A DNA stretch of 64,000 nt, taken from contig JAIETF010000003.1 of NCBI GenBank assembly GCA_019745415.1, positions 1 through 64,000 of the forward strand, given 5' to 3'. Each line of letters begins with the position of its first letter. The first letter of the stretch is position 1. The notes beneath the pieces are model-generated. The model was not told where the DNA came from. It was given only the letters and a program-made list of their open reading frames with translations, and did no database searches. Position numbers and translations under genes: made by a program. The stretch is from Candidatus Obscuribacterales bacterium (GTDB taxonomy: Bacteria > Cyanobacteriota > Vampirovibrionia > Obscuribacterales > Obscuribacteraceae). This document shows, in pieces, positions 1 through 64,000 of this stretch.

Positions 1-118
1 CCATAGCAGATAAGATTATATTCCCGATTGCCTAAGATCGTTCTAAAGGGAATCAGCAAGACAAGCGCTAAAATCAAGCTCGCAAACTTACCCAGTTTGC
101 CCAAACGGAGATATACAA

Positions 119-730
119 GTGCTACACCAGCTAATCGATCCAATTTTATTGTGGATCAAAGACCAGGTCGCTCAGGGCGGCTATCTTGCCGTAATGATCA
201 TGATGGCCATCGAATCGGCAAATATTCCGCTTCCCTCTGAAGCGATTATGCCGACAGCCGGCATTCTGGTGCAGCAAAATAAAATGAATTTCCACCTGGC
301 AGCCCTGGCCGGCGCGGTAGGCTGCGTAATTGGTTCGATACCGTCTTATTTATTGGGTATGTACGGTGGTCGCCCTTTTCTGGCCAAGTACGGTCGCTTC
401 TTTCTATTGAAAGAGAAGGAACTCGAACTAGCCGAAAAATGGGTAGATAAGTACGGCGACATGACTTTCTTTGTCTGCCGAATGCTGCCGGTGGTGCGCA
501 CTTTCATTTCCTTTCCAGCAGGAGTGCTGAAAGCGCACTTCCTCATGTTCAATATATTTACCTTTGTCGGCTCTTTGATCTGGTGCTACTTTCTCACCTG
601 GGTCGGTGTCTACTTCGGCGAAAATATGGAAACTTTCAGAAGCATCTGGCACAAGTTCGACCTGGTAATCGTGCTTGTCTGTGTCGGCGGTTTCGGCTAT
701 TACCTCTATCGCCATCTCAAGCACGACTAA
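119..730 (+). CDS. DedA family integral membrane protein
   Basis: A 203-residue DedA/SNARE-associated (VTT) family membrane protein, close to the usual family length. Members are inner-membrane proteins linked to lipid (undecaprenyl-phosphate or phospholipid) flipping and membrane homeostasis. Visible features are an early helix with the family-like ESANIPLPSE segment (about residues 27-36), a Gly-rich second segment ending in GMYGGRPFLAKYGR, and the conserved CRMLPVVRTFISFPAG block (about 122-137), followed by two more hydrophobic helices. The start is GTG at 119, chosen because an ACGGAG ribosome site sits about 8 bases upstream. A 7-bp inverted repeat (GCAAACT/AGTTTGC, 82-100) lies just before the ribosome site and could be an operator or leader hairpin. 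Family is confident; substrate is unknown. Confidence 0.9.
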   Translation: MLHQLIDPILLWIKDQVAQGGYLAVMIMMAIESANIPLPSEAIMPTAGILVQQNKMNFHLAALAGAVGCVIGSIPSYLLGMYGGRPFLAKYGRFFLLKEKELELAEKWVDKYGDMTFFVCRMLPVVRTFISFPAGVLKAHFLMFNIFTFVGSLIWCYFLTWVGVYFGENMETFRSIWHKFDLVIVLVCVGGFGYYLYRHLKHD

Positions 731-749
731 ACAATAGAAAGGGCTTTAC

Positions 750-1199
750 TTAGCCTTTCTTATATTGCCTGCGTCTGGTGTCTTCTCTAATTTCGAGAAG
801 TTCGATCAAGAGCTTCTGCCTGTCGGGACCATCCCAACGCTTCAACCAATCTTGTATGGCCAGCTGAATCATGCCGCTCTTGTCGGGTGAATGAGCGCCA
901 TAAAGTCGCTTCAGCTCAAGCCAGATATTTTGCAGGGCGGCCAGCTGGTCGGAAGGAAGCTTGATAGTATAAGAGATATATTTCTGACCACCACTCTGTG
1001 GACGCGGCAGACGCGCCGTCAAAATATCTTGGTCGGAAGGCTCCTCGTTCTTGCTGCTCAGCTTCTCAAAGCCCGGAATCGGCTCAGAAGGCAAGCCCTG
1101 GAAAGACTCTTCCCCATCGCCTTCCCCTTCTGCTTCCACTTCGTTATTGATGCCGTCTTCTTCTGTGCTAATTTTTTCTTGGCCACGCTTGTTATTCAA
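750..1199 (-). CDS. Small acidic protein of unknown function
   Basis: Not recognised. About 149 residues from a TTG start at 1199, chosen because GAGG lies about 8 bases upstream; an ATG at 1259 would add 20 residues with an odd Cys-rich start. The first half is low-complexity and acidic (runs of Glu, Gly, Asp), probably disordered. The last 80 residues look folded: a short beta-like stretch (KYISYTIKLP) followed by amphipathic helices ending in a basic tail (RRRQYKKG). The layout recalls small ribbon-helix-helix-like proteins, but I cannot show that. It is convergent with the DedA gene and divergent from the VirB8-like gene at 1331. Confidence 0.55.
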   Translation of the reverse strand: MNNKRGQEKISTEEDGINNEVEAEGEGDGEESFQGLPSEPIPGFEKLSSKNEEPSDQDILTARLPRPQSGGQKYISYTIKLPSDQLAALQNIWLELKRLYGAHSPDKSGMIQLAIQDWLKRWDGPDRQKLLIELLEIREDTRRRQYKKG

Positions 1200-1330
1200 A
1201 GAAGAGACCTCTATATTCTGGATAAATAAAGCAATACGACAACAACATTGTAAGGGCAATTGCCTGGATAATAAAGAAGAAAAGATGAAGCCCCTTGAAA
1301 ATAGGTAACTACTAAACAGGTAAATAATCT

Positions 1331-2074
1331 ATGTTGTCCGAAATAGTGCGAGCTATTCTTGAAAAGATTCTGCGCGACAAGCTAATCATGGGGCTTATCA
1401 TCATGATGATTGTCGCCGTCTTTGTCACCGGCGGACAAAAAGATCCAAACGGTGCCAGGCTGTTCTCTAAAAAATACGGCGCTGGACAAGAAGCTGAATT
1501 ACCTGAAGAAGGCGGCGAACAGCCTGGCAACGCCAATAAGATGCAAAATCAAGCCGGCGGACAAAACCAAATGGCCGGCCAGAATATACAAAACGGCCAG
1601 AGCCAACAAAACGGACCGAACCAACAAAATAATCTACAAAATGTTCAGGCAAGACCGCAGGTCACTCCTGCCGATGCCCAAGTGGCTACTGAATTTATTC
1701 GCTGGTGGCTCTCTAAAGGTATGGACTATCAGCAGACCACAGCCGACGCATCGCACAAAGAAGCATTGAGCTGGATCAAGCCACCGGCCACCGATATCTT
1801 CGTCAAATTCTTTTGGCCGGCAGAACTAGCGGCCAATATCAGGTCGGGCAGGCAGGTAGGTAATTTCCAAATTGCTACAGTGACACCTCTTGCCATCAAT
1901 CCAGACGGCAGCGTGCCTCTGCGCGTCACCGGCGTGCTCGTTTTGCAAGACACCGGGTATGCGCCGCGCAGTCAACCACTCGAACTCAATTTTCTTGTCA
2001 AGAAAGAAGCGGAAGGTCTGCGAATAATCAATTTTTACCAGCAGGCCGGCATGATAAGCACTTCAGGGCAGTGA
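1331..2074 (+). CDS. Membrane-anchored VirB8/NTF2-like protein with Q/N-rich linker
   Basis: 247 residues. One N-terminal membrane helix (about residues 19-35) is followed by a low-complexity Gln/Asn/Gly linker (about 50-108) and a C-terminal domain of about 135 residues. That domain opens with a helix rich in Trp (FIRWWLSKG) and ends in several beta-strands (VPLRVTGVLVL, LELNFLV). This order matches VirB8/TraE/TcpC-type type IV secretion proteins, in which a bitopic anchor carries a periplasmic NTF2-like domain. It resembles in layout the VirB8-like protein at 43587-44138. The assignment is structural inference, not a motif match; any Tim44/NTF2-like exported domain would look the same. No other secretion gene lies next to it, so it may be an orphan part of the 43-60 kb system. 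Confidence 0.55.
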   Translation: MLSEIVRAILEKILRDKLIMGLIIMMIVAVFVTGGQKDPNGARLFSKKYGAGQEAELPEEGGEQPGNANKMQNQAGGQNQMAGQNIQNGQSQQNGPNQQNNLQNVQARPQVTPADAQVATEFIRWWLSKGMDYQQTTADASHKEALSWIKPPATDIFVKFFWPAELAANIRSGRQVGNFQIATVTPLAINPDGSVPLRVTGVLVLQDTGYAPRSQPLELNFLVKKEAEGLRIINFYQQAGMISTSGQ

Positions 2075-2157
2075 TTCTCGACTAATTTTTGAAACGAAAT
2101 TATTCAATGCCTTTTAGGCAAATGGCTGCAAAATATTCTTGTGGTATATTTACTGAG

Positions 2158-2200
2158 CGGTCGGGGCACTCACTCCGCTCGCTCTGGTAATCTTATTACC
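2158..2200 (+). other. Structured leader upstream of tRNA-Phe
   Basis: Two inverted repeats stand between the 1331 gene and the tRNA. GAGCGG pairs with CCGCTC across a 14-base loop, and GGTAAT pairs with ATTACC around CTT (2186-2200). A TATATT element lies just upstream and could be a -10 box; no convincing -35 box is seen. The hairpins may belong to the 5' leader of the tRNA precursor or to the end of the upstream transcript. Confidence 0.3.
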
Positions 2201-2210
2201 GGCCAATTAT

Positions 2211-2283
<73 letters not shown>

Positions 2284-2345
2284 AATCTTTTAAAAACATA
2301 GCAGGTCAGGCCTTCCCAAATCGGGCTCTTTGAGGAACTGTTCAG

Positions 2346-3857
2346 ATGAGCACTACTTTGTCTCGCCCTCATGCTAGCCGTCTAAAGAAATTGAGCTTAA
2401 ACCTGCTCTCTCTTTTTGTTGTCGCCGCGACGGCAGCTAGCACTGCAATTAGCGGTTGTGCCGCTGCGCCTGAAAAAGACCCGAACTTTTTAGTCAAACC
2501 CTATGTGCAGCTAGGTTATAACTTTGCCGACAAAGCCGGCAAAGTGCTCACCATAACATGGTTTGCTGATGAAAAAGCCGACTTCAAAATAAAGGTAAAG
2601 GCCGCCGAGAAAGAAGTGCCGGTGACCATGGCAGTGAGAGAACTAAGCCTGCCCAGACAATGTTTTAGATACAGCGCCGACCTCGACTTTAGCGGCGACA
2701 GCTTCAAGAAAACTTTCGTCAAATATTCTTATGTAATTGAAAAGAGCAGCAAGCCGGTTTTCAATGCTTCTGGTTATGCCAGACTTAGCCATGGCTCAGA
2801 AAAAGACAGATCAGAACTAAAAATTGTTGTATTTGGCGACTGCGGGGCCAATACCACCGGTCAGAAAAACATAGCCAATCAGTGCTACAAGCAAAACCCA
2901 GACTTGGTAGTCATCCCAGGAGACATCGTTTATCAAAGAGGCTTATTTGATGAATACCTCTCCAACTATTTTCCAATTTACAATAGAGACAAAGCTGACG
3001 CGGAAGGCGTGCCTTTGATTCGCTCGGTGCCTGTAGTACCGGTGCTGGGCAACCACGACATAGCTCTCTCGGGCAGAGGTGTAGACCTCACCAAGCATCC
3101 AGGCGCCCTAGGCTATTTCAACTTCTTTCAAGTACCTCTAAATGGCTTCAGCGCCACCACCGGCGGCACCAACATCCCCACTTTGAAGGGCAATCCAGAA
3201 AGACAAAAAGCTTTCACCAGCGCCGCCCAAGATTCCTTTCCGCGCATGGCTAATTTTTCCTTTGACTATGGCAACACCCACTGGACTGTCATAGACGGCA
3301 ATTTTTATATGAACTGGTCTGATGAAAAAATCAGAGACTGGCTGAGAGAAGACTTGAGAAAAGTAAAGCCGGGTATGTGGAAATTCATCACCTATCACCA
3401 GCCTGCATTCAGCATAGACGCTCCCCACGGCAAAGAACAAAGAATGCGCCTGGCTCAAGATATCTTGCAAGAAGAGAAAGTCGACATGGTGCTTTGCGGT
3501 CATTCACACTGCTATGAAAGATCAAGACCCTTGACTTTCAAACCAGCAGGCAAAGATCAAGCCCTCAAGCTCAACCCGGACGGCACCGTAGACGGTATCA
3601 TAAACACCGACCCCAAATTTGATGGCGTAAAAGTAACCAAAGCGAACGGTGTAATTCATATAGTCACCGGCGGGGGCGGCGCCAACCTTTATGTCAAAGA
3701 CCCCACATATAAGGCGGGCGAGGGCAACGACTATATGCCGAAATTTGTAGCCGACAGACACAGCCTCACTGTCTTAGACATCAAAGGCAAAGAGCTAAAA
3801 TTCAAACAGCTAGACGAAGACGGCAAGATCATAGATCAAATAACCCTAGAAAAGTAG
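2346..3857 (+). CDS. Purple-acid-phosphatase-like metallophosphoesterase, lipoprotein
   Basis: 503 residues. A basic N-terminus and hydrophobic stretch end in the lipobox ISGC (Cys about residue 38), so the mature protein should be a lipoprotein. An N-terminal beta-domain of the purple-acid-phosphatase type precedes a calcineurin-like metallophosphatase domain with its metal ligands in order: FGDCG, GDIVYQRG, GNHD, YHQP and GHSHCYER. It probably hydrolyses phosphate esters outside the cytoplasm, and may scavenge phosphate. The exact substrate cannot be read from the sequence. A GAGG ribosome site lies before the ATG. The next gene starts at the base after its stop codon, so the two are almost certainly co-translated. 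Confidence 0.88.
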   Translation: MSTTLSRPHASRLKKLSLNLLSLFVVAATAASTAISGCAAAPEKDPNFLVKPYVQLGYNFADKAGKVLTITWFADEKADFKIKVKAAEKEVPVTMAVRELSLPRQCFRYSADLDFSGDSFKKTFVKYSYVIEKSSKPVFNASGYARLSHGSEKDRSELKIVVFGDCGANTTGQKNIANQCYKQNPDLVVIPGDIVYQRGLFDEYLSNYFPIYNRDKADAEGVPLIRSVPVVPVLGNHDIALSGRGVDLTKHPGALGYFNFFQVPLNGFSATTGGTNIPTLKGNPERQKAFTSAAQDSFPRMANFSFDYGNTHWTVIDGNFYMNWSDEKIRDWLREDLRKVKPGMWKFITYHQPAFSIDAPHGKEQRMRLAQDILQEEKVDMVLCGHSHCYERSRPLTFKPAGKDQALKLNPDGTVDGIINTDPKFDGVKVTKANGVIHIVTGGGGANLYVKDPTYKAGEGNDYMPKFVADRHSLTVLDIKGKELKFKQLDEDGKIIDQITLEK

Positions 3858-4268
3858 ATGAGCGATCAAGTCAATCACAGCATCGCAGGCTCGTGGCTCG
3901 GCAAGTACGGCTACCAAGACGACAGCGACGGCTCGACTTTTGAAGCAGTTTTTCTTGAAAGCCGAGGCTATATCGAAGGCAGCATCTTAGACGACTGCAG
4001 CCTGGGAGAAGCCTTTGTCACCGGCACTTTCGTATATCCCAATATCTCTTTCACAAAGAAGTACCGCAAGCCCGGTCTTGAACCAGTCGAATATCGTGGA
4101 CAGATGAGCGCAGACGGGCAGAGCCTATTGGGAATCTGGTCGATAAAGACGCAGAGAGAGGGCTTTTTTGACAATCGCGGAACCTGGACCGCCTTTAGAG
4201 ACGGCACCGAAAATGCTTTTCCAATCAAGACTTTGCGCAAAGAACTGCTTGCCCAGTCAGGGGCCTGA
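3858..4268 (+). CDS. Hypothetical beta-rich protein
   Basis: 136 residues, not recognised. There is no signal peptide or membrane helix. Alternating short strands with conserved-looking Gly-Trp and Gly-Tyr pairs (SWLGKYGY, LLGIWSIKT, NRGTWTAF) suggest a small beta-barrel or lipocalin-like fold. Its ATG directly follows the TAG of the phosphatase gene, so it depends on that gene for translation and is probably a cytoplasmic partner or simply part of the operon. Confidence 0.7.
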   Translation: MSDQVNHSIAGSWLGKYGYQDDSDGSTFEAVFLESRGYIEGSILDDCSLGEAFVTGTFVYPNISFTKKYRKPGLEPVEYRGQMSADGQSLLGIWSIKTQREGFFDNRGTWTAFRDGTENAFPIKTLRKELLAQSGA

Positions 4269-4307
4269 TGGTTAGAATTAGGAATATCAAAAGACAGGAA
4301 GAAAATC

Positions 4308-4631
4308 GTGCTTGAAGTTGCAAAAATCTCAGTTATCGCCTTTGCCGTAATTGTCATCACCGGCGGTATCATGGGCTATGTCAAAGCCAAAAGCAAAGCT
4401 TCCCTAATCTCGGGACTGGTTAGCGGCATAGCCCTGGTGGGCTGCTTTATCGCCGCACAGTCAGCCCTCAGAGAGGGACTTATGGGCGCCCTGGTGGTCT
4501 CAAGCTTACTGACAGTAGTTTTCATCATTCGCTATATAAAGACCAAGAAATTCATGCCGGCAGGCATGATGCTTATTTGCTCGGTTGGCTCAGTCGGGCT
4601 TTTAGCCAAAGCTCTATTTGATGCTAACTAA
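4308..4631 (+). CDS. TMEM14 (UPF0136) family membrane protein
   Basis: 107 residues, with four hydrophobic segments and the Gly-rich family block GGIMGYVKAKSKASLISG near residues 19-36. TMEM14 proteins are small inner-membrane proteins common in cyanobacteria, plants and animals. Animal members act in mitochondrial porphyrin or fatty-acid transport; bacterial roles are unproven. The start is GTG at 4308 with AGGAAG about 7 bases upstream. It probably closes the short operon begun by the phosphatase. Confidence 0.82.
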   Translation: MLEVAKISVIAFAVIVITGGIMGYVKAKSKASLISGLVSGIALVGCFIAAQSALREGLMGALVVSSLLTVVFIIRYIKTKKFMPAGMMLICSVGSVGLLAKALFDAN

Positions 4632-4688
4632 AATTAGGCAATAGCCACCCCAAGAATAAGCCATAAGAAAAAGCCATAAGACTAAGAC

Positions 4689-5864
4689 CTAAGAACGCTT
4701 TTTGAGGTCTTTCAATCTTTCACGAGCAGCGCTCAAGGTTTCGTCTTGCCGCGAGAAGCAGAAGCGCACATAGTTATGCTTAATGGGCGAATCACCAAAG
4801 AAACTGCCGCCAGGCACCACAGCCACACCAATATCTTTGACCAAATGCTTGGTAAAGTCTAAGTCGCTCTTGAAGCCGAAACTAGAGATATCACAAAAAG
4901 CATAATAGGCGCCTTGAGGATTTGTATAAGGAACCCCAATCATATCGAGGGTTTCGAGCATATACTTGCGCCTGTCTGCATATTCCTGCTTGAGCTCGTC
5001 ATAATAGACTTGGGGCATGTTGACCGCTGTCACACCGGCTCGCTGCAAGGGCGCTGGTGCGCCAACAGTAAGGAAGTCGTGCACTTTTCTGATAGGCAAA
5101 GTGAGTTCGGGACTGGCTATCGCCCAGCCCACACGCCAGCCGGTGACGCTATAGGTCTTGGAGAGTGAATTGATGGTGACGGTCAGATCGCGCATACCAG
5201 GCAGGGTTGCCATCGAAATATGCTCGTTGTCGTCAAACAAAATATGCTCATAGATTTCATCAGTGATGGCAAGTACGCCCCATTTCTGACAGAGCGCGGC
5301 GATAGCCTGCATTTCTTGGCGATTGAAGACCTTACCGGTCGGATTGTGCGGCGTATTGATAATCACCGCCCTGGTCTTATCGTTAAAGGCTCTTGCCAGC
5401 TCAGCCTCATCAAAAGACCAGTCGGGTGCTCTCATGCGTACATACCTGGGCACCGCCCCGGATAGGATCGAATCGGGTCCGTAATTCTCATAGAATGGCT
5501 CGAAGACTATCACTTCATCGCCGGGATCAATTAGAGCCATCATAGTAGCCACCATGGCTTCAGTGGCACCGCAGCATACGGTGATTTCGCTCTCGGGATC
5601 AATGTCGATGCCCTGAAAGCGCTTAGTCTTCTCGGCAATCGCCTGCCTGAGCAGCTTATCGCCCCAGGTGATAGCGTACTGATTGACATTATCGAGAGTA
5701 GCGCGGGTTACCGCTTCCTTCAGTTCGGCCGGGCAAGCAAAGTCGGGCAGCCCCTGGGCAAGATTGACAGCTTTGTGTTGCAGAGCCAGCCTAGACATTT
5801 CTCTTATGACAGACTCTTGGAAGAGACTGGCTCTGGCAGATGCATGCTTGAAAGTCTTGTTCAT
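4689..5864 (-). CDS. Class I/II PLP-dependent aminotransferase
   Basis: 391 residues from the ATG at 5864, preceded by GGGAG; a longer frame to 5939 lacks a ribosome site. Fold-type I aminotransferase with the Asn of NTPHNPTGKVF, the Asp-Tyr equivalents in ITDEIYEHI, the PLP-lysine motif SLSKTYSVTGWRVGW and the C-terminal Arg in YVRFCFS. It is closest in pattern to the kynurenine/glutamine/methionine aminotransferase and aspartate-aminotransferase-like group. It probably transfers an amino group between an amino acid and a 2-oxo acid in the cytoplasm; the substrate is not decided by the sequence. Confidence 0.9.
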   Translation of the reverse strand: MNKTFKHASARASLFQESVIREMSRLALQHKAVNLAQGLPDFACPAELKEAVTRATLDNVNQYAITWGDKLLRQAIAEKTKRFQGIDIDPESEITVCCGATEAMVATMMALIDPGDEVIVFEPFYENYGPDSILSGAVPRYVRMRAPDWSFDEAELARAFNDKTRAVIINTPHNPTGKVFNRQEMQAIAALCQKWGVLAITDEIYEHILFDDNEHISMATLPGMRDLTVTINSLSKTYSVTGWRVGWAIASPELTLPIRKVHDFLTVGAPAPLQRAGVTAVNMPQVYYDELKQEYADRRKYMLETLDMIGVPYTNPQGAYYAFCDISSFGFKSDLDFTKHLVKDIGVAVVPGGSFFGDSPIKHNYVRFCFSRQDETLSAARERLKDLKKRS

Positions 5865-6142
5865 GGATACTCCCTTAAAAGAGCCGCGCCGGGGCAAAGC
5901 GTAATTATAGAGAATCGCCCCTCGGTTTGATCTAGACAATTGCGGCGAATAGATTGGAATATCGCTTAAATTTTGAGGGGTTTGGGATTAGATGGCTCTC
6001 GAACAATTGAGAGACTTTGACCTAGCCTGGTCAATCTTGGCGCTTGTTGCTAGAGAACTGCTTGTGTCCTTACGCAATTCGAAAGAGTTTCCAGGTTGAC
6101 TTGATTCAAGATCTGGAACTGCACCAGCTCCTCGTTGAGACT

Positions 6143-6159
6143 ACTCCTCAAAGAGGAGT
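6143..6159. other. Hairpin at the end of the PLD-like gene
   Basis: ACTCCTC and GAGGAGT form a 7-bp stem around AAA, overlapping the stop codon of the minus-strand gene. No clear T-run follows on that strand, so it is a terminator-like hairpin at best. The rest of 5865-6142 holds only a weak CTCTC/GAGAG repeat and no gene. Confidence 0.35.
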
Positions 6160-7311
6160 CGAAACTCGCTCAATTGGGAAAAGTTGCTTAATAAGGCGGT
6201 GAACACGAATGCTATCTCCCTCTACCTCATCTTGTAAGAGCAATCCAGCCAGCATGGCAAAATTGTTCCGATAGGCGTTAAAAACTCTAGGATCGGTCGT
6301 CTTGATTATCTGCTCCCAGTGGTGTGCAGCTGACGTTCCATTCATAGTGCCAGTCCACAAAACATTTGACTTCTTAGCCGAAGTCTCCCCAGGATGCTTG
6401 TACTTACCAGAAAATAGTAAATACTTTGAGTGTATCTGCCGACTATTGTTATGCATTAGAAGGGAACATCGCTCGTTACTAAGAAGATCCCTTGTTTTCA
6501 GATCAATTTCCAGCTTACGCTTTCCAGTTTTCAGGTTCTTGGGTCCATAGCCATCTCTAACGATAATCAGAACCTCCAAACCCTTATGCATCCTTAATGC
6601 CTTAACCAAGGCATCTGTAATGCTGCTATTTATCAGCCTAGGCGTGACCATGAGTAAAAGACCAGCCCCTCCTATATTCTCTAAAATACTTACATAGGGA
6701 TGCCTTTCTGAATCTGCTCGAAGTATCTTCGGAAATAGAAGAAGACTTGTGTGCTGAACTCCTCCAAGAGCGAGCACACTTCTCATTTCTTGAGTAGAAG
6801 TTAGTTTCTGCCTCGGTTTACACGAAAAGAGTAACTCATGATAAGCACTGATTCGCTTCCTCTGCTCCTCCGAAATTGGCACAATATCTACGCTATTGTG
6901 CTTGGAATCTTCACCAATATTGCCAGAGCTTACTAAGACTGCAGGCCCATAATAATTACTTGATGGATCCAATTTTGAAAAATCAATTGAATGAAAATTC
7001 AAGTACTTAGAATGATTCTTCCTCGCACCAACCTGAGTATTCGCAGCCAAACAGTGGTGCTGGCTGAAGAATTCCAACACGGTTTCCGAAAATACTTCTT
7101 CAGAATTATCGCTTCCACAGCGCATGGAAAAATGAAGTCTCTTGGAAAGGATTATCTCATTCAATCTAGAAGTGAATTCATCGCCCTTCCAAAACATGAA
7201 GCTGCCTTCGACAATACTGTGATCGGAACAAGCCAGAAAACAAGACAACAAAAACTCATTTATTGCCTGATCAGTCTTTCCATAAGCTGGAGAGTTGAAT
7301 CTAGTAATCAC
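6148..7311 (-). CDS. Phospholipase-D-like protein with two HxK motifs
   Basis: 387 residues from a GTG at 7311, chosen for the strong GAGGAG site 5 bases upstream; the frame stays open to an ATG at 7455 but that would overlap the divergent gene. Two half-repeats each carry an H-x-K motif followed by a Gly/Ser-Asn patch: HSKYLNF with SSGNIGEDS in the first, HSKYLLF with GTMNGTS in the second. This is the PLD-like dimer layout used by nucleases and phospholipases. The Asp of the classical HxKxxxxD is not present in either copy, as in some secreted PLD-like families. Base composition is AT-richer than the neighbours and codon use differs, suggesting transfer. No signal peptide is seen from this start. 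It could be a restriction- or defence-type nuclease, but no partner gene supports that. Confidence 0.6.
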   Translation of the reverse strand: MITRFNSPAYGKTDQAINEFLLSCFLACSDHSIVEGSFMFWKGDEFTSRLNEIILSKRLHFSMRCGSDNSEEVFSETVLEFFSQHHCLAANTQVGARKNHSKYLNFHSIDFSKLDPSSNYYGPAVLVSSGNIGEDSKHNSVDIVPISEEQRKRISAYHELLFSCKPRQKLTSTQEMRSVLALGGVQHTSLLLFPKILRADSERHPYVSILENIGGAGLLLMVTPRLINSSITDALVKALRMHKGLEVLIIVRDGYGPKNLKTGKRKLEIDLKTRDLLSNERCSLLMHNNSRQIHSKYLLFSGKYKHPGETSAKKSNVLWTGTMNGTSAAHHWEQIIKTTDPRVFNAYRNNFAMLAGLLLQDEVEGDSIRVHRLIKQLFPIERVSTPL

Positions 7312-7444
7312 AACAGCTCCTCGGTAACGCAGAACAAGTACTGTTATACCCAGACACCCAATTCGAAGAACTACCCGAATTAGGGAATTTACGCAACCTC
7401 GACCAGCTGCTCTACTAATAGAAGTACAGCGAGGAAAGAAACAA

Positions 7445-7819
7445 ATGAACTTCAAAGAATATGTGAGCCTAGCTTGCCAGCAATTGCCCGCTCTTGAAGG
7501 ACTGCAAAACTGTCAAAACCTTGATCAAGCCTTACGTTTCCTTGAGAGCATCGGCATCGCCGTGCTCAACATGGATCTGCTCTCCCAAGATGAATTTACA
7601 CTCGATCTAGTATTTCCTATCAGTCAATCTACGCGCACGTTGATTATTGCAGCCAGTTGAGTAGGACATTTGACGGCGGTCGCCGTCTTTGAAAGAAAAC
7701 CGACTAACGAAGATCTCTTAAATTGGCACCTGCAAATGGGCTGGACACCGCAGGTCTCTGAACTGCAAGAAGGTGCAAAGATACTCGGCTACGCCGCATG
7801 CCGCTTCGATAAGAACTGA
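7445..7819 (+). pseudogene. Short gene interrupted by in-frame TGA (71 + 52 codons)
   Basis: An ATG at 7445 with GAGGAAAG upstream opens a 71-codon frame that stops at TGA (7658-7660). The same frame then continues for 52 codons (GHLTAVAVFERKP... to CRFDKN) and ends at TGA (7817-7819). The second part reads as ordinary coding sequence and has no good start of its own. The simplest reading is a single nonsense mutation, for example of a Trp or Arg codon, in a 124-residue gene. A hairpin with a GGTC loop 17 bases after the TGA makes selenocysteine read-through worth testing. The family is not recognised. If it is not read through, a 71-residue product remains. Confidence 0.5.
7672..7687 (+). 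other. GC-rich hairpin just after the in-frame TGA
   Basis: GACGGC and GCCGTC form a perfect 6-bp stem with loop GGTC; the loop begins 17 bases after TGA 7658-7660. Bacterial SECIS elements sit at about this distance and have G at the start of the apical loop; the E. coli fdhF loop also contains GGUC. There is no bulged U in this stem. TTT follows it, so a weak terminator is an alternative. Confidence 0.35.
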
Positions 7820-7892
7820 TAGGCAAAATTCCAATCGGAAAAGTTCAGGAGCAAATAGAACAAACAAAGGGTCAGAGACCACCGGAACACCA

Positions 7893-7907
7893 CGATAATC
7901 ATTCTCA
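7893..7907. promoter_or_regulatory. Fur-box-like site 1 (imperfect 7-1-7)
   Basis: CGATAAT-C-ATTCTCA is a 7-1-7 inverted repeat with five of seven pairs matched. It agrees with the Fur consensus TGATAATNATTATCA at most positions. It lies about 200 bases upstream of the flavodoxin start and 85 bases from the perfect site 2. Confidence 0.5.
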
Positions 7908-7989
7908 ATAATAAAATCAGAACATCTCACAAATTTATCTTCAAAAATATTGCAAATTACAGACATCAGCGCTAGGCTAGTCTCATCCA

Positions 7990-8008
7990 ATTGAGAATTA
8001 TTCTCAAT
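7990..8008. promoter_or_regulatory. Fur-box-like site 2 (perfect 9-1-9 palindrome)
   Basis: ATTGAGAATTATTCTCAAT is perfectly palindromic around T7999. The core TGAGAAT-T-ATTCTCA has the 7-1-7 form of Fur operators. It lies about 98 bases upstream of the flavodoxin ATG, where an iron-repressed promoter would be expected. Flavodoxin replacing ferredoxin under iron limitation, under Fur control, is well known in cyanobacteria; that this site is bound by Fur here is inference. Confidence 0.65.
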
Positions 8009-8050
8009 AAAAACACAAAACCAAACGACACTCATTTTCAAATAGCAAAG

Positions 8051-8068
8051 CCCATTATCAATAATGGG
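8051..8068. promoter_or_regulatory. Inverted repeat in the flavodoxin leader
   Basis: CCCATTA and TAATGGG form a 7-bp inverted repeat with a TCAA spacer, ending 37 bases before the flavodoxin ATG. It may be a third operator overlapping the transcription start, or an RNA hairpin in the leader. Its core (ATTATCAATAAT) is partly Fur-box-like. Confidence 0.35.
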
Positions 8069-8105
8069 TCAGATTTTTGTGTGCAAAAAAATAAGGAGCA
8101 TAGAA

Positions 8106-8636
8106 ATGAAAGGCAAATTGTTCTTCGGAACACAAACCGGCACAACTGAAGCCGTAGCCGAACAAATACAAAAGGAACTAGCCGACCTGGTAAGCGAATG
8201 CCGCAACATTTATGGCGTCAAGAAAGAAGAATTGGAAGAAGCAGACTTACTGGTTCTTGGCGGCTCAACCTGGGGCGACGGTGAATTAACCGACGACTTC
8301 CAAGACTCACTGCATATTCTCGAGGCGGCTAATCTGAACGGTAAAGCAGTCGCTCTTTTTGCCCTCGGCGACCAATACGGCTATGGCTATAACTTTGTCT
8401 CAGCCATGAAAATTGTCTATGACACCGTCAAGAAGTGCGGCGCCAGAGTGATAGGCAGCGGGGTCAGTCGCGCCGGTTTCGACTTTGAACATTCAGAGTC
8501 ACTGCAGGACGATACCTTCTTGGGTCTGGTTCTCGATGAAGTCAATCAACCGGAATTGACCGAAAAACGAATCAAAGAGTGGGTCTCCACAGTCAGACAA
8601 GAACTAGCTCAGACCGGTCTGACATCGGTTGGATAA
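8106..8636 (+). CDS. isiB: Long-chain flavodoxin
   Basis: 176 residues from the ATG at 8106, chosen for the AAGGAG site just upstream. The phosphate-binding loop TQTGTTEA (about 9-16), the FMN-stacking loop STWGDGE with Trp56, and LGDQYGYGYNF (about 88-97) are all present, as is the extra loop of long-chain flavodoxins with the C-terminal LVLDEVNQPELT block. Flavodoxin is a cytoplasmic FMN one-electron carrier that replaces ferredoxin when iron is short. Upstream inverted repeats with Fur-box form fit iron regulation. A small unknown gene follows after 24 bases and is probably in the same transcript. The symbol isiB follows cyanobacterial use; fldA is the equivalent elsewhere. Confidence 0.93.
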   Translation: MKGKLFFGTQTGTTEAVAEQIQKELADLVSECRNIYGVKKEELEEADLLVLGGSTWGDGELTDDFQDSLHILEAANLNGKAVALFALGDQYGYGYNFVSAMKIVYDTVKKCGARVIGSGVSRAGFDFEHSESLQDDTFLGLVLDEVNQPELTEKRIKEWVSTVRQELAQTGLTSVG

Positions 8637-8660
8637 AGCAAATAACAGAGAGGAAGGACA

Positions 8661-8918
8661 ATGTATTTTGTCGACGGTGAAAAAACAGCTGTAATGGTAG
8701 AACTCTTCGGAGGACCGCTCGACGGCATCACCGTCGACTGCCCTCTGGCTCCACCTCCATGTTTTCTCATTCCTACCGGGCAAGAACTAGAAGTATCGGT
8801 CTATGGTTTTGACTGTCTTAAGTGCGAGAACCATCATACCCTGCTCAAATACAGTTATCTTGGTCTGGAGTCGGTAAGCGCACAGGAGATGAGCGGCTTA
8901 AGCCCAGCGTTCAATTGA
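8661..8918 (+). CDS. Small hypothetical protein downstream of flavodoxin
   Basis: 85 residues, not recognised. A GAGGAAGG site precedes the ATG. The N-terminal ELFGGPLDGITVDCPL segment looks like a compact beta-hairpin seen in short proteins of unknown function. Two Cys residues follow (DCLKCENHH), with a nearby His pair that could bind a metal. The position behind flavodoxin suggests it shares iron-linked expression; that is inference. Confidence 0.65.
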   Translation: MYFVDGEKTAVMVELFGGPLDGITVDCPLAPPPCFLIPTGQELEVSVYGFDCLKCENHHTLLKYSYLGLESVSAQEMSGLSPAFN

Positions 8919-8933
8919 ATTTACTTAGCTGAG

Positions 8934-10124
8934 CTACTTAAGTCTGCCTGGTGAAACCAGACGGCATTGCGGAAAGTAATAGCGCAGAATCTCAGCAAAG
9001 GTCTTCCCCTGCACAGCTTGCCCTTGGGCCCCCCATTGGCAAAGCCCGACGCCATGCCCGGCGCCCATGCTTTCAAAAAGCAAGTTGCCCTTGCCGTCAG
9101 GCTTAAAGCTGAAAGATAGACCGGGAGCAAAACCCCAACCAAGTTTTTGCCCAAGCTTGAGCCACAATTCATAGCCTGTTAGCTCAAACTCTCGATTAGC
9201 GCTTGCCACTTTCACCCTGAGTGGGCGGCGGGCGGGATCTGCATGCATTATGTGCAAAGGCACAAAGGAAAAAATCTTTTTGCATTCAGCAATCGAGAGC
9301 ACTTCTCGGTGCACTTTGCAAAATGGTGAGTTCTTGCAATATGGGCAAATCAAGGGACTAGCGACGGTACCACTTTTTATCTTGCCGTCAAAAACTGCAA
9401 TAGTGGAAAGCTTGCCGCCGCAAGTGGAATGGAAATAAGGAAAAAGTAATTTCTTATCCTCCATCAACTTGTAACCGAGAGTCTTTTTCACAGCTGCAAG
9501 ACATTCCGGACGCGCATACTGAGCCCCTAAATAAGCCATGACATTAGTATCATCGGTGATACCACCCTCTTGCCCCTGCTCAAAGAATAATCGATTCTGC
9601 ACCAAGACCGATAAAGCCTTCAGAGCTTCTGGCTCAAAACCAGGCGGGCATTCTGAACCGACCACGGCAGCTAGATAGTCGACCAGGGGCAACCTGGCCG
9701 TCAATGAAATCCCGTCTCTCCATCTGGCGGTGAGGGGTCCAGTGAGATCGCGGCTGCGGTCACCTTTTTCAACATGCAAGTACTTTCCCAGAGGTGCCAT
9801 TGTTAGGAAGCGGCCGCGAACAATGGCTTGCCCTTTGGCAGAGTCGTTCTTGATTAATTGCACAGAGCCATCTTTGGCATCAAGCCTATAGACTCCGCGC
9901 TCTAGAACGATTGATTGAGGCGACAAGACCACAAAGGGGGCTCGCAGTGTGATTGCCTCAACCTTGGGCTCTTTTGAAGAAGCTGCTGCCGAAAAAAGTT
10001 TGACCACCACCTGGGCCGGCAAAGCGAAACCCGGCAAGCAACAAGCACTAAAAAACAACTGACAAAAGAGCAAGAAAGCTATAAAAGTCGCTTGATTAAC
10101 TGACAATATTTCACCAATCACCAA
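8934..10124 (-). CDS. SpoIID/LytB domain protein
   Basis: 396 residues with an N-terminal hydrophobic signal segment (about 12-35). The SpoIID/LytB domain covers roughly the last 280 residues: the TARLPLVDYLAAVVGSECP entry, EALKALSVLVQNRL, the FHSTCGGKL segment and the near-terminal GHGVGLCQWGAQGQA motif. Six extra Cys residues cluster in the middle (CPYCKNSPFC). SpoIID in Bacillus is a lytic transglycosylase for glycan stripped of peptides, and the wider family activates amidases. Here it probably remodels peptidoglycan outside the cytoplasm. It overlaps the upstream transpeptidase gene by 7 bases, so the two are one operon. Confidence 0.87.
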   Translation of the reverse strand: MVIGEILSVNQATFIAFLLFCQLFFSACCLPGFALPAQVVVKLFSAAASSKEPKVEAITLRAPFVVLSPQSIVLERGVYRLDAKDGSVQLIKNDSAKGQAIVRGRFLTMAPLGKYLHVEKGDRSRDLTGPLTARWRDGISLTARLPLVDYLAAVVGSECPPGFEPEALKALSVLVQNRLFFEQGQEGGITDDTNVMAYLGAQYARPECLAAVKKTLGYKLMEDKKLLFPYFHSTCGGKLSTIAVFDGKIKSGTVASPLICPYCKNSPFCKVHREVLSIAECKKIFSFVPLHIMHADPARRPLRVKVASANREFELTGYELWLKLGQKLGWGFAPGLSFSFKPDGKGNLLFESMGAGHGVGLCQWGAQGQAVQGKTFAEILRYYFPQCRLVSPGRLK

Positions 10125-11056
10125 GAAGTAGACAGTATCAGATTAGAAGCTTCGGGCACGGCAGCGTCGACGGAAGTACCGGCAGGACTAAACAGACAGA
10201 AGGCATTGCGCGGCTTATCGTAGGGGAAAAAGCCTATTATTTGCGATTGAAATTTCTTGCCATGATCGGTGGTACCGGTCTTGGCGGCAATCTGCATTTT
10301 GTTTTGAGGATCAAGCTTGGCGGCGGTTCCTTCTTGCACAGACAGCCGCATGCCACTGCGCAAAAGCTCGGCGCTCTTGCGAGTCAATGCCACCGCCAGT
10401 GGTTTCTCTTTATCTTTCAGTTCAAAGTTCTCACTGCTATGCAAAACCGGCAGGCGCTCGCCTGGACCTATGGCAATCAGCCCGGCCAGACGCATTAGCT
10501 GCAGACAATTGGGTTTAAAATCGGCAGCCAGACCCAAAACATAGGGCAAAGACGGTTTGCTTTCACTCTCGGCACCAGGAAATAAACCACTGCTTCGACC
10601 GGCCACAGGCGACGACAGACCAAGAGCACGGGCTTTGGTCAGAAAGGCACGTGTGGTGAGAGCACGGGTGGCTTGGGCAAAGAAACAATTGCATGAATAG
10701 GCTAAAGCACGGCGCAAATCTAGACTGCCATGGGCAAACTGGCAATGCACCTCGGAAAGTTCTTTGCCGCCGACATTGCCGCCGACCTTGTAAGTCCCGG
10801 TACATTCAAACTGCAAATTGGTGTTAAATCCGTCTTCCACCAGGGCGGCGGCGGCGATGAGCTTGGCGATGGAGCCGGGTCTTATTGCCGGTGCATCTAA
10901 GCCGGTGGGAAAGCCGACATGGCCGTTATGCAAATCGCACCAGACGAATGCGCTTTTGCCTCTTGCTTGCACCTGTGCTTCAGAAGACGAGGCGGCACCA
11001 ATTGAGCCAATGGAAAAGAGCGAACGAATAAAGCCCCTTCTATTCAAATCAACCAT
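10118..11056 (-). CDS. Penicillin-binding transpeptidase domain protein with Tat-like signal
   Basis: 312 residues carrying only the transpeptidase domain. The three active-site motifs are visible: SIAK (Ser62, Lys65), SCN (121-123) and KTG (259-261). The N-terminus NRRGFIRSLF followed by a short hydrophobic stretch looks like a twin-arginine export signal, unusual for a penicillin-binding protein. There is no transglycosylase or dimerisation domain, so it is much shorter than class A or B PBPs. It may cross-link or trim peptides, or bind peptidoglycan. Its stop overlaps the start of the SpoIID/LytB gene. A 14-bp tandem repeat lies about 50 bases upstream. Confidence 0.82.
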   Translation of the reverse strand: MVDLNRRGFIRSLFSIGSIGAASSSEAQVQARGKSAFVWCDLHNGHVGFPTGLDAPAIRPGSIAKLIAAAALVEDGFNTNLQFECTGTYKVGGNVGGKELSEVHCQFAHGSLDLRRALAYSCNCFFAQATRALTTRAFLTKARALGLSSPVAGRSSGLFPGAESESKPSLPYVLGLAADFKPNCLQLMRLAGLIAIGPGERLPVLHSSENFELKDKEKPLAVALTRKSAELLRSGMRLSVQEGTAAKLDPQNKMQIAAKTGTTDHGKKFQSQIIGFFPYDKPRNAFCLFSPAGTSVDAAVPEASNLILSTSW

Positions 11057-11103
11057 GATTTCTCTTCTTCACTCTTGGACTTTAGGTTATCTCTTTGCTG
11101 CAG

Positions 11104-11145
11104 AGGTCTTTATCTAGAGGTCCTTATCTAGGGGTCTTTATCTAG
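11104..11145. repeat. Three tandem copies of a 14-bp unit
   Basis: The unit AGGTCTTTATCTAG occurs three times in a row (11104-11117, 11118-11131, 11132-11145) with one mismatch in each of the second and third copies. It lies in the 263-base gap between two divergent gene groups, about 50 bases before the transpeptidase start. It could be an array of binding sites for a regulator, or a slippage product. Nothing else was recognised in the gap. Confidence 0.75.
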
Positions 11146-11319
11146 AGCCCTTACAAAACTCTCTTTTCTTCACTTCTCATCTCTTCTTACAAGAGCTTGA
11201 CATCCACCCTACTTGCAGACAATAGAATTTTCACACTTTATGCAAGACTATAGCCTGAGCGAAAAGACATAATAAATTAGGTCTACCGCGCCATCGCCCT
11301 CAATATAAGAACTTCAAGC

Positions 11320-11925
11320 ATGTACAGATTAGCACTAGTCGTTGCCTTAGCCTGCCTGGGCGCGCCAGTCGCTTTCGCCGAGCCGCAAGTTAGCAAAAAC
11401 TTAAAGACTGTTCCATTAAATAAGATTGCCATGCTCACCATGCAAAATCACTTCGCGGCTTCGCCTAAAAACCTCAGTTCTTTAGTGAAAGAATTCGATG
11501 TTCCACCCCAGTATCGTAAATCGAAAGGGCTTTTCGTGACTATTTTCGAAGGAGAGAAAACCAGAGCCTGCTGGGGTTCGGTCAATCCCAGGTATTCCGA
11601 CCTGGTCAGCGCTGCTGTCTATACAACGGTGGACGCCCTAGGTAAAGAGTACCGCTATCCGCCCATCAAGGCTAAAGAAATTGCCAATCTAAAGGCTCAG
11701 GTTACGGTAATCGAAGCACTGGTGCCGGTTTCAAAAGGAAGTACCGAGACTTTGCATCCGCTCACCGACGGTTTGATGGTGCGAAGCGGCGGTAAAGGGG
11801 CCGTGCTTTTGCCCGGCGAGGCATCCAGCCCTCAGTACCAAGTAATGCAGTGCAAACTCAAAGCTGGTATAAACCCCAAGGAAGCCTGCCAAATTTATGT
11901 ACTAAAAGCCCATGTCATCAGGTAA
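11320..11925 (+). CDS. Exported AMMECR1-domain protein
   Basis: 201 residues with a clear signal peptide cleaved near VAFA-EP (about residue 20). The rest resembles the AMMECR1 domain: GLFVTIFEGEKTRACWGSV in place of the usual ...LRGCIG, followed by the VSAAVYTTVDAL helix and LMVRSGGKGAVLLPGEA near the end. AMMECR1 function is unsettled, although a link to radical chemistry (the MEMO1-AmmeMemoRadiSam group) is known. An exported version is uncommon. The gene ends 6 bases before the alpha-2-macroglobulin gene and is almost certainly in its operon. Confidence 0.72.
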   Translation: MYRLALVVALACLGAPVAFAEPQVSKNLKTVPLNKIAMLTMQNHFAASPKNLSSLVKEFDVPPQYRKSKGLFVTIFEGEKTRACWGSVNPRYSDLVSAAVYTTVDALGKEYRYPPIKAKEIANLKAQVTVIEALVPVSKGSTETLHPLTDGLMVRSGGKGAVLLPGEASSPQYQVMQCKLKAGINPKEACQIYVLKAHVIR

Positions 11926-11931
11926 TTAGCT

Positions 11932-14900
11932 GTGAAAAGCCTCTTTGAAAACATCAAAAACGCCCTGCTCTCATGGGAATTTCTTTTTCTTAATATCATT
12001 TTTTTAGGTGTCGTGGCGATCATGCTGGAGACGCCCACCGGCTCTCTTGCCGGTAGTATCGCCCTTGAGGTGCCGAAAACCAATCTATTTAGTTATGACC
12101 TGAAAGGCAACCGGGTCTATGCCCTGGTGAATGGCCCGCGCAACGGACCCCATGTGGAAAGGGGCGCCTGGGTAAATAATGATGGCTCTTTTCAAATTGA
12201 TCAGCTTCCGGTGGGAGAGTACACCCTTGAGGTAAGAGCGCCCGGCTTTGGTCGCGAATTCGCCCGCGGGCTTTTTGTGGAAGACGGCAAAGTAGCGAAA
12301 ATGCCTAAACCCCTCAAATTGAGCCTGCTTTCGCCAAGTGTCAATATTGCCTCCAATAGTCGAGTTTTCACTACCAAAGACAAACCCAACTTTTGGGTGA
12401 ATGCCACCGGCGCCGCCGAAGCCACTGTCAAAGTCTATAAAGGCGAGCTGAAAAAATTGCTCGATGTTAAGTACGCCCAAAGCATCGGAGTGACTGTTTC
12501 TTCCGATCTATCTATGTACTTAGACTCGGCGCAGAAATTCAAAGATCCTTTTTCTAATCCTTTGCAAGAGTTTACTCGCAAACTCAGTCAAGATTCGAGT
12601 GATTCTTCCCATGCCGAATTTGCCTTCGAAAAGCCGCTGCCGCCTGGTGACTACTTCACTGTCTGTCAGGTAAAAGACCTCTTCGGCAAAGAAGGGGCGA
12701 CGGCAATGACCTGGTTTTCAGTCAGCGATATCGGCTTGGTTATAAAACAAAGCCCAGATGAAGCAGTGGTGAGAGCAGTAGACCTGGTCACCCTCAAGAG
12801 CGCACCAAATGTGGAGCTGGCTCTTTACCGCAAAGATGACTTGAACGCCGTTCAGGCCAGTGCAAAAACCGGTGCCGACGGCATCGCCCGCATTGCCATG
12901 AGCAAAGATCTACAATCAGTTTCGTCGCAAGATCTGATGATCTTGGGCAAATTAGGCGAAAGTAAAGCCTATGGCGGCTATAACTATTGGCGCTCAGATT
13001 CTGATACGCGCAAAACATATTTCTTCACCGACCGACCGGTTTACAGACTGGGGCAGACAGTGATGTTCAAAGGCATTTGCCGCAAAGTGGCCGCCGACGG
13101 ACTAGTCAACGCCGGAGCCGGTGAAGAGCTGGTTATGACTGTTGAAGACCCTGACAACAATTCTATTCAGAGCATCAATCTCAAAACCAATAAATACGGC
13201 GCCTTTTCTGGTCTGATCAATATTCCAGAAAATGGCAAAACCGGCGGTTATCAGGTACAAATTGCATATGGTGGCGAAAACACAAGCTATCACTCATTTG
13301 AAGTGGCGCAATATAGAAAACCCGAGTATCAGGTAGAAGTAGAGCCTATCTCAGAAAGACTGCTGATGGGCGAAAAAGGCAGAGCAAGAGTGAGGGCTAC
13401 TTATTACTTTGGCGGACCAGTCGCTGGTGCGCGAGTGAAGTACTCGATTTATTCCTCGACCGACTATTCGGCTCGCTGGAAACTTATGGACCGCCCCGAA
13501 TACTACGGCTTCTTTGACGGCTTCGAAGGTGACGACTATGACAGCAGTTCAGGTGACTACCTGACCGAAGGTTATGCCGTCACCGACGCCAACGGTGAAG
13601 CGATTGTCGAATTCGACACCACGGCGCCGACAATGCCGGCTAGTGGTCCTATCGGTTCCACCTTCCAAGACCGCAAGTTAAAGATAGAAGCTGAAGTTAC
13701 CGATATCAGCCGGCTCTCCGTGGTTTCCAGCGGCTATGTGCCGATGTCGGCAGCCGACTTTACCCTCTTTGTCGACCCGCGCAGCTATGTGGTCAAATCA
13801 GGCGAGAGCCTGCCTGTTTCGGTGAAAGCTGTCGACTATCAAGGCAAAGCCATAGCCAACAAAGCTGTAAACATCAAGATAATGCGCTTCCCTTATGACA
13901 GCATTAAACAAGAATATAAACCCGACCAAGTAGTGGTGCAACAAACCGTCACCACAGATGGTGCTGGCAAAGCTTCGCTTGATGCTTTCATTGGTGATCA
14001 GCTGCCTTCCGACAGTTATTATGTAGTGGCGGAAGCAATTGACGACAAACAGCGTAAAGCGGTGGACACCAACTCTATATGGATAGCCCAGGGTGAAAAA
14101 CCATTCTTTTTTGCTGAAAACGAAGCTAAAGTACAGCCACTGACTATCAAACTCGACAAAAAGGTCTATAAACCAGGCGACAAAGCCCGCGTTATTTTGA
14201 GCGGACCCTTCACCGGCAAAGAGGGCTTTGAAGCTCTTGTCTCTGTGGAAGGCACCAAAATTCACGAACTGAAAGTGGTGCCCTTGACCAGTTCGGCTCA
14301 GCTTGTGGAACTGGACATCAAAGACAAGTACGCCCCCAACTGCTTTGTTTCGGTGGCGGTTGTAGGCAAAAAGCGTCAGTTCTACACCCTGGAAGAGACC
14401 GTTCTGGTTAGCCCTGATTCGCACTTTATGAAGCTAGCCGTTAAATGCGACAAAGAGAAATATAAACCCGGCGATGATGCCGTCTATACCATAGAGGCCC
14501 GCGACCAAGCCGGCAAACCGGTGGTCGGAGCGGAACTGGCGATGGCGGTCGTTGACGAAAGTATTTATGCCATCAGAGGCGAAGCGGCTGAAGACATCTG
14601 TAAGTTCTTTTATAGTCGCGTTAATAACTGGGTGACCACGCTCTGCTCTTTCCCTGAACAATATTCAGGCGGACCGGACAAGATGGAACCGCGGGTGAGA
14701 AAAGACTTCAAAGACACTGCCGCCTGGTTCCCAAGCCTGATCACCGATAGCCAGGGCAAGGCTGTAGTTAAGTTTAAGATGCCCGACAACCTGACCACCT
14801 GGCGCGCCACTGTGCGCGGTATCACTCTCGGCACCGACGTGGGCAGTACCGTGTCAAAAGTAATTGCCACCCAGGACATTATTGCCAGACTGGCTCTGCC

Positions 14901-16947
14901 TCGCTTCTTCTCGCAAGGCGATCAAGGGCTGGTGACGGCGGTGGTGCACAACTATACAAGCAAAAATCAAGACGTAAAACTCAATCTCGAGCTTTCCGGC
15001 GACGGTCTTTCCACCAATGTGCCTTTGGCTCAGACTATCTCGATTGCCCCCGATGCAGCCAAGCGATTCTCTTGGGCCGTTACTGCCAGTACAGTCGGTC
15101 AAGCCAAAATCAAGCTGACGGCTATCGGACAGACAGCTGCCGACGCCCTCGAAAAGACTGTAGCGGTAAGACCGATGGGTGTGCCTGTCAGTCTGGTAAG
15201 AGCTGGTCTGATGACCAGAGACGATCTAGAAAGACAGGTTGAATTTGCCCAAGCAGCCGACGCCGTGCCCGGCACAATCAGTCGCAATCTCAGTGTGAGT
15301 GGTTCGACCATAGGCCCTGTACTGGGTAACTTCAAGGCGCTTATCGAATATCCCTACGGTTGTACCGAACAAACCATGAGCAGACTTGTGCCTTCGACGA
15401 TTGCCTTGCAACTCAGCCGTCAGCTCAATATGCCGCTTTCAAACAGCGAGAAACAGCTCTTTGACAAAGTCTATAAAGAAGCCATGGCCAAGATCACTTC
15501 TTATCAGCATGGCGACGGAGGCTGGGGCTGGTGGCAAAACGACGAAAGCAGACCGTATCTGACCAGCTATGTCATGGAAGGGATGAAACTCTTGGCTGAT
15601 TCCGGCTACAGCGTCGACCGCGAGGCTATGAAACGAGCTTCGCAATGGACCGATGAAAGAGCCAAACTCTTGCTCAAGGCTCTCAAAGACCCTAAACGTC
15701 TCAAAGAAATCCCGAGCGAAAAGGAAAATCAGACCGACCTGGCCTATATGCTCTATAGCCAGTCTCTGTGGGGCTTCAAAGCAAATAGCCAGCAAGAAGT
15801 CTTGACCTATTTGAGAAGTGCTGAAGTCTTGCCGCAACTGACGCCGGAAGCATTGGCTTATCTAGCGCGTGCAGCCAATAATATTGGCTTATCGGAAAGA
15901 GACACAGCCACGGCTGCCATTAATAGATTGGTAGAAATCGCCAATAATACCGACGACACAATCGACTGGGAATATACAAAGAAACTCGCCGACAAACTCG
16001 GCGACCGCGAGCAACTCTGGTATTCATATAGGTTCTCGCCGGAAGAGACAACCGCGCTTGCCCTTGCCGCCATTGTCGAGGTCAAGCCCAATTCAGAGAT
16101 AATTGAGAAAACCAAAAATTGGCTGCTTATCACTAGAGGTAAGGACGGCTGGGGTTCAACCAAGGCGACGGCGCAAGTCTTCAAAGCCCTGCTTATTGAA
16201 GAAATTGCCGCTCGCAAAATGGATGCCAAGGCCAGCCTTTCAGATACACTCAGCCAAGGCTTCTCTTGCCTGGTGGATGGTATCGCCTATAGTGACAGCA
16301 ATCGTTACGGACAAGAGACCAAGGTCAATTTCGATAAACTGGGCAACCAAGGCGGTAAAACAATCATCGCCAATAAAGGCGGCGGCCGCTTGTATTACTT
16401 TGCCGAAACCCGTTACTTCAAAAATCTAAACGGCAAAGCTGCCACCGGCGTCGAAAATCTGCCAAGCGATCTAAAAATGGAAAGACATTTCTATCGCATC
16501 AAAGCACTGCCGCCTTCTGCCGACGGTACAGTAAGACTGAAGACAGAGACCATTGCCGATGGTCAAATCAAAGCCGGCGAAACCGTGCTCATGAAGACCA
16601 TTGTGACAACGCCTAGAGAACTGCCCTATATTATGGTGGATGCCTGCCTACCAAGCGGCGCGGAAGTTGTGCAAGATAGCGCCAAAGAGGGCAATATCGA
16701 AGCAGAGACTCAAACCAATGCCCCCCTGGGAGACTGGGGTGAGCCCTGGTGGACTCATCAAGACGTTTTGGACGATCGCATTATCTATTTTGGAGCCTCT
16801 CTCAAACCAGGACAATCTGAGTTTTCCACTTTGATAAGAATGGAATTGCCTGGCAAAGTAGGAGTACCGCCGGTATCTATGGAAGGTATGTATACAAAAG
16901 CTGTGAGAGGCTTGTCAAATCTGGACGTATTGAAGATCGCCGAATAG
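11932..16947 (+). CDS. Alpha-2-macroglobulin family protein with thioester
   Basis: 1671 residues, close to the length of bacterial alpha-2-macroglobulins. A GTG start is followed by a membrane segment (about 14-32) that anchors or exports it. A row of macroglobulin beta-domains follows, including DRPVYRLGQTVMFKG (about 367) and YRKPEYQVEVEP. The thioester motif GCTEQ has Cys1144 and Gln1147 intact, inside the alpha/alpha-toroid domain with GDGGWGWW and DGWGSTKATA. Such proteins trap attacking proteases by covalent thioester bonding after bait cleavage and guard the periplasm. In proteobacteria the gene is usually paired with PBP1C; here the nearest transpeptidase is on the other strand 0.9 kb away. 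AMMECR1 lies before it and VanW after it. Confidence 0.95.
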   Translation: MKSLFENIKNALLSWEFLFLNIIFLGVVAIMLETPTGSLAGSIALEVPKTNLFSYDLKGNRVYALVNGPRNGPHVERGAWVNNDGSFQIDQLPVGEYTLEVRAPGFGREFARGLFVEDGKVAKMPKPLKLSLLSPSVNIASNSRVFTTKDKPNFWVNATGAAEATVKVYKGELKKLLDVKYAQSIGVTVSSDLSMYLDSAQKFKDPFSNPLQEFTRKLSQDSSDSSHAEFAFEKPLPPGDYFTVCQVKDLFGKEGATAMTWFSVSDIGLVIKQSPDEAVVRAVDLVTLKSAPNVELALYRKDDLNAVQASAKTGADGIARIAMSKDLQSVSSQDLMILGKLGESKAYGGYNYWRSDSDTRKTYFFTDRPVYRLGQTVMFKGICRKVAADGLVNAGAGEELVMTVEDPDNNSIQSINLKTNKYGAFSGLINIPENGKTGGYQVQIAYGGENTSYHSFEVAQYRKPEYQVEVEPISERLLMGEKGRARVRATYYFGGPVAGARVKYSIYSSTDYSARWKLMDRPEYYGFFDGFEGDDYDSSSGDYLTEGYAVTDANGEAIVEFDTTAPTMPASGPIGSTFQDRKLKIEAEVTDISRLSVVSSGYVPMSAADFTLFVDPRSYVVKSGESLPVSVKAVDYQGKAIANKAVNIKIMRFPYDSIKQEYKPDQVVVQQTVTTDGAGKASLDAFIGDQLPSDSYYVVAEAIDDKQRKAVDTNSIWIAQGEKPFFFAENEAKVQPLTIKLDKKVYKPGDKARVILSGPFTGKEGFEALVSVEGTKIHELKVVPLTSSAQLVELDIKDKYAPNCFVSVAVVGKKRQFYTLEETVLVSPDSHFMKLAVKCDKEKYKPGDDAVYTIEARDQAGKPVVGAELAMAVVDESIYAIRGEAAEDICKFFYSRVNNWVTTLCSFPEQYSGGPDKMEPRVRKDFKDTAAWFPSLITDSQGKAVVKFKMPDNLTTWRATVRGITLGTDVGSTVSKVIATQDIIARLALPRFFSQGDQGLVTAVVHNYTSKNQDVKLNLELSGDGLSTNVPLAQTISIAPDAAKRFSWAVTASTVGQAKIKLTAIGQTAADALEKTVAVRPMGVPVSLVRAGLMTRDDLERQVEFAQAADAVPGTISRNLSVSGSTIGPVLGNFKALIEYPYGCTEQTMSRLVPSTIALQLSRQLNMPLSNSEKQLFDKVYKEAMAKITSYQHGDGGWGWWQNDESRPYLTSYVMEGMKLLADSGYSVDREAMKRASQWTDERAKLLLKALKDPKRLKEIPSEKENQTDLAYMLYSQSLWGFKANSQQEVLTYLRSAEVLPQLTPEALAYLARAANNIGLSERDTATAAINRLVEIANNTDDTIDWEYTKKLADKLGDREQLWYSYRFSPEETTALALAAIVEVKPNSEIIEKTKNWLLITRGKDGWGSTKATAQVFKALLIEEIAARKMDAKASLSDTLSQGFSCLVDGIAYSDSNRYGQETKVNFDKLGNQGGKTIIANKGGGRLYYFAETRYFKNLNGKAATGVENLPSDLKMERHFYRIKALPPSADGTVRLKTETIADGQIKAGETVLMKTIVTTPRELPYIMVDACLPSGAEVVQDSAKEGNIEAETQTNAPLGDWGEPWWTHQDVLDDRIIYFGASLKPGQSEFSTLIRMELPGKVGVPPVSMEGMYTKAVRGLSNLDVLKIAE

Positions 16948-16978
16948 CCAGCGGAAAAAGCAAAGTCGAGTAAGCCCT

Positions 16979-17647
16979 ATGAAACTGCGTTCGCCCAAAC
17001 CTGCCAATATACTTTTGGCGCTGGCCATACCCTCGCTCGTCTTTGTCTATTTGAGCACCCATCCTTTCTCACAAGAAATGGCCGGTCGTTCGATCAATCT
17101 CTACGGCTTTTCACCAGAACACAGACTTAACTTCAACAGTGCCCTCAAGCGTCTTGACGGAGCAGTAATACAACCGGGACAGGTCTTTTCTTTCAATAAT
17201 CGCCTTGGTGAGAGAACCGTGTCGAACGGCTATCTTCCGGCGCCGGGCTATCTGGGCAACGATCGCTTCAAGACCACCGGTGGAGGCATCTGTCTCATTT
17301 CATCCACGCTCTATCAAGTTGCCCTCTTAAGCGGGCTCACTGTGGTGGAACGCAAACCCCATGTCAAAACAGTCGCCTCAGTGCCACCGGGCTTCGATGC
17401 CACTGTTTGGTACGGACTGCAAGACCTCAAGATCAAAAACAGCTTCGATTTTCCAGTCGAAATCAGCTGCCAGGTCGAAGGCGAGCACGCCTCAATCAAG
17501 ATTCTAGGCGCCAAAAGAGGCAAAGAACTGCAATTAGAAAGAAGAGAAATGGCTTCAGACAATCGCACTAAACTTGTGGAAGTTTATCTAAAAGACCGCG
17601 ACCAACTCAAACTAGTCTCCCGAGACAGCTACCGTATCGGGCCCTGA
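16979..17647 (+). CDS. VanW family protein
   Basis: 222 residues with an N-terminal hydrophobic anchor (about 11-26). The VanW domain is recognised by QPGQVFSFNNRLGERTVSNG (split by a short turn), the GGGICLISSTLYQVALLSGL core and the ERKPHV motif. VanW was first seen in vancomycin-resistance clusters, and its biochemical role is unknown, but it is associated with peptidoglycan. It sits 31 bases behind the alpha-2-macroglobulin gene and probably shares its transcript. Its 3' end overlaps the convergent membrane-protein gene by 36 bases. Confidence 0.88.
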   Translation: MKLRSPKPANILLALAIPSLVFVYLSTHPFSQEMAGRSINLYGFSPEHRLNFNSALKRLDGAVIQPGQVFSFNNRLGERTVSNGYLPAPGYLGNDRFKTTGGGICLISSTLYQVALLSGLTVVERKPHVKTVASVPPGFDATVWYGLQDLKIKNSFDFPVEISCQVEGEHASIKILGAKRGKELQLERREMASDNRTKLVEVYLKDRDQLKLVSRDSYRIGP

Positions 17648-19093
17648 ATTGCCACCTGATTTTTTATTGGCTAGCCCTTGCACAAGCATAAGCACAACAG
17701 TCAAACCGGCCAGACCGCCGATGACATTCAGCCTGTCTTGCATGGAAGCATGCAGACCTTGTTCGACCAAGCCGCCGCTAAGCAAGGCAAAGGCTGACGA
17801 CAATACAGGCAAGAGCATCACCGATAGGCAGCGATTTTCTTCCTTTTCTTTGGCAAAATAGCCTTGCAGCAAAATTGACGCTACTATACCTGCCACCGCC
17901 AGAGCCACCAGATAAGAAGCGGTTGGTTCAGCATGCAAGAAGAAACTAGTGAGCCCAGCACCAAGTGTGCCAATTATGGCTAGGGCGGCGGCATCGACAC
18001 GGCCTTGACGGCTGGCTTTGATTAGCACCAAAACGCCCACTATGACAAAGAAACCAAGATATTGAGCAGCACTGACGTAAGAGTGCTGCAGGTTGATACC
18101 AGTGACATTAGAGACATAGAGATTGGCGAAAGCCTGCTCAAATAGTCTGGCAGCAAAGAAGAGGGCCGCGCATGCCGGTACTTGGCTAAAGGTTCCCACC
18201 ACTACGCAGGCAGAGAGAGCGGCCATGCCGACATTGCCGTAAAGCCTGGTGGAAAGCAAAGTGAAGATGCCCACAAGAAGTAGCGACTTGAGATACTTAC
18301 CGGCTCGCTCACTGTCGTCATATTTTGGATCTTGCGCCATACGTCCAAAAGCATCGAGGGCGTACATCAAGCCGAAACCACCGCCTACCACAGCAGCCAG
18401 ATTAGTGAACGAAATTAAAGTGAGCACCTTGGTCAAAACAACCAACATGCCTAAACCGCCCGAAATGGTGAGCACCAGCCTTTTCACTAAAAGCTTGTCG
18501 TCATGCATAAAGGGCCGTTGCATGAGATTTAGCAAAGTAGCCACGGCAAAGGCGCCGGTAATGATATCGGCATTTTTTCCGGTTGGCGTACCACCTTGTG
18601 AAGCAACCAATGACATACCAGCTAAATAAGCGGCAGCAGCAGCTACATCATCGAGTCTTACTTTATCACCAGCTTGCGCGGCAAAGTTCTGCACGACTTT
18701 GAGCAGCAACATGCCGCACACATAAGCGGCGGCGTTAAGCACAAAGTGCTCGCCGCCATTGAGCACCAGCAAGCTGGCCACAGCAAGCAAGAAGGTTGTG
18801 CGCATATGTCTGTGCTTGGCAGGGTCGATGACACCGGCAAAATAAACGGCGGCAGCACCGCCTAGGGCATAGGGCAAAGCTTGCAGCAACTCTAGATGCA
18901 AGAAATATCCGGTCGCCCCCAAAACAGCAAGAGCCCCGGCAACTATGAGCAATGGTTTGAGTTGGGTCTGAAGCGAGCGGCTCTCGACCGTGGCCCAAAA
19001 CTTGGAGCGCACCAGGTCGAAAACACACACTAATGCTGCCAAGCCAAGCAGAAAGGGCGTCAACCCGTTTGCCGTTAGTTCGTTCTGCCCCAT
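17612..19093 (-). CDS. Polytopic membrane protein of unknown function
   Basis: 493 residues made mostly of hydrophobic helices, at least twelve, separated by short loops with few charges. One cytoplasmic-looking loop (about 245-265) has the acidic, basic sequence AQDPKYDDSERAGKYLK. No transporter signature was recognised. There is no signal peptide beyond the first helix. It is convergent with and overlaps the VanW gene, so the two are not co-regulated by operon structure. Confidence 0.75.
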   Translation of the reverse strand: MGQNELTANGLTPFLLGLAALVCVFDLVRSKFWATVESRSLQTQLKPLLIVAGALAVLGATGYFLHLELLQALPYALGGAAAVYFAGVIDPAKHRHMRTTFLLAVASLLVLNGGEHFVLNAAAYVCGMLLLKVVQNFAAQAGDKVRLDDVAAAAAYLAGMSLVASQGGTPTGKNADIITGAFAVATLLNLMQRPFMHDDKLLVKRLVLTISGGLGMLVVLTKVLTLISFTNLAAVVGGGFGLMYALDAFGRMAQDPKYDDSERAGKYLKSLLLVGIFTLLSTRLYGNVGMAALSACVVVGTFSQVPACAALFFAARLFEQAFANLYVSNVTGINLQHSYVSAAQYLGFFVIVGVLVLIKASRQGRVDAAALAIIGTLGAGLTSFFLHAEPTASYLVALAVAGIVASILLQGYFAKEKEENRCLSVMLLPVLSSAFALLSGGLVEQGLHASMQDRLNVIGGLAGLTVVLMLVQGLANKKSGGNSGPDTVAVSGD

Positions 19094-19266
19094 AACAACT
19101 CCAATTTGTCGGTTTTACTGATTTTATCTGAACCTAAGCGCCAGTGCTTTAGCTGTTTATAACTAGATAACTAGACAACTACAAATGTCGCGCAATTAGG
19201 AGTTTGGCGAAATTGGGTTATATTAGACTAATTGGACGGTGATTGAGCTATTGAAGGATTTAGTTA

Positions 19267-20214
19267 ATGCCGCGTTTGCTCATTTTAGTCTTCTTTCTGA
19301 CAGTCTTCGGCTTGGTTGCCTTTACAGCCTTTCAAGCGCCGACCGAAAGCGGCACACCCGCCAAGAAAGCCGTCGAATTTATGGAGAATATCAAAGCCGG
19401 CGATTACAAAAAAACTGTGGAGGGCTTTGGGGTCAACACCTGCCGCTGTCCAGGCACATTAGGCTGGGCCTCCTATCTTGTCTATGCTTCAAACGAAGCC
19501 ACCAATATTGCTTTCATGTTCGGCAAAAGTTTTGACTATGGTGAACCTCATTGCCGCAAAATCGCCACCACTGTTCAAGCCACAACAGTCTTTGATAGAC
19601 CGGAAGACTGGGACGTCAATGTCGATCTGCGATTTGTCGACGGCAAGTTTCAGCCCCTTTTCTTGCCTCTAAAAATGGCTTACGGCTATGACATGAGCGA
19701 AGCAGAATTCAATACTTTTCTAGCCAATCCAGATGCCGACGCCTGGCAAGGCTTCTGCTTGCGCCTACGCCCAACCCTCGCCAAAGGAGTGACCGACTTT
19801 CCGGAAGAAGCAAAAGCTCTGGAAAAGAAAGGACATGATGCCGATAGCAGAGCCAAAGCTATAACCGGCGGCAATGAAAGAGCTGAAGCCATAGCCAAGA
19901 ACCTTTTCGGTGAAGAAGCCACTCAATATTTGCATCCTAAAGATGCCGGCGCCGTTATCAAAGCCGACGGCAGCAAAATGTCTGAACTGGAAATAGAAAG
20001 GCAACTGCCTCGGCTTTGCGCCGCCACTCTAAGGCTGCACATGGTCAGAAGAGACCAGAAACTCCCATTTTCGGTCTCGCAGATTCTAGTTATGGAGCCG
20101 GTTCTAACCAAAGTCAGTGAAAAGGGACAGTCCTACTTCCTTAAAATGAAGAACTATTTGCCGCCGGTACTACAGGAAGCCGCTAAAGCAGAAAACAGCA
20201 ACGAGGCGAAATGA
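19267..20214 (+). CDS. Exported or anchored hypothetical protein
   Basis: 315 residues, not recognised. One N-terminal hydrophobic segment (about 4-22) works as a signal peptide or anchor. The mature part starts with a helical stretch (AKKAVEFMENIKAGDYKKTVEGF) that resembles the entry of DUF4878/NTF2-like domains. A CRCPG segment and several further Cys residues follow, suggesting disulphides. The upstream gap (19094-19266) has an AACTAGA-type 8-bp repeat near 19160. A 59-residue membrane protein gene follows after one base. Confidence 0.7.
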   Translation: MPRLLILVFFLTVFGLVAFTAFQAPTESGTPAKKAVEFMENIKAGDYKKTVEGFGVNTCRCPGTLGWASYLVYASNEATNIAFMFGKSFDYGEPHCRKIATTVQATTVFDRPEDWDVNVDLRFVDGKFQPLFLPLKMAYGYDMSEAEFNTFLANPDADAWQGFCLRLRPTLAKGVTDFPEEAKALEKKGHDADSRAKAITGGNERAEAIAKNLFGEEATQYLHPKDAGAVIKADGSKMSELEIERQLPRLCAATLRLHMVRRDQKLPFSVSQILVMEPVLTKVSEKGQSYFLKMKNYLPPVLQEAAKAENSNEAK

Positions 20215-20215
20215 G

Positions 20216-20395
20216 ATGAAATTTGTCAATCGTCCATGGGGAATTAGAATAAACCTTACATTTTTAGCCATCGTTTTCACTCTTACTTTGTATTGGATGT
20301 ACAAAGAACACAACAGCAAAAAGGCGCTAGAGCATTCGCCGGTCAAGCTCAAAACAAATTCAAGCCCTGAGCACGCTGCCGAAAACGAGCCCTAA
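20216..20395 (+). CDS. Small single-pass membrane protein, 59 residues
   Basis: An ATG one base after the stop of the 19267 gene opens a 59-codon frame ending at TAA 20393-20395. It encodes a short basic N-terminus (MKFVNRPWGIR), one hydrophobic helix (about 12-29) and a polar tail. The tight spacing and sensible membrane topology support a real gene co-translated with the upstream anchored protein. No family is recognised. It ends 9 bases before the convergent CPBP gene. Confidence 0.6.
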   Translation: MKFVNRPWGIRINLTFLAIVFTLTLYWMYKEHNSKKALEHSPVKLKTNSSPEHAAENEP

Positions 20396-20404
20396 TCGGG
20401 CCAA

Positions 20405-23400
20405 TCAAGAAGCCTTCAAACTTTTATTGCGCAGCGTTATGTAAAGAACAACAGCCAAAGGCGACAATAGATAAAGCAGAAGCGCCACCAAATCTGGTGC
20501 AAACGCCGGCAAGCCATAGGCGTAGATTGCATAAATAAAGATCAAACAATCATCTAAGACAATCTTGACCAAATAGGCAACCGGGTTGAGCCTAGCCAGT
20601 TTCGCCAAATAATACCAGAGCAAAGCCGAACCAATGGTACCGCAGCCGACATTGATTAAATAGTCCTGCCAGTAACGTTGCCCAGAGTTGACAATTAGAT
20701 CATAGACCACCGAAAAGAGCATATAGAACCCAAAATTGCGGCAGAACCTTACATAGAGCCCGACCGCAATGACAAACCCGGCAGCCGACATGAGAAAAGA
20801 CTGGGGCAACTCTAAGAGATCTGAAAAGACCGCCGAGAAATACTCGGGGAAATTGCCCAAGATATCAACGCGTTCGCTTCTAATGTCGGGCGAATAATAA
20901 AAGAGCAAAACAGAGCGCAAAGTTTCGCGCAACTGAGTCAGAGCCTCGATGGTCACGGCAGCGATAATACCGTCTATCCAGAGTTCTCTCTGGGTGAGCC
21001 TGTCGACTATACCGCGGGGTTTGAAGGCGGCTGACAAGAGAGGCACCAGTTCGGTTTTGAAGATCGGCTGTAAAAGTCGAAAAACGGCAAAGCAAAGAGT
21101 AAGGGTGAGGAAAACCCGCCAAAAGACACTGCCGCAGTGCTGCACCAGAGCGAGAGCACGCTCGGTAATATAAGTGATGTCAGTCAGTTCACTGCTATAG
21201 CCCGACCAAAATGAGGGTAGATGGTTGACCTGCTCAAGCAAAGGCACCAAGGCAAGCACAAGCGCTACCACCAGTGGTGCGCGAAAACGCATCACGCCGG
21301 AACGCAAAAGGCCAATCACCCAGACCAATAGAACAATACCCACAGCCACCGCACTGTAGAGCCGCAAGTTTTCCAGAATAGTGTCATAAGGACGGGCTTT
21401 GCTGCGCTCAAACGACCAAGCTTCGGGTACCTGCCAGGCCTGGCTGAAATTGCAGGGAAGGTCTCCCACCACTTGCAAACTAAAACGGTAAGGGGCGTCA
21501 CCTACTTGATATTCAGGCACGCCGAACTCAAAAGAATAGTCACGTCTATTCTTCTCGTCCTCCCAGCTTACTTTCGAAAGTTTGAAGTTCTTGTACTCAG
21601 GGTGCACTCTCTTGATATAAGCAAGAGCGATAGCAGTGGCTTCCTTTTCTGAAATACGCTTACCCGGGGCGTCATCGTCTTCGGTGAGATTTAGGGAATA
21701 CTCTGAGCCGTCGCCTCTCAGCTCTACGTGATATTCGGTCGGATCTCTAAATCTAAAATAGCGAACAGACCAGAGCAAGCCGGGCTGAGTCTGGTTGCCA
21801 AAAGCGAGCATTTTATCGCGCCCGACTTTCTCATACAGATATTGCATTTCATAGGTGCCCACATTGCTGAACAAAGTCGGCAAGACCATATGATGAGAAA
21901 CATTGATGCCTGCCTGCTTGAGAATCTGAGAGGCTTTATCCATGGCCTGGAAGGCATTAATCTTGACGCGGCTGTTATCGCCGGGCACAGGCAAATGGAA
22001 GAAGAAAGTGGCAACCAAAGCAAGCAGCGAGAAAAGCGAAGCCCCGATTCGGAAGCGTCGACTAAAGCCCTGGTATTGAAAATGCTCGATTGAAGCCGAC
22101 TCTTCCAGCTTAGCATTATCGGCAAGGGGAGCCGAGGCACTGGGCAGGGCACGATTTGTCAAAGAAAGATCGAAGGAGGCGAGATCGAAGTGGGAAGCCT
22201 GCCTGAGACTGCGCACCGCCAGCGATACTAAGAGCAAGAGGGCGAAGGGAAGCAGAGGCAGAAGAGAAGACAACCAGAGGAAAGGCTGGGCGGGACCGAC
22301 TGAGAAAAGCGGCTTGACATCAAGAAAAGCATCGAGCAAATAATGCCCTATAAAACAAGGAAGCAGTCCGTAGCGCCTGAGAATATAGCCATAGAACAAC
22401 CCGACTACGGTCAATTCTATACCGCGGGCAAAGCAGGGCTGTTGCGGATAAGAACTATGCATGAAAGCCCAAATCATAGCCTGGGCAAGATTAGCCAACC
22501 AAAACTTGCCGGTAGCTCTTTGTACGATTGAAAGACCGACAATACGCGCCACGGTCTCTTCTTGCGAAGCAGCGTGCAGTCCAAGCGATATCGCCGAATA
22601 GAAAGGCATGGTCGCGCTCAAGGTTTCGACACTGTCTATCCCGCTCGGGCACCAAAAATTGAGCTTCTCACCCAAAAGATAATAAAGAACAATCCAGCCA
22701 AGATGAATACCCGCAACAAGATAGCCGACCGATAGAGCCTTGCAGCCTTCACTACTCAAAAAACCTGGCAGCCTGAGAAAATTCTCTAGGGCGACGCGAT
22801 CTGGATAAAAGCGTCTATAAAGAGTGTCCGCCCCTCCAAACAAAATGGCGCCGAAAAGAGCAGAGCCTAATGCAGAGGCACCGCTTCTGGTGAAGTAACC
22901 GAGCACGAAATCGCTGTAAGCTACAGCAGTATCGTAAGAGGTGCGATAACTCTCAAAGTCGTTAATGCGATCCAGCAAAGAAACGATCGCCATTATCAAG
23001 CCGCCGAATACAGCAAAGCGAAAGCGCATCTCTTTGCGCGATATAGCCCAGGGCACAACCAAAACCGAGATAATCTGTAAGGTGCCGTAAAAAATTGAGG
23101 CAATATTCTGCAGCAAGTTATTGTACGAGCGCAGATTTTCATATTTGCGCGAAAAGCTGTCGGGCACGAACAGATAACGGGTATAGCCGGTGATCTTATC
23201 GCCGCTTATGCCAATATAGTGACGCAGCTTACCACCGGCATAATCTTTGGTTTGATCTTCGAAAACAAAAGTATAGTCGGTGCGGTGCAGTTGACCCCGG
23301 TTCTCGTCTCTCACCAATTTGCAGGTGCCGGCAGGCACCGCCACTTCACCCTTGAGAAAATCAGAGGCAAGATAAATAGCTTCTTGATGGTTGAGGCTTT

Positions 23401-23890
23401 TCATTGGCCGCTCGGGCTCTATGTTGCGACTAAAGCCAATCAGCTTGCCGTCGGGTGAAAGCCAGACGCGAAACTGCTCTATTTTAAATTCGCGACAAAA
23501 GCGCACAGACCAAGCCCATATAGGAATCTCACCCTGCATGAGTTTGGCTGAGTGACTGAGACCAAGCTCCCATTCAAGAAAAGTCTTGGCTTCTTCGAAA
23601 CTAGTGAAAACAATCGACTCAATATCTTTTCCCGGCTTTTCCTTGGCACTCTGTCGAGAGTGCGCCTGTGCAGGGGAGAGACCCGAATCGGGAAATATCT
23701 TGCCTTCATAGCCGTACTTTGATGCAAAGAAGCGAGCTTTTTCGAGTATCTGCTGACGACTGACCGAAAGATTGAGAGAGGCGGTTGGGAAAACAGAGCT
23801 TTGCAACCAAGAATAAAGCAAGAGGCCAAGCGCGGCCAAAACGGCCAGAACCGGCATGAGCCGATCTTTATTGTCCCCTTGTAATGTCAC
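20405..23890 (-). CDS. Giant CPBP-family (CAAX-type) intramembrane protease homologue with duplicated layout
   Basis: 1161 residues, several times the usual CPBP length. The protease domain lies near 360-530 and has the EETVAR motif (EExxxR, about 441-446), the helix with WAFMHSSYP (His about 472) and GHYLLDA, so the glutamic-protease site looks intact. Before it are a membrane helix and a PepSY-like extracytoplasmic module of about 230 residues. After it a second extracytoplasmic module (about 640-840) with the same style (WSVRYFRFRDP, KEATAIALAYIKR) is followed by a second polytopic region that lacks the EExxxR motif. The protein reads as a duplication in which one half kept the protease. 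CPBP proteases process prenylated or membrane peptides; the target here is unknown. Confidence 0.8.
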   Translation of the reverse strand: MTLQGDNKDRLMPVLAVLAALGLLLYSWLQSSVFPTASLNLSVSRQQILEKARFFASKYGYEGKIFPDSGLSPAQAHSRQSAKEKPGKDIESIVFTSFEEAKTFLEWELGLSHSAKLMQGEIPIWAWSVRFCREFKIEQFRVWLSPDGKLIGFSRNIEPERPMKSLNHQEAIYLASDFLKGEVAVPAGTCKLVRDENRGQLHRTDYTFVFEDQTKDYAGGKLRHYIGISGDKITGYTRYLFVPDSFSRKYENLRSYNNLLQNIASIFYGTLQIISVLVVPWAISRKEMRFRFAVFGGLIMAIVSLLDRINDFESYRTSYDTAVAYSDFVLGYFTRSGASALGSALFGAILFGGADTLYRRFYPDRVALENFLRLPGFLSSEGCKALSVGYLVAGIHLGWIVLYYLLGEKLNFWCPSGIDSVETLSATMPFYSAISLGLHAASQEETVARIVGLSIVQRATGKFWLANLAQAMIWAFMHSSYPQQPCFARGIELTVVGLFYGYILRRYGLLPCFIGHYLLDAFLDVKPLFSVGPAQPFLWLSSLLPLLPFALLLLVSLAVRSLRQASHFDLASFDLSLTNRALPSASAPLADNAKLEESASIEHFQYQGFSRRFRIGASLFSLLALVATFFFHLPVPGDNSRVKINAFQAMDKASQILKQAGINVSHHMVLPTLFSNVGTYEMQYLYEKVGRDKMLAFGNQTQPGLLWSVRYFRFRDPTEYHVELRGDGSEYSLNLTEDDDAPGKRISEKEATAIALAYIKRVHPEYKNFKLSKVSWEDEKNRRDYSFEFGVPEYQVGDAPYRFSLQVVGDLPCNFSQAWQVPEAWSFERSKARPYDTILENLRLYSAVAVGIVLLVWVIGLLRSGVMRFRAPLVVALVLALVPLLEQVNHLPSFWSGYSSELTDITYITERALALVQHCGSVFWRVFLTLTLCFAVFRLLQPIFKTELVPLLSAAFKPRGIVDRLTQRELWIDGIIAAVTIEALTQLRETLRSVLLFYYSPDIRSERVDILGNFPEYFSAVFSDLLELPQSFLMSAAGFVIAVGLYVRFCRNFGFYMLFSVVYDLIVNSGQRYWQDYLINVGCGTIGSALLWYYLAKLARLNPVAYLVKIVLDDCLIFIYAIYAYGLPAFAPDLVALLLYLLSPLAVVLYITLRNKSLKAS

Positions 23891-24003
23891 CTTAGTCTCT
23901 AATCAAACAACAACCATGAGATTTGATGATAGCAGGCTTAAGGACATTAACAAAAGCTGAATTTGATATATCTACAAGGGATAATTGTGAGCGTTTGTAA
24001 CAT

Positions 24004-25386
24004 GTGCAGGATCGATTTGCTGTGGCTATTAAGTCCGAAACTTATATGTGGGACAGGGAGCGCGAAACAATCGAGCGTCCTGAACTGTTGCTTTTGCAGG
24101 TGGAGCGGCTCAAGACCGTTCTCAAGCGCGTCTTTAAGAACCCGGTCATGCAAGAGCGTTATCTGGCGTCCGGTATCAAAGAAAGCGACATAGAGAAAAT
24201 CAGCTCGGTTAAGGATCTGGCTCGGTTTCCTTTCATGAAGAAAACCGACTTGAGAGAGAATTATCCCTTTGGTCTTTTTGCCGCACCGCTAAGCGAAGTC
24301 AATCGTCTGCACTGCTCTTCGGGCACCAAAGGCAAGCCAACCGTCGTTGGTTATACCAAGAACGATATAGATATCTGGGCACAAGCCTGCGCCCGTTCGC
24401 TGGCTTGCGCCGGCGGCAGACCGGGAGATGTTATTCACAATAGCTATGGCTATGGACTCTTCACCGGTGGTCTGGGCATGCATTACGGCGCCGAGCGCTT
24501 GGGCGCTACAGTCGTTCCGGCTTCCGGCGGTCGCACCCAGCAGCAAATCATGCTTCTGCAAGACTTCGGCGCCAAGATAATTCTCGCCACGCCCTCTTAC
24601 ATGCTCAACATGGCCTACACCATGCAAGAGATGGGCATCGCCCGCGATACCATCAATTTAGAAATTGGTATTTTCGGAGCCGAGCCCTGGACCGAAGAAA
24701 TGAGGGCGCAGCTGGAATCTTTACTGAAGATACAAGCCTTAGATATTTACGGACTTTCTGAGGTAATGGGTCCGGGTGTCTCGATGGAATGTATAGAGGG
24801 CAAAAACGGCCTGCACATTTGGGAAGATCTATTCATTCCTGAAATCATCGATCCAGACAGCGGCGAAGTTTTGGAGGACGGCGAAGAAGGTGAGCTAGTC
24901 TTCACCACCCTCACCAAAGAAGCGATTCCGGTAGTACGCTACCGCACCGGCGATATTTCTCGCTTGAGCACTGAGCCTTGTGTCTGCGGCCGTACCTTTA
25001 GAAGAATGTCGAGAGTAAAAGCCAGATTAGACGATATGCTCATTATCAGAGGCGTCAATCTCTATCCTTCCGAGATCGAAAAATGTTTGCTCTCGATGGA
25101 AGAACTGGCTCCACACTATCAGCTTGTCGTCGATCGCCATAAGGCACTCGACACCCTAGAGGTGCAAGTGGAAGTGACCGAAGCCCTGATTAAACGCTGG
25201 GGCAAATTTGAAGCCGGTCAGGTTGCACTCTCAGACCTTTGTGAGAGCATACAAAAGCTCCTGAAAGACTCGCTTGGTCTCACTGCCGACGTAAAGCTAT
25301 TGGAACCCCGTTCGATACCGCGAAGCGAAGGCAAAGCGGTGAGAGTTATTGATAAACGTAAAACTCAAGGAGATAAAAATGGTTAA
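24004..25386 (+). CDS. paaK: Phenylacetate-CoA ligase
   Basis: 460 residues, an ANL-superfamily ligase that makes aryl-acetyl-CoA from the acid, ATP and CoA. Key segments match PaaK closely: SSGTKGKPTVVGYT (AMP loop), SYGYGLFTGGLGMHYGAERLGATVVP, FGAEPWTEEMR, DIYGLSEVMGPGV, YRTGDISRL and the hinge region DDMLIIRGVNLYPSEIE. The frame starts at GTG 24004; an ATG at 24046 (MWDRERET) gives an N-terminus closer to other PaaK proteins, and neither has a strong ribosome site. The gene heads an operon with an EthD-like protein and three crotonase-fold enzymes. Phenylacetate or a related aryl acid is the likely substrate, although no ring-epoxidase genes are seen. Confidence 0.93.
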   Translation: MQDRFAVAIKSETYMWDRERETIERPELLLLQVERLKTVLKRVFKNPVMQERYLASGIKESDIEKISSVKDLARFPFMKKTDLRENYPFGLFAAPLSEVNRLHCSSGTKGKPTVVGYTKNDIDIWAQACARSLACAGGRPGDVIHNSYGYGLFTGGLGMHYGAERLGATVVPASGGRTQQQIMLLQDFGAKIILATPSYMLNMAYTMQEMGIARDTINLEIGIFGAEPWTEEMRAQLESLLKIQALDIYGLSEVMGPGVSMECIEGKNGLHIWEDLFIPEIIDPDSGEVLEDGEEGELVFTTLTKEAIPVVRYRTGDISRLSTEPCVCGRTFRRMSRVKARLDDMLIIRGVNLYPSEIEKCLLSMEELAPHYQLVVDRHKALDTLEVQVEVTEALIKRWGKFEAGQVALSDLCESIQKLLKDSLGLTADVKLLEPRSIPRSEGKAVRVIDKRKTQGDKNG

Positions 25387-25705
25387 GCTCATCGCTCTTT
25401 ACAAAATGCCGCAAGACGCTGCTGCCTTCGATGACAATTACTTCAACTCGCATATTCCGCTGGCAATGAAAATGCCCGGCTTGAAAAGAGCAGAAGTATC
25501 AAGAGTAACCGGTTCACCCATGCCCTCCAACGATTTTTACATGATGGCTGAACTTTATTTCGAAGATCAGGCAGCCCTAGACAGCGCCATGGCATCGCCG
25601 GAAGGAAGAGCGGCAGCCAAAAATCTTATGGGCTTTGCTAAAGAAATCGTGCACATGATGTTTGCATCTGTAGTAATTGAAGAAAAAGTACCGGCTGCGG
25701 TCTAA
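25379..25705 (+). CDS. EthD family protein
   Basis: 108 residues from the ATG at 25379, which overlaps the end of paaK by 8 bases and has an AAGGAG site. The dimeric alpha/beta-barrel (ferredoxin-like) fold of the EthD family is suggested by MVKLIALYKMPQD, FNSHIPLAMKMPGLKRAEV and the later MAELYFEDQAALDSAMASPEG block. EthD-like proteins are small and occur near degradation genes; some cleave or isomerise substrates and others have no known activity. Here it is likely to assist the CoA-ester pathway encoded around it. Confidence 0.85.
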   Translation: MVKLIALYKMPQDAAAFDDNYFNSHIPLAMKMPGLKRAEVSRVTGSPMPSNDFYMMAELYFEDQAALDSAMASPEGRAAAKNLMGFAKEIVHMMFASVVIEEKVPAAV

Positions 25706-25729
25706 TTTTCTTCTTCAAAGGAGCTTTTA

Positions 25730-26677
25730 ATGGCACATTCAAACGAGGCCGTATTTACCGGAATGGCTCCGGAAGTTTACGGCTTCAAGCGCATTATATA
25801 TAGCAAGGTCGGTTATGTGGCGACAGTGACCATCAACCGACCTGATGTGCTCAACTGCTTCGACACCCAGACGCTCAAAGAGCTTGGCACGGCCTATATG
25901 GACGCAGCCGCAGACGACAATATTGCCGTCGTGGTCATCACCGGTGCCGGAGATAAAGCCTTCTGCACCGGAGCTGATCTTAAAGAGCAAGAAGAATACA
26001 TTTTGAAAAAGCCGAACAACTATCACAAATGGATGTATCAGTTTATCGAAATGCACGACCGCCTGCGCAATATCGGCAAGCCAACTATTGCCCGCTTGAA
26101 CGGTATGACTGTGGGCGGGGGTAACGAGCTGAATATGGCTTGCGATTTAGCCGTAGCGGCCGATCATGTGGTGATAAGACAAGTGGGTGCCGCTCGAGGC
26201 AGCGTAGCAGCCGGCGGTGCCACCCAATGGCTGCCTATGATCATTGGCGATAGACGAGCCCGTGAGATGCTTCTTCTTTGCGAGCCTATCGATGCCTACA
26301 CGGCTCTCGACTGGGGACTGGTCAATCAGGTAGTACCATATTCGATGCTTGATGCAGCCGTCGCCGAACTAGCGGAAAAGCTCTATAACAAGCTGCCCGA
26401 ATGCACTCGCTATACCAAGCAGCAACTCAATTTCTGGCGTGATTTTTCTTGGTCGATGACAATCGGCCATGCCAGAGACTGGCTGACTTTGCATGCCGGG
26501 CATTTCGAAACGGCAGAAGGTCTGCACTCTTTCAAAAACAAACAAGAGATGGACTACAAAAAAATCAGACAGGCAGCCGCCTCTGAGAAAGCTAGCGATA
26601 GCAAGAGCTGCCCCGCCTGCCACGCTCAAATGCCTGAAGATTACGGTTTCTGCGGTAACTGCGGACACAAGTTTTAG
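25730..26677 (+). CDS. Enoyl-CoA hydratase/isomerase family protein with C-terminal zinc ribbon
   Basis: 315 residues. The crotonase domain (about 18-285) has VTINRPDVLNCFD, the oxyanion-hole segments AFCTGADL and GMTVGGGNELNMACD, and an unusual C-terminal half (NFWRDFSWSMTIGHARDWLTLH) that resembles ring-opening hydrolases of the BadI/Oah type more than simple hydratases. The last 30 residues hold a zinc-ribbon motif, CPAC with a later CGNCG, seldom seen on crotonases. A GGAG site precedes the ATG. It may act on a cyclic or aromatic-derived CoA ester. The precise reaction is not decided. Confidence 0.82.
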   Translation: MAHSNEAVFTGMAPEVYGFKRIIYSKVGYVATVTINRPDVLNCFDTQTLKELGTAYMDAAADDNIAVVVITGAGDKAFCTGADLKEQEEYILKKPNNYHKWMYQFIEMHDRLRNIGKPTIARLNGMTVGGGNELNMACDLAVAADHVVIRQVGAARGSVAAGGATQWLPMIIGDRRAREMLLLCEPIDAYTALDWGLVNQVVPYSMLDAAVAELAEKLYNKLPECTRYTKQQLNFWRDFSWSMTIGHARDWLTLHAGHFETAEGLHSFKNKQEMDYKKIRQAAASEKASDSKSCPACHAQMPEDYGFCGNCGHKF

Positions 26678-26711
26678 TGACTCACTTCAATTTAAGAGAA
26701 CATAAATAAAA

Positions 26712-27515
26712 ATGGTGATGACAATGACTTACAAAAACATACTGACCTCAAAAGAAGAAGCAGGCTCCCCCTCTTCTTATATAGCTATAGCAACTTTGAA
26801 CCGCCCTACGGTCTTGAACGCTCTCAACCACGAGCTGATGACCGAACTGGTGGCGGCATTGGCCGAATTCGACGCCGACGAATCAGTAAGAGCGATAGTC
26901 ATAACCGGCTCCGAAAGAGCCTTTGCTGCCGGTGCAGACATCAAAGAGATGTGCGATGAAACTACTGTTTCGATGATGCTCAAAGATAGACTGGCCACTT
27001 GGGACAAAATAAAAGAGATCAAGAAACCAATCATTGCTGCCGTAAGCGGCTTTGCTCTGGGCGGTGGCTGCGAACTTTCAATGATGTGCGACATCATCAT
27101 CGCCTCCGAAACGGCTCAATTTGGTCAGCCCGAAATCAACATCGGAGTCATTCCCGGTGCCGGCGGTACCCAAAGACTGACCCATGTGCTCGGCAAATAC
27201 AAAGCAATGGAACTGGTGCTCACCGGTCGCCCCTTCACAGCCAAAGAAGCGCATGAACTAGGACTGGTCAATAAAGTAGTACCGGTCGAGCTTTATTTGG
27301 AAGAAGCAAAAAATCTGGCCAAAGAAATTGCCGCAAAATCGCCGATTGCAGTAAGACTTGCCAAAGAGTCGGTACTGAAAGCTTTCGACGGCACCCTGGC
27401 TGAAGGTCTCAACTTCGAACGCAAAAACTTTTATATGCTTTTCTCATCAGAAGACCAAAAAGAAGGCATGAAGGCTTTCTTGGAGAAGCGCAAAGCCGTA
27501 TTTACCGGGCGCTAA
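26712..27515 (+). CDS. Enoyl-CoA hydratase
   Basis: 267 residues, standard crotonase length. The sequence has ATLNRPTVLNALN, the oxyanion segments AFAAGADIKEM and GFALGGGCELSMMCD, and the catalytic glutamates in GGGCELSMMCD and GQPEINIGVIPGAGGTQRL, matching ordinary short-chain enoyl-CoA hydratases (PaaF/FadB-N type, EchA-like). It would add water to a trans-2-enoyl-CoA in a beta-oxidation-like step. It follows the first crotonase after 34 bases and probably shares its transcript. Confidence 0.9.
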   Translation: MVMTMTYKNILTSKEEAGSPSSYIAIATLNRPTVLNALNHELMTELVAALAEFDADESVRAIVITGSERAFAAGADIKEMCDETTVSMMLKDRLATWDKIKEIKKPIIAAVSGFALGGGCELSMMCDIIIASETAQFGQPEINIGVIPGAGGTQRLTHVLGKYKAMELVLTGRPFTAKEAHELGLVNKVVPVELYLEEAKNLAKEIAAKSPIAVRLAKESVLKAFDGTLAEGLNFERKNFYMLFSSEDQKEGMKAFLEKRKAVFTGR

Positions 27516-27554
27516 TTCAATCTTTACATCGCATACTCATACAGGATCTACAAA

Positions 27555-28358
27555 ATGTCCAGCGAAAACGAAAAAATTCTATTGACCGAAAAGAAAAACG
27601 GCGTCGGCATCATCACACTGAACCGCCCCGACAAACTCAATGCCTTCAATGACGAGCTTACTTTTCAATTGCAAGATGCTCTCAAAGAAATGGAAAAAGA
27701 CAAAGAAGTAAGAGCAATCGTGGTCACCGGTGCCGGACGAGGATTTTGCTCGGGACAAGACCTACAGAGCCGCTCTATCGCCCAGGAAATGGGTCAGCGC
27801 CCCTCTCTAGGCGACAGCATCAGAAGACGCTACAACCCGATTGTCATCAAGTTGAGACGGATGGAAAAGCCTATCATTGCTGCCGTCAATGGTGTCGCCG
27901 CTGGTGCCGGTGCTTCGGTCGCCTTCGCTTGCGACTTCCGCATCGTCACAGAAAAAACCAATTTCATTCAGTCATTCACCAAAGTTGGTCTCATTCCAGA
28001 CTCGGGAGCGACCTTTATCTTGCCCCGTCTTGTCGGCGCCACCAAGGCCTTTGAACTAATGCTTTCAGCCGACAAACTCTCGGCGCAAGAAGCTTTCAAT
28101 CTGGGCGTGGTGAATAAAGTAGTCGCCGAAGAAGACTTGATGAAAGAAGCCCTGGCCCTAGCTGAGAAACTGGCTGCCGGTCCGAGCAAAGCTTTTGGAC
28201 TGACAAAGCGGGCGGTCAACAAGGCGATCTTCCACGACTTAGAAGAACTCTTAGAGTACGAAGCCTCTCTACAAGAAATAGCTGGACGCTCTGATGACTT
28301 CGCCGAGGGTGTGAAAGCCTTTATCGAGAAACGCACCCCTCAGTACACGGGCAAATAA
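27555..28358 (+). CDS. paaG: PaaG-like enoyl-CoA isomerase
   Basis: 267 residues. The pattern ITLNRPDKLNAFND, GRGFCSGQDLQ, AVNGVAAGAGASVAFACDFRI and KVGLIPDSGATFILPRLVG is typical of PaaG/PaaB-like isomerases, which convert 1,2-epoxyphenylacetyl-CoA to the oxepin or shift double bonds. The Asp in PDSG is the isomerase catalytic residue; the hydratase glutamate of the first loop is replaced by Ala. It closes the operon, and its stop TAA is directly followed by the stop of the convergent dapB-like gene. With no epoxidase genes in the window, a double-bond isomerase role is as likely as the true PaaG step. Confidence 0.8.
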   Translation: MSSENEKILLTEKKNGVGIITLNRPDKLNAFNDELTFQLQDALKEMEKDKEVRAIVVTGAGRGFCSGQDLQSRSIAQEMGQRPSLGDSIRRRYNPIVIKLRRMEKPIIAAVNGVAAGAGASVAFACDFRIVTEKTNFIQSFTKVGLIPDSGATFILPRLVGATKAFELMLSADKLSAQEAFNLGVVNKVVAEEDLMKEALALAEKLAAGPSKAFGLTKRAVNKAIFHDLEELLEYEASLQEIAGRSDDFAEGVKAFIEKRTPQYTGK

Positions 28359-28375
28359 TTACTGAAAAAGTAATT
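28357..28375. terminator. AT-rich hairpin shared by two convergent stops
   Basis: AATTACT pairs with AGTAATT around GAAAA. The stem covers the stop codons of both convergent genes (TAA at 28356-28358, TTA at 28359-28361). It may serve as a short bidirectional terminator, but it is AT-rich and has no strong T-run. Confidence 0.35.
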
Positions 28376-29138
28376 TATCCATACCTCTGCAAAGCCCCTT
28401 TATTTGCCGCACTTTGCTAATAGCAAGCAAGGTACCGTCCACATAAGGGGCTGCGCTTTTTCCAGCCGCATGGCTAATGACTAACCGCTCTTCCGGGTTT
28501 GAGAAGACAGCATCAAAGGCGAGTGTATAGCCTGGCAGACGCAGTGAATGCACCCTTGTGCCAGCGATATCGGCACCACGACCGGGCGAAGACTGATCTT
28601 GCACTAAAAGAGGTTCTTGCTGGCAGGGTGTGGCGGCAAGCCTTTCGGCTAGTTCTCTGGTGGTACCGCTGGGGGCATCAGACTTAGAAGCCGAGGCATA
28701 GTCGATGATCTCGCGGTTCGGTAGATAGCGAGCGGCCAAGAGCGAAAAATGAATTGCGAGGGCGGCTGTGATGGAAAAGTTGCCGCAGGCAATCATACCG
28801 ACCTGTTTGGATAAGGCGAGAGCTTCCAGCTCTCTATACTGGGCTTCAGTCAAGCCTGAACTACCCACAACTACATAAAGACCATGCTCTAGTGCTAATC
28901 TGACATTGGTATACACAGCCTGAGCGCTGGTGTAATCGACATAAATTTCGAATGCTGCTTCTTGTAAAGCCTCCTCCAGCCGCCCAAAAACAGGCACAGC
29001 AGCTCCGGCAATCTCGCTCACGCTGCCACCACGGCTTCGCGAAAGTGCTGCCGTTAGTTCCAACCCATCGTCTTTCACTATTGCTTCGGCAACTGCGCTA
29101 CCGGTCCAGCCGGTGACCCCGCCAAGACAAATTTTCAT
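28359..29138 (-). CDS. dapB: Dihydrodipicolinate-reductase-like protein (divergent DapB)
   Basis: 259 residues. The N-terminal Rossmann motif GVTGWTG (about 7-13), VDYTSAQA, GSSGLTEAQ and the DapB signature KSDAPSGTTREL are present. DapB reduces the cyclic lysine/diaminopimelate precursor with NAD(P)H and supplies meso-DAP for peptidoglycan. The catalytic-region HH pair found in E. coli DapB before the KxDAPSGT motif reads Ala-Ser here (IIDYASASK), while the Lys is kept. This matches a divergent DapB-like subgroup and leaves the exact reaction open. The gene stands alone between two convergent or divergent groups. Confidence 0.75.
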   Translation of the reverse strand: MKICLGGVTGWTGSAVAEAIVKDDGLELTAALSRSRGGSVSEIAGAAVPVFGRLEEALQEAAFEIYVDYTSAQAVYTNVRLALEHGLYVVVGSSGLTEAQYRELEALALSKQVGMIACGNFSITAALAIHFSLLAARYLPNREIIDYASASKSDAPSGTTRELAERLAATPCQQEPLLVQDQSSPGRGADIAGTRVHSLRLPGYTLAFDAVFSNPEERLVISHAAGKSAAPYVDGTLLAISKVRQIKGLCRGMDKLLFQ

Positions 29139-29172
29139 GCTCTACTCTTTCGTATTATTGCTTCTCTAACTT

Positions 29173-30273
29173 TTAGTGAGTTTCAATATCCTGGACCTTT
29201 TGCTCCCTAAGGAAATCAATTAGGCTTTCTCTATAGATATTACCTCTGAGAATATTACTGGCACTTCGTTGATTATCAACCTTGATTACAGCGGGCAGAT
29301 CGTGCTGCGCACGCAAGTCGTATTGTTCTTTTAGATATTGAATAGACTTGTCCTTCTCAGGCTCGTAAGGATGAAACTCAACAAAGATCGGTCGGTAATC
29401 GCTCTCGATAAGACTGCGCACGTCTGGATTAAGCAAACAAGAGAGCCTAAAGCTATCGCTGGCGCTGCCGCAATCATTGACCATTACCAAAAGCCTTGGT
29501 TTATCGCCGGAGTTGGGTTGATTCAAAACCTCGTGCGAAAGCCACTTAATATCGCCCCTGGTGGGCTTGAGAGTATGCCAGCTGCGGGCCAGGTATAAAT
29601 ACCTCATCAAATCTGGTATATCGCGATAAGAGTTTAAATATGGCGCCTTTCTCAGTGCAGGTGCGCCGCGATAACCTGAATATCGATAGTCATCATCAAC
29701 ATAAGCATACTCATAACCATCACCATAAACGTGATTGTTAAAATCAGAATTTCGATTGCGACCAAGCTCAGCCAAGTTAGCTGAAGAGGTTATCTCGTCG
29801 CTCTTAGCCCGAGCCAGTTTGTAAGGAACGACAAAAAGCCCGGTTTGTCTTCTTGCGCCAAGCTGATCGGTGAAGCCTTTAAACCCTTCGCCTAGCTTCA
29901 TATCAGTCACTTCATTTGAGTAACCTGAAGGTATCTCCGCCCGCACCGGCAAGAAATTTTCATTGATATAAGCGCTCACTTCCGGATTGGAAAGTCCTTC
30001 CGATTCCAGCCTAAAGGCAAAGGATTCACCCTTTTGGATCAAGACATAAAGTATAGGTTTCTTGACCTTGGCACATTCAATTAGGGCTTCACTTCTAGTG
30101 CGCCATTGCAAAGGCGGTTTACGCCTGAACGGCGAGCTAAGGTCATAGGTTAGATGCAGCGAAAACTGCTTATCCAAACACATAAAGGCAGCCAAACCGA
30201 AAGAAACAAGTGCCACCAAATAGAGTGCACGAGGTTGAGAGCGGGTACCCTTATAATTTTTACTCGTGGGCAT
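29173..30273 (-). CDS. Membrane-anchored protein with two thioredoxin-fold modules
   Basis: 366 residues. One N-terminal helix (about 16-33) anchors a protein with two segments that look like thioredoxin-fold or DUF255-like modules: KKPILYVLIQKGESFAFRLE with ENFLPVRAEI (about 70-115), and KPRLLVMVNDCGSAS with YRPIFVEFHPYE (about 255-310). No CxxC pair is present, so it is not a classical oxidoreductase. A Tyr/Asp-rich linker joins the modules. It overlaps the ABC permease gene by 14 bases and probably assists or is maintained with that exporter. Function is unknown. Confidence 0.6.
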   Translation of the reverse strand: MPTSKNYKGTRSQPRALYLVALVSFGLAAFMCLDKQFSLHLTYDLSSPFRRKPPLQWRTRSEALIECAKVKKPILYVLIQKGESFAFRLESEGLSNPEVSAYINENFLPVRAEIPSGYSNEVTDMKLGEGFKGFTDQLGARRQTGLFVVPYKLARAKSDEITSSANLAELGRNRNSDFNNHVYGDGYEYAYVDDDYRYSGYRGAPALRKAPYLNSYRDIPDLMRYLYLARSWHTLKPTRGDIKWLSHEVLNQPNSGDKPRLLVMVNDCGSASDSFRLSCLLNPDVRSLIESDYRPIFVEFHPYEPEKDKSIQYLKEQYDLRAQHDLPAVIKVDNQRSASNILRGNIYRESLIDFLREQKVQDIETH

Positions 30274-31045
30274 AAGAGTACTCCTTGCGAGACAAGAAGA
30301 AGATCGCCAATGACAGAGAGACTGTAATGACGCAAGTATAGTTGACTAGATAAGTGAAGAATTCGGCACTGCCGTTGAGGATATCAGCCACAGGGATATT
30401 GGGATAAAGAAAGACACAATAAGCATCTGAGCAGGCTTTATAGAGATAAGTGACAAAGATTGGTACTTGGAAGGTACCAAAGAGATGATTCGAATTATAA
30501 GTGAGTGGTTCAAGAAAGCTGCGAAATAGCTGCCCGGCGAATAACATCCCGGCAATCAATGCCAAATCTTTGATGCCTGTCACTAAAGAGGAAAAGAAAA
30601 TCAAAACGCTGGCTGTGCTGAAACATAATAGAACCCGCTCCAGACCGTTGAAGACAAACTCTGTATTGAACATGATTGAGGGCGAAAGAGCTACCGCAAC
30701 GAACTGCTCAATGAGCAATGCCTGCACTGAACAGATAGAGGCCGCAATAGAAACGGCCAACCACTTGCTAAAGACATAGCGGCTAAGGGAGACCGGACGA
30801 GACAAGACAAGCGATATGGTGCCGTGCTGTCTTTCACAACCAATCACACCGATACCCCAAAGTAAGGTAAATAGAGTTGCTACAAAAGGCGGCGACAAAC
30901 AAGCATCGTCGACAGGCACCGAGGCATTGCAACGCATGAGAGTGACGCCGCCCAGGGGCAGCAAGATCATCAACGTCAGCAAGATCAAGCGAACGTTATT
31001 CGACTTGAACTGCCTCCAGGTATTTACACAAATAGCTCGATTCAC
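30260..31045 (-). CDS. ABC-2 type transporter permease
   Basis: 261 residues with six hydrophobic segments and the ABC-2 style N-terminus (CVNTWRQFKSNNVRLILLTLMILLP split over two turns). The segment GCERQHGTISLVLSRPVSLSRYVFSKW (about 70-96, shown in part) is the typical coupling region of bacterial ABC-2/NosY-like permeases. It overlaps the ATPase gene by four bases (ATGA), giving a tight two-gene exporter. The exported substrate is unknown. Confidence 0.85.
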   Translation of the reverse strand: MNRAICVNTWRQFKSNNVRLILLTLMILLPLGGVTLMRCNASVPVDDACLSPPFVATLFTLLWGIGVIGCERQHGTISLVLSRPVSLSRYVFSKWLAVSIAASICSVQALLIEQFVAVALSPSIMFNTEFVFNGLERVLLCFSTASVLIFFSSLVTGIKDLALIAGMLFAGQLFRSFLEPLTYNSNHLFGTFQVPIFVTYLYKACSDAYCVFLYPNIPVADILNGSAEFFTYLVNYTCVITVSLSLAIFFLSRKEYSYAHE

Positions 31046-32037
31046 TTTGCCCCTCCTTTACTCATCTCATCGACAAAGGCCTTTTGCAGACGAGATAGTT
31101 CGGGTACAACTCGCGTAACTGGGATTCCGGCTTCTACCATAGCTTTGATTAGTCTGGCGCATTCGGCTTCACTACCCACAGTGATTGAGGCATTGGCTTC
31201 AACTTGGCTGAACTGATCTAGGGTCGCCCCAAGTTCGGTGGCAATTCTACCAACAAGGGCGCTGTCGACCATCACTTCGTCGCTATAACTCAACCAAGAA
31301 ATGCACATTGTTCGAGGTACCGATTCTTCACGAGCACGCAGATTTTCTTCTCTAACCACTTTGCCTTTCTGAATAAAGATAACGCGGTCGCAGCTGCGCT
31401 CGATCTGATCGAGTTGGTGTGAATTAAGCAAAAAGGTGAGACCGTCCTGGCGCAGACTGCGCAGTAGACTCTGCACCACTAAGACCCCATGGGGATCCAT
31501 GCCCGACGCCGGTTCATCAAGCAAAAGATAACGCGGTTTATTCACCAGAGCTTGAGCAAAGCCGAGGCGCTGCAGCATGCCTCGTGAGTACTTCTTCACC
31601 GCCATAGACCAGGCGGAAGGGTCTAACTCCACTCTCCTGAGCAATTCCTCGCATTCGTGCACGCGCAGCTTCTCGGGGCGACCGCAAAGTTCGTGGTGAA
31701 AATGCAAAAAATCACGCCCGGTCATCCAGCGGTCGAAGGTGAGACGTTCTGGCAAATAGCCCACCATAGCTCTAGTGACCAAATCATCGGGTGCCAAGCC
31801 ATCAATGGCAATCTCACCAGACTGATAGCGTAAGAAACCCATCATGCAGCCAATCAGTGTGGTCTTGCCAGCCCCGTTCGGACCAACCAGACCTAAAGCT
31901 TCGCCCGGCTTGATCGAGAGCGAAACCCCATCAAGAGCCTTTACCTTACCACCCTTATAAGATTTGACCAGATTAACGACACTAATGCCGCCGGCAGCGA
32001 CATCGACAAGTTCTCTTGATTGCTCCGCTTCGACCAT
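31042..32037 (-). CDS. ABC transporter ATP-binding protein
   Basis: 331 residues from the ATG at 32037, preceded by GAGG; a GTG 21 bases earlier is possible. Walker A GPNGAGKTT, Q-loop region GYLPERLTFD, signature YSRGMLQRLGF, Walker B LLLDEPASGMD and the switch His in NSHQLDQIE are all present. The last 90 residues form the extra domain found in CcmA/NatA-type exporters. It powers the permease encoded next to it. The promoter should lie in the 180-base gap before the divergent gene at 32222. Confidence 0.93.
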   Translation of the reverse strand: MVEAEQSRELVDVAAGGISVVNLVKSYKGGKVKALDGVSLSIKPGEALGLVGPNGAGKTTLIGCMMGFLRYQSGEIAIDGLAPDDLVTRAMVGYLPERLTFDRWMTGRDFLHFHHELCGRPEKLRVHECEELLRRVELDPSAWSMAVKKYSRGMLQRLGFAQALVNKPRYLLLDEPASGMDPHGVLVVQSLLRSLRQDGLTFLLNSHQLDQIERSCDRVIFIQKGKVVREENLRAREESVPRTMCISWLSYSDEVMVDSALVGRIATELGATLDQFSQVEANASITVGSEAECARLIKAMVEAGIPVTRVVPELSRLQKAFVDEMSKGGAK

Positions 32038-32221
32038 AAACGCCTCATAGAAGGGCACCGACCAGCAATCGGCATAATGACAACTTACCCAATTTTAGTC
32101 CGCCTTTGCCATATGTGCTGAATCTGCCATTAGTATGTTAAAAGTGAGGTGGCAGGAATGCCTGCTTGTCCCAAGGGCTTTTCCTGGGATTACAACCGAC
32201 GATACTGCGGAATTAGAAGAG

Positions 32222-32923
32222 ATGAGTAAGGAAAAAGCGAGAAGATTTAACCTATCCGGCGGGCGAAAATTGCCCTTAATCTTGCTCTTTACTTTGCTGA
32301 ACTCTATTAGTTTGAGCCTTGCCTTTTCAAACTCAAAAGCTTTAGCGCAAATAGAAGACGCCATGTCACCCCCGCCCATAGACTCAGCCGAGGCGAGTAA
32401 TCAAGACAATTCAGACAGCCAAAAGGCTAAACCAAAAGAAACCACCAAAAGCGAACCTAAGTGGGCGAAGCTCATCGACCTTTCAGGGCGTTTTCAATAT
32501 GAAATTCCAGATGGATGGAATCTTACCCGCAATCCCTTCCTGCCGAACGATATCTTGGTGCAACCCTATCAAGAGCGTCAGAAGACAATATTTTTCGAAC
32601 TAAAGAAAGGCCGGCTAAATGAAGCCAAAGCTAGGGCTTACGAAAAGGAAAATCTGGCGAAGCTGGAAGAAAGCAAGCTTATCCTTCGCAAACCTATAAA
32701 CACGAGCACCGGTCCAGGCTACTATTTAGAGCTGGACGGACTTTTGGAAGGGGCTCCAGTGAAAGAGTATATTTATCTGCGCAAGCTGGGCAGCGAAGTA
32801 TTGGCAATCACAGGTTGCAGCCCCCTCAAGATAGACAAAAACTTGGAAGAAACTCTGAGTAAAGTAAATGACTCTATAGTGCCCAAGCATGTAAAAATGC
32901 CTAAGCGCATCATTAGAAGATAG
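32222..32923 (+). CDS. Exported hypothetical protein with PsbP/DUF1795-like domain
   Basis: 233 residues from the ATG at 32222, preceded by an AGAAGAG site; the frame is open to 32135 without a clear start. A signal peptide ends near SKALA-QIE. A Ser/Asp/Lys linker follows, then a domain of about 140 residues starting FQYEIPDGWNLTRNPFLPND. This style is shared with PsbP-like and DUF1795/Mog1-fold proteins. The role is unknown. It is followed after 14 bases by another anchored protein and both are probably one operon. Confidence 0.65.
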   Translation: MSKEKARRFNLSGGRKLPLILLFTLLNSISLSLAFSNSKALAQIEDAMSPPPIDSAEASNQDNSDSQKAKPKETTKSEPKWAKLIDLSGRFQYEIPDGWNLTRNPFLPNDILVQPYQERQKTIFFELKKGRLNEAKARAYEKENLAKLEESKLILRKPINTSTGPGYYLELDGLLEGAPVKEYIYLRKLGSEVLAITGCSPLKIDKNLEETLSKVNDSIVPKHVKMPKRIIRR

Positions 32924-32937
32924 GAGGGCTAAGGCAA

Positions 32938-33618
32938 ATGTCCGACCAGGCTTCCAGAGCGGTACCACTAGTAATTTGTCTTGCCTTCGTTCTGGGCGTT
33001 TACGGCTTCAGCGCCGTTTCGCGGCAAGCCGATCCTAAGTTTTCGCGCGAACTAAAGAGCAGTTATCCGACCACGGCCTATCAGGCTCTTTTTGAAACCA
33101 AATCGGCCAAGGGTGCAGGCACGGTCATGCTTTCTTGTGACGGACAAGGTCATATGCGAATAAAGGAACTGGCCAATCTGGTGCAGTTTTCGCAGCAAGT
33201 GCACAATACAATCGGCCAAACAAAAGTGGAAGAAGTGGTAGTCAATGTAGATAGAGTCACTATCCTAAATTATTTGACCGGCAAAAAATATATCATCAAC
33301 GAACAAGAAAAGACCTACGAAGAGAAAGATCTGACTAATCTTGGTGTGGGCATCTATGATGAAGCAATGTATGAAAGTTCCAAGGCCAAAAGACTGCCTG
33401 ATACCACCATAGATGGTGAACCAGTGCGGGGCTGGCTTACTACTTTTCCTCTTTCAGATGCCGACCAAATTGAAGCCTATTTTTCGAAGCGCACCGGCTG
33501 TCTAGTGAAAGCCAAAGGTGCGGGAGTAGAGACCAGACTGATGGGTTACAAACCAGTGCCTTTGCCGCCCCCGGCCTTTGTACCACCGCCGAGCTTTACT
33601 AAGAAGAGATCACTTTAG
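32938..33618 (+). CDS. Anchored hypothetical protein
   Basis: 226 residues with a hydrophobic N-terminal segment (about 9-24). The rest is soluble and beta-rich, in the pattern of outer-membrane lipoprotein-sorting (LolA-like) or DUF4412 proteins: GAGTVMLSCDGQGHMRIKE, VVVNVDRVTILNYLTGKKYIINEQEKTYEEKD (shown in part) and a C-terminal Pro-rich tail. A GGAGG site precedes the ATG. The stop codon abuts the convergent FMN-reductase gene. Substrate or partner is not known. Confidence 0.65.
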   Translation: MSDQASRAVPLVICLAFVLGVYGFSAVSRQADPKFSRELKSSYPTTAYQALFETKSAKGAGTVMLSCDGQGHMRIKELANLVQFSQQVHNTIGQTKVEEVVVNVDRVTILNYLTGKKYIINEQEKTYEEKDLTNLGVGIYDEAMYESSKAKRLPDTTIDGEPVRGWLTTFPLSDADQIEAYFSKRTGCLVKAKGAGVETRLMGYKPVPLPPPAFVPPPSFTKKRSL

Positions 33619-34134
33619 TCATTGCTGCAAAGCTCTAGCCATGCGCAGGCTCTCTTGGGCAAGCTCGCGCAAACGCCCCTGTATCTTTGGCTCAGTGATA
33701 TCACCGTCGGTGTATACAAAACGAGGCACTATCATGGTGCGAAAATCCAACATGAGAGAATTAGCCAACCCCATAGCCGACATATAACTAGACTTACCGC
33801 CGGCGGCACAGAGCATACCGACAATTTTGTTTTCCCAGGCCTTGCCGGTCAATTCGATCAAGTTCTTCAAGACCGCCGAAAAAGAATAGTTATAGACGGG
33901 AAAAGCCACCAAGATAAGGCTGCTTTCTGCAATCACGGCGCCGAGCTGTTTCACATTTGCATCACCATAGGCGGCACCGCCGTCGCATAAAGGCAAGGGG
34001 AAATGACGCATATCGACAAATTGAAGGGAATCGTCTTTACTCAAAGACGATTCCAAATACGCCTTCACCGAGCCGGCCATCTCTCTGCTTTTACTTTCAG
34101 GATTAAGACTGGTGCTCAGTACTAGAATTTTCAA
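33619..34134 (-). CDS. NAD(P)H-dependent FMN reductase
   Basis: 171 residues with the flavodoxin-like fold of the NADPH-dependent FMN reductase family. The phosphate-binding loop STSLNPESKSR (about 7-17), AFPVYNYSFSAVLKNLIEL and CAAGGKSSYMSA are typical. These enzymes reduce free FMN or quinones and azo compounds in the cytoplasm. It stands 19 bases ahead of a TPR-protein gene in the same direction. A physiological link to the flavodoxin gene is plausible but unshown. Confidence 0.9.
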   Translation of the reverse strand: MKILVLSTSLNPESKSREMAGSVKAYLESSLSKDDSLQFVDMRHFPLPLCDGGAAYGDANVKQLGAVIAESSLILVAFPVYNYSFSAVLKNLIELTGKAWENKIVGMLCAAGGKSSYMSAMGLANSLMLDFRTMIVPRFVYTDGDITEPKIQGRLRELAQESLRMARALQQ

Positions 34135-34153
34135 TTGTTCTTCCTTTCTTGTA

Positions 34154-37304
<3,151 letters not shown>

Positions 37305-37343
37305 TTAGTCCTTTATTTATCTAGTTTTTAGTCAAGCTAGTCT

Positions 37344-38546
37344 CTAATCAAGGCCTTCCCGGCTGAGAATGACGCAATCGCCCTGGGCAGTACCCGAACA
37401 AATAGCGGCGGCGCCGAGTTTTGCGCCACGGGCTTCCATTGTGCGAGCCAGGCTAAGAAGTATGCGGGCGCCACTGGCACCAATCGGGTGACCGAGGGCG
37501 ATAGCGCCGCCGTTCACGTTTACTTTCTCAGGGTCGATACCGAGCATCTTGATAGACTTGAGCGCCACCGCTGCAAAAGCTTCGTTGATCTCCATCAGTT
37601 CCAAATCTTTCACAGACAGACCAGCTTTCTTCAATGCTTTCTCTGTGGCTAGAGCGGGCACTGTGGCTAAATAGGGAACATCTTGCCCGATGGAAGCATG
37701 GCTGACAATTTTTGCCAGAGGCTTGAGACCGAGTTCTTTGGCTTTACCGGCGCTCATAACGAGCAGCATGCAAGCACCGTCATTGACACCAGGGGCATTA
37801 CCGGCGGTGATAGAGCCTTTGTCATAGAAAACCGGCTTCAGCTTCGCCAGAGCTTCCATATTAGTATCGGCGCGGGGCGATTCATCGCGGTCGACTAACT
37901 TGGTCTGGCCTTTACCTGCCGGAATTTCCATTTTATAGATTTCTTTAGCGAAGGCGCCGCTCTCATGGGCTTCCACTGCTTTCTTGTGGCTGCGCACCGC
38001 CCACTGATCTTGCTCTTCTCTGGTGATGCCGAACTCTTCAGCAACTTTGGCGCCGTGTACAGCCATATGAACGCCGCTCACCGGGCATTCCAGGCCGTCC
38101 ACCAGCATAGCGTCTTGAAAGGCCACATGCCCCATACGCTTGCCGAAACGAGCCGAATTAGCTTCCACTATGTAAGGAGCCTGACTCATCGACTCCATGC
38201 CGCCGGCAAGAATAATATCGGCATCATTGGCTCTGATGCGCAGGTCGGCGAGAGTAACGGCGCGCATGCCTGAAGCACAAACTTTATTGACCGTGGTCGA
38301 TTCGGTGGTCTTAGGCAGACCAGCGGCAAGTAAGGCCTGGCGAGAGGGGACTTGACCACTGCCGGCTTGTATTACCTGCCCGACAATAACTTCATCGATT
38401 GTCTCAGGATTGACCTTGTTGCGTTCGACAATCTCTTTGATCAGAGGTGTAGCCAACTTGACGGCGCTCAGAGAAGCAAGCGAGCCACCCAACTTTCCAA
38501 AGGGTGTTCTCAAACCGTCGACGATTACAGTTACTCTATCTTCCAC
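37344..38546 (-). CDS. Acetyl-CoA C-acetyltransferase (thiolase)
   Basis: 400 residues, a degradative or biosynthetic thiolase II. The acyl-accepting Cys is in NKVCASGMRAV (Cys90), the His in IALGHPIGASG and the second Cys in CSGTAQGD, so the active site is complete. It condenses two acetyl-CoA or splits 3-oxoacyl-CoA. The GTG start has a GGGAGA site upstream. It is not next to the paaK operon but could complete its beta-oxidation. Symbols atoB, phaA and thlA are all used for such enzymes; the sequence does not choose between them. Confidence 0.93.
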   Translation of the reverse strand: MEDRVTVIVDGLRTPFGKLGGSLASLSAVKLATPLIKEIVERNKVNPETIDEVIVGQVIQAGSGQVPSRQALLAAGLPKTTESTTVNKVCASGMRAVTLADLRIRANDADIILAGGMESMSQAPYIVEANSARFGKRMGHVAFQDAMLVDGLECPVSGVHMAVHGAKVAEEFGITREEQDQWAVRSHKKAVEAHESGAFAKEIYKMEIPAGKGQTKLVDRDESPRADTNMEALAKLKPVFYDKGSITAGNAPGVNDGACMLLVMSAGKAKELGLKPLAKIVSHASIGQDVPYLATVPALATEKALKKAGLSVKDLELMEINEAFAAVALKSIKMLGIDPEKVNVNGGAIALGHPIGASGARILLSLARTMEARGAKLGAAAICSGTAQGDCVILSREGLD

Positions 38547-38707
38547 GTCAAATTCTCCCGAGCCAAAGCTAAGTTCTTAACACTCAAATGTTAGTCGCCC
38601 TAAGCGCCAAGGGGTGCAGATACTCATTTACTCTTAATAAGACCCGGCTATCTCTACTCTAGGTTTTAGTTTATTATTGGAAAGTAAGCTTGCTGCCGGG
38701 ACAACGA

Positions 38708-39526
38708 ATGTCAAGATCTCAAAACGACGACGAGCCCTATGCCCGTTCTTCAAGACGGCCGCCGCCGCGCCGCCCGGCAAATCGCAACCAATATCAAGAT
38801 GACGACGATCAAGACGATCAAGATGACGATGAAGAGGAAGACCATCTCGCCTCTTCAAGACAAAGAAATAGACCGCAAAGCGGAAATAGACCCACAAATA
38901 GAGCTGGAAACAGAAATAGGGCTTCCGCCTCAAGCCGCCAAAGCGGCAGCTTTCTAGACAAAATCAATCAATATATCGACCAAAAGCAGCAGGGCGCTGT
39001 GGTTGAACCAAGCCACATTGAGCCGGGCAAAAGACTAGTAGCACTTGGTATAGACGTTGGCGCCGCCTACGCGATTTCGCTAGTGGTTAGCTTCATTCCA
39101 ATGCAAACCTTTCTAAACAACCAGTTTGTCATTCCGCTGGTACTCTGCTTTAGAGACTTCTTTTATGGCGGCAGGGGCCTGGGCAAAAACCTTATGGGCT
39201 TGCGCGTGGTAAACATGGCTACCGGCGAAGGACCGACTCTGCAACAGGTGCTGGTGCGCAACCTAATATATCTAGGACCCCTCTTGCTTTTGCAAGTGAC
39301 TGAACGTATTTTGCATTTATTTGAGATTCACGTCAGCTTGACTACCGCCGTAGTGACAGTGAAAGAAGTCTTGAAAGCGGTTCTTTCATTTTACGTATTG
39401 GTAATAGTTCCGCTGGAAGCCTACCGCAGTTACGCCAGGGAAGATAGTATGAGACTTGGCGATGCCTTAGCAGGCACCTGCCTGGTCGAAGACGAAATGA
39501 ATTTCAGCGAAATACTGCCCAAATGA
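38708..39526 (+). CDS. RDD family membrane protein
   Basis: 272 residues from the ATG at 38708; a TTG at 38690 is an alternative. The first 90 residues are disordered and strongly charged, with an Asp/Glu run followed by Arg/Asn-rich sequence. The RDD domain follows, with GKRLVALGIDVGAAYAISLV (Arg and Asp present), RDFFYGGRGLGKNLMGLRVV, and three to four membrane helices. RDD proteins may act in ion or solute transport, with no settled function. It overlaps the next gene by four bases (ATGA) and is co-translated with it. Confidence 0.85.
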   Translation: MSRSQNDDEPYARSSRRPPPRRPANRNQYQDDDDQDDQDDDEEEDHLASSRQRNRPQSGNRPTNRAGNRNRASASSRQSGSFLDKINQYIDQKQQGAVVEPSHIEPGKRLVALGIDVGAAYAISLVVSFIPMQTFLNNQFVIPLVLCFRDFFYGGRGLGKNLMGLRVVNMATGEGPTLQQVLVRNLIYLGPLLLLQVTERILHLFEIHVSLTTAVVTVKEVLKAVLSFYVLVIVPLEAYRSYAREDSMRLGDALAGTCLVEDEMNFSEILPK

Positions 39527-41016
39527 CCCACAAAACAGCCTATATCTGGGGACCGGTTACTTCTTTCAACGGTGCCATCGCAGCAGCTCTTGTCATGAAG
39601 GGTTGGCATGTGCACTTTGCTTCTAAATCTTCGCTCAATATATTGAGTCTATCGCCTTTAGATTTGACAACCCAGGCTCGCAGCTTGCTCGACTTGGCTC
39701 TTGGCGGCAAAGAAAAAGCCCGCGCTTTTCAAGACCGCCTTAAGGTGGTGGAAGGCCCCGAAACAAAAAAGACCCCTGAAGGCAAAAATCAGAAGTACGA
39801 TGCCATCATATTCAGTGCCTTGCCGCCCAACTTCGATGAAGCCAGAGGGGCTCGTGCCCCTTGGACAGGCGGCGATCTGAAAGCCTTGACCCGCAGCCAT
39901 AAAGACACTCCTATTTTTATTGTCTCCTCTCTTTGGGGCGGTATTCAAAAAGATGGTGTAGTGCCGGAGGAACTTGAATTTGGCCGGCGCAAGCCCCAAA
40001 GCCAATGGGAGAACACCTGCCAGCAATACGAGCAGCGCCTTTTGGAAAGTCTCTCGGGCAATGAATCCGTTTGGTATATGGTGAGACTGCCGATGCTTTC
40101 CGGCGATACCAAAGACGGCAGTACCAGTCGCATAGCGGGCATTTATTCACTCTTGCGCGAACTAAAAGAACAAAACAATAAGCCCTTAAAAGGCAAAGGT
40201 CCGCTCAAACTAGCTTACAATCCCGATTCTACCCTCTGGTTCCTGCCAATCGATCATGCCGTCAATACTTTCCTGCGCCTGCTCGAAGACGAAAGTCGCC
40301 CCCGCATTTGCAATCTGGTATCAACCCAAGCCTCGCTAAACCGCGAATGGTTGAGCCATTTAGCAGCAGTTCTGCAGGCGGAAGAAATCGAAGCGAAAGA
40401 TCCTGATGACTTGAATCTGCCAAGCACTTTGCGCAAAATGCTGCTTGATGATGTGCAAGTAAAGACCCGCAATCTTTTTGAAGTAAGCGGACGCTATCAA
40501 CTATTGCCGGTGGTGGCCGACAAAGAATATTTGAGCAAACTGCTCGACTATGCCGAGTCTGTGCACTGGGGCGAGCCGCAAAGCCAGCCGCAAGAAACGA
40601 CGGTAGATTATTCTGAAAAGGTGGCGCGCTTTTATTTCGAAGAATTCGTACCGGAAAAACTCGCCCAAGGGGCATTGAAACATGCCAAGATCAATGGTCA
40701 CAAAATAGGCTTTAAGCTGAGAGCCTCAAGCTTTCCCGGTTGGTTGCTCAAGGTCAAACCAGATAGCGAAAACGAAGCGATTTTGACTGTGATCGACCCA
40801 GCCTTCGACAAACCCGATGTTTGTTTTCACTTCAGTGGAATGACCTTAGCCGGTCTCATTCAAAAGAAAATACATCTTTCAAGAGCCCTCCTCATGAAAG
40901 AAGTAACAGTAGAAGGCAATATGCTGCAGGTCTTTAAAATCGCCGGGCTGATAGAGAAGTTTCTCAAAGACTTCCCTCTGAGCAAAGAAGACCTGGTCAA
41001 AAGCCAGGTCGACTAA
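39523..41016 (+). CDS. SDR-like protein fused to an SCP2-like domain
   Basis: 497 residues. The N-terminal part (about 1-290) looks like an NAD-binding short-chain-dehydrogenase/epimerase fold: AYIWGPVTSFNGAIAAALVMKGW gives a degenerate Gly motif, and IIFSALPPN and FIVSSLWGG resemble core strands. The C-terminal 120 residues (WLLKVKP, LTVIDPAFDKPDVCFHFSG, VTVEGNMLQVFKI) resemble the sterol-carrier-protein 2 lipid-binding fold. Such a fusion would place a redox or epimerase enzyme beside a lipid-binding pocket. No catalytic YxxxK is obvious, so activity is uncertain. Confidence 0.6.
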   Translation: MTHKTAYIWGPVTSFNGAIAAALVMKGWHVHFASKSSLNILSLSPLDLTTQARSLLDLALGGKEKARAFQDRLKVVEGPETKKTPEGKNQKYDAIIFSALPPNFDEARGARAPWTGGDLKALTRSHKDTPIFIVSSLWGGIQKDGVVPEELEFGRRKPQSQWENTCQQYEQRLLESLSGNESVWYMVRLPMLSGDTKDGSTSRIAGIYSLLRELKEQNNKPLKGKGPLKLAYNPDSTLWFLPIDHAVNTFLRLLEDESRPRICNLVSTQASLNREWLSHLAAVLQAEEIEAKDPDDLNLPSTLRKMLLDDVQVKTRNLFEVSGRYQLLPVVADKEYLSKLLDYAESVHWGEPQSQPQETTVDYSEKVARFYFEEFVPEKLAQGALKHAKINGHKIGFKLRASSFPGWLLKVKPDSENEAILTVIDPAFDKPDVCFHFSGMTLAGLIQKKIHLSRALLMKEVTVEGNMLQVFKIAGLIEKFLKDFPLSKEDLVKSQVD

Positions 41017-41053
41017 GAAACCCCTGCTCTAATCTAAGCAAAAAATTGAGCCG

Positions 41054-41554
41054 CTAAGATTTAGCTGCGGCTTGCGACTTTACTGCCGAGATCAAGTTAG
41101 CCATTTCAATGGCTGCCACTGCTGCTTCGGCGCCCTTATTACCGGCTTTGGTGCCAGCTCTTTCGATGGCCTGTTCAATACTGTCTACGGTCAAAATTCC
41201 GTTTATGACAGGTATACCGGTCTCAAGAGCGACGCTTGATAAACCGGAGGAACTATGAGATGCGACGTAGTCGAAATGGGCGGTGGCACCGCGAATTACT
41301 GCACCAAGAGCAATAACGGCGTCATAGCGACCGCTCTGAGCCGCATGCTTGACCACGAGCGGTATTTCAAAGGCACCGGGGCACCACATAATTTCGACAG
41401 ATGAGAGATCGGCGCCATGTCTCTTGAGCGATTCGGTGGCGCCGGAGAGCAATTCCTTGGTGATGAAATCGTTGAAGCGGCTGACCACTACAGCAAACTT
41501 CAAACCGGTGGCAATCAATCTGCCCTCGATTACTTCGGGTTGACCCTTAGACAT
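41054..41554 (-). CDS. ribH: 6,7-dimethyl-8-ribityllumazine synthase
   Basis: 166 residues. The family pattern [49 protein letters not shown] and [18 protein letters not shown] is complete. The enzyme condenses dihydroxybutanone phosphate with the ribitylaminouracil to give lumazine, the precursor of riboflavin. It overlaps ribBA by 8 bases with a GGAG site inside the ribBA end. It is the last gene of the ribE-ribBA-ribH group. Confidence 0.96.
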
Positions 41555-42806
41555 TTAACTCTCCTTTTCTTGTCTTCTCTTTTGTCGCTTCACCAAGCTC
41601 AAGCCAGTGCCCCAGCTTCTCTTTCTTGGTGAGCAGATAGTTCATGTTGTGACTGTTGCAAGCAGGAGGCATCATCACCCTTCCAGTGACCTTCAAGCCA
41701 TAGCCTTCCAAGCCGACAATTTTTCTTGGATTATTGGTGACGATGCGCACCGAGGTCAAGCCCAAATCACAAAGAATCTGGGCGCCCACGCCATAGTCGC
41801 GCAAATCCGGCTTGAAGCCGAGGGCTTCGTTAGCCTGCACAGTATCTTTACCTGTTTCTTGCAGAGCATAGGCTTTGATTTTATTGAGAAGCCCAATGCC
41901 TCTGCCTTCCTGCCTCAAATAAACCAAGACGCCGGTTTCTTCTTTAGCAATGAGAGCCATTGCCGCCTCTAATTGGGGACCGCAATCACAGCGCAAGCTG
42001 GCAAAAACATCGCCGGTGAGGCACTCAGAGTGCACACGAATGACCACATCTTCTTTGCCATTCACATCACCCTTAACCACGGCCAGGTGCTCTTGTCCGT
42101 CCAGAGTGTTGCGATAAGCATAGAGCTTGAACTCACCATAAGCGGAAGGCAGTGTGCATTCTGCTTCTCTGACGACAAAACGCTCTTTGCCTAAGCGATA
42201 AGAAATAAGCTGGGCGATATTGATAAACTTGAGACCGTGCTTATCGGCGAATTCACGCAATTGCGGCACGCGCGACATGGTGCCGTCGCTGTTCATAATT
42301 TCGCAAATTACCCCGGCGCTTTTCAGACCGGCCATGCGAGCCATGTCGACAGCAGCCTCGGTATGACCGGCGCGCTGCAAGACACCGCCGGCTTTAGCCA
42401 CTAGGGGCGAAATATGCCCTGGTCGTCTAAGATCTTCCGGCTTAGACATTTCGTCGACACAAACTTTGATTGTGGTGGCACGGTCGAAGGCGCTGATGCC
42501 GGTAGTGACACCAAATCTGGTATCAGCATCGACAGTAATTGTAAAGGCTGTGCTCTGTGATTCGGTATTGCGCTCGACCATGAGGGGCAAATCTAGTTCT
42601 TTGGCTCTTTCCGCAGTAATCGACAAACATATCCAGCCCCTCGCCTCGGTGGCCATAAAGTTGATCTTCTCGGGGGTGATTAATTCGGCGGCGCAAATCA
42701 AGTCGCCTTCATTCTCGCGACCTTCATCATCACAGACCACTACAAACTTGCCAGCCTTAATATCGGCGATGGCATCTTCCACACTGTCGAATCTAACTTC
42801 GGACAT
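41547..42806 (-). CDS. ribBA: Bifunctional dihydroxybutanone-phosphate synthase / GTP cyclohydrolase II
   Basis: 419 residues from the ATG at 42806, chosen for the GGAGG site 5 bases upstream; an upstream start at 42845 is less likely. The RibB half has [11 protein letters not shown] (about 29-39), [14 protein letters not shown] and [14 protein letters not shown]. The RibA half has the zinc cysteines in [18 protein letters not shown] and the RQEGRGIGL motif. Both halves look active and give the two starting pieces of riboflavin. The fused form is common in cyanobacteria and plants. Confidence 0.96.
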
Positions 42807-42911
42807 GCTAGCCTCCGGTTTGACGTCGCATATGTCAAGCGACACCTAAAGCATAGCCCCCATGGACCTTTATAGGACCAAAATTATGCGATTCTTTATT
42901 ATGCATTCTTT

Positions 42912-43538
42912 TTAATTAAGCTGGGTGAGCCTAATCACATAACGGGCAATGATGTCGGTTTCAAGATTGACGCGGCTGCCCACTTTCAATTCACCAAGGG
43001 TTGTAACCGCCAAGGTATGGGGAATAAGCGCCACTGTGAAAGTAAACTCATCATTAGCTTGGCTTGGGGTGGAGCAGGAAGCCACAGTGAGCGATACACC
43101 TTCCACCGCCACCGAACCCTTCTCGACGAAATAGGGAGCGAAGGCCCGGTCCGCCTTAAACGTAATTTCCCAAGAAAAGCCATCTTCCTTAATGGAAGCC
43201 ACTTCTCCGACTGTATCGATATGACCGGTGACGATATGCCCGCCCAGTCTATCGCTCACTTTCAAAGCTTTCTCTAGATTGACCTTACAGCCGACTTTAA
43301 GTTCACCCAGGCGGGTGCGCCGCAAGGTCTCATTGATTGCCTCGGCGGCAAACCATCTGCCCGCGTCGGAGTCGACGGCAAAGTCAGTGACTGTCAAACA
43401 AGTGCCCGATACCGAAATAGACTCACCGAGCTTGGCATCGCTCAAAATTCCTTGAGCACCTATCTTGAGGCGGCGCCCTTCGCCTGTGTCCTCCACAGCA
43501 AGCACTACTCCAACTTCTTCAACGATTCCTGAAAACAC
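42912..43538 (-). CDS. ribE: Riboflavin synthase, alpha-chain type
   Basis: 208 residues with the starting motif MFSGIVEEVG and two lumazine-binding half-domains. The first ends in VNLEKALKVSDRLGGHIVTGHIDT (shown in part) and the second in RVNLETDIIARYV, the duplicated pattern of the trimeric enzyme. It dismutates two lumazine molecules to riboflavin. The promoter region in 43539-43586 shows no FMN riboswitch, and ribD is not in the window. Confidence 0.95.
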   Translation of the reverse strand: MFSGIVEEVGVVLAVEDTGEGRRLKIGAQGILSDAKLGESISVSGTCLTVTDFAVDSDAGRWFAAEAINETLRRTRLGELKVGCKVNLEKALKVSDRLGGHIVTGHIDTVGEVASIKEDGFSWEITFKADRAFAPYFVEKGSVAVEGVSLTVASCSTPSQANDEFTFTVALIPHTLAVTTLGELKVGSRVNLETDIIARYVIRLTQLN

Positions 43539-43586
43539 TGCTCTTACTCTCGCTCTACTAAAGTCATTCCAACAGATGCGACTAAT

Positions 43587-44138
43587 TTAAGGCTGGACCG
43601 GCGTCTCGTCGTGAAAGTCGGCGATCAAAAAAGCCTTCGTTTCAGCATGCTGACCGATCAGATAGCGAAAACGAAAGTTAGTCTCCCCGGTGTCTTGCGA
43701 TGAGTGAAGGGCACAAACCCCTTGCACTTCCACCGGAATCATACCGCGATTGTCTGGATCGCCTATGGTCACCTTGTCTACACGCACTGCACAAACTTGC
43801 TTGCGCTCGCTCATATCGCGAATCAGACCGATAAGCTCGCTATTTGTCCCCGGCACTTCTTTGCGCTGGGCCATGTTGGCAAAGAGGTTTGGAGCCAGCT
43901 CCTTACGCAATTCCATAACATTCTTTTCGCAGTTGATATAACTTGTATCGAGCAGATGGTTGGTTACATCTCTAACAAAGGCTTCGATAGTCTGTTTGGT
44001 CTCGCTTGAAACTTTGTTTCCCTTGGGCATGGTCAAAAACAAAAAACCATTGATGATCACGCTCACACCCAAAAGAATGTGCACGCCATAGGCTCTTATC
44101 AATTGTTCCGGACCAATTTTTTGAACTTTCCAATACAT
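43587..44138 (-). CDS. VirB8/TraE-like bitopic membrane protein
   Basis: 183 residues from the ATG at 44138, chosen for GGAGG about 10 bases upstream; it opens just after the stop of the previous gene. One N-terminal helix (about 15-37) is followed by a periplasmic domain. That domain has an opening helix (TIEAFVRDVTNHLLDT), conserved-looking Cys residues and a beta-sheet with IPVEVQGVCAL and NFRFRYLIG, matching the NTF2-like fold of VirB8/TraE, an assembly factor of type IV secretion. The evidence is topology and position next to VirB4-like and VirB3-like genes, not a signature motif. Confidence 0.65.
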   Translation of the reverse strand: MYWKVQKIGPEQLIRAYGVHILLGVSVIINGFLFLTMPKGNKVSSETKQTIEAFVRDVTNHLLDTSYINCEKNVMELRKELAPNLFANMAQRKEVPGTNSELIGLIRDMSERKQVCAVRVDKVTIGDPDNRGMIPVEVQGVCALHSSQDTGETNFRFRYLIGQHAETKAFLIADFHDETPVQP

Positions 44139-44140
44139 GG

Positions 44141-44488
44141 TTAGAGAGCCTCCATTGTGCCCAGCATCCAATTATTATGCGAGCGATACATCTTTAGTAT
44201 AGCTTTGCAATCAGATGTCGACGACTGACCTTGCTTGGTTATCTTCTGAACGCCTTCCACCATAACTTCGGCATCATTATCTTGTGATTTCATCACTTTG
44301 GCCTTAGTGATTTCGCAGCTGCTGCTCACATCGGCGCCATCCCAACTCCAGGTAAACATATCGGCGGCGGCCAACTTGGCCATTTCTTCGAGGCGCGCTT
44401 GATGAACATATTTGAGGGCGAAAAATATACAAACAAAAAGAGCGCAAAAACCAACGAACCACTTGCCCGGTGTGAAAATCTTTTCCAT
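44141..44488 (-). CDS. Small bitopic protein between VirB4- and VirB8-like genes
   Basis: 115 residues from the ATG at 44488; a TTG three bases earlier is possible. One helix near the start (about 11-27) is followed by a short soluble domain with two or three Cys residues and strands AEVMVEGVQKI and WMLGTMEAL. It resembles the C-terminal strands of the VirB8/NTF2-like domain in style and may be a partner or relic of it. Gene spacing of 3 and 20 bases on either side shows it belongs to the operon. No family name can be given. Confidence 0.65.
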   Translation of the reverse strand: MEKIFTPGKWFVGFCALFVCIFFALKYVHQARLEEMAKLAAADMFTWSWDGADVSSSCEITKAKVMKSQDNDAEVMVEGVQKITKQGQSSTSDCKAILKMYRSHNNWMLGTMEAL

Positions 44489-44508
44489 CAAGACCTAGTC
44501 CTCAAGCT

Positions 44509-47409
44509 CTAGCCCTCATGCTGCAGACCGAGATAATAGACGGCTTGACGGCAAGCATCGGTATGCGAAAGCTTGGGATTGCGCCGTCTTACGTCTTCGA
44601 TCATCTGCAAACGCCGCGGAATATCGCGTATCGGTTCGGATGTACAGATCCAGTAGTCCATCGGGCTGGGCACCAATCGAATCGTGCCGTGCACTGCCCC
44701 TACAATCAGCAAACATTGGCTGTCTCTGCGCTTTTCTTCGTCTCGGCTGAACTGCTCAATAGCTGCTGTTTCGGCATCGGTTAGACGCAATGTATCTTTG
44801 AGCATGCGTAAGTCGCTGGGATCTTGTCTGAGCAAAATCTTCATGTGCGAGTTTTTCACGACCGAATCGGCTTGCTCTGCTTGCCTGAAGAAGTCTTTCA
44901 ACTGCTGAGTAATACTGACGAGCATCATACCGTAGTGACGGGCTCGTCTCGAAAGGTCATCGAGCAATCTTGCCCCGGCTTTAAATCTCATCAAAGTGGC
45001 AGCCTCGTCTATGACCGCGGCAAAGCGCTGTCCACGTGCTTTAGAATCGGCAGCCTTACGCCTTATAAATTCAGCCAAGATGAAAACGGCTATACGTTCA
45101 AGACGAGGTTCGTTTACTTCTCTGGTATCAAATACGATGAATAGTTTTTCGGTCTCAATATTGGTAAGACCGTCCACCAGACCGCCAAAAGCGCCAGTTC
45201 TGGTAAAGAGTGAAAGACCTCGGGCAAACTGTTGCAAGCGATCCCTCTGCAAAGGATCAACTTCGTTGGCGGCAGCCTGAGCTGTTACCTGCGCCAAGTC
45301 GGTCATAGTCGGTACTTGGTTGCGGAAACTGGCTTCCATGTAGGCTAGACGGATGAGACCATCAAGCAAAGACTTCTCTTCTACAGAGAGTTCTTCGCGA
45401 CCTTCCGGGGCAAGCATCAAGTCTAGAAGAGAAAGCAGAGTTGAAACTTTGTCGGCGGAAGGCTCACCCATCTTGTCTTCAGGACCAAGATCAAACGGGT
45501 TCAAGACATAGCCGCTGGAAGGACCCAGATCGACATATGCACAAAGTTCGGGACCGAGCAATTCGGTGATAAAACGATAAGCACCGAATTTGTCTACTGT
45601 TTTATCAATGAGCACAAAGCGCGTGCCGAGAGGCAAAAGCCTGAGCATCATCATTGAAACGGCAAAAGATTTACCAGCCCCGGTGGTTCCCACTACGAAC
45701 ATGTTGTTAGCGTCTTTGCCCTGCCCTCTAAAAAATGGATTGAGCAGAACCGGTTCGCGCGAGGCAAGAGCGAAGCCGAAAGGCACACCATCGGGAGTAC
45801 CACAAGAGGCAGTAAAGAACGGCCACATCGTACCGACGATAGGTGACATAACACGATGAACGACGGCCATTTTGTCAACGCCGACAGCCAAGGTAGACTG
45901 CCAGAGGTCAAGCTGCAACATCTGTCCGCGGTCCATTTGAGCACCGCGGTTTTTGAAGACACGCCTGATTTCATCCATATTCTGAGCGAGATGCTCTGGA
46001 CTATCGCTTGCCGTTGAGAGATAGAGCGATACATCAAAAGCCTTGTTGGAACTGCGCAAGAACTCTTGAATAGCTTGAGCAGCCGACCGAGTCGATTCGA
46101 TACCTTCTAAGTCGGGGGTGGCCAACTGTGTGGAAGTAACGTGACCCATGCGGTATTTAAGTTTGAGTTCTTTCCTGACCCGGTCTTGGTCGCATTGATG
46201 AATAAAAAGCGAGAGGGTGTATTCAGTCGAAATAGTAAGCAAGTCGACAAGCCATCCCATCCAAGTTTCATGGGGAGTGGCGAACATATACTGGGTACCG
46301 ATGTATTTACCGTCCAACCAAACATATTCATCGGTGACCTTCATAGCCGAACCAGCTAGGGTTGAAGCTTCCGACATATTTGAGCGCGAAGGCGGCGCTT
46401 CGGGATCTTTTTGATAAAGTGATGGGTTGAGATCAGAATAGATCAAATTGCGCACTTCTTTGCGCGTCAAGACTTGCGGTCTCAAGTTTGATGTGCGTAA
46501 CTGCTCCACAGCCGTCTTCTTGAGACGATTCAATATCTCAAGATACTCTTCGTGCTTCTGAATTGAACGTCTGCCGCTCCAGCTCTTTCCGGTTTTGCAA
46601 TCGGGCGGATGATAACTGATCACTACATAAAAATCGCGTTGCGGCACGAAAGTTACGTCTTGTACCTTACGAAACCATTTGTCGGTATAGTCGGCATACC
46701 ACTTGAGATAGTCGTTGTCGGTCTTGAGCAAGATTTGATAACGCGACAGATATTCATCTACTGAAAGGTTGCGGCTTTTGATGATAATCTGAATGTCAGA
46801 CTCGCAAGAATTAGCAAAGTTGGCAAAAGTACGAGCCATAGTCTCGCGCTCGGCTTCGTCGAAGAGTAGAGCGTTAATGCCTTTACAAGAAATATATTTG
46901 CGAAAACTTCCGTCTGATAAAACAACTAGACCTTCTTCTTCGTCTTCACCCGGAATGGAATGAATAAAGCAAACGTCTTGCCAACTGCTGGCGCCTCTCT
47001 TGTCTGCGGTGGGACCATCATCGGAATGGGTATCGCTTTCTTCTTCGCCGAAGGGAAGCATCTCCCTTAGTTTTTCTGGCAGTCCGTTGTAGAAGCCGGC
47101 AATAATATTTTGGAAAGATGAATGAGGAGTGGTTGGTAACCGTTTACCACTGACAGATGGCGTGGCTAAACCGTAACTCTCATCATCGTCTTCGTCCTCA
47201 AAATCGTCTTCGTCATCTTCATCATAACGACCTCGACCAGGAGGCTTGCCTCTGGAACCACCAGACCCGCCGGAGCCCCCACGACCACCGGAGCCTCTAC
47301 CGCCAGAACTTCTGCCACCAGAACTTCTGCCGCCCGAATTAGAACCAGCAGAAGGACCCCGTCCTCCCGTTCCTCGTAATGCTGAATACTGGCTGTCGCT
47401 TCTTACCAT
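44509..47409 (-). CDS. virB4: VirB4/TraC-family type IV secretion ATPase
   Basis: 966 residues. After a disordered N-terminus with SGGR repeats (about 24-55) and an acidic run (about 62-76), the VirB4 N-terminal domain leads to the RecA-like ATPase. Walker A VGTTGAGKS is near 573-581 and Walker B FAAVIDEA near 795-802, followed by RHYGMMLVSITQQ and the DTLRLTDAE C-terminal segment. VirB4 ATPases power assembly and substrate transfer in every type IV secretion system and are its best marker. No conjugative relaxase or coupling protein is nearby, so the substrate may be protein rather than DNA. Gene symbol is by family only. Confidence 0.92.
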   Translation of the reverse strand: MVRSDSQYSALRGTGGRGPSAGSNSGGRSSGGRSSGGRGSGGRGGSGGSGGSRGKPPGRGRYDEDDEDDFEDEDDDESYGLATPSVSGKRLPTTPHSSFQNIIAGFYNGLPEKLREMLPFGEEESDTHSDDGPTADKRGASSWQDVCFIHSIPGEDEEEGLVVLSDGSFRKYISCKGINALLFDEAERETMARTFANFANSCESDIQIIIKSRNLSVDEYLSRYQILLKTDNDYLKWYADYTDKWFRKVQDVTFVPQRDFYVVISYHPPDCKTGKSWSGRRSIQKHEEYLEILNRLKKTAVEQLRTSNLRPQVLTRKEVRNLIYSDLNPSLYQKDPEAPPSRSNMSEASTLAGSAMKVTDEYVWLDGKYIGTQYMFATPHETWMGWLVDLLTISTEYTLSLFIHQCDQDRVRKELKLKYRMGHVTSTQLATPDLEGIESTRSAAQAIQEFLRSSNKAFDVSLYLSTASDSPEHLAQNMDEIRRVFKNRGAQMDRGQMLQLDLWQSTLAVGVDKMAVVHRVMSPIVGTMWPFFTASCGTPDGVPFGFALASREPVLLNPFFRGQGKDANNMFVVGTTGAGKSFAVSMMMLRLLPLGTRFVLIDKTVDKFGAYRFITELLGPELCAYVDLGPSSGYVLNPFDLGPEDKMGEPSADKVSTLLSLLDLMLAPEGREELSVEEKSLLDGLIRLAYMEASFRNQVPTMTDLAQVTAQAAANEVDPLQRDRLQQFARGLSLFTRTGAFGGLVDGLTNIETEKLFIVFDTREVNEPRLERIAVFILAEFIRRKAADSKARGQRFAAVIDEAATLMRFKAGARLLDDLSRRARHYGMMLVSITQQLKDFFRQAEQADSVVKNSHMKILLRQDPSDLRMLKDTLRLTDAETAAIEQFSRDEEKRRDSQCLLIVGAVHGTIRLVPSPMDYWICTSEPIRDIPRRLQMIEDVRRRNPKLSHTDACRQAVYYLGLQHEG

Positions 47410-47438
47410 AAATTAAGTTTACAACGGAAGAGGGCTAA

Positions 47439-47810
47439 TCACCCACCGATGTAGAAATCATCGCTCTTTTTCTTGGGTTCTTGAATGGTCGGATCTGGAT
47501 AGAGCCTCCCTGGCTCTGGCTTTGGAATAAAACTCGTTGGTACCAGGTGTAACTTGTAAAGGAGCAGATTGCGCCACCAGCTCATGGGTTTGAGGTCGGT
47601 AAACTTGACAGCCGGCAGACAGAAGCAAAAGAAGACAATGGCAAGCAAAATATTGGCAGGCAAGTTGCCGACCTTCCACCCCTGAGGCACCGCCGAGAGA
47701 ATATAGAAAGAAATGGCGATTGAAACAACCAGCATTAAGAGCTGACGGACGGTAAAATCCCACAGCTTAAAAGGCTTGTTCAGTACTATGACTTTATGAA
47801 CCCTGGACAT
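47439..47810 (-). CDS. VirB3/PrgI/TcpE-like membrane protein
   Basis: 123 residues. The basic start RVHKVIVLNKPFKLWDFTVRQ is followed by two closely spaced membrane helices (about 22-43 and 51-70) and a polar tail with Pro-rich and Lys-rich ends. This is the PrgI or TcpE layout, functionally equivalent to VirB3, which docks VirB4 at the membrane. It lies 29 bases before the VirB4 gene, as in most such clusters. Homology rests on position and topology more than residues. Confidence 0.7.
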   Translation of the reverse strand: MSRVHKVIVLNKPFKLWDFTVRQLLMLVVSIAISFYILSAVPQGWKVGNLPANILLAIVFFCFCLPAVKFTDLKPMSWWRNLLLYKLHLVPTSFIPKPEPGRLYPDPTIQEPKKKSDDFYIGG

Positions 47811-47841
47811 ACCGCCCCCCTCTAGCTATATTCCACTTTTT

Positions 47842-48462
47842 TCAACTTTCAAAGGGAATCAGGTCTGACTGCCCATTCTCGGCTAATTTCATCAGCTTTC
47901 TAGCCATGATCGCATAAGACGACGGCAGATGCGAGATCACTCCCGCAAAGTGACTTCGACAAGCATCAAACATTCCAATCCGTCTATAGAGTTCACCAAT
48001 CAAATACTCGACATCTACACGGCTATCAACCGGACAGGAAACATCATAGAGAGCCTTAGAGAGCATCTCAAGGGCAGCCCTCCTATACTCTCTCGCTTGC
48101 GGCACGGCACCGCCATCATCGGCACACCAGGCGGCATAGAGGTAGAAAATACCAGCTTCCCAGAAATTGAAATCTTTTCTTTCCGCCCGCAGGGCTGCCG
48201 CACGATACTGCAAATGTGGAGTAGAACGCGCTTGAAAGAGCGCACAGTCTTCCATCGTGCGTTCATAACTTTGCGCCCAGTCGGCTCTGCCGCAGCTGGG
48301 ACAAGTAGCGATGGCATAAGGTTCATAGCAGGGCGTGACATCATAAACGTGTTGCCGCAGTTCACTGTTTCTCAGCCCAGTGTCGACAAACTCACGCACC
48401 TGCCTGGTCATGAACTTCAGCCCGCAATCAGGGCAGCGCACGGCTATGTTATCTAACTCCAA
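47842..48462 (-). CDS. DUF2225-like zinc-binding protein
   Basis: 206 residues from a TTG at 48462 with AAAGGG about 6 bases upstream. Two zinc-knuckle pairs are visible, CPDCG (about 10-14) and CPSCG (about 54-58), followed by a helical region of TPR style (YLIGELYRRIGMFDACRSHFAG). The pattern fits DUF2225, a family of soluble proteins found in Firmicutes and others with no known function. It sits between the strong terminator at 48508-48550 and the VirB3-like gene, so it may be the first gene of the virB3-virB4-virB8 transcript. Confidence 0.75.
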   Translation of the reverse strand: MELDNIAVRCPDCGLKFMTRQVREFVDTGLRNSELRQHVYDVTPCYEPYAIATCPSCGRADWAQSYERTMEDCALFQARSTPHLQYRAAALRAERKDFNFWEAGIFYLYAAWCADDGGAVPQAREYRRAALEMLSKALYDVSCPVDSRVDVEYLIGELYRRIGMFDACRSHFAGVISHLPSSYAIMARKLMKLAENGQSDLIPFES

Positions 48463-48507
48463 ACGAAAACCCTTTCCAAATCGCTAAGTCATCGGCTAGT
48501 AATTATA

Positions 48508-48550
48508 GAAAAGAGGCGACGAGATAGCTGGTATCAAATCGCCTCTTTTC
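48508..48550. terminator. Perfect 12-bp inverted-repeat terminator
   Basis: GAAAAGAGGCGA pairs exactly with TCGCCTCTTTTC around a 19-base loop, giving A-rich and T-rich flanks on both strands. It works on paper as a terminator for the giant VirB6-like gene, which ends at 48584, and would split the minus-strand block into two transcripts. A TATAAT lies just inside the far side and may serve the DUF2225 gene. Confidence 0.75.
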
Positions 48551-48583
48551 ATATTGTCATCTATCTATTAGCTGGTCTTCTCC

Positions 48584-51500
48584 TCAGACCGTCTCGCTGT
48601 CATCAGGATCATCGGGATTTTTCTTCTTCTTCTTGCCTTTATCTAGGCCGGAATTCTGAGCCCAATTGCGCAGACTGCCCATCTTGCGATTGCTTGCTTG
48701 AGTCATCTGCTCACCCAGACTCTCGCCGGTGCTCTTCTCAGCCGCTCCAGCAGCCTCTCCGGCGGCTTCGGCAGCCTTGGCTTTAGCTGCAGCTTCTTTC
48801 GCCGCAGCCTCTTTCGCCTGCGCATCTTTAGCCATAGCTATATCACGACTGCCTCCAGAGTTTATCGGCTGAGCCGGAGTTCGATTGGCAGCTGGGATAA
48901 TCACCGGCGCTATCATACCGCCATCGTGGTGAGGCATTGACGGTTGTGCTTGTCGTTGCTCGATTGCGCCCTGGTCAGGCGCTCTCCAGGCCTGGGCGCT
49001 GGCTTCGTTTGCCTGCGCCACTCTCCAAGCGTCAGCCCCTTGCACCGGCTGCGCCGGCGCTTGACCCCAACCACTTGCGGCATCGGGAGATGGCGCAGGC
49101 ATTTGGGCTTGGCCACCATGACCCTGGCCTTGGGCAAGATGACCCCAGCCGCTTGCGGCATCAGGAGCTGGTGCGGACATTTGTCCTTGACCACCATGAC
49201 CCTGGCCTTGGGCAAGATGACCCCAGCCGCCTCCACCGCCATCAGCCATACGCATATCGCCGGTAGGCTGCGGGTTTCCGCCACCCTGCGGCTCGATGCG
49301 AACAGGCTGATCGCCCATGTTACCGGCACTTTGAGGGCTGAGAGACTGTGACGAGAAGTCTCTCATCATCTCACCGCCGCCTACTCCGGGCACATAGTTG
49401 GTTCCAGTTACGTAGCCACCACTAGCGGCGTCATAACTACCGGTTGGTGCAGATGCTCCGTAGACCGGCGTCACTGCACCACCGGAACCGATGCCCGAGG
49501 TGTCAGACGAGGCTGACCCACCGCTACCGGCAACGAAACCGGCATTATAGGTAGGAGCGTCGGCAGCGTAAGCGACATTCTGAATTGAACCACCCTGATT
49601 GACGCCACCAGATCCGGTATCAACAGGCGTCGGCGCTCCTCCAGCTACTGTGTACTGCGGGCTGCTGTTATAGCTGTAGCTGACGGGACTGCCATCAGCA
49701 GACATGGCCATGCTGTATGAAGCAGGCGCACCGCCTTGGGCAAGGGACTGACTTTCCATGCGCGCCGTATCGATTACTCTTCCAGCTTCGACGTTGCCGC
49801 CGAGGGCCGCTTGCACGGTCTGCGCCGGCACTCCGGTCATCATCTGGAAGGCACCGGCATTGGTGGTAGGCACGCCACCGACGACAGCGGCTCCGTTAGG
49901 ATCGCTGACAGCGGCAGTGTAATAGCCTGCACCAACCGACTGCACTATTTGAGCAGCTTCACTGCGGGTCTGCGCCGCGTCGATCATGCGACCGGCATCG
50001 ATATTACCGCTCATGGCTTGCTGCACTGTTTCGGCACTGACCCCATACCGCTGCTGGAAGGCTTCACCCGCCGGCATAGTCTGGTTTCCTACCGATATTG
50101 GTGTATTGGGATTATCGAGAGCCGTCTGATAGACAGATCCAGCCGAGGCGGCGATAGACTGTCCATCTATGCGAGCCTGAGCTACATCGATCGCTCTTGC
50201 AGCTTCGATATTGCCGCCGCTTGCAGCCTGAACGGTCTCAGCCGAGACGCCGTAGCGTGCCTGGAAGGCTTCGCCAGCCGGCATCGAGTGATTGCCGACC
50301 ATTACTTGGGCATCCGGCTGGCTGAGAGCAGTCTGATAGAGCGCCCCAGCCGAACTGGCGATGGACTGTCCTTCAAAGCGAGCCTGAGCAACATCTATAG
50401 ACCTTCCGGCTTCAATGTTGCCAGAGGCAGCAGCCTGCACGGTCTCAGCCGAAACCCCATAGCTGCGCTGGAAGGCTTCGGATGCAGGCATAACCTGTCC
50501 ACCCATGCTCACCGGCGCATCAGGCTGACTCAAAGCAGTCTGATAGAGTTGTCCGGCCGAACCGGCTATTGCTTGTCCGTCCATACGGGCTTGGGCGGTG
50601 TCGACCAAGCGTCCAGCTTCGAAGTTCCCTGCCGCTGCCTGCTGCACAGTCTCAGCACTGACTCCATAACTGCGCTGGAAGGCTTCCGAGGCAGGCATAG
50701 TCTGACCACCCATACTGACAGGCGCATCAGGCTGGCTGAGCGCAGTCTGATAGAGCGGTCCTGCCGCTCCAGCTATGGATTGTCCATCCATGCGAGCCTG
50801 AGCAACATCGATGGCTCTGCCCGCGTCGACGCTACCGTTCATAGCCGCCTGCACGGTTTCGGCGCTGACACCGGTGGCTCTGGCGAAGGCTTCACCGGCC
50901 GGCATCGTCTGACCACCATAATTGACCGGTTCGCTCGGTGCAGAGATTGCTCGCTGCATCAAGTCACCGTGAGCAGCAGCAATGGCTCCACCTTCCATGC
51001 GGGCCTGTGCAGAATCAATTGCATAACCAGCCTGCACATTGCCGCCCATCGCCGCCTGAACAACTTCAGCGGTTACACCGTGGCTTCTTTCAAAAGCCTC
51101 GGCATTGGTCATTTGCTGTCCGCCAACCGAAGTTATTCCGTCTGGATTACTGAGAGCCTGACGGTACATTTCTGGATTGGAGCCGGCAATCTGAGCACCT
51201 TCCATTCTCGCCTGACCGGCATTTATGGAATTATGAGCACCCACATCACCGGCCATGGCAGCCTGCACAGATCCGGCGCTGTAGCCGTTAGCCGCTTCGA
51301 AGGCCTGAGCGTTGGTCATCTGCTGACCATTGTAGCTCGTCACTCCGTCTGGATTAGATACAGCATCCCTGAACATTCCAGGATTAGCGCTGGCAATCTG
51401 ATTGCCCTCGATGGCTGCCTCTACAGCTCGACCATACTCTGGAGAGCTGGGATTGACCTGCAGAGAATTTTGCACGGCATCGGCGGACACGCCGTTTGCA

Positions 51501-54079
51501 GCGCGGAAAGCCTCAGCATTGGTCATCTGCTGACCATTGAAGGTGGTCAAGCCTTGAGGATCGCTCACCGCAGCCTGCAGCATGTCGCCGGCCACTTTGG
51601 CGCTGTCCTGAGGATTCATAGTTGAGGAGAACCCTGGAGCGCCGTCCACACCGACTCTACTCAGGTCACCATCTCCAGTGCCTGGCATATTCGGATTACC
51701 GGCAAGAGGCATGCCTCCCGGACCGGTGAGCGGGTTGCCGTCGGCACCAACACCGGTGCCAAGACCGGTGCCTATGCCGGTGTCCAAAGGTCCGCCTGGA
51801 GCGGTCAATCCGTCATTACCTCCTAGCCCGGCTGTGAGACCAAGCGGACTAGCGGTGTTGAAGTCGTTTGCCCCTGTGAAGGCAGTCGGTGTCAGCCCGC
51901 GTGCAGCCTCTCCGGCGAAGACGCCGGCAGCTCCGCCCAGGAAGCTATTGTTGTCGACATTAGCATTGTTGCTGGTGTTGAGATTATCCTGACTGCCGAA
52001 TCTAGCAGTGTGCTCACCTTCAGCATTGAAGCGGCTGGAAACACTAGCATCGGTGTCTTGAGCGACAGTGGTATTGCCCGCCACTGCGTTCAAGCCCGGC
52101 ATCGCGCCGGAGGCACCGGCATCGCCGAGCCCGGCTGCGTCGCCCATAGGTGGCGGACCAGCAAGGTCACCGGCATTAGCATTTCTACCGTCATTTGCCC
52201 CTTTGGAGGCATCACCGGACAGAGGCACCGCCGATACATCAGCAGCCCCACCGTCCATACTGTCGTTGCCACTCTCACCAGTGAGCGGTACTTCAGCAGC
52301 ACTATCGGCAGTACCACTTGGTCCAGCCCCGTCAGAACCACCAGGGCTCACGGTTGCAGCATCTTGCGTGCCACCTAGACCTCGATTCTCTGCCACGCCG
52401 TTACCAGCAGGCGCCACCGGTTGACCGTCGGCAGGAGTAACACCGACACCGGCCGCCGAAGAACCATTGTCAGCAGCAGCAGGAGCGCGGCCTCCGGTGT
52501 TTCCACCCTGGTTGCCGCCTTGCGATGCACCGCCTTGCGATCCACCGCCGCCCTTGCCGCCCCCACCGCCGCCACTGCCTTTCATAGCAGCAGCAGCACC
52601 GGCTTGTGCAGCACTCTGAGCAGCCATGACAGCTTGAGTGACCATACCCGAGAAGTCGAAAGCCGACCTGATCGCGGCAACCGCCATAGCAAGCAGAGAA
52701 GCGACAATAATGGTACCGGTAAAGCCGACACCCTTAAAGCAAGCGAGAAGCAAGATGACAGTGTTCCAGAACAAACTCCAGAAACAAATTGTTATCACGC
52801 CTTCAACCCAGGAACCAAGAGAAGCTTTCATTTTGGCAATCGGCCATACCCATAGAGCAGCGGCAATCGGCCCCATGCACCACAGGTAATAAAGATAGGC
52901 CATCTGGAAAGCACAAGAAAGGTTCCAGCTCAGAGCGGCAGTCATGCCCATACTATTGACCATGGCACGCATGGCGTTCATAACTTGAGGAACGGTTTCA
53001 TCAGGCAAAATACTTTGATAGATGCCCAAACAAGGATCGATTAGGGCAATACCAAGAGTATTGCGCTCAAGTACCGCAAAGACCGAGAAGCCACCGGAAG
53101 CCGCAGGCTGACGAGTTTCGCGCAATGTGTTCAAGTTATCTTGTGGCCTGTTCACAGGGAAAGCTCTCTGAACAGCACATTTTGCATCTTCGTACATGTC
53201 TGAGCCGAAGATGCGCGTGTACTCGGTTGCCACCGTATAAGTGAGCGAGTTAGCCACGTCAATGCCGTAGTTGATAACCAAGAAGCTACCCGGAATGAGG
53301 AAGATAGCCACAATAGACTTGAGCAGACCTTCCAGAGGGTGAGCCTCACCAACCAGCACGGGCGAGCCCTGGGCGATGATGGCACGAACCTGGGCGAGCA
53401 CTGCACCAGGCAAGAGCAAAAGCACAGCCATAGGAATAAATAGATGGTCTCTGATGTCTTGCCAGACGTTGCCGGGCTCAGCAGTGAAGTTAGTAAGAAA
53501 CTGCTTGCAATAATCGATAGCGGAATAGGCCTGGTTGGTCGTCACACCAGCTTCAGAGTTAGCTGTGTTGTTGGCAGCAACACCACCAACGCCGCTGGCA
53601 GCGTGCATGATACGCTCAGGGCTGAAAGCCTTCTCCACCATTTTAGTCATAGCACCGTTGGCTTGAATACCAAATGATGTATCAGTGAGCAAGGCACCAG
53701 TGGTGGTGTAGTTTTCAGTATCTTGATGGGAATAGTTTGCCGGAGCGTTCGAGGTCCAGACAGGCATTGGAGGAACAAGAGAATACGGTCCACTCCTGTT
53801 TGTGATCGTAGTAGGACCACCGGCATCTCTGCCGTTGCCCTTTAGTTCAGTCTCTCTTTGAGCGTGTTTGTTCCTGTCGTCGTAATTTTTTCTGACGGCT
53901 GGCGCACCTTCCACGTTCTGCTCCGAGGCTGAGTTACCCCCGCCCTGCGCCGGCTGCTGGGCAAAAGCCGCACCCACAGTAAAGAAAAGAGAGAAAGCAA
54001 CCATGACTAGCAGCGAGCTAAGGTCTTGCTTCTTATGAACTGCCTTTCGCATTTCTATTTGCCTCATCGAGTTACGCAT
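48584..54079 (-). CDS. Giant VirB6/TrbL-like membrane protein with nine 69-residue repeats
   Basis: 1831 residues from the ATG at 54079, which overlaps the previous stop and has AGAGG 9 bases upstream; an ATG at 54052 is nearly as good. The open frame reaches 54577 but that part is the shadow of the upstream gene. A signal segment ends near AAFAQQ. About residues 160-470 hold several membrane helices with LFIPMAVLLLLPGAVLAQ and NYGIDVANSL, as in TrbL/VirB6 channel proteins. A Gly/Asn/Ala-rich region follows, then nine repeats (about 830-1447), then a Gly/Gln-rich and Ala/Lys-rich tail ending in a Lys run. It is paralogous to its upstream neighbour. VirB6 lines the inner-membrane pore; the repeats may form an exported or surface filament. 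The repeat function is unknown. Confidence 0.72.
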   Translation of the reverse strand: MRNSMRQIEMRKAVHKKQDLSSLLVMVAFSLFFTVGAAFAQQPAQGGGNSASEQNVEGAPAVRKNYDDRNKHAQRETELKGNGRDAGGPTTITNRSGPYSLVPPMPVWTSNAPANYSHQDTENYTTTGALLTDTSFGIQANGAMTKMVEKAFSPERIMHAASGVGGVAANNTANSEAGVTTNQAYSAIDYCKQFLTNFTAEPGNVWQDIRDHLFIPMAVLLLLPGAVLAQVRAIIAQGSPVLVGEAHPLEGLLKSIVAIFLIPGSFLVINYGIDVANSLTYTVATEYTRIFGSDMYEDAKCAVQRAFPVNRPQDNLNTLRETRQPAASGGFSVFAVLERNTLGIALIDPCLGIYQSILPDETVPQVMNAMRAMVNSMGMTAALSWNLSCAFQMAYLYYLWCMGPIAAALWVWPIAKMKASLGSWVEGVITICFWSLFWNTVILLLACFKGVGFTGTIIVASLLAMAVAAIRSAFDFSGMVTQAVMAAQSAAQAGAAAAMKGSGGGGGGKGGGGSQGGASQGGNQGGNTGGRAPAAADNGSSAAGVGVTPADGQPVAPAGNGVAENRGLGGTQDAATVSPGGSDGAGPSGTADSAAEVPLTGESGNDSMDGGAADVSAVPLSGDASKGANDGRNANAGDLAGPPPMGDAAGLGDAGASGAMPGLNAVAGNTTVAQDTDASVSSRFNAEGEHTARFGSQDNLNTSNNANVDNNSFLGGAAGVFAGEAARGLTPTAFTGANDFNTASPLGLTAGLGGNDGLTAPGGPLDTGIGTGLGTGVGADGNPLTGPGGMPLAGNPNMPGTGDGDLSRVGVDGAPGFSSTMNPQDSAKVAGDMLQAAVSDPQGLTTFNGQQMTNAEAFRAANGVSADAVQNSLQVNPSSPEYGRAVEAAIEGNQIASANPGMFRDAVSNPDGVTSYNGQQMTNAQAFEAANGYSAGSVQAAMAGDVGAHNSINAGQARMEGAQIAGSNPEMYRQALSNPDGITSVGGQQMTNAEAFERSHGVTAEVVQAAMGGNVQAGYAIDSAQARMEGGAIAAAHGDLMQRAISAPSEPVNYGGQTMPAGEAFARATGVSAETVQAAMNGSVDAGRAIDVAQARMDGQSIAGAAGPLYQTALSQPDAPVSMGGQTMPASEAFQRSYGVSAETVQQAAAGNFEAGRLVDTAQARMDGQAIAGSAGQLYQTALSQPDAPVSMGGQVMPASEAFQRSYGVSAETVQAAASGNIEAGRSIDVAQARFEGQSIASSAGALYQTALSQPDAQVMVGNHSMPAGEAFQARYGVSAETVQAASGGNIEAARAIDVAQARIDGQSIAASAGSVYQTALDNPNTPISVGNQTMPAGEAFQQRYGVSAETVQQAMSGNIDAGRMIDAAQTRSEAAQIVQSVGAGYYTAAVSDPNGAAVVGGVPTTNAGAFQMMTGVPAQTVQAALGGNVEAGRVIDTARMESQSLAQGGAPASYSMAMSADGSPVSYSYNSSPQYTVAGGAPTPVDTGSGGVNQGGSIQNVAYAADAPTYNAGFVAGSGGSASSDTSGIGSGGAVTPVYGASAPTGSYDAASGGYVTGTNYVPGVGGGEMMRDFSSQSLSPQSAGNMGDQPVRIEPQGGGNPQPTGDMRMADGGGGGWGHLAQGQGHGGQGQMSAPAPDAASGWGHLAQGQGHGGQAQMPAPSPDAASGWGQAPAQPVQGADAWRVAQANEASAQAWRAPDQGAIEQRQAQPSMPHHDGGMIAPVIIPAANRTPAQPINSGGSRDIAMAKDAQAKEAAAKEAAAKAKAAEAAGEAAGAAEKSTGESLGEQMTQASNRKMGSLRNWAQNSGLDKGKKKKKNPDDPDDSETV
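49739..51589 (-). repeat. Nine tandem copies of a 207-bp coding repeat
   Basis: Protein repeats of about 69 residues share the core GGQxMPAxEAF, GVSAETVQ, AGRxIDxAQARMDGQxIA. Copies 4-8 are the most alike; copies 1-3 use MTNAEAF in place of MPAxEAF; copy 9 is the most worn. The DNA repeats are not identical, so the array is old and under coding selection. A long open frame on the plus strand over the same bases is a by-product of the repeat composition. Confidence 0.9.
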
Positions 54080-56630
54080 CTTTCTTATCCTCTTTCGAGC
54101 CGCCGGACTTACCCTGCATGTCGGTGACAGTCTTATCGCCTGCCAGGTCAGCGGTGCGAGTTGCACTGGCGCTGGCACCCACCTGACCACTTGAAGCATC
54201 GACTGTGACGCTCTGAGGGGAAGAGTCGGACTTACCGGCTTCTCCATTCTTGCCGCCCGGTGCGGCGTTCTGATTGCCGCCAGCCTGTGGAGGCGGTGAA
54301 TCGGAACCACTTCCAGCGCCCGGTCCTGACGAACCCTTATCAGGTTGTCCGCCGGCGCCAGCAGCATTAGCCAAGGGCACATCTGCTGAACTCTTGTCTT
54401 TGGCAGCGCCGCTGTTAGGACTGAGTGGCACAGGCATTTTGCCTTGATCGCCTTTTCCTGCCTGTCCTCCGGCATTCTGCCCTGGTGGTAGGCTGCCTGC
54501 ACCGGAGGCGTTGGCGTTGGCTCCGCCGCCGCCCGCCTCACCAGGCGGCTTCCCGGTGTTAGGACCGGCGTTGTCACCTTGCTGATCGCCGCTCACCTTC
54601 GGAGGCGCTACTTCAACGCGTCCATCTTTCTTGCCCTCTGACCCGGCATTACCGGTTATGTTCAAGCCACGGGTAACTGGAGCCTCATTGGGATTACCTT
54701 CGGCACTATCGTTACCTTGTCTACCTTGGACATTGGTAGAGTTTCTAGACTCGGCTTCGTCGCCACCCTCTTCACTCTTACCTGCTCCTCGGCTGCCGCC
54801 GGGTGCAGCGCCTTGGCCGCCGCCCTGGCCGCCGCCGCCTCCGCCACCGCCTCCGGCAGCCTGCCTGCCTTGTTGCATGCCGGCGCTGTACTGTCTGTCA
54901 GCAGCAGTGAATGCGCCGTTGGGGTCGAACACGAAGGGCTCGGTCGGAACATAAAGAAGCAAACCAAGGAAACTGGCGAAAATACAAACTTCCCACTGCA
55001 AGTCGGACGTACCACCACCGGTGTAGATGAGACGCTGAGTCATGACGGCAAGAATTACCATCCAGAAGAACCGCCATAGCGAAACTTTGATCACGGCTTC
55101 TACCCAGTTGCCGAAAACACCGCGAAAGAGTCTTTGACCGGTGGCAGGCCAGGCATAGAAAGCGGCAGCTAGAGGTCCCATCAAGAACAGATAACAGATT
55201 AGGGTAATCTGCAGAGCCGACATGATCACAAGGAACAGCGCTGCCACCCAAACCATGTAGTTGAAGGCGAACTGCAAAATAATCGATATGAAGCCTTGCC
55301 GCTCCATGTGAACAGTGCCTTCCCTCATATTCATGAAGATACCTTCACCTGGCGCGAACCAGCCGCCCAAAGCAGCATCGAGAAGACCGCCCAGATAGGC
55401 ACCTATGCTGCCCAAGAAGGACCCGCCCAAGGCAGCAAACGTGCCACCGCCGCTGCCACCGGAAGAAGCACCGCCACCGCCGGCACCACCACCACTGTAG
55501 TTAGGATTGGCATTAGGAGGCAGAATTGTGTTGTCGTAGTTGCCCGGTTTAGGGTCATATGAAAGTTCACGACACCAATTGACGATCATAGGAATATCAA
55601 CCCAGTCTCGCATTGAATAAGCCATCGAATTGCCAACGTCTATCGACCAGCTGACAATCACCTGGGTACCGGGAATGAGGAAGACCGCCACTATGGCGCG
55701 CATTATGCCGTCAAAGGGGTTCATAGCCTCAGGGGCATTGACCACCGAACCAAGGCCGCGAGCAGCAATACCTTTCACCTGGCTGATCACAGCGCCAGGC
55801 AATAGAAAGAGAATAGCCATCGGAATATAAACATGCTTATACATTTGCATAACCATGCCGACAGCGTCAGGAATTGTGCGAAAGAGAGCGCCGACATTAC
55901 CGCCGGTACCGGAAGCCTCGTTAGCTACGTTGATAAGAGCACCAGAGCCATCAGCTTCGACAATGCGTTCGAACAGTGTGTTGAGCGAATTCTCACCGCC
56001 ATAGGCCGAACTATTCGACGCACCAGCCGTGGCGAGACCAGCAGCACCGGCAACGTTCCAATGCAGTCTTTCAGGGTCAAGAGAACGCTCTAAGCCCCTG
56101 GTAAGGGCCTGGTTGAGTAGAATACCAGCACTGGTGTCAGTAATCGGGAAGCCGGGCGTAGCGTAAACATCCTGCAAATCACCAAGGTTCTTAGGCGATA
56201 TCTGTGTGGTGCCTGCGGTCTCTTCCATATGCAAAAGCCAGTTCCTACCAGAACTGTCGACCGGTGTGCCGGTGGTCATAAACTGTCGCATGGGCGCAGT
56301 TATTGGCTCGGCCTCGATATAGTTTTCAGTGCCGGGTCGTTTCTGCATACTGGCTCTATCACGTTCCCAGTCCTTCTGCGCCCAACGGTTGCGCTCAAGA
56401 TATCTCTCGCGGTTGGCATAGCTGTCTTGACCGGTGGGCGTGTCTGGACCAGCGCCAGCGTTGTGATTAACCTGTACGGCCTGCGCCAGAGCAGCGCTGT
56501 GAATAGCACCGCCGACGATTGCAAAAGCAGCAAGTCCGATAGCCAGCATAGAAATATGACTGGCTCGAGCACTAAGCCTAGACTCGGTCCTTTCAAAAGA
56601 TTTCAATATATTTGCAATCATCTTCTTCAT
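54072..56630 (-). CDS. VirB6/TrbL-like membrane protein (paralogue of the giant)
   Basis: 852 residues. A signal-like helix (about 25-48) is followed by a short exported stretch. The polytopic core (about 245-590) includes VYIPMAILFLLPGAVISQVKG and SWSIDVGNSMAYSM, matching the core of the next protein at the same spots. The last 260 residues are a disordered Gly/Ala/Ser/Asn tail without clear repeats. It is probably a pore-forming VirB6-like subunit of the same apparatus. Its end overlaps the start of the giant gene. Two tandem VirB6-like genes recall the multiple VirB6 genes of Rickettsiales, where they have large extra domains. Confidence 0.7.
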   Translation of the reverse strand: MKKMIANILKSFERTESRLSARASHISMLAIGLAAFAIVGGAIHSAALAQAVQVNHNAGAGPDTPTGQDSYANRERYLERNRWAQKDWERDRASMQKRPGTENYIEAEPITAPMRQFMTTGTPVDSSGRNWLLHMEETAGTTQISPKNLGDLQDVYATPGFPITDTSAGILLNQALTRGLERSLDPERLHWNVAGAAGLATAGASNSSAYGGENSLNTLFERIVEADGSGALINVANEASGTGGNVGALFRTIPDAVGMVMQMYKHVYIPMAILFLLPGAVISQVKGIAARGLGSVVNAPEAMNPFDGIMRAIVAVFLIPGTQVIVSWSIDVGNSMAYSMRDWVDIPMIVNWCRELSYDPKPGNYDNTILPPNANPNYSGGGAGGGGASSGGSGGGTFAALGGSFLGSIGAYLGGLLDAALGGWFAPGEGIFMNMREGTVHMERQGFISIILQFAFNYMVWVAALFLVIMSALQITLICYLFLMGPLAAAFYAWPATGQRLFRGVFGNWVEAVIKVSLWRFFWMVILAVMTQRLIYTGGGTSDLQWEVCIFASFLGLLLYVPTEPFVFDPNGAFTAADRQYSAGMQQGRQAAGGGGGGGGGQGGGQGAAPGGSRGAGKSEEGGDEAESRNSTNVQGRQGNDSAEGNPNEAPVTRGLNITGNAGSEGKKDGRVEVAPPKVSGDQQGDNAGPNTGKPPGEAGGGGANANASGAGSLPPGQNAGGQAGKGDQGKMPVPLSPNSGAAKDKSSADVPLANAAGAGGQPDKGSSGPGAGSGSDSPPPQAGGNQNAAPGGKNGEAGKSDSSPQSVTVDASSGQVGASASATRTADLAGDKTVTDMQGKSGGSKEDKKDA

Positions 56631-56684
56631 CGTATTTCTCTATTGCGCTGTAAAGACACTTAGTAAGGTTTCAAGAAAAACTAT

Positions 56685-58706
56685 TCATCGCCGCAATGGC
56701 ACATTCCGGCTTCCGTCCGTCAGTGAAACCGAAAGACGATCGTTCCAGGGTCGACCAAAAATTGTAATTGTGCCCTTAACCTCCTGATTAGGCTGCACCA
56801 AGGTTGTTTCAAAATCTGCGCGCAAAGCAGCTTCTGCCAATTTGCGATTGTTCTCTGAGACCGAAAAAGCCTCGGGATCAAAACTAAAGTCGTTATCACT
56901 GTTGTTCTTTATGGATACAGTCAAAATCGACTTGCGGGCTGTCACATTCACACCCTTCAATTCCATTGAAATGCCGGGAGCGCTTGCCGCTGCAGACTTA
57001 GGTTCGGGCTCGGACTGAGCAGGGGGAGCAGACTTCAGGTCCGACTCAGAAGAGGAAGATGCCGAAGAAGGAGCTTTGCCGCCTTTCTTGTCTTCCTTCT
57101 TATTTGCCGCTTTTCCTGCGGGGACGGCTGCCACTTTCGCTGCCTTTTCCTTAGGAGCTTCCGCTTTACCGAAACCAAAAAGCGAACCAAAACCGAAACC
57201 ACCTTTATCGGGTTGCGGCGCCGGTTCCGGCTCAGAAACAGCTAGTGACTCAGCAGACGGCGATATGCCGGAGACCTTACCAATAATGGACCGCGCAGCC
57301 GATACACCGGCAGTGGAAGCCAGTTCCATCTGTGCCGCTTTCAAATCTTCTTTAGCCGAATCAGCCTCGTTCTGAGACTGAGCCACATCGGCAGCCGCTC
57401 TTTGTTTCTCAGAGTCGGAACCAGCCACTTCCACCTCTTGCCTGCGAGCGGCCAAAGTTTGCTGAGCCAAAGCAAATTTGTGATAGGCATAAAGATAACG
57501 ATAATACGACTGCACCAAGTCGGTTTGCATGCGACGCACAGTAGAATATGCCTTCTTGTCCATGGCCACCGGTTTGAAGATGGCATCAACCTGACGAGGG
57601 TTGACATTGAAACTACCCCTGGTGGCATCGCCCGGCAAACCGACATCGATACGAGAGAGAGTCTCGGCTAGTTTGGCGTCACGCACTGCATCTTTAATTG
57701 CACCACCGTTTAGAGCCCCTTTCCAGAGAATCTTCAAATCATCACGCTGTTGGTAAGGAGATCTGGCGTCCATGCCTTTAGGAATAATCGGAACGAAGGT
57801 GGACTTCTTCTTCTCCGGCTCATCTTCCGACTGCCTACGTTGTCCACCGGCGCCGCTATTGCCGGCACCACCGCCTCCAAAAAGTCCAGCCGGTCGCTCG
57901 GGCTGTTGCGGCGCCATCTGCGGCGGATAGCCCCCGGGATAGGGATTACCGTAAGGATTTAGATATGGGTTGGCGTATGGGTTGGCATAGGGATTTGCAT
58001 AAGGATTGGCGTAAGGATTGGCATAGGGATTTGCTTGTGCATCGCCGTTATAGGCCACATTCGCCTGGGTGGAAAGTGTCACTGCCGGCGGTGGCGGAGT
58101 GAGAGCACCGCCGCTGACCAGCGAACCGGGAGGCGGGGGCGGCACGACTCCGGCATTGCCGAAAGCACTTTGATAGGAATTACCGTAGGAAGCCATTTCC
58201 ACTGGTTTAGCTTCAGCAGCCGGCTTGCCGTCGACCGGAAAAGCACCGGCATTAGCATCAGCAGTAGAGCCGGCATTATTGGTCACACCGGCGGGCAGTC
58301 CAGTGACAGAGCCTTGAGCCTGATTGAAACCGAAACCGGAAAAATTACCGGAAGAAGCAGTGGCGTTCTGACCAGAGATTGGATCGCGTGAAACCTTAGG
58401 GAGTAAGCGACCGAGTCCGTCAAAACTGAAGCCACCAAATCCGCCGCGCTGACCTTGTCCCTGACCTTGTCCCTGCGCCTGGGCTTGCGCCCGCAGAGCC
58501 GCTTGCTCTTGGTCAGCCTGTTCTTCTTGTTGAGCCATCTCGACAAACTTAGGATCAACTCGCGGACGGAGACGACCGAGAGCGCCCCCGCCAGAAGGAA
58601 CCATAGCTTGGCTGTCGTTCTTACCCAAGCCACCGCCAATTCCACCGCAGCCGCTCAGGACTGTGGTGGAAGCGATTAGGACAAGGATAACGAGAACGTA
58701 ATTCAT
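56685..58706 (-). CDS. Repeat-bearing lipoprotein in the secretion cluster
   Basis: 673 residues. The signal peptide ends in LSGC (Cys about residue 20), a lipobox. The region 220-260 holds eight NPYx tetrapeptides. A predicted coiled-coil follows (about 390-460, SYYRYLYAYHKFALAQQTLAARR style), resembling outer-membrane-factor helices. The last 100 residues form a beta domain (ISMELKGVNVTARKSILTVS, shown in part) of FxLYD/VirB9-like style. It may be the outer-membrane or periplasmic part of the machine, in the role of VirB7 or VirB9, but no family motif proves this. Confidence 0.65.
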   Translation of the reverse strand: MNYVLVILVLIASTTVLSGCGGIGGGLGKNDSQAMVPSGGGALGRLRPRVDPKFVEMAQQEEQADQEQAALRAQAQAQGQGQGQGQRGGFGGFSFDGLGRLLPKVSRDPISGQNATASSGNFSGFGFNQAQGSVTGLPAGVTNNAGSTADANAGAFPVDGKPAAEAKPVEMASYGNSYQSAFGNAGVVPPPPPGSLVSGGALTPPPPAVTLSTQANVAYNGDAQANPYANPYANPYANPYANPYANPYLNPYGNPYPGGYPPQMAPQQPERPAGLFGGGGAGNSGAGGQRRQSEDEPEKKKSTFVPIIPKGMDARSPYQQRDDLKILWKGALNGGAIKDAVRDAKLAETLSRIDVGLPGDATRGSFNVNPRQVDAIFKPVAMDKKAYSTVRRMQTDLVQSYYRYLYAYHKFALAQQTLAARRQEVEVAGSDSEKQRAAADVAQSQNEADSAKEDLKAAQMELASTAGVSAARSIIGKVSGISPSAESLAVSEPEPAPQPDKGGFGFGSLFGFGKAEAPKEKAAKVAAVPAGKAANKKEDKKGGKAPSSASSSSESDLKSAPPAQSEPEPKSAAASAPGISMELKGVNVTARKSILTVSIKNNSDNDFSFDPEAFSVSENNRKLAEAALRADFETTLVQPNQEVKGTITIFGRPWNDRLSVSLTDGSRNVPLRR
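57936..58031 (-). repeat. Eight tandem 12-bp units encoding NPYx
   Basis: The 96 bases encode NPYA five times, then NPYL, NPYG and NPYP. Synonymous changes occur between units (CCC/CCT/CCA, TAT/TAC), so the repeat is kept at protein level. It forms a flexible Pro/Tyr linker in the lipoprotein at 56685-58706. Confidence 0.9.
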
Positions 58707-58726
58707 ATTTTGAAACTTCAGTCTCC

Positions 58727-59359
58727 TTACTTACCGAGCAACTTGGCTCTAACTGCCGTTGACGAACTGGAGCCGCCGCCGCCGTAATAGCCACCACCGC
58801 CGGAGCCTCCATAACTGGAACCATAACTAGCGGGAGTAGCAGCAGCGCGCATTCCCGATGCCGGTTTACCCAAACCGACAGGGCGGGCGGCTGTATTGGT
58901 CTTAGCCTGTTGCTGCTGAGCATACTGATTACCGAGTCCGCCCATCTTGACTCCCGGTAGAGCCGTGGCTGGTCCCATGCCTCTAGCCGGTATATTCGAA
59001 CCGAAACCAGCCTGGGGCAGGTTAGGGGTCTGGATGCGCGGTGTTACAGGACCGGAACCAGTATTGAAGGGCAGACCGCCTTCGGGAATGCGACCGCCAT
59101 TGTTACCATTGGGAGCGAGTGGAATGTTGTAACCCTGATCGTTGGCTGGAGCAGTGCGGTAATCTTTGATTACCGGACCATCATCCAAGATCTGTACTTG
59201 CAACGGCGATTTGTGCCAACCAGCCTGCTGCAGCTGATTTTTCTTAATATTGATAGAACCGGCATTCTGAGCCGATGCTTCCCCTTGAGAAAATACCGCC
59301 AGGCCGAGAACAGCTCCCAGCACTGTTAGATATTTCGATTTTAGAAAATTCGGATTCAT
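58727..59359 (-). CDS. Exported Gly/Ser-rich protein of unknown function
   Basis: 210 residues with a signal peptide ending near ASAQ-NAG. A short conserved-looking block (YNIPLAPNG, residues about 73-81) shares style with VNIPLASPG in the next protein. The rest is Pro/Gly/Ala linker with a Gly/Tyr-rich stretch (about 178-200). GAGG stands before the ATG. It lies between lipoprotein and Gly-rich neighbours in the secretion cluster and may be a small structural component. Confidence 0.65.
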   Translation of the reverse strand: MNPNFLKSKYLTVLGAVLGLAVFSQGEASAQNAGSINIKKNQLQQAGWHKSPLQVQILDDGPVIKDYRTAPANDQGYNIPLAPNGNNGGRIPEGGLPFNTGSGPVTPRIQTPNLPQAGFGSNIPARGMGPATALPGVKMGGLGNQYAQQQQAKTNTAARPVGLGKPASGMRAAATPASYGSSYGGSGGGGYYGGGGSSSSTAVRAKLLGK

Positions 59360-59442
59360 AAAATTGTCCTCTTAAATCCCTGCCAACTCCAATTATTGAT
59401 TGTAAAAATCTTTCGCCAGTTCTGCTTGCTTAATCCTGTTTT

Positions 59443-60354
59443 TTAGCGCCCTCCGGGGAATCTAATTGGCAAAGGCATGGAATTGATGCTGTTGATCATG
59501 CGGTTACCAACTCTGCCGACAGTGCGCTGCAAAATGCGACTGCCCTGACTGTTGGAGCGCTTCTTATTGCTTGAGGAACTATTCATTTCATCGTCAGGCA
59601 GAGAAAGGTCTTGCGAAGTAGATTGATTGACCTGCACAGCCTGAGGCGCTTCCGGCGCAGCCTGATAGCCTTTGTCATCAAGACCGGGTTCTTTGCCCAT
59701 GCGCTTCAATGCATTCTGAGCTGCGCTTGCCTGCGGGGACGGAGCGGTACCGGCAAAAACGTCGCCGGGAGAAGAGCTGTTATTGCCGCGTCCATACGGA
59801 GTCTCGCGCTTAACGAAGGCACCGGGTGGAACCGATGTGTAACCCTGAGAGGTGCTCACCTTGCCGCCACCAGCCGGCGCCCCCATGCCGCCCACCGACA
59901 CTGAACCGGAGCCGCCATAGGTGGACGAGAAACTACCGCCGCCTCCACCGCCACCGCCTCCGGCTATGCGAATCATGCCGCCGCCTTTCAAGCCGGGCAG
60001 ATCAAGCTGTTCAGGCATAGGAGGGAAGCCGGTGGGCGCCACAGGCTCTTCGCAGACGATAGGGAGGAGCGAAATGTCGGCACGCCTGGGCTTGGGCGTA
60101 GGACGCCAGCCCGGACTAGCTAGGGGAATGTTGACCGGAGCCGCTTGCTGAACAGGAGCCGGTGCACCGTGACGGGACTGCTGGGTTTCATTGGAATATT
60201 GGTTATCGCCGGGCTGATGCACCCACTTGCCCATATTGACCGGCGGCAACTGCGCCAGCGCCGGTTCGGCACAATCAATATATGACAGCAGGATCCCAGA
60301 GGCAATCAGGGCCGACAGAACTACTCTTGATATGTTTGTTTGAGCTTGTATCAC
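59443..60354 (-). CDS. Exported Gly-rich protein heading the secretion block
   Basis: 303 residues from a GTG at 60354, chosen for the GGAGGG site 7 bases upstream; an ATG at 60414 is the longer option. A signal peptide ends near ALAQ. The mature part is Pro/Gly/Ser-rich with a nine-Gly run (GGGGGGGGG, about 130-138) and the block VNIPLASPGW, similar in style to the preceding small protein. The C-terminus is Arg-rich (RILQRTVGRVGNRM). No family is recognised. It is probably the first gene of the minus-strand 43-60 kb block. Confidence 0.6.
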   Translation of the reverse strand: MIQAQTNISRVVLSALIASGILLSYIDCAEPALAQLPPVNMGKWVHQPGDNQYSNETQQSRHGAPAPVQQAAPVNIPLASPGWRPTPKPRRADISLLPIVCEEPVAPTGFPPMPEQLDLPGLKGGGMIRIAGGGGGGGGGSFSSTYGGSGSVSVGGMGAPAGGGKVSTSQGYTSVPPGAFVKRETPYGRGNNSSSPGDVFAGTAPSPQASAAQNALKRMGKEPGLDDKGYQAAPEAPQAVQVNQSTSQDLSLPDDEMNSSSSNKKRSNSQGSRILQRTVGRVGNRMINSINSMPLPIRFPGGR

Positions 60355-60849
60355 GCTATATCCCTCCACGGGACGGTTGAAACCACGGCCGGTTTCTAGC
60401 AATTTCATGCCCATTTTTAGTAAGTAGAGAACGCCAAAATGGTGAATTTATGGGCTTGACAACTAGATAATGCGATCTTTTATGCGCCTGATTAAGACCC
60501 CTCGAAAAATATGCACGGAAACCCCAGATAGCAAGCGGAGTCCCTCATTTGTAAGCCTTTCCCCGCCCCTTGTCAATAAGAAATTACAGTCTTGCAGGAG
60601 CAAGTGTTGGCTAGATAACATTTTTGCGAAATGGGGAGATTCCCATTTCGGCGCAAATTTATCTGCAATTAATTCGAAACTCATTACTTCGACAAAATTC
60701 AGCAGATTAATTCTGGTGATTGCAAGCTTGCCGGCAAAATAGCCAGCAAAATTTTCGAACAAGACTACAATAAACCGTAACCTGAAGCGTATTCTGGGTA
60801 GGAAATGCAGCAAGGCATGTTTAGTAATTAGGCTGTAAGTAGAAGGCAA
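60355..60849. other. 495-base gap between divergent gene blocks
   Basis: No gene is supported here. Promoters for the secretion block (minus) and the TPR genes (plus) should lie in it; a TTGACA at 60454 has no matching -10 at proper spacing. The clearest structure is the hairpin at 60623-60657. Confidence 0.5.
60623..60657. other. Long hairpin in the intergenic gap
   Basis: TTTGCG-AAATGGG pairs with CCCATTT-CGG-CGCAAA, 13 bp with a three-base bulge (CGG) and a six-base loop. There is no T-run on either strand, so it is not a usual terminator. It could be a regulatory RNA hairpin, a small RNA, or a binding site. Confidence 0.4.
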
Positions 60850-62655
60850 ATGACCGATAAAGATCCAGATTTAAAAGCACCCCGATTTTCTAAGCCCCTG
60901 GCATACGCCCTGGTGTCACTCATGATTAGCGCAGGCGCGCCGAACTGTCAGGCACAAGCAAAAGGGCGAGGAGGCGGCGGCGGAGTCTATCTCACCACCC
61001 CCGAGCCCACAAACCCACTTGAACACAATAACCGAGCCGTAGAGCTTGGAACCAAGGGGCTTTGGGACGCAGCCATCAGAGAACACGAAATCGCCCTGGA
61101 CGGCGATCCCGAAAATACAATGTTTCGCCGCAATTTATCGGGCGCTCACCTTAGATATGCCGATATTTTGGCGAGCAAGAAAAACTATACAGCCGCCATC
61201 GATCACTATCGCAAAGCCCTTTTCGCCGACGAACACAATGGACCGGCCGACGGTAATTTAGATAGATGCTTGGCTAATCTCGGCAAGAACCCGCTTGATC
61301 AGTCCTACAGACTAAGCCTGGCTGAAGGAGCCGACAAAAGCGGACACTTCATCGACGCCGTAGTCGAATATCAAAAGTGCCTCAGACTATCGGATTCAGG
61401 AGCCAATCACTATAAACTTGGACGCTGCCTGCTTAGGGGCGGAAAAATAATGGAAGGCTATGACCAGCTTATTCAAGCCTTGCGCAAGAGCTGGCCAAAA
61501 GACGATCCGCTGCTTGTCGATTGTCATCTTTTACTAGCCGACACCTTAAAAGACTTTGCCTATAAAGCCAAGGCTTATCCAGACAAAACAGTCTATATAA
61601 AGCGCCTCAACAATGCTTTCGTTGAGTATCGCCGGGCTGTTATGCTCAACCCCATTAACGGTGAGGCCTTATCTGGCATGGCTGAAACAGCCAGGGAAGC
61701 CGTGGCCCTCAATCCCAGCTTTAGAAACCTGCTCAATTTAGGCGCAGCCTATTTACTATCAGGCGATTACGATCGTGCCAAGGTCAATTACGAAAAAGCC
61801 TGGCGCCTGGAGCCGACCAATCCTGATCTAGCCAAGGCCCGCATGGCTTATCACCGGGCTATAGCCGAAGCCCCTGTTGGCATAACTTCAAATTTGCGGG
61901 TCGCCGAGTCGGAACAAAAAATTCAAGACATGTTGGCTAAAGAACCGAACAATGTGCAGCTGCTCTATATTCTGGCGCGCTTAAAGGAAAAATTAGGCGA
62001 TAAAGAAAGCGCTATAGAACTTCTGGAAAAAGCCAAATCTATCAGTGCTTTCTTAGAGCCGGCGGTGATTCCGTCTCTAGATAGATTGAAAGGCGTAGCC
62101 AGTGGTGGCACCGAAACTGGTGGCAAGCCGGCGCTAGGACCAGACGGTAAGCCTGTGGCAGCAAGTAACGCGAGCCAAGCAGCAGCAGAGAAAGCCAAGG
62201 CGGAAGCAGAAGCAGCAAAGAAATACGGCGAAGTGGAAAGCCTTTTGTCTAGCGGCAAGCTTGATGAAGCAGACAAGGAAATTGAAAGTTTGCTGGCGGC
62301 AAATGCCGCCGACGGCAAAGCTTGGATGTTCAAAGGTACGCTTTTGGAAAAGAAAGGCAATATAGACGACGCTTCGGTGAGCTATCGCCAAGCCGCCGGC
62401 TTTAAGATAAGCGGCGCCGAGGAAGCCTTGCTAAGATTGGAAGAAAGCCGGGTCAGACCACTTGTGCAAGATGCAGACAAATACTTGGCAGAAAAGAAAC
62501 AGGTAGAAGCGGCCGAAATTCTCAGAGAGGCAGCCAGACTGGCACCGAAACTACCCAGTGTGCATAAAAAACTGGCCGAACTGCTCAGATCTATGGGTGA
62601 AACCAAAGAAGCCGAGAAAGAGGAACAAAAGGTCAAAGACATGGAGAAGAAATAG
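60850..62655 (+). CDS. Exported TPR-repeat protein
   Basis: 601 residues. A signal segment (about 16-36) is followed by a Gly-rich stretch (GRGGGGGVYL) and a long row of TPRs: NNRAVELGTKGLWDAAIREHE, YTAAIDHYRKALFADEHNG (each shown in part), LLNLGAAYLLSGDYDRAKVNYEKA and others up to about residue 420. An Ala/Lys-rich coiled linker (about 437-455) leads to three more repeats. It is probably a periplasmic scaffold. The next gene encodes another TPR protein after a short gap, and the two may form an operon. Confidence 0.85.
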   Translation: MTDKDPDLKAPRFSKPLAYALVSLMISAGAPNCQAQAKGRGGGGGVYLTTPEPTNPLEHNNRAVELGTKGLWDAAIREHEIALDGDPENTMFRRNLSGAHLRYADILASKKNYTAAIDHYRKALFADEHNGPADGNLDRCLANLGKNPLDQSYRLSLAEGADKSGHFIDAVVEYQKCLRLSDSGANHYKLGRCLLRGGKIMEGYDQLIQALRKSWPKDDPLLVDCHLLLADTLKDFAYKAKAYPDKTVYIKRLNNAFVEYRRAVMLNPINGEALSGMAETAREAVALNPSFRNLLNLGAAYLLSGDYDRAKVNYEKAWRLEPTNPDLAKARMAYHRAIAEAPVGITSNLRVAESEQKIQDMLAKEPNNVQLLYILARLKEKLGDKESAIELLEKAKSISAFLEPAVIPSLDRLKGVASGGTETGGKPALGPDGKPVAASNASQAAAEKAKAEAEAAKKYGEVESLLSSGKLDEADKEIESLLAANAADGKAWMFKGTLLEKKGNIDDASVSYRQAAGFKISGAEEALLRLEESRVRPLVQDADKYLAEKKQVEAAEILREAARLAPKLPSVHKKLAELLRSMGETKEAEKEEQKVKDMEKK

Positions 62656-62658
62656 TCC

Positions 62659-62684
62659 GCCGTTTTTAGGCAGCCGTTTTTAGG
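62659..62684. repeat. Direct repeat of GCCGTTTTTAGG
   Basis: Two copies of the 12-base unit (62659-62670 and 62673-62684) stand two bases apart directly after the stop of the TPR gene. They may be a slippage duplication or a paired protein-binding site. Confidence 0.55.
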
Positions 62685-62798
62685 ATAATAATTCCAGGGT
62701 AAACAGCTATTGTCAGAATGCACTTTCAGCCTTAAATTATAGAGGTTTTCAAGAGGGCGCAATTGAGGCACACAAACTAGGCAACACTGAGTCAAACC

Positions 62799-64000
62799 GT
62801 GAATAGAAAAAGAAATAGAACACGTAAAGCGACAATTTTATCTATATCTCTCGGTCTGCTCTTAAGCGGCGCCTTTGTCGAGTTGCCGTCCGCCTTGGCC
62901 ATGACCCTGGCCGAAGCAGACCAATTGCTATTGCAGGGAAAACTGAAAGCAGCTGAAGAAGCCTATCGAGAACTCTTAGCCGAAGACGAAAACGGTGATG
63001 CGGTGGCCGGACTGGCTGTAACACTGGCCAAACAAGGACTGGAAAAGCCGTACAAAATTGTCGAAGCAGAAAAACTCCTCAAAAAAAGTCGCGAAAAATT
63101 CGGCGACAATCCCAATGTGCAAGCAGCAACGGGCTATGTCGCTTATGTACATTCAAAGACTGTAGCTTCACCTGCCAAAAGAGACTTGCTGCTGGAAGCA
63201 GCCGAGAGTCTATCAAAGAAGGCTATAGATCAAAACCCGGACATAGTCATTGCCCAGCAAACCCTAGGCATGGTCAAAATTGCCCAAGACGACATCGAAG
63301 CGGCAGTACCGCCTCTGCGGAAAGCCTGCAGCTTGGCTGAGAACTGTGTCAACCTCACTTTGTTGGCCCAAGCCCTGCTCAAGCTTGATGCCAAAGACAA
63401 AGAGGCGGAAGAACTAGTCAACAAAGCCCTGCAGCTCAAGTCGGATTATTCAGCTGCTCGACTGCAAAAGGCAATTGTCTTGTCGGCCCAAGGTAAAAAT
63501 GAAGAAGCCTATCTAGAACTTAAGACTATTCCAGCCGACCTACGCAATTCAGAATGGCATACAGTGGCCGGCAATATCGAAAGCCGCCAAGGCGACGGAC
63601 CATCGGCCCTGCAAAGCTGGAATAAAGCCAGTATGGAAGACCCCCGCAACCCGGAGCCATACAAACGAAAAGCCGAACATTATATGATGCGTGGCGACGG
63701 TGCCATGGCCATTGCCGAGTATCATACCGGTCTTGAGATTTTGCCTAACGACTGGGCCATGCGAGCAGAACTGGCTGAGTTAGCCCTGCGTCAAGATAAT
63801 CTCGATGTTGCCGAAACCGAATTCAAGACCATACTTGCCACCAAGTCAGATGACCCAAAGGCCATGCTTGGTCTGGCCCGTGTCTATTTTCGCAAATATC
63901 GCAAAGAAGGCAATTTCCCGCCTAACTTTAGCCAGCACATGGATAGGCTGCAGCAGATCATCACAGAACAGGCTGTGCAAGGCAAGGTGCTCAAAGACGG
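62799..64000 (+). CDS. TPR-repeat protein, cut by the window edge
   Basis: A GTG at 62799 opens a frame that stays open to the last base, giving at least 400 residues. A basic start (NRKRNRTRK) and a hydrophobic signal stretch end near PSALA. TPR helices follow: EADQLLLQGKLKAAEEAYREL (shown in part), VAGLAVTLAKQGLEKP, ALLKLDAKDKEAEELVNKAL and more toward the edge. The start is not strongly supported by a ribosome site; an in-frame alternative is the ATG at 62902. It is probably co-transcribed with the TPR gene at 60850. Confidence 0.75.
   Translation, partial: MNRKRNRTRKATILSISLGLLLSGAFVELPSALAMTLAEADQLLLQGKLKAAEEAYRELLAEDENGDAVAGLAVTLAKQGLEKPYKIVEAEKLLKKSREKFGDNPNVQAATGYVAYVHSKTVASPAKRDLLLEAAESLSKKAIDQNPDIVIAQQTLGMVKIAQDDIEAAVPPLRKACSLAENCVNLTLLAQALLKLDAKDKEAEELVNKALQLKSDYSAARLQKAIVLSAQGKNEEAYLELKTIPADLRNSEWHTVAGNIESRQGDGPSALQSWNKASMEDPRNPEPYKRKAEHYMMRGDGAMAIAEYHTGLEILPNDWAMRAELAELALRQDNLDVAETEFKTILATKSDDPKAMLGLARVYFRKYRKEGNFPPNFSQHMDRLQQIITEQAVQGKVLKD

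Follow-up and report, generated by a model that had tools for sequence, protein, structure and literature searches.

The stretch of DNA analysed (the window) comprises 64,000 nucleotides of the genome of Candidatus Obscuribacterales bacterium (assembly GCA_019745415.1, contig JAIETF010000003.1, positions 1 to 64,000). One long gene on the reverse strand of the window codes for P0001, a protein of 1161 residues in which two units of similar layout follow each other (unit 1, approximately residues 8-560; unit 2, approximately residues 600-1157, both from the sequence). The parts of the gene and of the adjacent intergenic region, in window coordinates, are:

20405..23890, minus strand: gene of the two-unit protein (exact open reading frame, 1161 residues, GTG start)
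23804..23860, minus strand: first membrane helix of unit 1, residues 11-29 (hydropathy)
23141..23629, minus strand: exported PepSY-like module of unit 1, residues 88-250 (hhalign 99.8% to module 2)
22736..23119, minus strand: first membrane block of unit 1, residues 258-385 (hhalign to unit 2 99.3%, E 3.4e-20)
22211..22735, minus strand: CPBP catalytic core of unit 1, putative, residues 386-560 (highest conservation of all segments; mean pairwise identity 0.467)
22544..22561, minus strand: EExxxR motif, E444-R449 (E444, E445 and R449 invariant, 58/58)
22457..22471, minus strand: second motif, W474xFxH478 (W474, F476 and H478 invariant, 58/58)
22331..22345, minus strand: third motif, H516xxxD520 (H 58/58; D 56/58, N 2/58)
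22055..22210, minus strand: inter-unit linker, residues 561-612, proposed to be cytoplasmic (mean pairwise identity 0.194)
21986..22054, minus strand: first membrane helix of unit 2, residues 613-635 (hydropathy)
21401..21973, minus strand: exported PepSY-like module of unit 2, residues 640-830 (DUF4901 at 698-803; W, G, A, RxD, G and P positions common to unit 1)
20996..21379, minus strand: first membrane block of unit 2, residues 838-965 (profile alignment; N310/N889 and Y319/Y898 in common)
20420..20995, minus strand: degenerate CPBP core of unit 2, residues 966-1157 (without the catalytic residues; dN/dS 0.028 versus orthologue L043)
23891..24003, no strand: intergenic gap of 113 bases to a divergent PaaK-like ligase gene

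With sides assigned from hydropathy, the loops predicted to lie inside contain 0.135-0.307 K/R per residue and those predicted to lie outside 0.026-0.058, a bias that is consistent with export of both modules. The side of the linker is ambiguous, because K/R (0.135) and D/E (0.138 per residue) are nearly equal in residues 557-613 and charge alone does not decide. AlphaFold2 models were unusable owing to shallow alignments, both for the full protein and relative L043 (mean pLDDT 32) and for module 2 by itself (mean pLDDT 41).

The gene stands alone, and its wider neighbours in the window code for EthD, three enoyl-CoA hydratases, DapB, VanW, alpha-2-macroglobulin and unknown proteins. Among the 41 loci examined, the PaaK-like ligase gene lies upstream in 13, and a conserved gene without a Pfam match (19267-20214 in the window) lies at most three frames downstream in 11. 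A second full-length member, 29% identical, is located on contig C5 of the same genome, where its gene has 19 bases in common with that of a MATE transporter. The neighbourhoods of the paralogues are mixed (MATE transporter, molybdenum-cofactor, DAGK/YbeY, beta-propeller, TPR and kinase genes), and no common substrate candidate emerged from those of the window gene and the paralogues.

Comparisons were based on 58 frames of at least 1000 residues, the window protein included. Shorter frames, among them L075 and L038 and many of them at contig edges, were left out, as were L073, L084 and L085. Some frames were begun at the first Met, and a few N-termini are therefore short. Since the set was selected by length, the frequency with which unit 2 has been lost cannot be read from it. 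Of the 58 frames, 37 went into profiles A5 and A6, the latter of which also includes L073.

The preliminary description of this DNA had proposed an internal duplication with a PepSY-like extracytoplasmic module in each half, and both proposals hold. Residues 1-570 and 571-1161 of the single sequence match each other with a blastp E-value of 2.7e-11 over 198 residues, and the halves of the C5 paralogue do so at 1.8e-7. Profiles of the two halves of the 58 relatives aligned over 522 columns with a probability of 100% (E 1.5e-47, one comparison). By segment, hhalign gave 99.8% for the exported modules (E 1.3e-28) and 99.3% for the first membrane blocks, and just 60.7% for the core blocks (E 8.3e-5, in register). 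The half-two core is accordingly the weakest link in the case for homology, yet it lies in the correct place and order. With HMMER, the C-half profile matched N halves (best E 7.6e-53) and the N-half profile matched C halves (best E 4.7e-41). Near-invariant positions common to both halves are W127/W707, G148/G728, A171/A751, R203/R782, D205/D784, G230/G809, P243/P822, N310/N889 and Y319/Y898; these positions of the modules and first membrane blocks are each kept in 53-58 of the 58 sequences. The notion that membrane helices align with anything was ruled out by the controls, in which reversed profiles scored 0.2-1.9% and off-register pairs 0.2-4.5%; furthermore, the alignment with a different CPBP protein encoded in this genome was confined to the core. 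A duplication private to one genome was likewise rejected in view of the 58 full-length frames.

Pfam assigns DUF4901 (YcdB/YcdC repeated domain), which we take to be PepSY-related, to residues 698-803 of P0001 (44.9 bits, cut-off 27); two stretches of the protein matched this model. A scan of the 58 relatives, run as two sets of 29, matched DUF4901 in 54, YPEB_PepSY1-2 (YpeB PepSY) in four, and the Rce1-like model PF02517 in 33 (E 0.01 or better). Within the own genome, DUF4901 matches are confined to P0001 and its paralogue. PF02517 matched the paralogue (35.1 bits, above the cut-off) and did not match P0001 itself. No NCBIfam model was found on P0001 even at an E-value of 10, the paralogue being likewise unnamed, and sequence and profile searches of the PDB gave no credible match (best E-value 0.52).

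Eleven residues of half one are invariant in 58/58 sequences: E444, E445, R449, W474, F476, H478, Y481, P485, R489, E492 and H516. At position 520, 56 sequences have D and two have N. The second CPBP motif is usually worded F-x-x-x-H; here it reads W-x-x-x-H (W474, H478) in all 58. A pair of conserved histidines, each in another membrane segment, also characterizes CPBP proteins, according to the available parts of PMC6588880 and PMC11980579. The EExxxR motif and both histidines are thus present throughout in half one (E444, E445, R449, H478 and H516), which supports its designation as a CPBP intramembrane glutamic protease signature, catalysis being putative. The half-two positions aligned to the catalytic sites (M1034, S1035, F1039, G1070 and I1110) vary and contain no conserved Glu or His among the 58; an EE...R string occurs somewhere in the C core of two relatives, its register unsettled. 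The earlier assignments of a glutamic protease signature to the first half, and of the EExxxR and His sites to that half only, agree with these counts.

An orthologue of full length and 94% identity is present in Candidatus Obscuribacter phosphatis (MOYA01000001), the window coming from a melainabacterium of the Obscuribacter type. In a protein search of the order, 45 of 53 genomes matched (45/50 in the own family, 0/3 in the sister family). The matches in a class sample (45/382 genomes) all belonged to the own family, with none in 332 others, and the single match in a phylum sample of 386 genomes was the own genome. Several genomes hold two to four matches each, some of which are pieces of one frame. 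No match was obtained in 50,697 phage records, and tblastn against 72,556 plasmid records returned two, both to the core only and both from single-unit Bacillota proteins; an origin from phages or plasmids was rejected on these counts. A tree was calculated with a quick method from 57 N halves (that of L071 being too short), 58 C halves and two outside single units on long branches. The 57 N halves fall on one side of a branch with support 99 and the 58 C halves on one side of another with support 90. Because N and C halves separate on supported branches, the tree fits one old duplication that would have preceded the diversification of the family. Relative to the orthologue L043, the N half shows 44 changes in 600 residues (dN/dS 0.063) and the C half 24 in 561 (dN/dS 0.027). 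Judged from this one orthologue pair, the apparently dead half is under strong purifying selection. Across the family the mean pairwise core identity is 0.219 for the C core versus 0.467 for the N core, so that unit 2 drifts faster. Homology, lost catalytic residues and constraint are thus all found in unit 2, which would fit a pseudoprotease, with a core block homology of just 60.7%.

From these features, and with moderate confidence, we propose that unit 1 acts as an intramembrane glutamic protease, that unit 2 is its fused pseudoprotease partner, and that gating or holding of the substrate falls to the exported modules. Unit 1 would cut its substrate within or at the membrane by means of E444/E445, H478 and H516. 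Unit 2 would pack against it as a fixed dimer partner, a built-in pseudoprotease, and the two PepSY-like modules would then be neighbours at the outer face, where they could hold, admit or block a substrate or a regulatory ligand. The preliminary description had likewise suggested that the exported modules may sense or hold a substrate, a role that is hypothetical. The preservation of unit 2 despite the loss of its catalytic residues suggests another job, e.g. handling or gating the substrate of unit 1. PepSY proteins appear as periplasmic regulators in those parts of the literature that were accessible. With the CPBP or type II CAAX proteases (Rce1-like, PF02517) half one shares the EExxxR motif, the second His motif and HxxxD/N; the window protein differs from them in the inserted exported PepSY-like module and in the whole dead second unit. 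The DUF4901 and YpeB PepSY domains are here sited between the membrane helices of a putative protease. A precedent by analogy for a CPBP-fold member as a partner subunit may be APH-1, a subunit of gamma-secretase that the available part of PMC6588880 groups with the CPBP proteases by homology. According to the same part of that source, APH-1 is a separate eukaryotic subunit and keeps QExxR and the histidines, whereas unit 2 keeps neither. Several points were counted against the proposal: P0001 has no Rce1-like or NCBIfam match, although 33 of the 58 relatives match the Rce1-like model; the core homology is weak (60.7%); the dN/dS values come from one pair; the packing of the units is conjecture, given the unusable models; and unit 2 drifts faster.

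Among the closest known counterparts is the SkfC-like protein WP_066327480.1 (500 residues), encoded on an Anoxybacillus plasmid between skfA/skfB and skfF. In the available part of PMC8172795, the skf cluster comprises SkfC, designated a putative protease, together with the export/resistance genes skfE/skfF and a putative thioredoxin gene, skfH. The parts of unit 1 recur in the SkfC-like protein: a single membrane helix, a module of the exported type, a membrane block and a CPBP core that carries an EE motif. It consists of one such unit, encoded in an skf operon, whereas the window protein contains a further unit, apparently empty of catalytic residues. This one SkfC-like sequence aligned to unit 1 over 458 columns at 98.6%. 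Its pre-core part by itself reached 83% with unit 1 and 92.5% with unit 2 (reversed controls below 1%), but comparison with the exported PepSY-like segments by themselves gave just 6.6% and 22.4%, respectively, for this single sequence. A second plasmid-borne CPBP protein, from Paenibacillus cellulosilyticus (L084:2753-4381, 542 residues), is a one-unit protein whose parts, on visual inspection, follow in the same order; its core aligned to unit 1 at 99.4%, and its pre-core part was not significant against units 1 and 2 (3.1% and 20.8%). The likeness to SkfC might be taken to mean that the window protein is itself a maturation protease that trims or cyclises a dedicated small peptide, the duplication elaborating that job. 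In addition to the alignments, this reading can draw on the free-standing unit 2 homologue L073, whose gene is divergent from those of an ABC ATPase, a membrane protein and a thioredoxin-domain protein, functions that recall skfE/skfF and skfH. Nevertheless we consider it unlikely: the neighbours of the window gene included no recognisable skf gene, precursor peptide gene or radical SAM maturase gene, and the radical SAM gene near the relative L050 is of the molybdenum-cofactor type. For the preferred reading, a protease unit with a fused pseudoprotease partner, the resemblance of the single unit to SkfC would make a small peptide, exported or modified, or else one particular membrane protein the likeliest class of substrate.

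The SkfC-like protein also bears on the preliminary statement that no member with this layout had been described. The two-unit fusion was indeed not found described; the single unit, however, is already present in the SkfC-like protein. Searches of open-licence literature, in which an absence carries little weight, gave no account of a CPBP/CAAX protease with PepSY in such a layout, no title on a fused dead copy, and nothing on DUF4901; the one match that combined CPBP and PepSY concerns iron in Bacteroidetes. Because the SkfC-like protein has the unit layout once, novelty is limited to the two-unit fusion: as far as the sequences tell, the new part is the fusion of an active CPBP unit with a dead copy of itself, the combination of an exported module with a CPBP core being already known.

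A different role for unit 2 was considered, namely that it serves independently of the protease as a membrane scaffold, as a channel or in binding lipids or peptides, and became fused by chance. Its core has conserved positions of its own (W971, D973, N1102 and P1144), and L073, a protein of 588 residues in genome G032, is a free-standing homologue that aligns over 520 columns at 100% and is likewise without the catalytic residues. Since L073 stands alone, the dead unit can apparently persist as a separate protein, a point that also counts in favour of the preferred reading. Unit 2 without unit 1 was, however, found at full unit length in only one frame in 53 genomes; fusion is otherwise the rule, and we consider this role unlikely.

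Less probable still is a non-proteolytic regulator that acts by binding a partner. The available part of PMC3578759 reports such behaviour for the Abi-domain protein Abx1, whose interaction partner is a histidine kinase, but among the 58 sequences six positions of the catalytic type show little or no variation, a constraint not required for mere binding. A myxosortase-like sorting protease, cutting a C-terminal tag from many surface proteins, has a counterpart in the CPBP member that serves this purpose in Myxococcus xanthus (PMC11980579, as far as available) but is very improbable here, as a scan of approximately 0.5 Mb (25 stretches, less than one tenth of the 5.73 Mb genome) found just five proteins among 373 ORFs with a suitable solitary helix at the C-terminus, and these have no tag in common.

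The proposal of an active protease unit with a fused pseudoprotease partner can be taken one step further. The active and the pseudo-enzyme unit could form an obligate pseudodimer in one chain throughout the family, with the two exported PepSY-like modules as a clamp or gate over the substrate. This extension is advanced tentatively; if true, the logic of the protein would resemble that of a fusion between a protease subunit and the subunit that partners it. To our knowledge, CPBP proteases are widespread, few bacterial ones have known substrates, and their regulation is mostly unknown. With a natural fusion of a putatively active and an inactive copy, kept across a family, one could test directly which functions an inactive CPBP fold is capable of, and whether intramembrane cutting is under the control of exported PepSY-like modules. 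Insight into SkfC, which shares the single-unit layout, may follow as well.

On one side of the protease gene lies an alpha-2-macroglobulin/VanW pair, kept together with it in several relatives, and on the other a divergent ligase-EthD-hydratase row. The tail of the first hydratase in this row is zinc-ribbon-like.

Window 11932-16947, +, bacterial alpha-2-macroglobulin (1671 aa)
Window 16979-17647, +, VanW gene, adjoining the alpha-2-macroglobulin gene
Window 24004-28358, +, consecutive genes for a PaaK-like ligase, EthD and three enoyl-CoA hydratases

A region with a conjugation-type ATPase and very long frames was also identified in the window. The 852-aa frame had no match in a Pfam search.

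Window 44509-56630, -, whole region
Window 44509-47409, -, TraC/TraG-like conjugation ATPase
Window 48584-54577, -, very long frame after the ATPase (1997 aa)
Window 54072-56630, -, very long frame after the ATPase (852 aa)

The paralogue in the same genome shares 19 bases with a MATE transporter gene, an overlap also found in a same-genus genome (L066). In another same-genus stretch (L075) the frame of the orthologue is broken by a single in-frame TGA, which may be either a sequencing error or real decay. The source genome encodes a further CPBP protein, whose long C-terminal part appears by eye to resemble thioredoxin and PDZ/S41 protease domains.

L009:3740-8502, +, own-genome paralogue, overlapping the MATE transporter gene
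L008:3829-6678, -, further CPBP protein (949 aa)

A homologue of the dead unit 2 stands alone in genome G032 (L073).

L073:4511-6277, -, stand-alone unit 2 homologue (588 aa)

Divergent from it are genes for an ABC ATPase and a membrane protein, together with a thioredoxin-domain gene; these neighbours are reminiscent of some parts of an skf-type (sporulation killing factor) cluster.

Follow-up and report, generated by a model that had tools for sequence, protein, structure and literature searches.

A VirD4-less type IV secretion operon, vertically inherited in the Obscuribacterales, with a putative role in protein export or surface assembly

Type IV secretion systems (T4SSs) that lack the VirD4 coupling protein are known to export proteins in two steps, as has been argued for Bordetella Ptl, or to form adhesive structures, as has been argued for Bartonella Trw (PMC12857230). 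Both of these, as well as Brucella VirB and Helicobacter ComB, combine VirB3, VirB4, VirB6 and VirB8 in the absence of VirD4 and relaxase while keeping VirB9/VirB10-type outer-membrane proteins, and Bartonella pairs a VirD4-less with a VirD4-bearing system (PMC12857230). The monoderm-type MPF_FATA systems, which include the Patescibacteria T4SS, have a CD1110-type VirB4, PrgI and VirB6- and VirB8-like proteins, no VirB9 or VirB10, and a coupling protein often encoded away from virB4 (PMC12102498). The Rickettsia rvh T4SS has scattered genes, an extra VirB4 and an expanded set of strongly diverged VirB6 proteins with variable extensions (PMC2653234). Within the same class of non-photosynthetic cyanobacteria as the organism studied here, the T4SS of Vampirovibrio chlorellavorus has been proposed to serve predation (PMC4451040). 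For the Obscuribacterales, no account of a T4SS turned up in the open-access library that we searched; the original prediction made for the present locus had called the lineage poorly studied for secretion, in agreement with the near-absence of secretion papers.

The DNA analysed here (the window) spans 64,000 nucleotides of contig C8 in a draft genome (5.7 Mb) of Candidatus Obscuribacter, and the VirB4 encoded on it shares 98% identity with its counterpart in Candidatus Obscuribacter phosphatis. Ten tightly packed genes on the minus strand (43587-60414), rather than the eleven first counted, form an operon, locus A, with the transcription order g1, g2, g3, g4, g5, g6, g7, g8, g9, g10 (60414 to 43587). 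We read locus A as the core operon of a VirD4-less, chromosomal, vertically inherited T4SS that would serve protein export or surface assembly, and we give this reading, whose functional part we infer from the gene content, a probability of roughly 0.6. By its VirB4 and VirB8, locus A belongs to the T4SS superfamily; with neither VirD4 nor a relaxase (PF03432) accompanying its transfer genes, it falls outside the definition of a conjugation system. It appears to work most like the VirD4-less systems of diderms and to be built more like the monoderm type.

Judged by its sequence, g8 (44509..47409, minus strand; 966 residues) is beyond doubt a VirB4 ATPase. The Walker A (GTTGAGKS, residue 574) and Walker B (AAVIDE, about residue 796) motifs are intact, and both are kept in 44/44 full-length orthologues. 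The protein matches the Pfam TraG P-loop (8.7e-19) and TraC_F_IV (2.1e-11) families, its best NCBIfam match is the CD1110-type VirB4 (1.1e-59, under that profile's cut-off) and, among PDB sequences, only the VirB4 4ag5 is matched (5e-13). Scores against FtsK (just 26.8 bits) and HerA/DUF87 (21 bits) are low, so that the VirB4 profiles win over the HerA/FtsK branch, as expected of the clear VirB4 originally predicted. The gene directly upstream of virB4, g7 (47439..47810, minus strand), encodes a protein with two membrane helices whose own match to PrgI is weak (E 0.015, under the curated cut-off). PrgI is matched by 11 of 22 g7 orthologues (best 5e-4), and g7 aligns with its equivalent in locus B, a sister locus of the same genome described below (hhalign 4e-6); both results bear out the VirB3/PrgI-like assignment proposed earlier. 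A PrgI gene directly upstream of virB4 is also found on Enterococcus and Brevibacillus plasmids.

This pairing of a CD1110-type VirB4 with PrgI, the VirB6- and VirB8-like proteins and the lack of VirB9/10 are features shared with MPF_FATA. In contrast to these systems, locus A resides in a diderm host, encodes a VirB4 that is only about 22% identical to theirs, and has two VirB6-like giants, a DUF2225 protein, a lipoprotein and exported Gly-rich proteins, and no peptidoglycan hydrolase gene. Our VirB4 tree is a quick version in which the deep branches, including those that bear on the FATA clade, are long and weakly supported, and in which long-branch joins may be false.

The last gene of the operon, g10 (43587..44138, minus strand; likely start 44138), encodes 183 residues with one helix and a periplasmic domain, a topology that had suggested VirB8. 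The AlphaFold model (pLDDT 85) predicts a membrane helix followed by helices and a four-stranded sheet, and Foldseek retrieved DotI and CagV as best matches, closely followed by TraM, TrwG and Brucella VirB8. By this predicted fold, g10 is a VirB8. Its profile returned ubiquitin-type matches only among PDB sequences, which we dismissed as chance, and it matches the VirB8-like protein of locus B weakly (62% probability). The adjoining g9 (44141..44488, minus strand) encodes a small, conserved protein with one membrane helix (alignment A9); it has no match to the VirB8-like protein of locus B and is possibly a second VirB8/NTF2-like piece.

Two polytopic giants, g4 (54072..56630; 852 residues) and g5 (48584..54079; 1831 residues), are encoded on the minus strand, with the g5 ATG overlapping the g4 stop codon, and are paralogous (hhalign 1.4e-80). 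Neither has a direct match to the Pfam VirB6/TrbL families. The polytopic protein of locus B is homologous to g4 (1.8e-13 by BLAST, 1.2e-7 by profile), and one of its orthologues matches Pfam TrbL_4 (9.6e-6); because direct comparison of g5 with the locus B VirB6 is weak (15%), the link from g5 to locus B runs via g4. This chain of homology, from g5 through g4 and locus B to TrbL_4, supports a VirB6-like identity for both giants. It agrees with the VirB6/TrbL-like assignment of the original prediction. The fold search of g4 (AlphaFold pLDDT 63) gave no significant Foldseek match, R388 VirB6 chains being among the weak ones. In the g5 protein, a variable, fast-evolving Ala/Gly-rich tail with 69-residue repeats is joined to a conserved membrane core that is about 480 residues long. 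A GntR match in g5 falls within the repeat region and is not believed.

Between g5 and g7, the 206-residue g6 product (47842..48462, minus strand) combines a zinc ribbon with a TPR-like part and matches Pfam DUF2225 (5.6e-13). A gene of the same type (2e-10 against g6) also lies between VirB6 and PrgI in locus B (L089:10644-11315). None of the three open-access papers found to mention DUF2225 is about secretion by its title.

The first three genes of the operon, all on the minus strand, specify exported proteins, in agreement with the lipoprotein and exported Gly-rich proteins noted earlier. The g1 product (59443..60414; 323 residues) is Gly/Pro-rich with a conserved TQDLSLPDDE-type motif, and that of g2 (58727..59359; 210 residues) is Gly-rich with a conserved C-terminal LLRK/LLGK-like end; orthologues of both occur in the same 15 upstream stretches, and neither belongs to a Pfam or NCBIfam family. 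The lipoprotein g3 (56685..58706; 673 residues) has an LSGC lipobox whose cysteine 20 is invariant (alignment A6), a Pro/Tyr-rich part, a probable coiled-coil, a C-terminal Ig-like stretch and a weak DUF4352-like C-terminus, and has no relative in the PDB by sequence. Upstream of g1, a divergent gene (60850..62655, plus strand) encodes a 601-residue TPR protein that is probably exported, as its N-terminal sequence resembles a signal peptide. It adjoins the operon in 17 orthologous loci, its orthologues being 38-97% identical, and we therefore count it with the system; of the riboflavin and TPR genes first described as flanking the operon, the riboflavin genes downstream of g10 are neighbours, whereas the TPR gene belongs to the conserved block.

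The presence of Omp85 in the genome indicates that the cell has an outer membrane. VirB9 (PF03524) and VirB10 (PF03743), not recognised at the locus beforehand, are absent genome-wide, and both were detected in the control genomes. This absence distinguishes the organism from those with Ptl, Brucella VirB, Trw and ComB. We infer that VirB9 and VirB10 have either diverged beyond recognition or been replaced by lineage-specific proteins. Candidates for such a replacement are the lipoprotein, the TPR protein and the conserved exported proteins; the exported proteins could also be substrates instead of envelope parts. Pfam and NCBIfam searches of the ten operon proteins returned no VirB1-like peptidoglycan hydrolase domain, as anticipated. 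In relatives, the interval from g10 to riboflavin synthase contains unrelated genes, which vary from group to group and include no common effector or cargo. We identified neither a substrate nor a pilin nor an outer-membrane pore in locus A, and g4 and g5 have no direct profile match and no significant fold match to VirB6; both points count against our main reading.

When 84,980 species genomes were searched by pattern, 49 loci of this type emerged, most of them from records named Obscuribacterales, Obscuribacter or Melainabacteria and the others including probably misnamed bins. The locus A VirB4 is present in 38 of 39 sampled Obscuribacterales genomes; the other orders of the class gave just two weak, distant VirB4 matches, and in an even draw of 292 genomes from the phylum the organism's own genome alone matched at 1e-20 (0/291 others). 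Beyond the Obscuribacterales we found no locus A orthologues, whereas the Vampirovibrio T4SS is T-type by VirB4 tree, partly plasmid-borne and accompanied by relaxases (PMC4451040). Gene order is kept across dozens of genomes, which argues that the arrangement is not due to chance, and g1, g2 and g3 are found in nearly all upstream stretches fetched. Locus A is vertically inherited.

VirD4 is missing from all 49 orthologous loci, the operon proteins include no relaxase by Pfam and NCBIfam, and no relaxase (PF03432) occurs on the window contig. These absences, both foreseen in the original prediction, and the order-wide conservation support its view of a chromosomal, non-conjugative locus. The sole tRNA of the window, at 2210, is far from the operon. 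Contigs C58, C71 and C79 of the same genome carry TraG/VirD4 and relaxase domains and are probably separate mobilisable or conjugative elements. Their presence, and the conjugation ancestry of the locus A parts, could be taken to mean that locus A is itself a decayed or dormant conjugative element. We consider this very improbable: the neighbours are fixed (the TPR gene adjoins 17 of the loci and riboflavin synthase lies close by on the downstream side), the reading frames are intact across the order, the A-locus copies of g5 fall into one clade, and the PF03432 matches are all on other contigs.

The same genome contains locus B (contig C15, 2922-20055; L089), which encodes, in order, four exported proteins, a small hydrophobic protein that is a possible VirB2-like pilin, a VirB6-like giant, a DUF2225-like protein, a PrgI-like protein, VirB4, a VirB8-like protein and VirD4. 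The latter matches T4SS-DNA_transf (2.9e-18) and has C-terminal zinc-ribbon-like CxxC motifs. The two loci correspond in position and sequence, through VirB4 (7.9e-92) and through the VirB6, DUF2225 and PrgI matches given above (1.8e-13, 2e-10 and 4e-6). Hence the lack of a coupling protein proposed at the outset is true of locus A and not of the cell, as a VirD4 is encoded elsewhere in this and almost all of the same genomes. Locus B was found in 36 of 39 genomes of the order (one a fragment), 35 of which also have locus A, and its type of VirD4 in 27 of 30 genomes and, in a further search, in 11 of 14 (one just an end fragment). This co-occurrence, and the frequent encoding of coupling proteins away from virB4 in other systems (PMC12102498), would fit a locus A that shares the VirD4 of locus B and acts as an ordinary VirB/D4-type exporter. 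We regard such sharing as rather unlikely, since the VirD4 gene accompanies the virB4 of locus B itself, within that locus, and is never near locus A, and since the two VirB4 proteins are about 28-31% identical and form separate clades. Genome G028 (91% complete) moreover has locus A and no B-type VirB4 or VirD4, although draft gaps could explain this.

Searching relatives with the g5 profile uncovered further VirB6-like pairs. Among the 18 stretches with matches that we examined, pairs lie away from virB4 in ten related genomes (L129-L136, L138-L146), and G014 holds such orphan pairs at at least seven sites; the Obscuribacter genome has none. The only other T4SS genes recognised in these stretches belong to a partial A operon in G016 (L137). 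In the g5 tree, 31 of 32 A-locus copies group in a single supported clade, apart from the orphans, which occupy deep separate clades; some orphans from different genera have the same neighbours, which indicates that the pairs are old. Ten tails of g5-like proteins encoded in orphan pairs, searched against Pfam, gave no credible catalytic domain. We found no description of stand-alone VirB6 pairs devoid of other T4SS genes in the open-access library searched. Rickettsia rvh offers a precedent for the VirB6 expansion, but keeps VirB7-11 and VirD4 and has five VirB6 copies (PMC2653234), whereas here whole VirB6 pairs stand alone at many sites.

In two A loci (L023 and L016), no pair separates g3 from the g6/g7 genes, and in the genome of L023 (G007) the only VirB6 pairs found lie on another contig. 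On this basis we tentatively suggest, as a minority view, that VirB6 pairs are exchangeable channel modules, whereby a single locus A VirB4-VirB8 engine might serve several scattered two-gene cassettes with variable tails setting specificity. Such cassettes would resemble the VgrG islands of type VI secretion. In G022, a 1142-residue protein encoded directly downstream of three tandem g5-like genes (L134:14469-17894) is a candidate substrate or partner. Some relatives also have lone VirB4-like genes of about 640-880 residues (L162, L163, L164, L165, L166, L167); those of 640-720 residues were suspected to be conjugative, an idea rejected as they have no T4SS neighbours.

In the mechanism that we propose for a VirD4-less T4SS at locus A, the PrgI/VirB3-like g7 would tether the VirB4 ATPase (g8) to the inner membrane, and g8 would power a channel made of the VirB6-like g4 and g5 and of VirB8 (g10, perhaps with g9). 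As no VirB7, VirB9 or VirB10 was recognised, g3, g1, g2 and the divergent TPR protein may carry the path through the periplasm and the outer membrane. Because the operon has no coupling protein or relaxase, locus A would take proteins from the periplasm after Sec export, or build a surface structure, rather than send DNA; effector delivery and surface display, both initially proposed, are plausible by analogy with known VirD4-less systems. Locus B, which keeps VirD4, would probably carry out classical one-step export. The lack of VirD4 in locus A would also fit a competence machine that takes up DNA in the manner of Helicobacter ComB, a T4SS that has no VirD4 either and works with ComEC (PMC12857230), and ComEC is present here for DNA passage across the inner membrane. 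That role seems doubtful, as ComB has the VirB9/10 proteins absent here, no competence gene lies in or beside the operon, and secretins are present, so that DNA may already be taken up by way of a type IV pilus.

Protein export or surface assembly remaining our preferred role for locus A, a diderm lineage apparently operates a pair of inherited T4SSs that share gene order and lack a VirB9/VirB10 complex, one of them VirD4-bearing. Loci A and B are a natural pair with which to ask what VirD4 adds and what locus A exports, and the search for new T4SS components has concrete candidates in g1, g2, g3, the DUF2225 protein and the TPR protein. These findings bear on how a T4SS crosses the outer membrane with other parts, and the VirB6 cassettes offer a testable case of modular channels.
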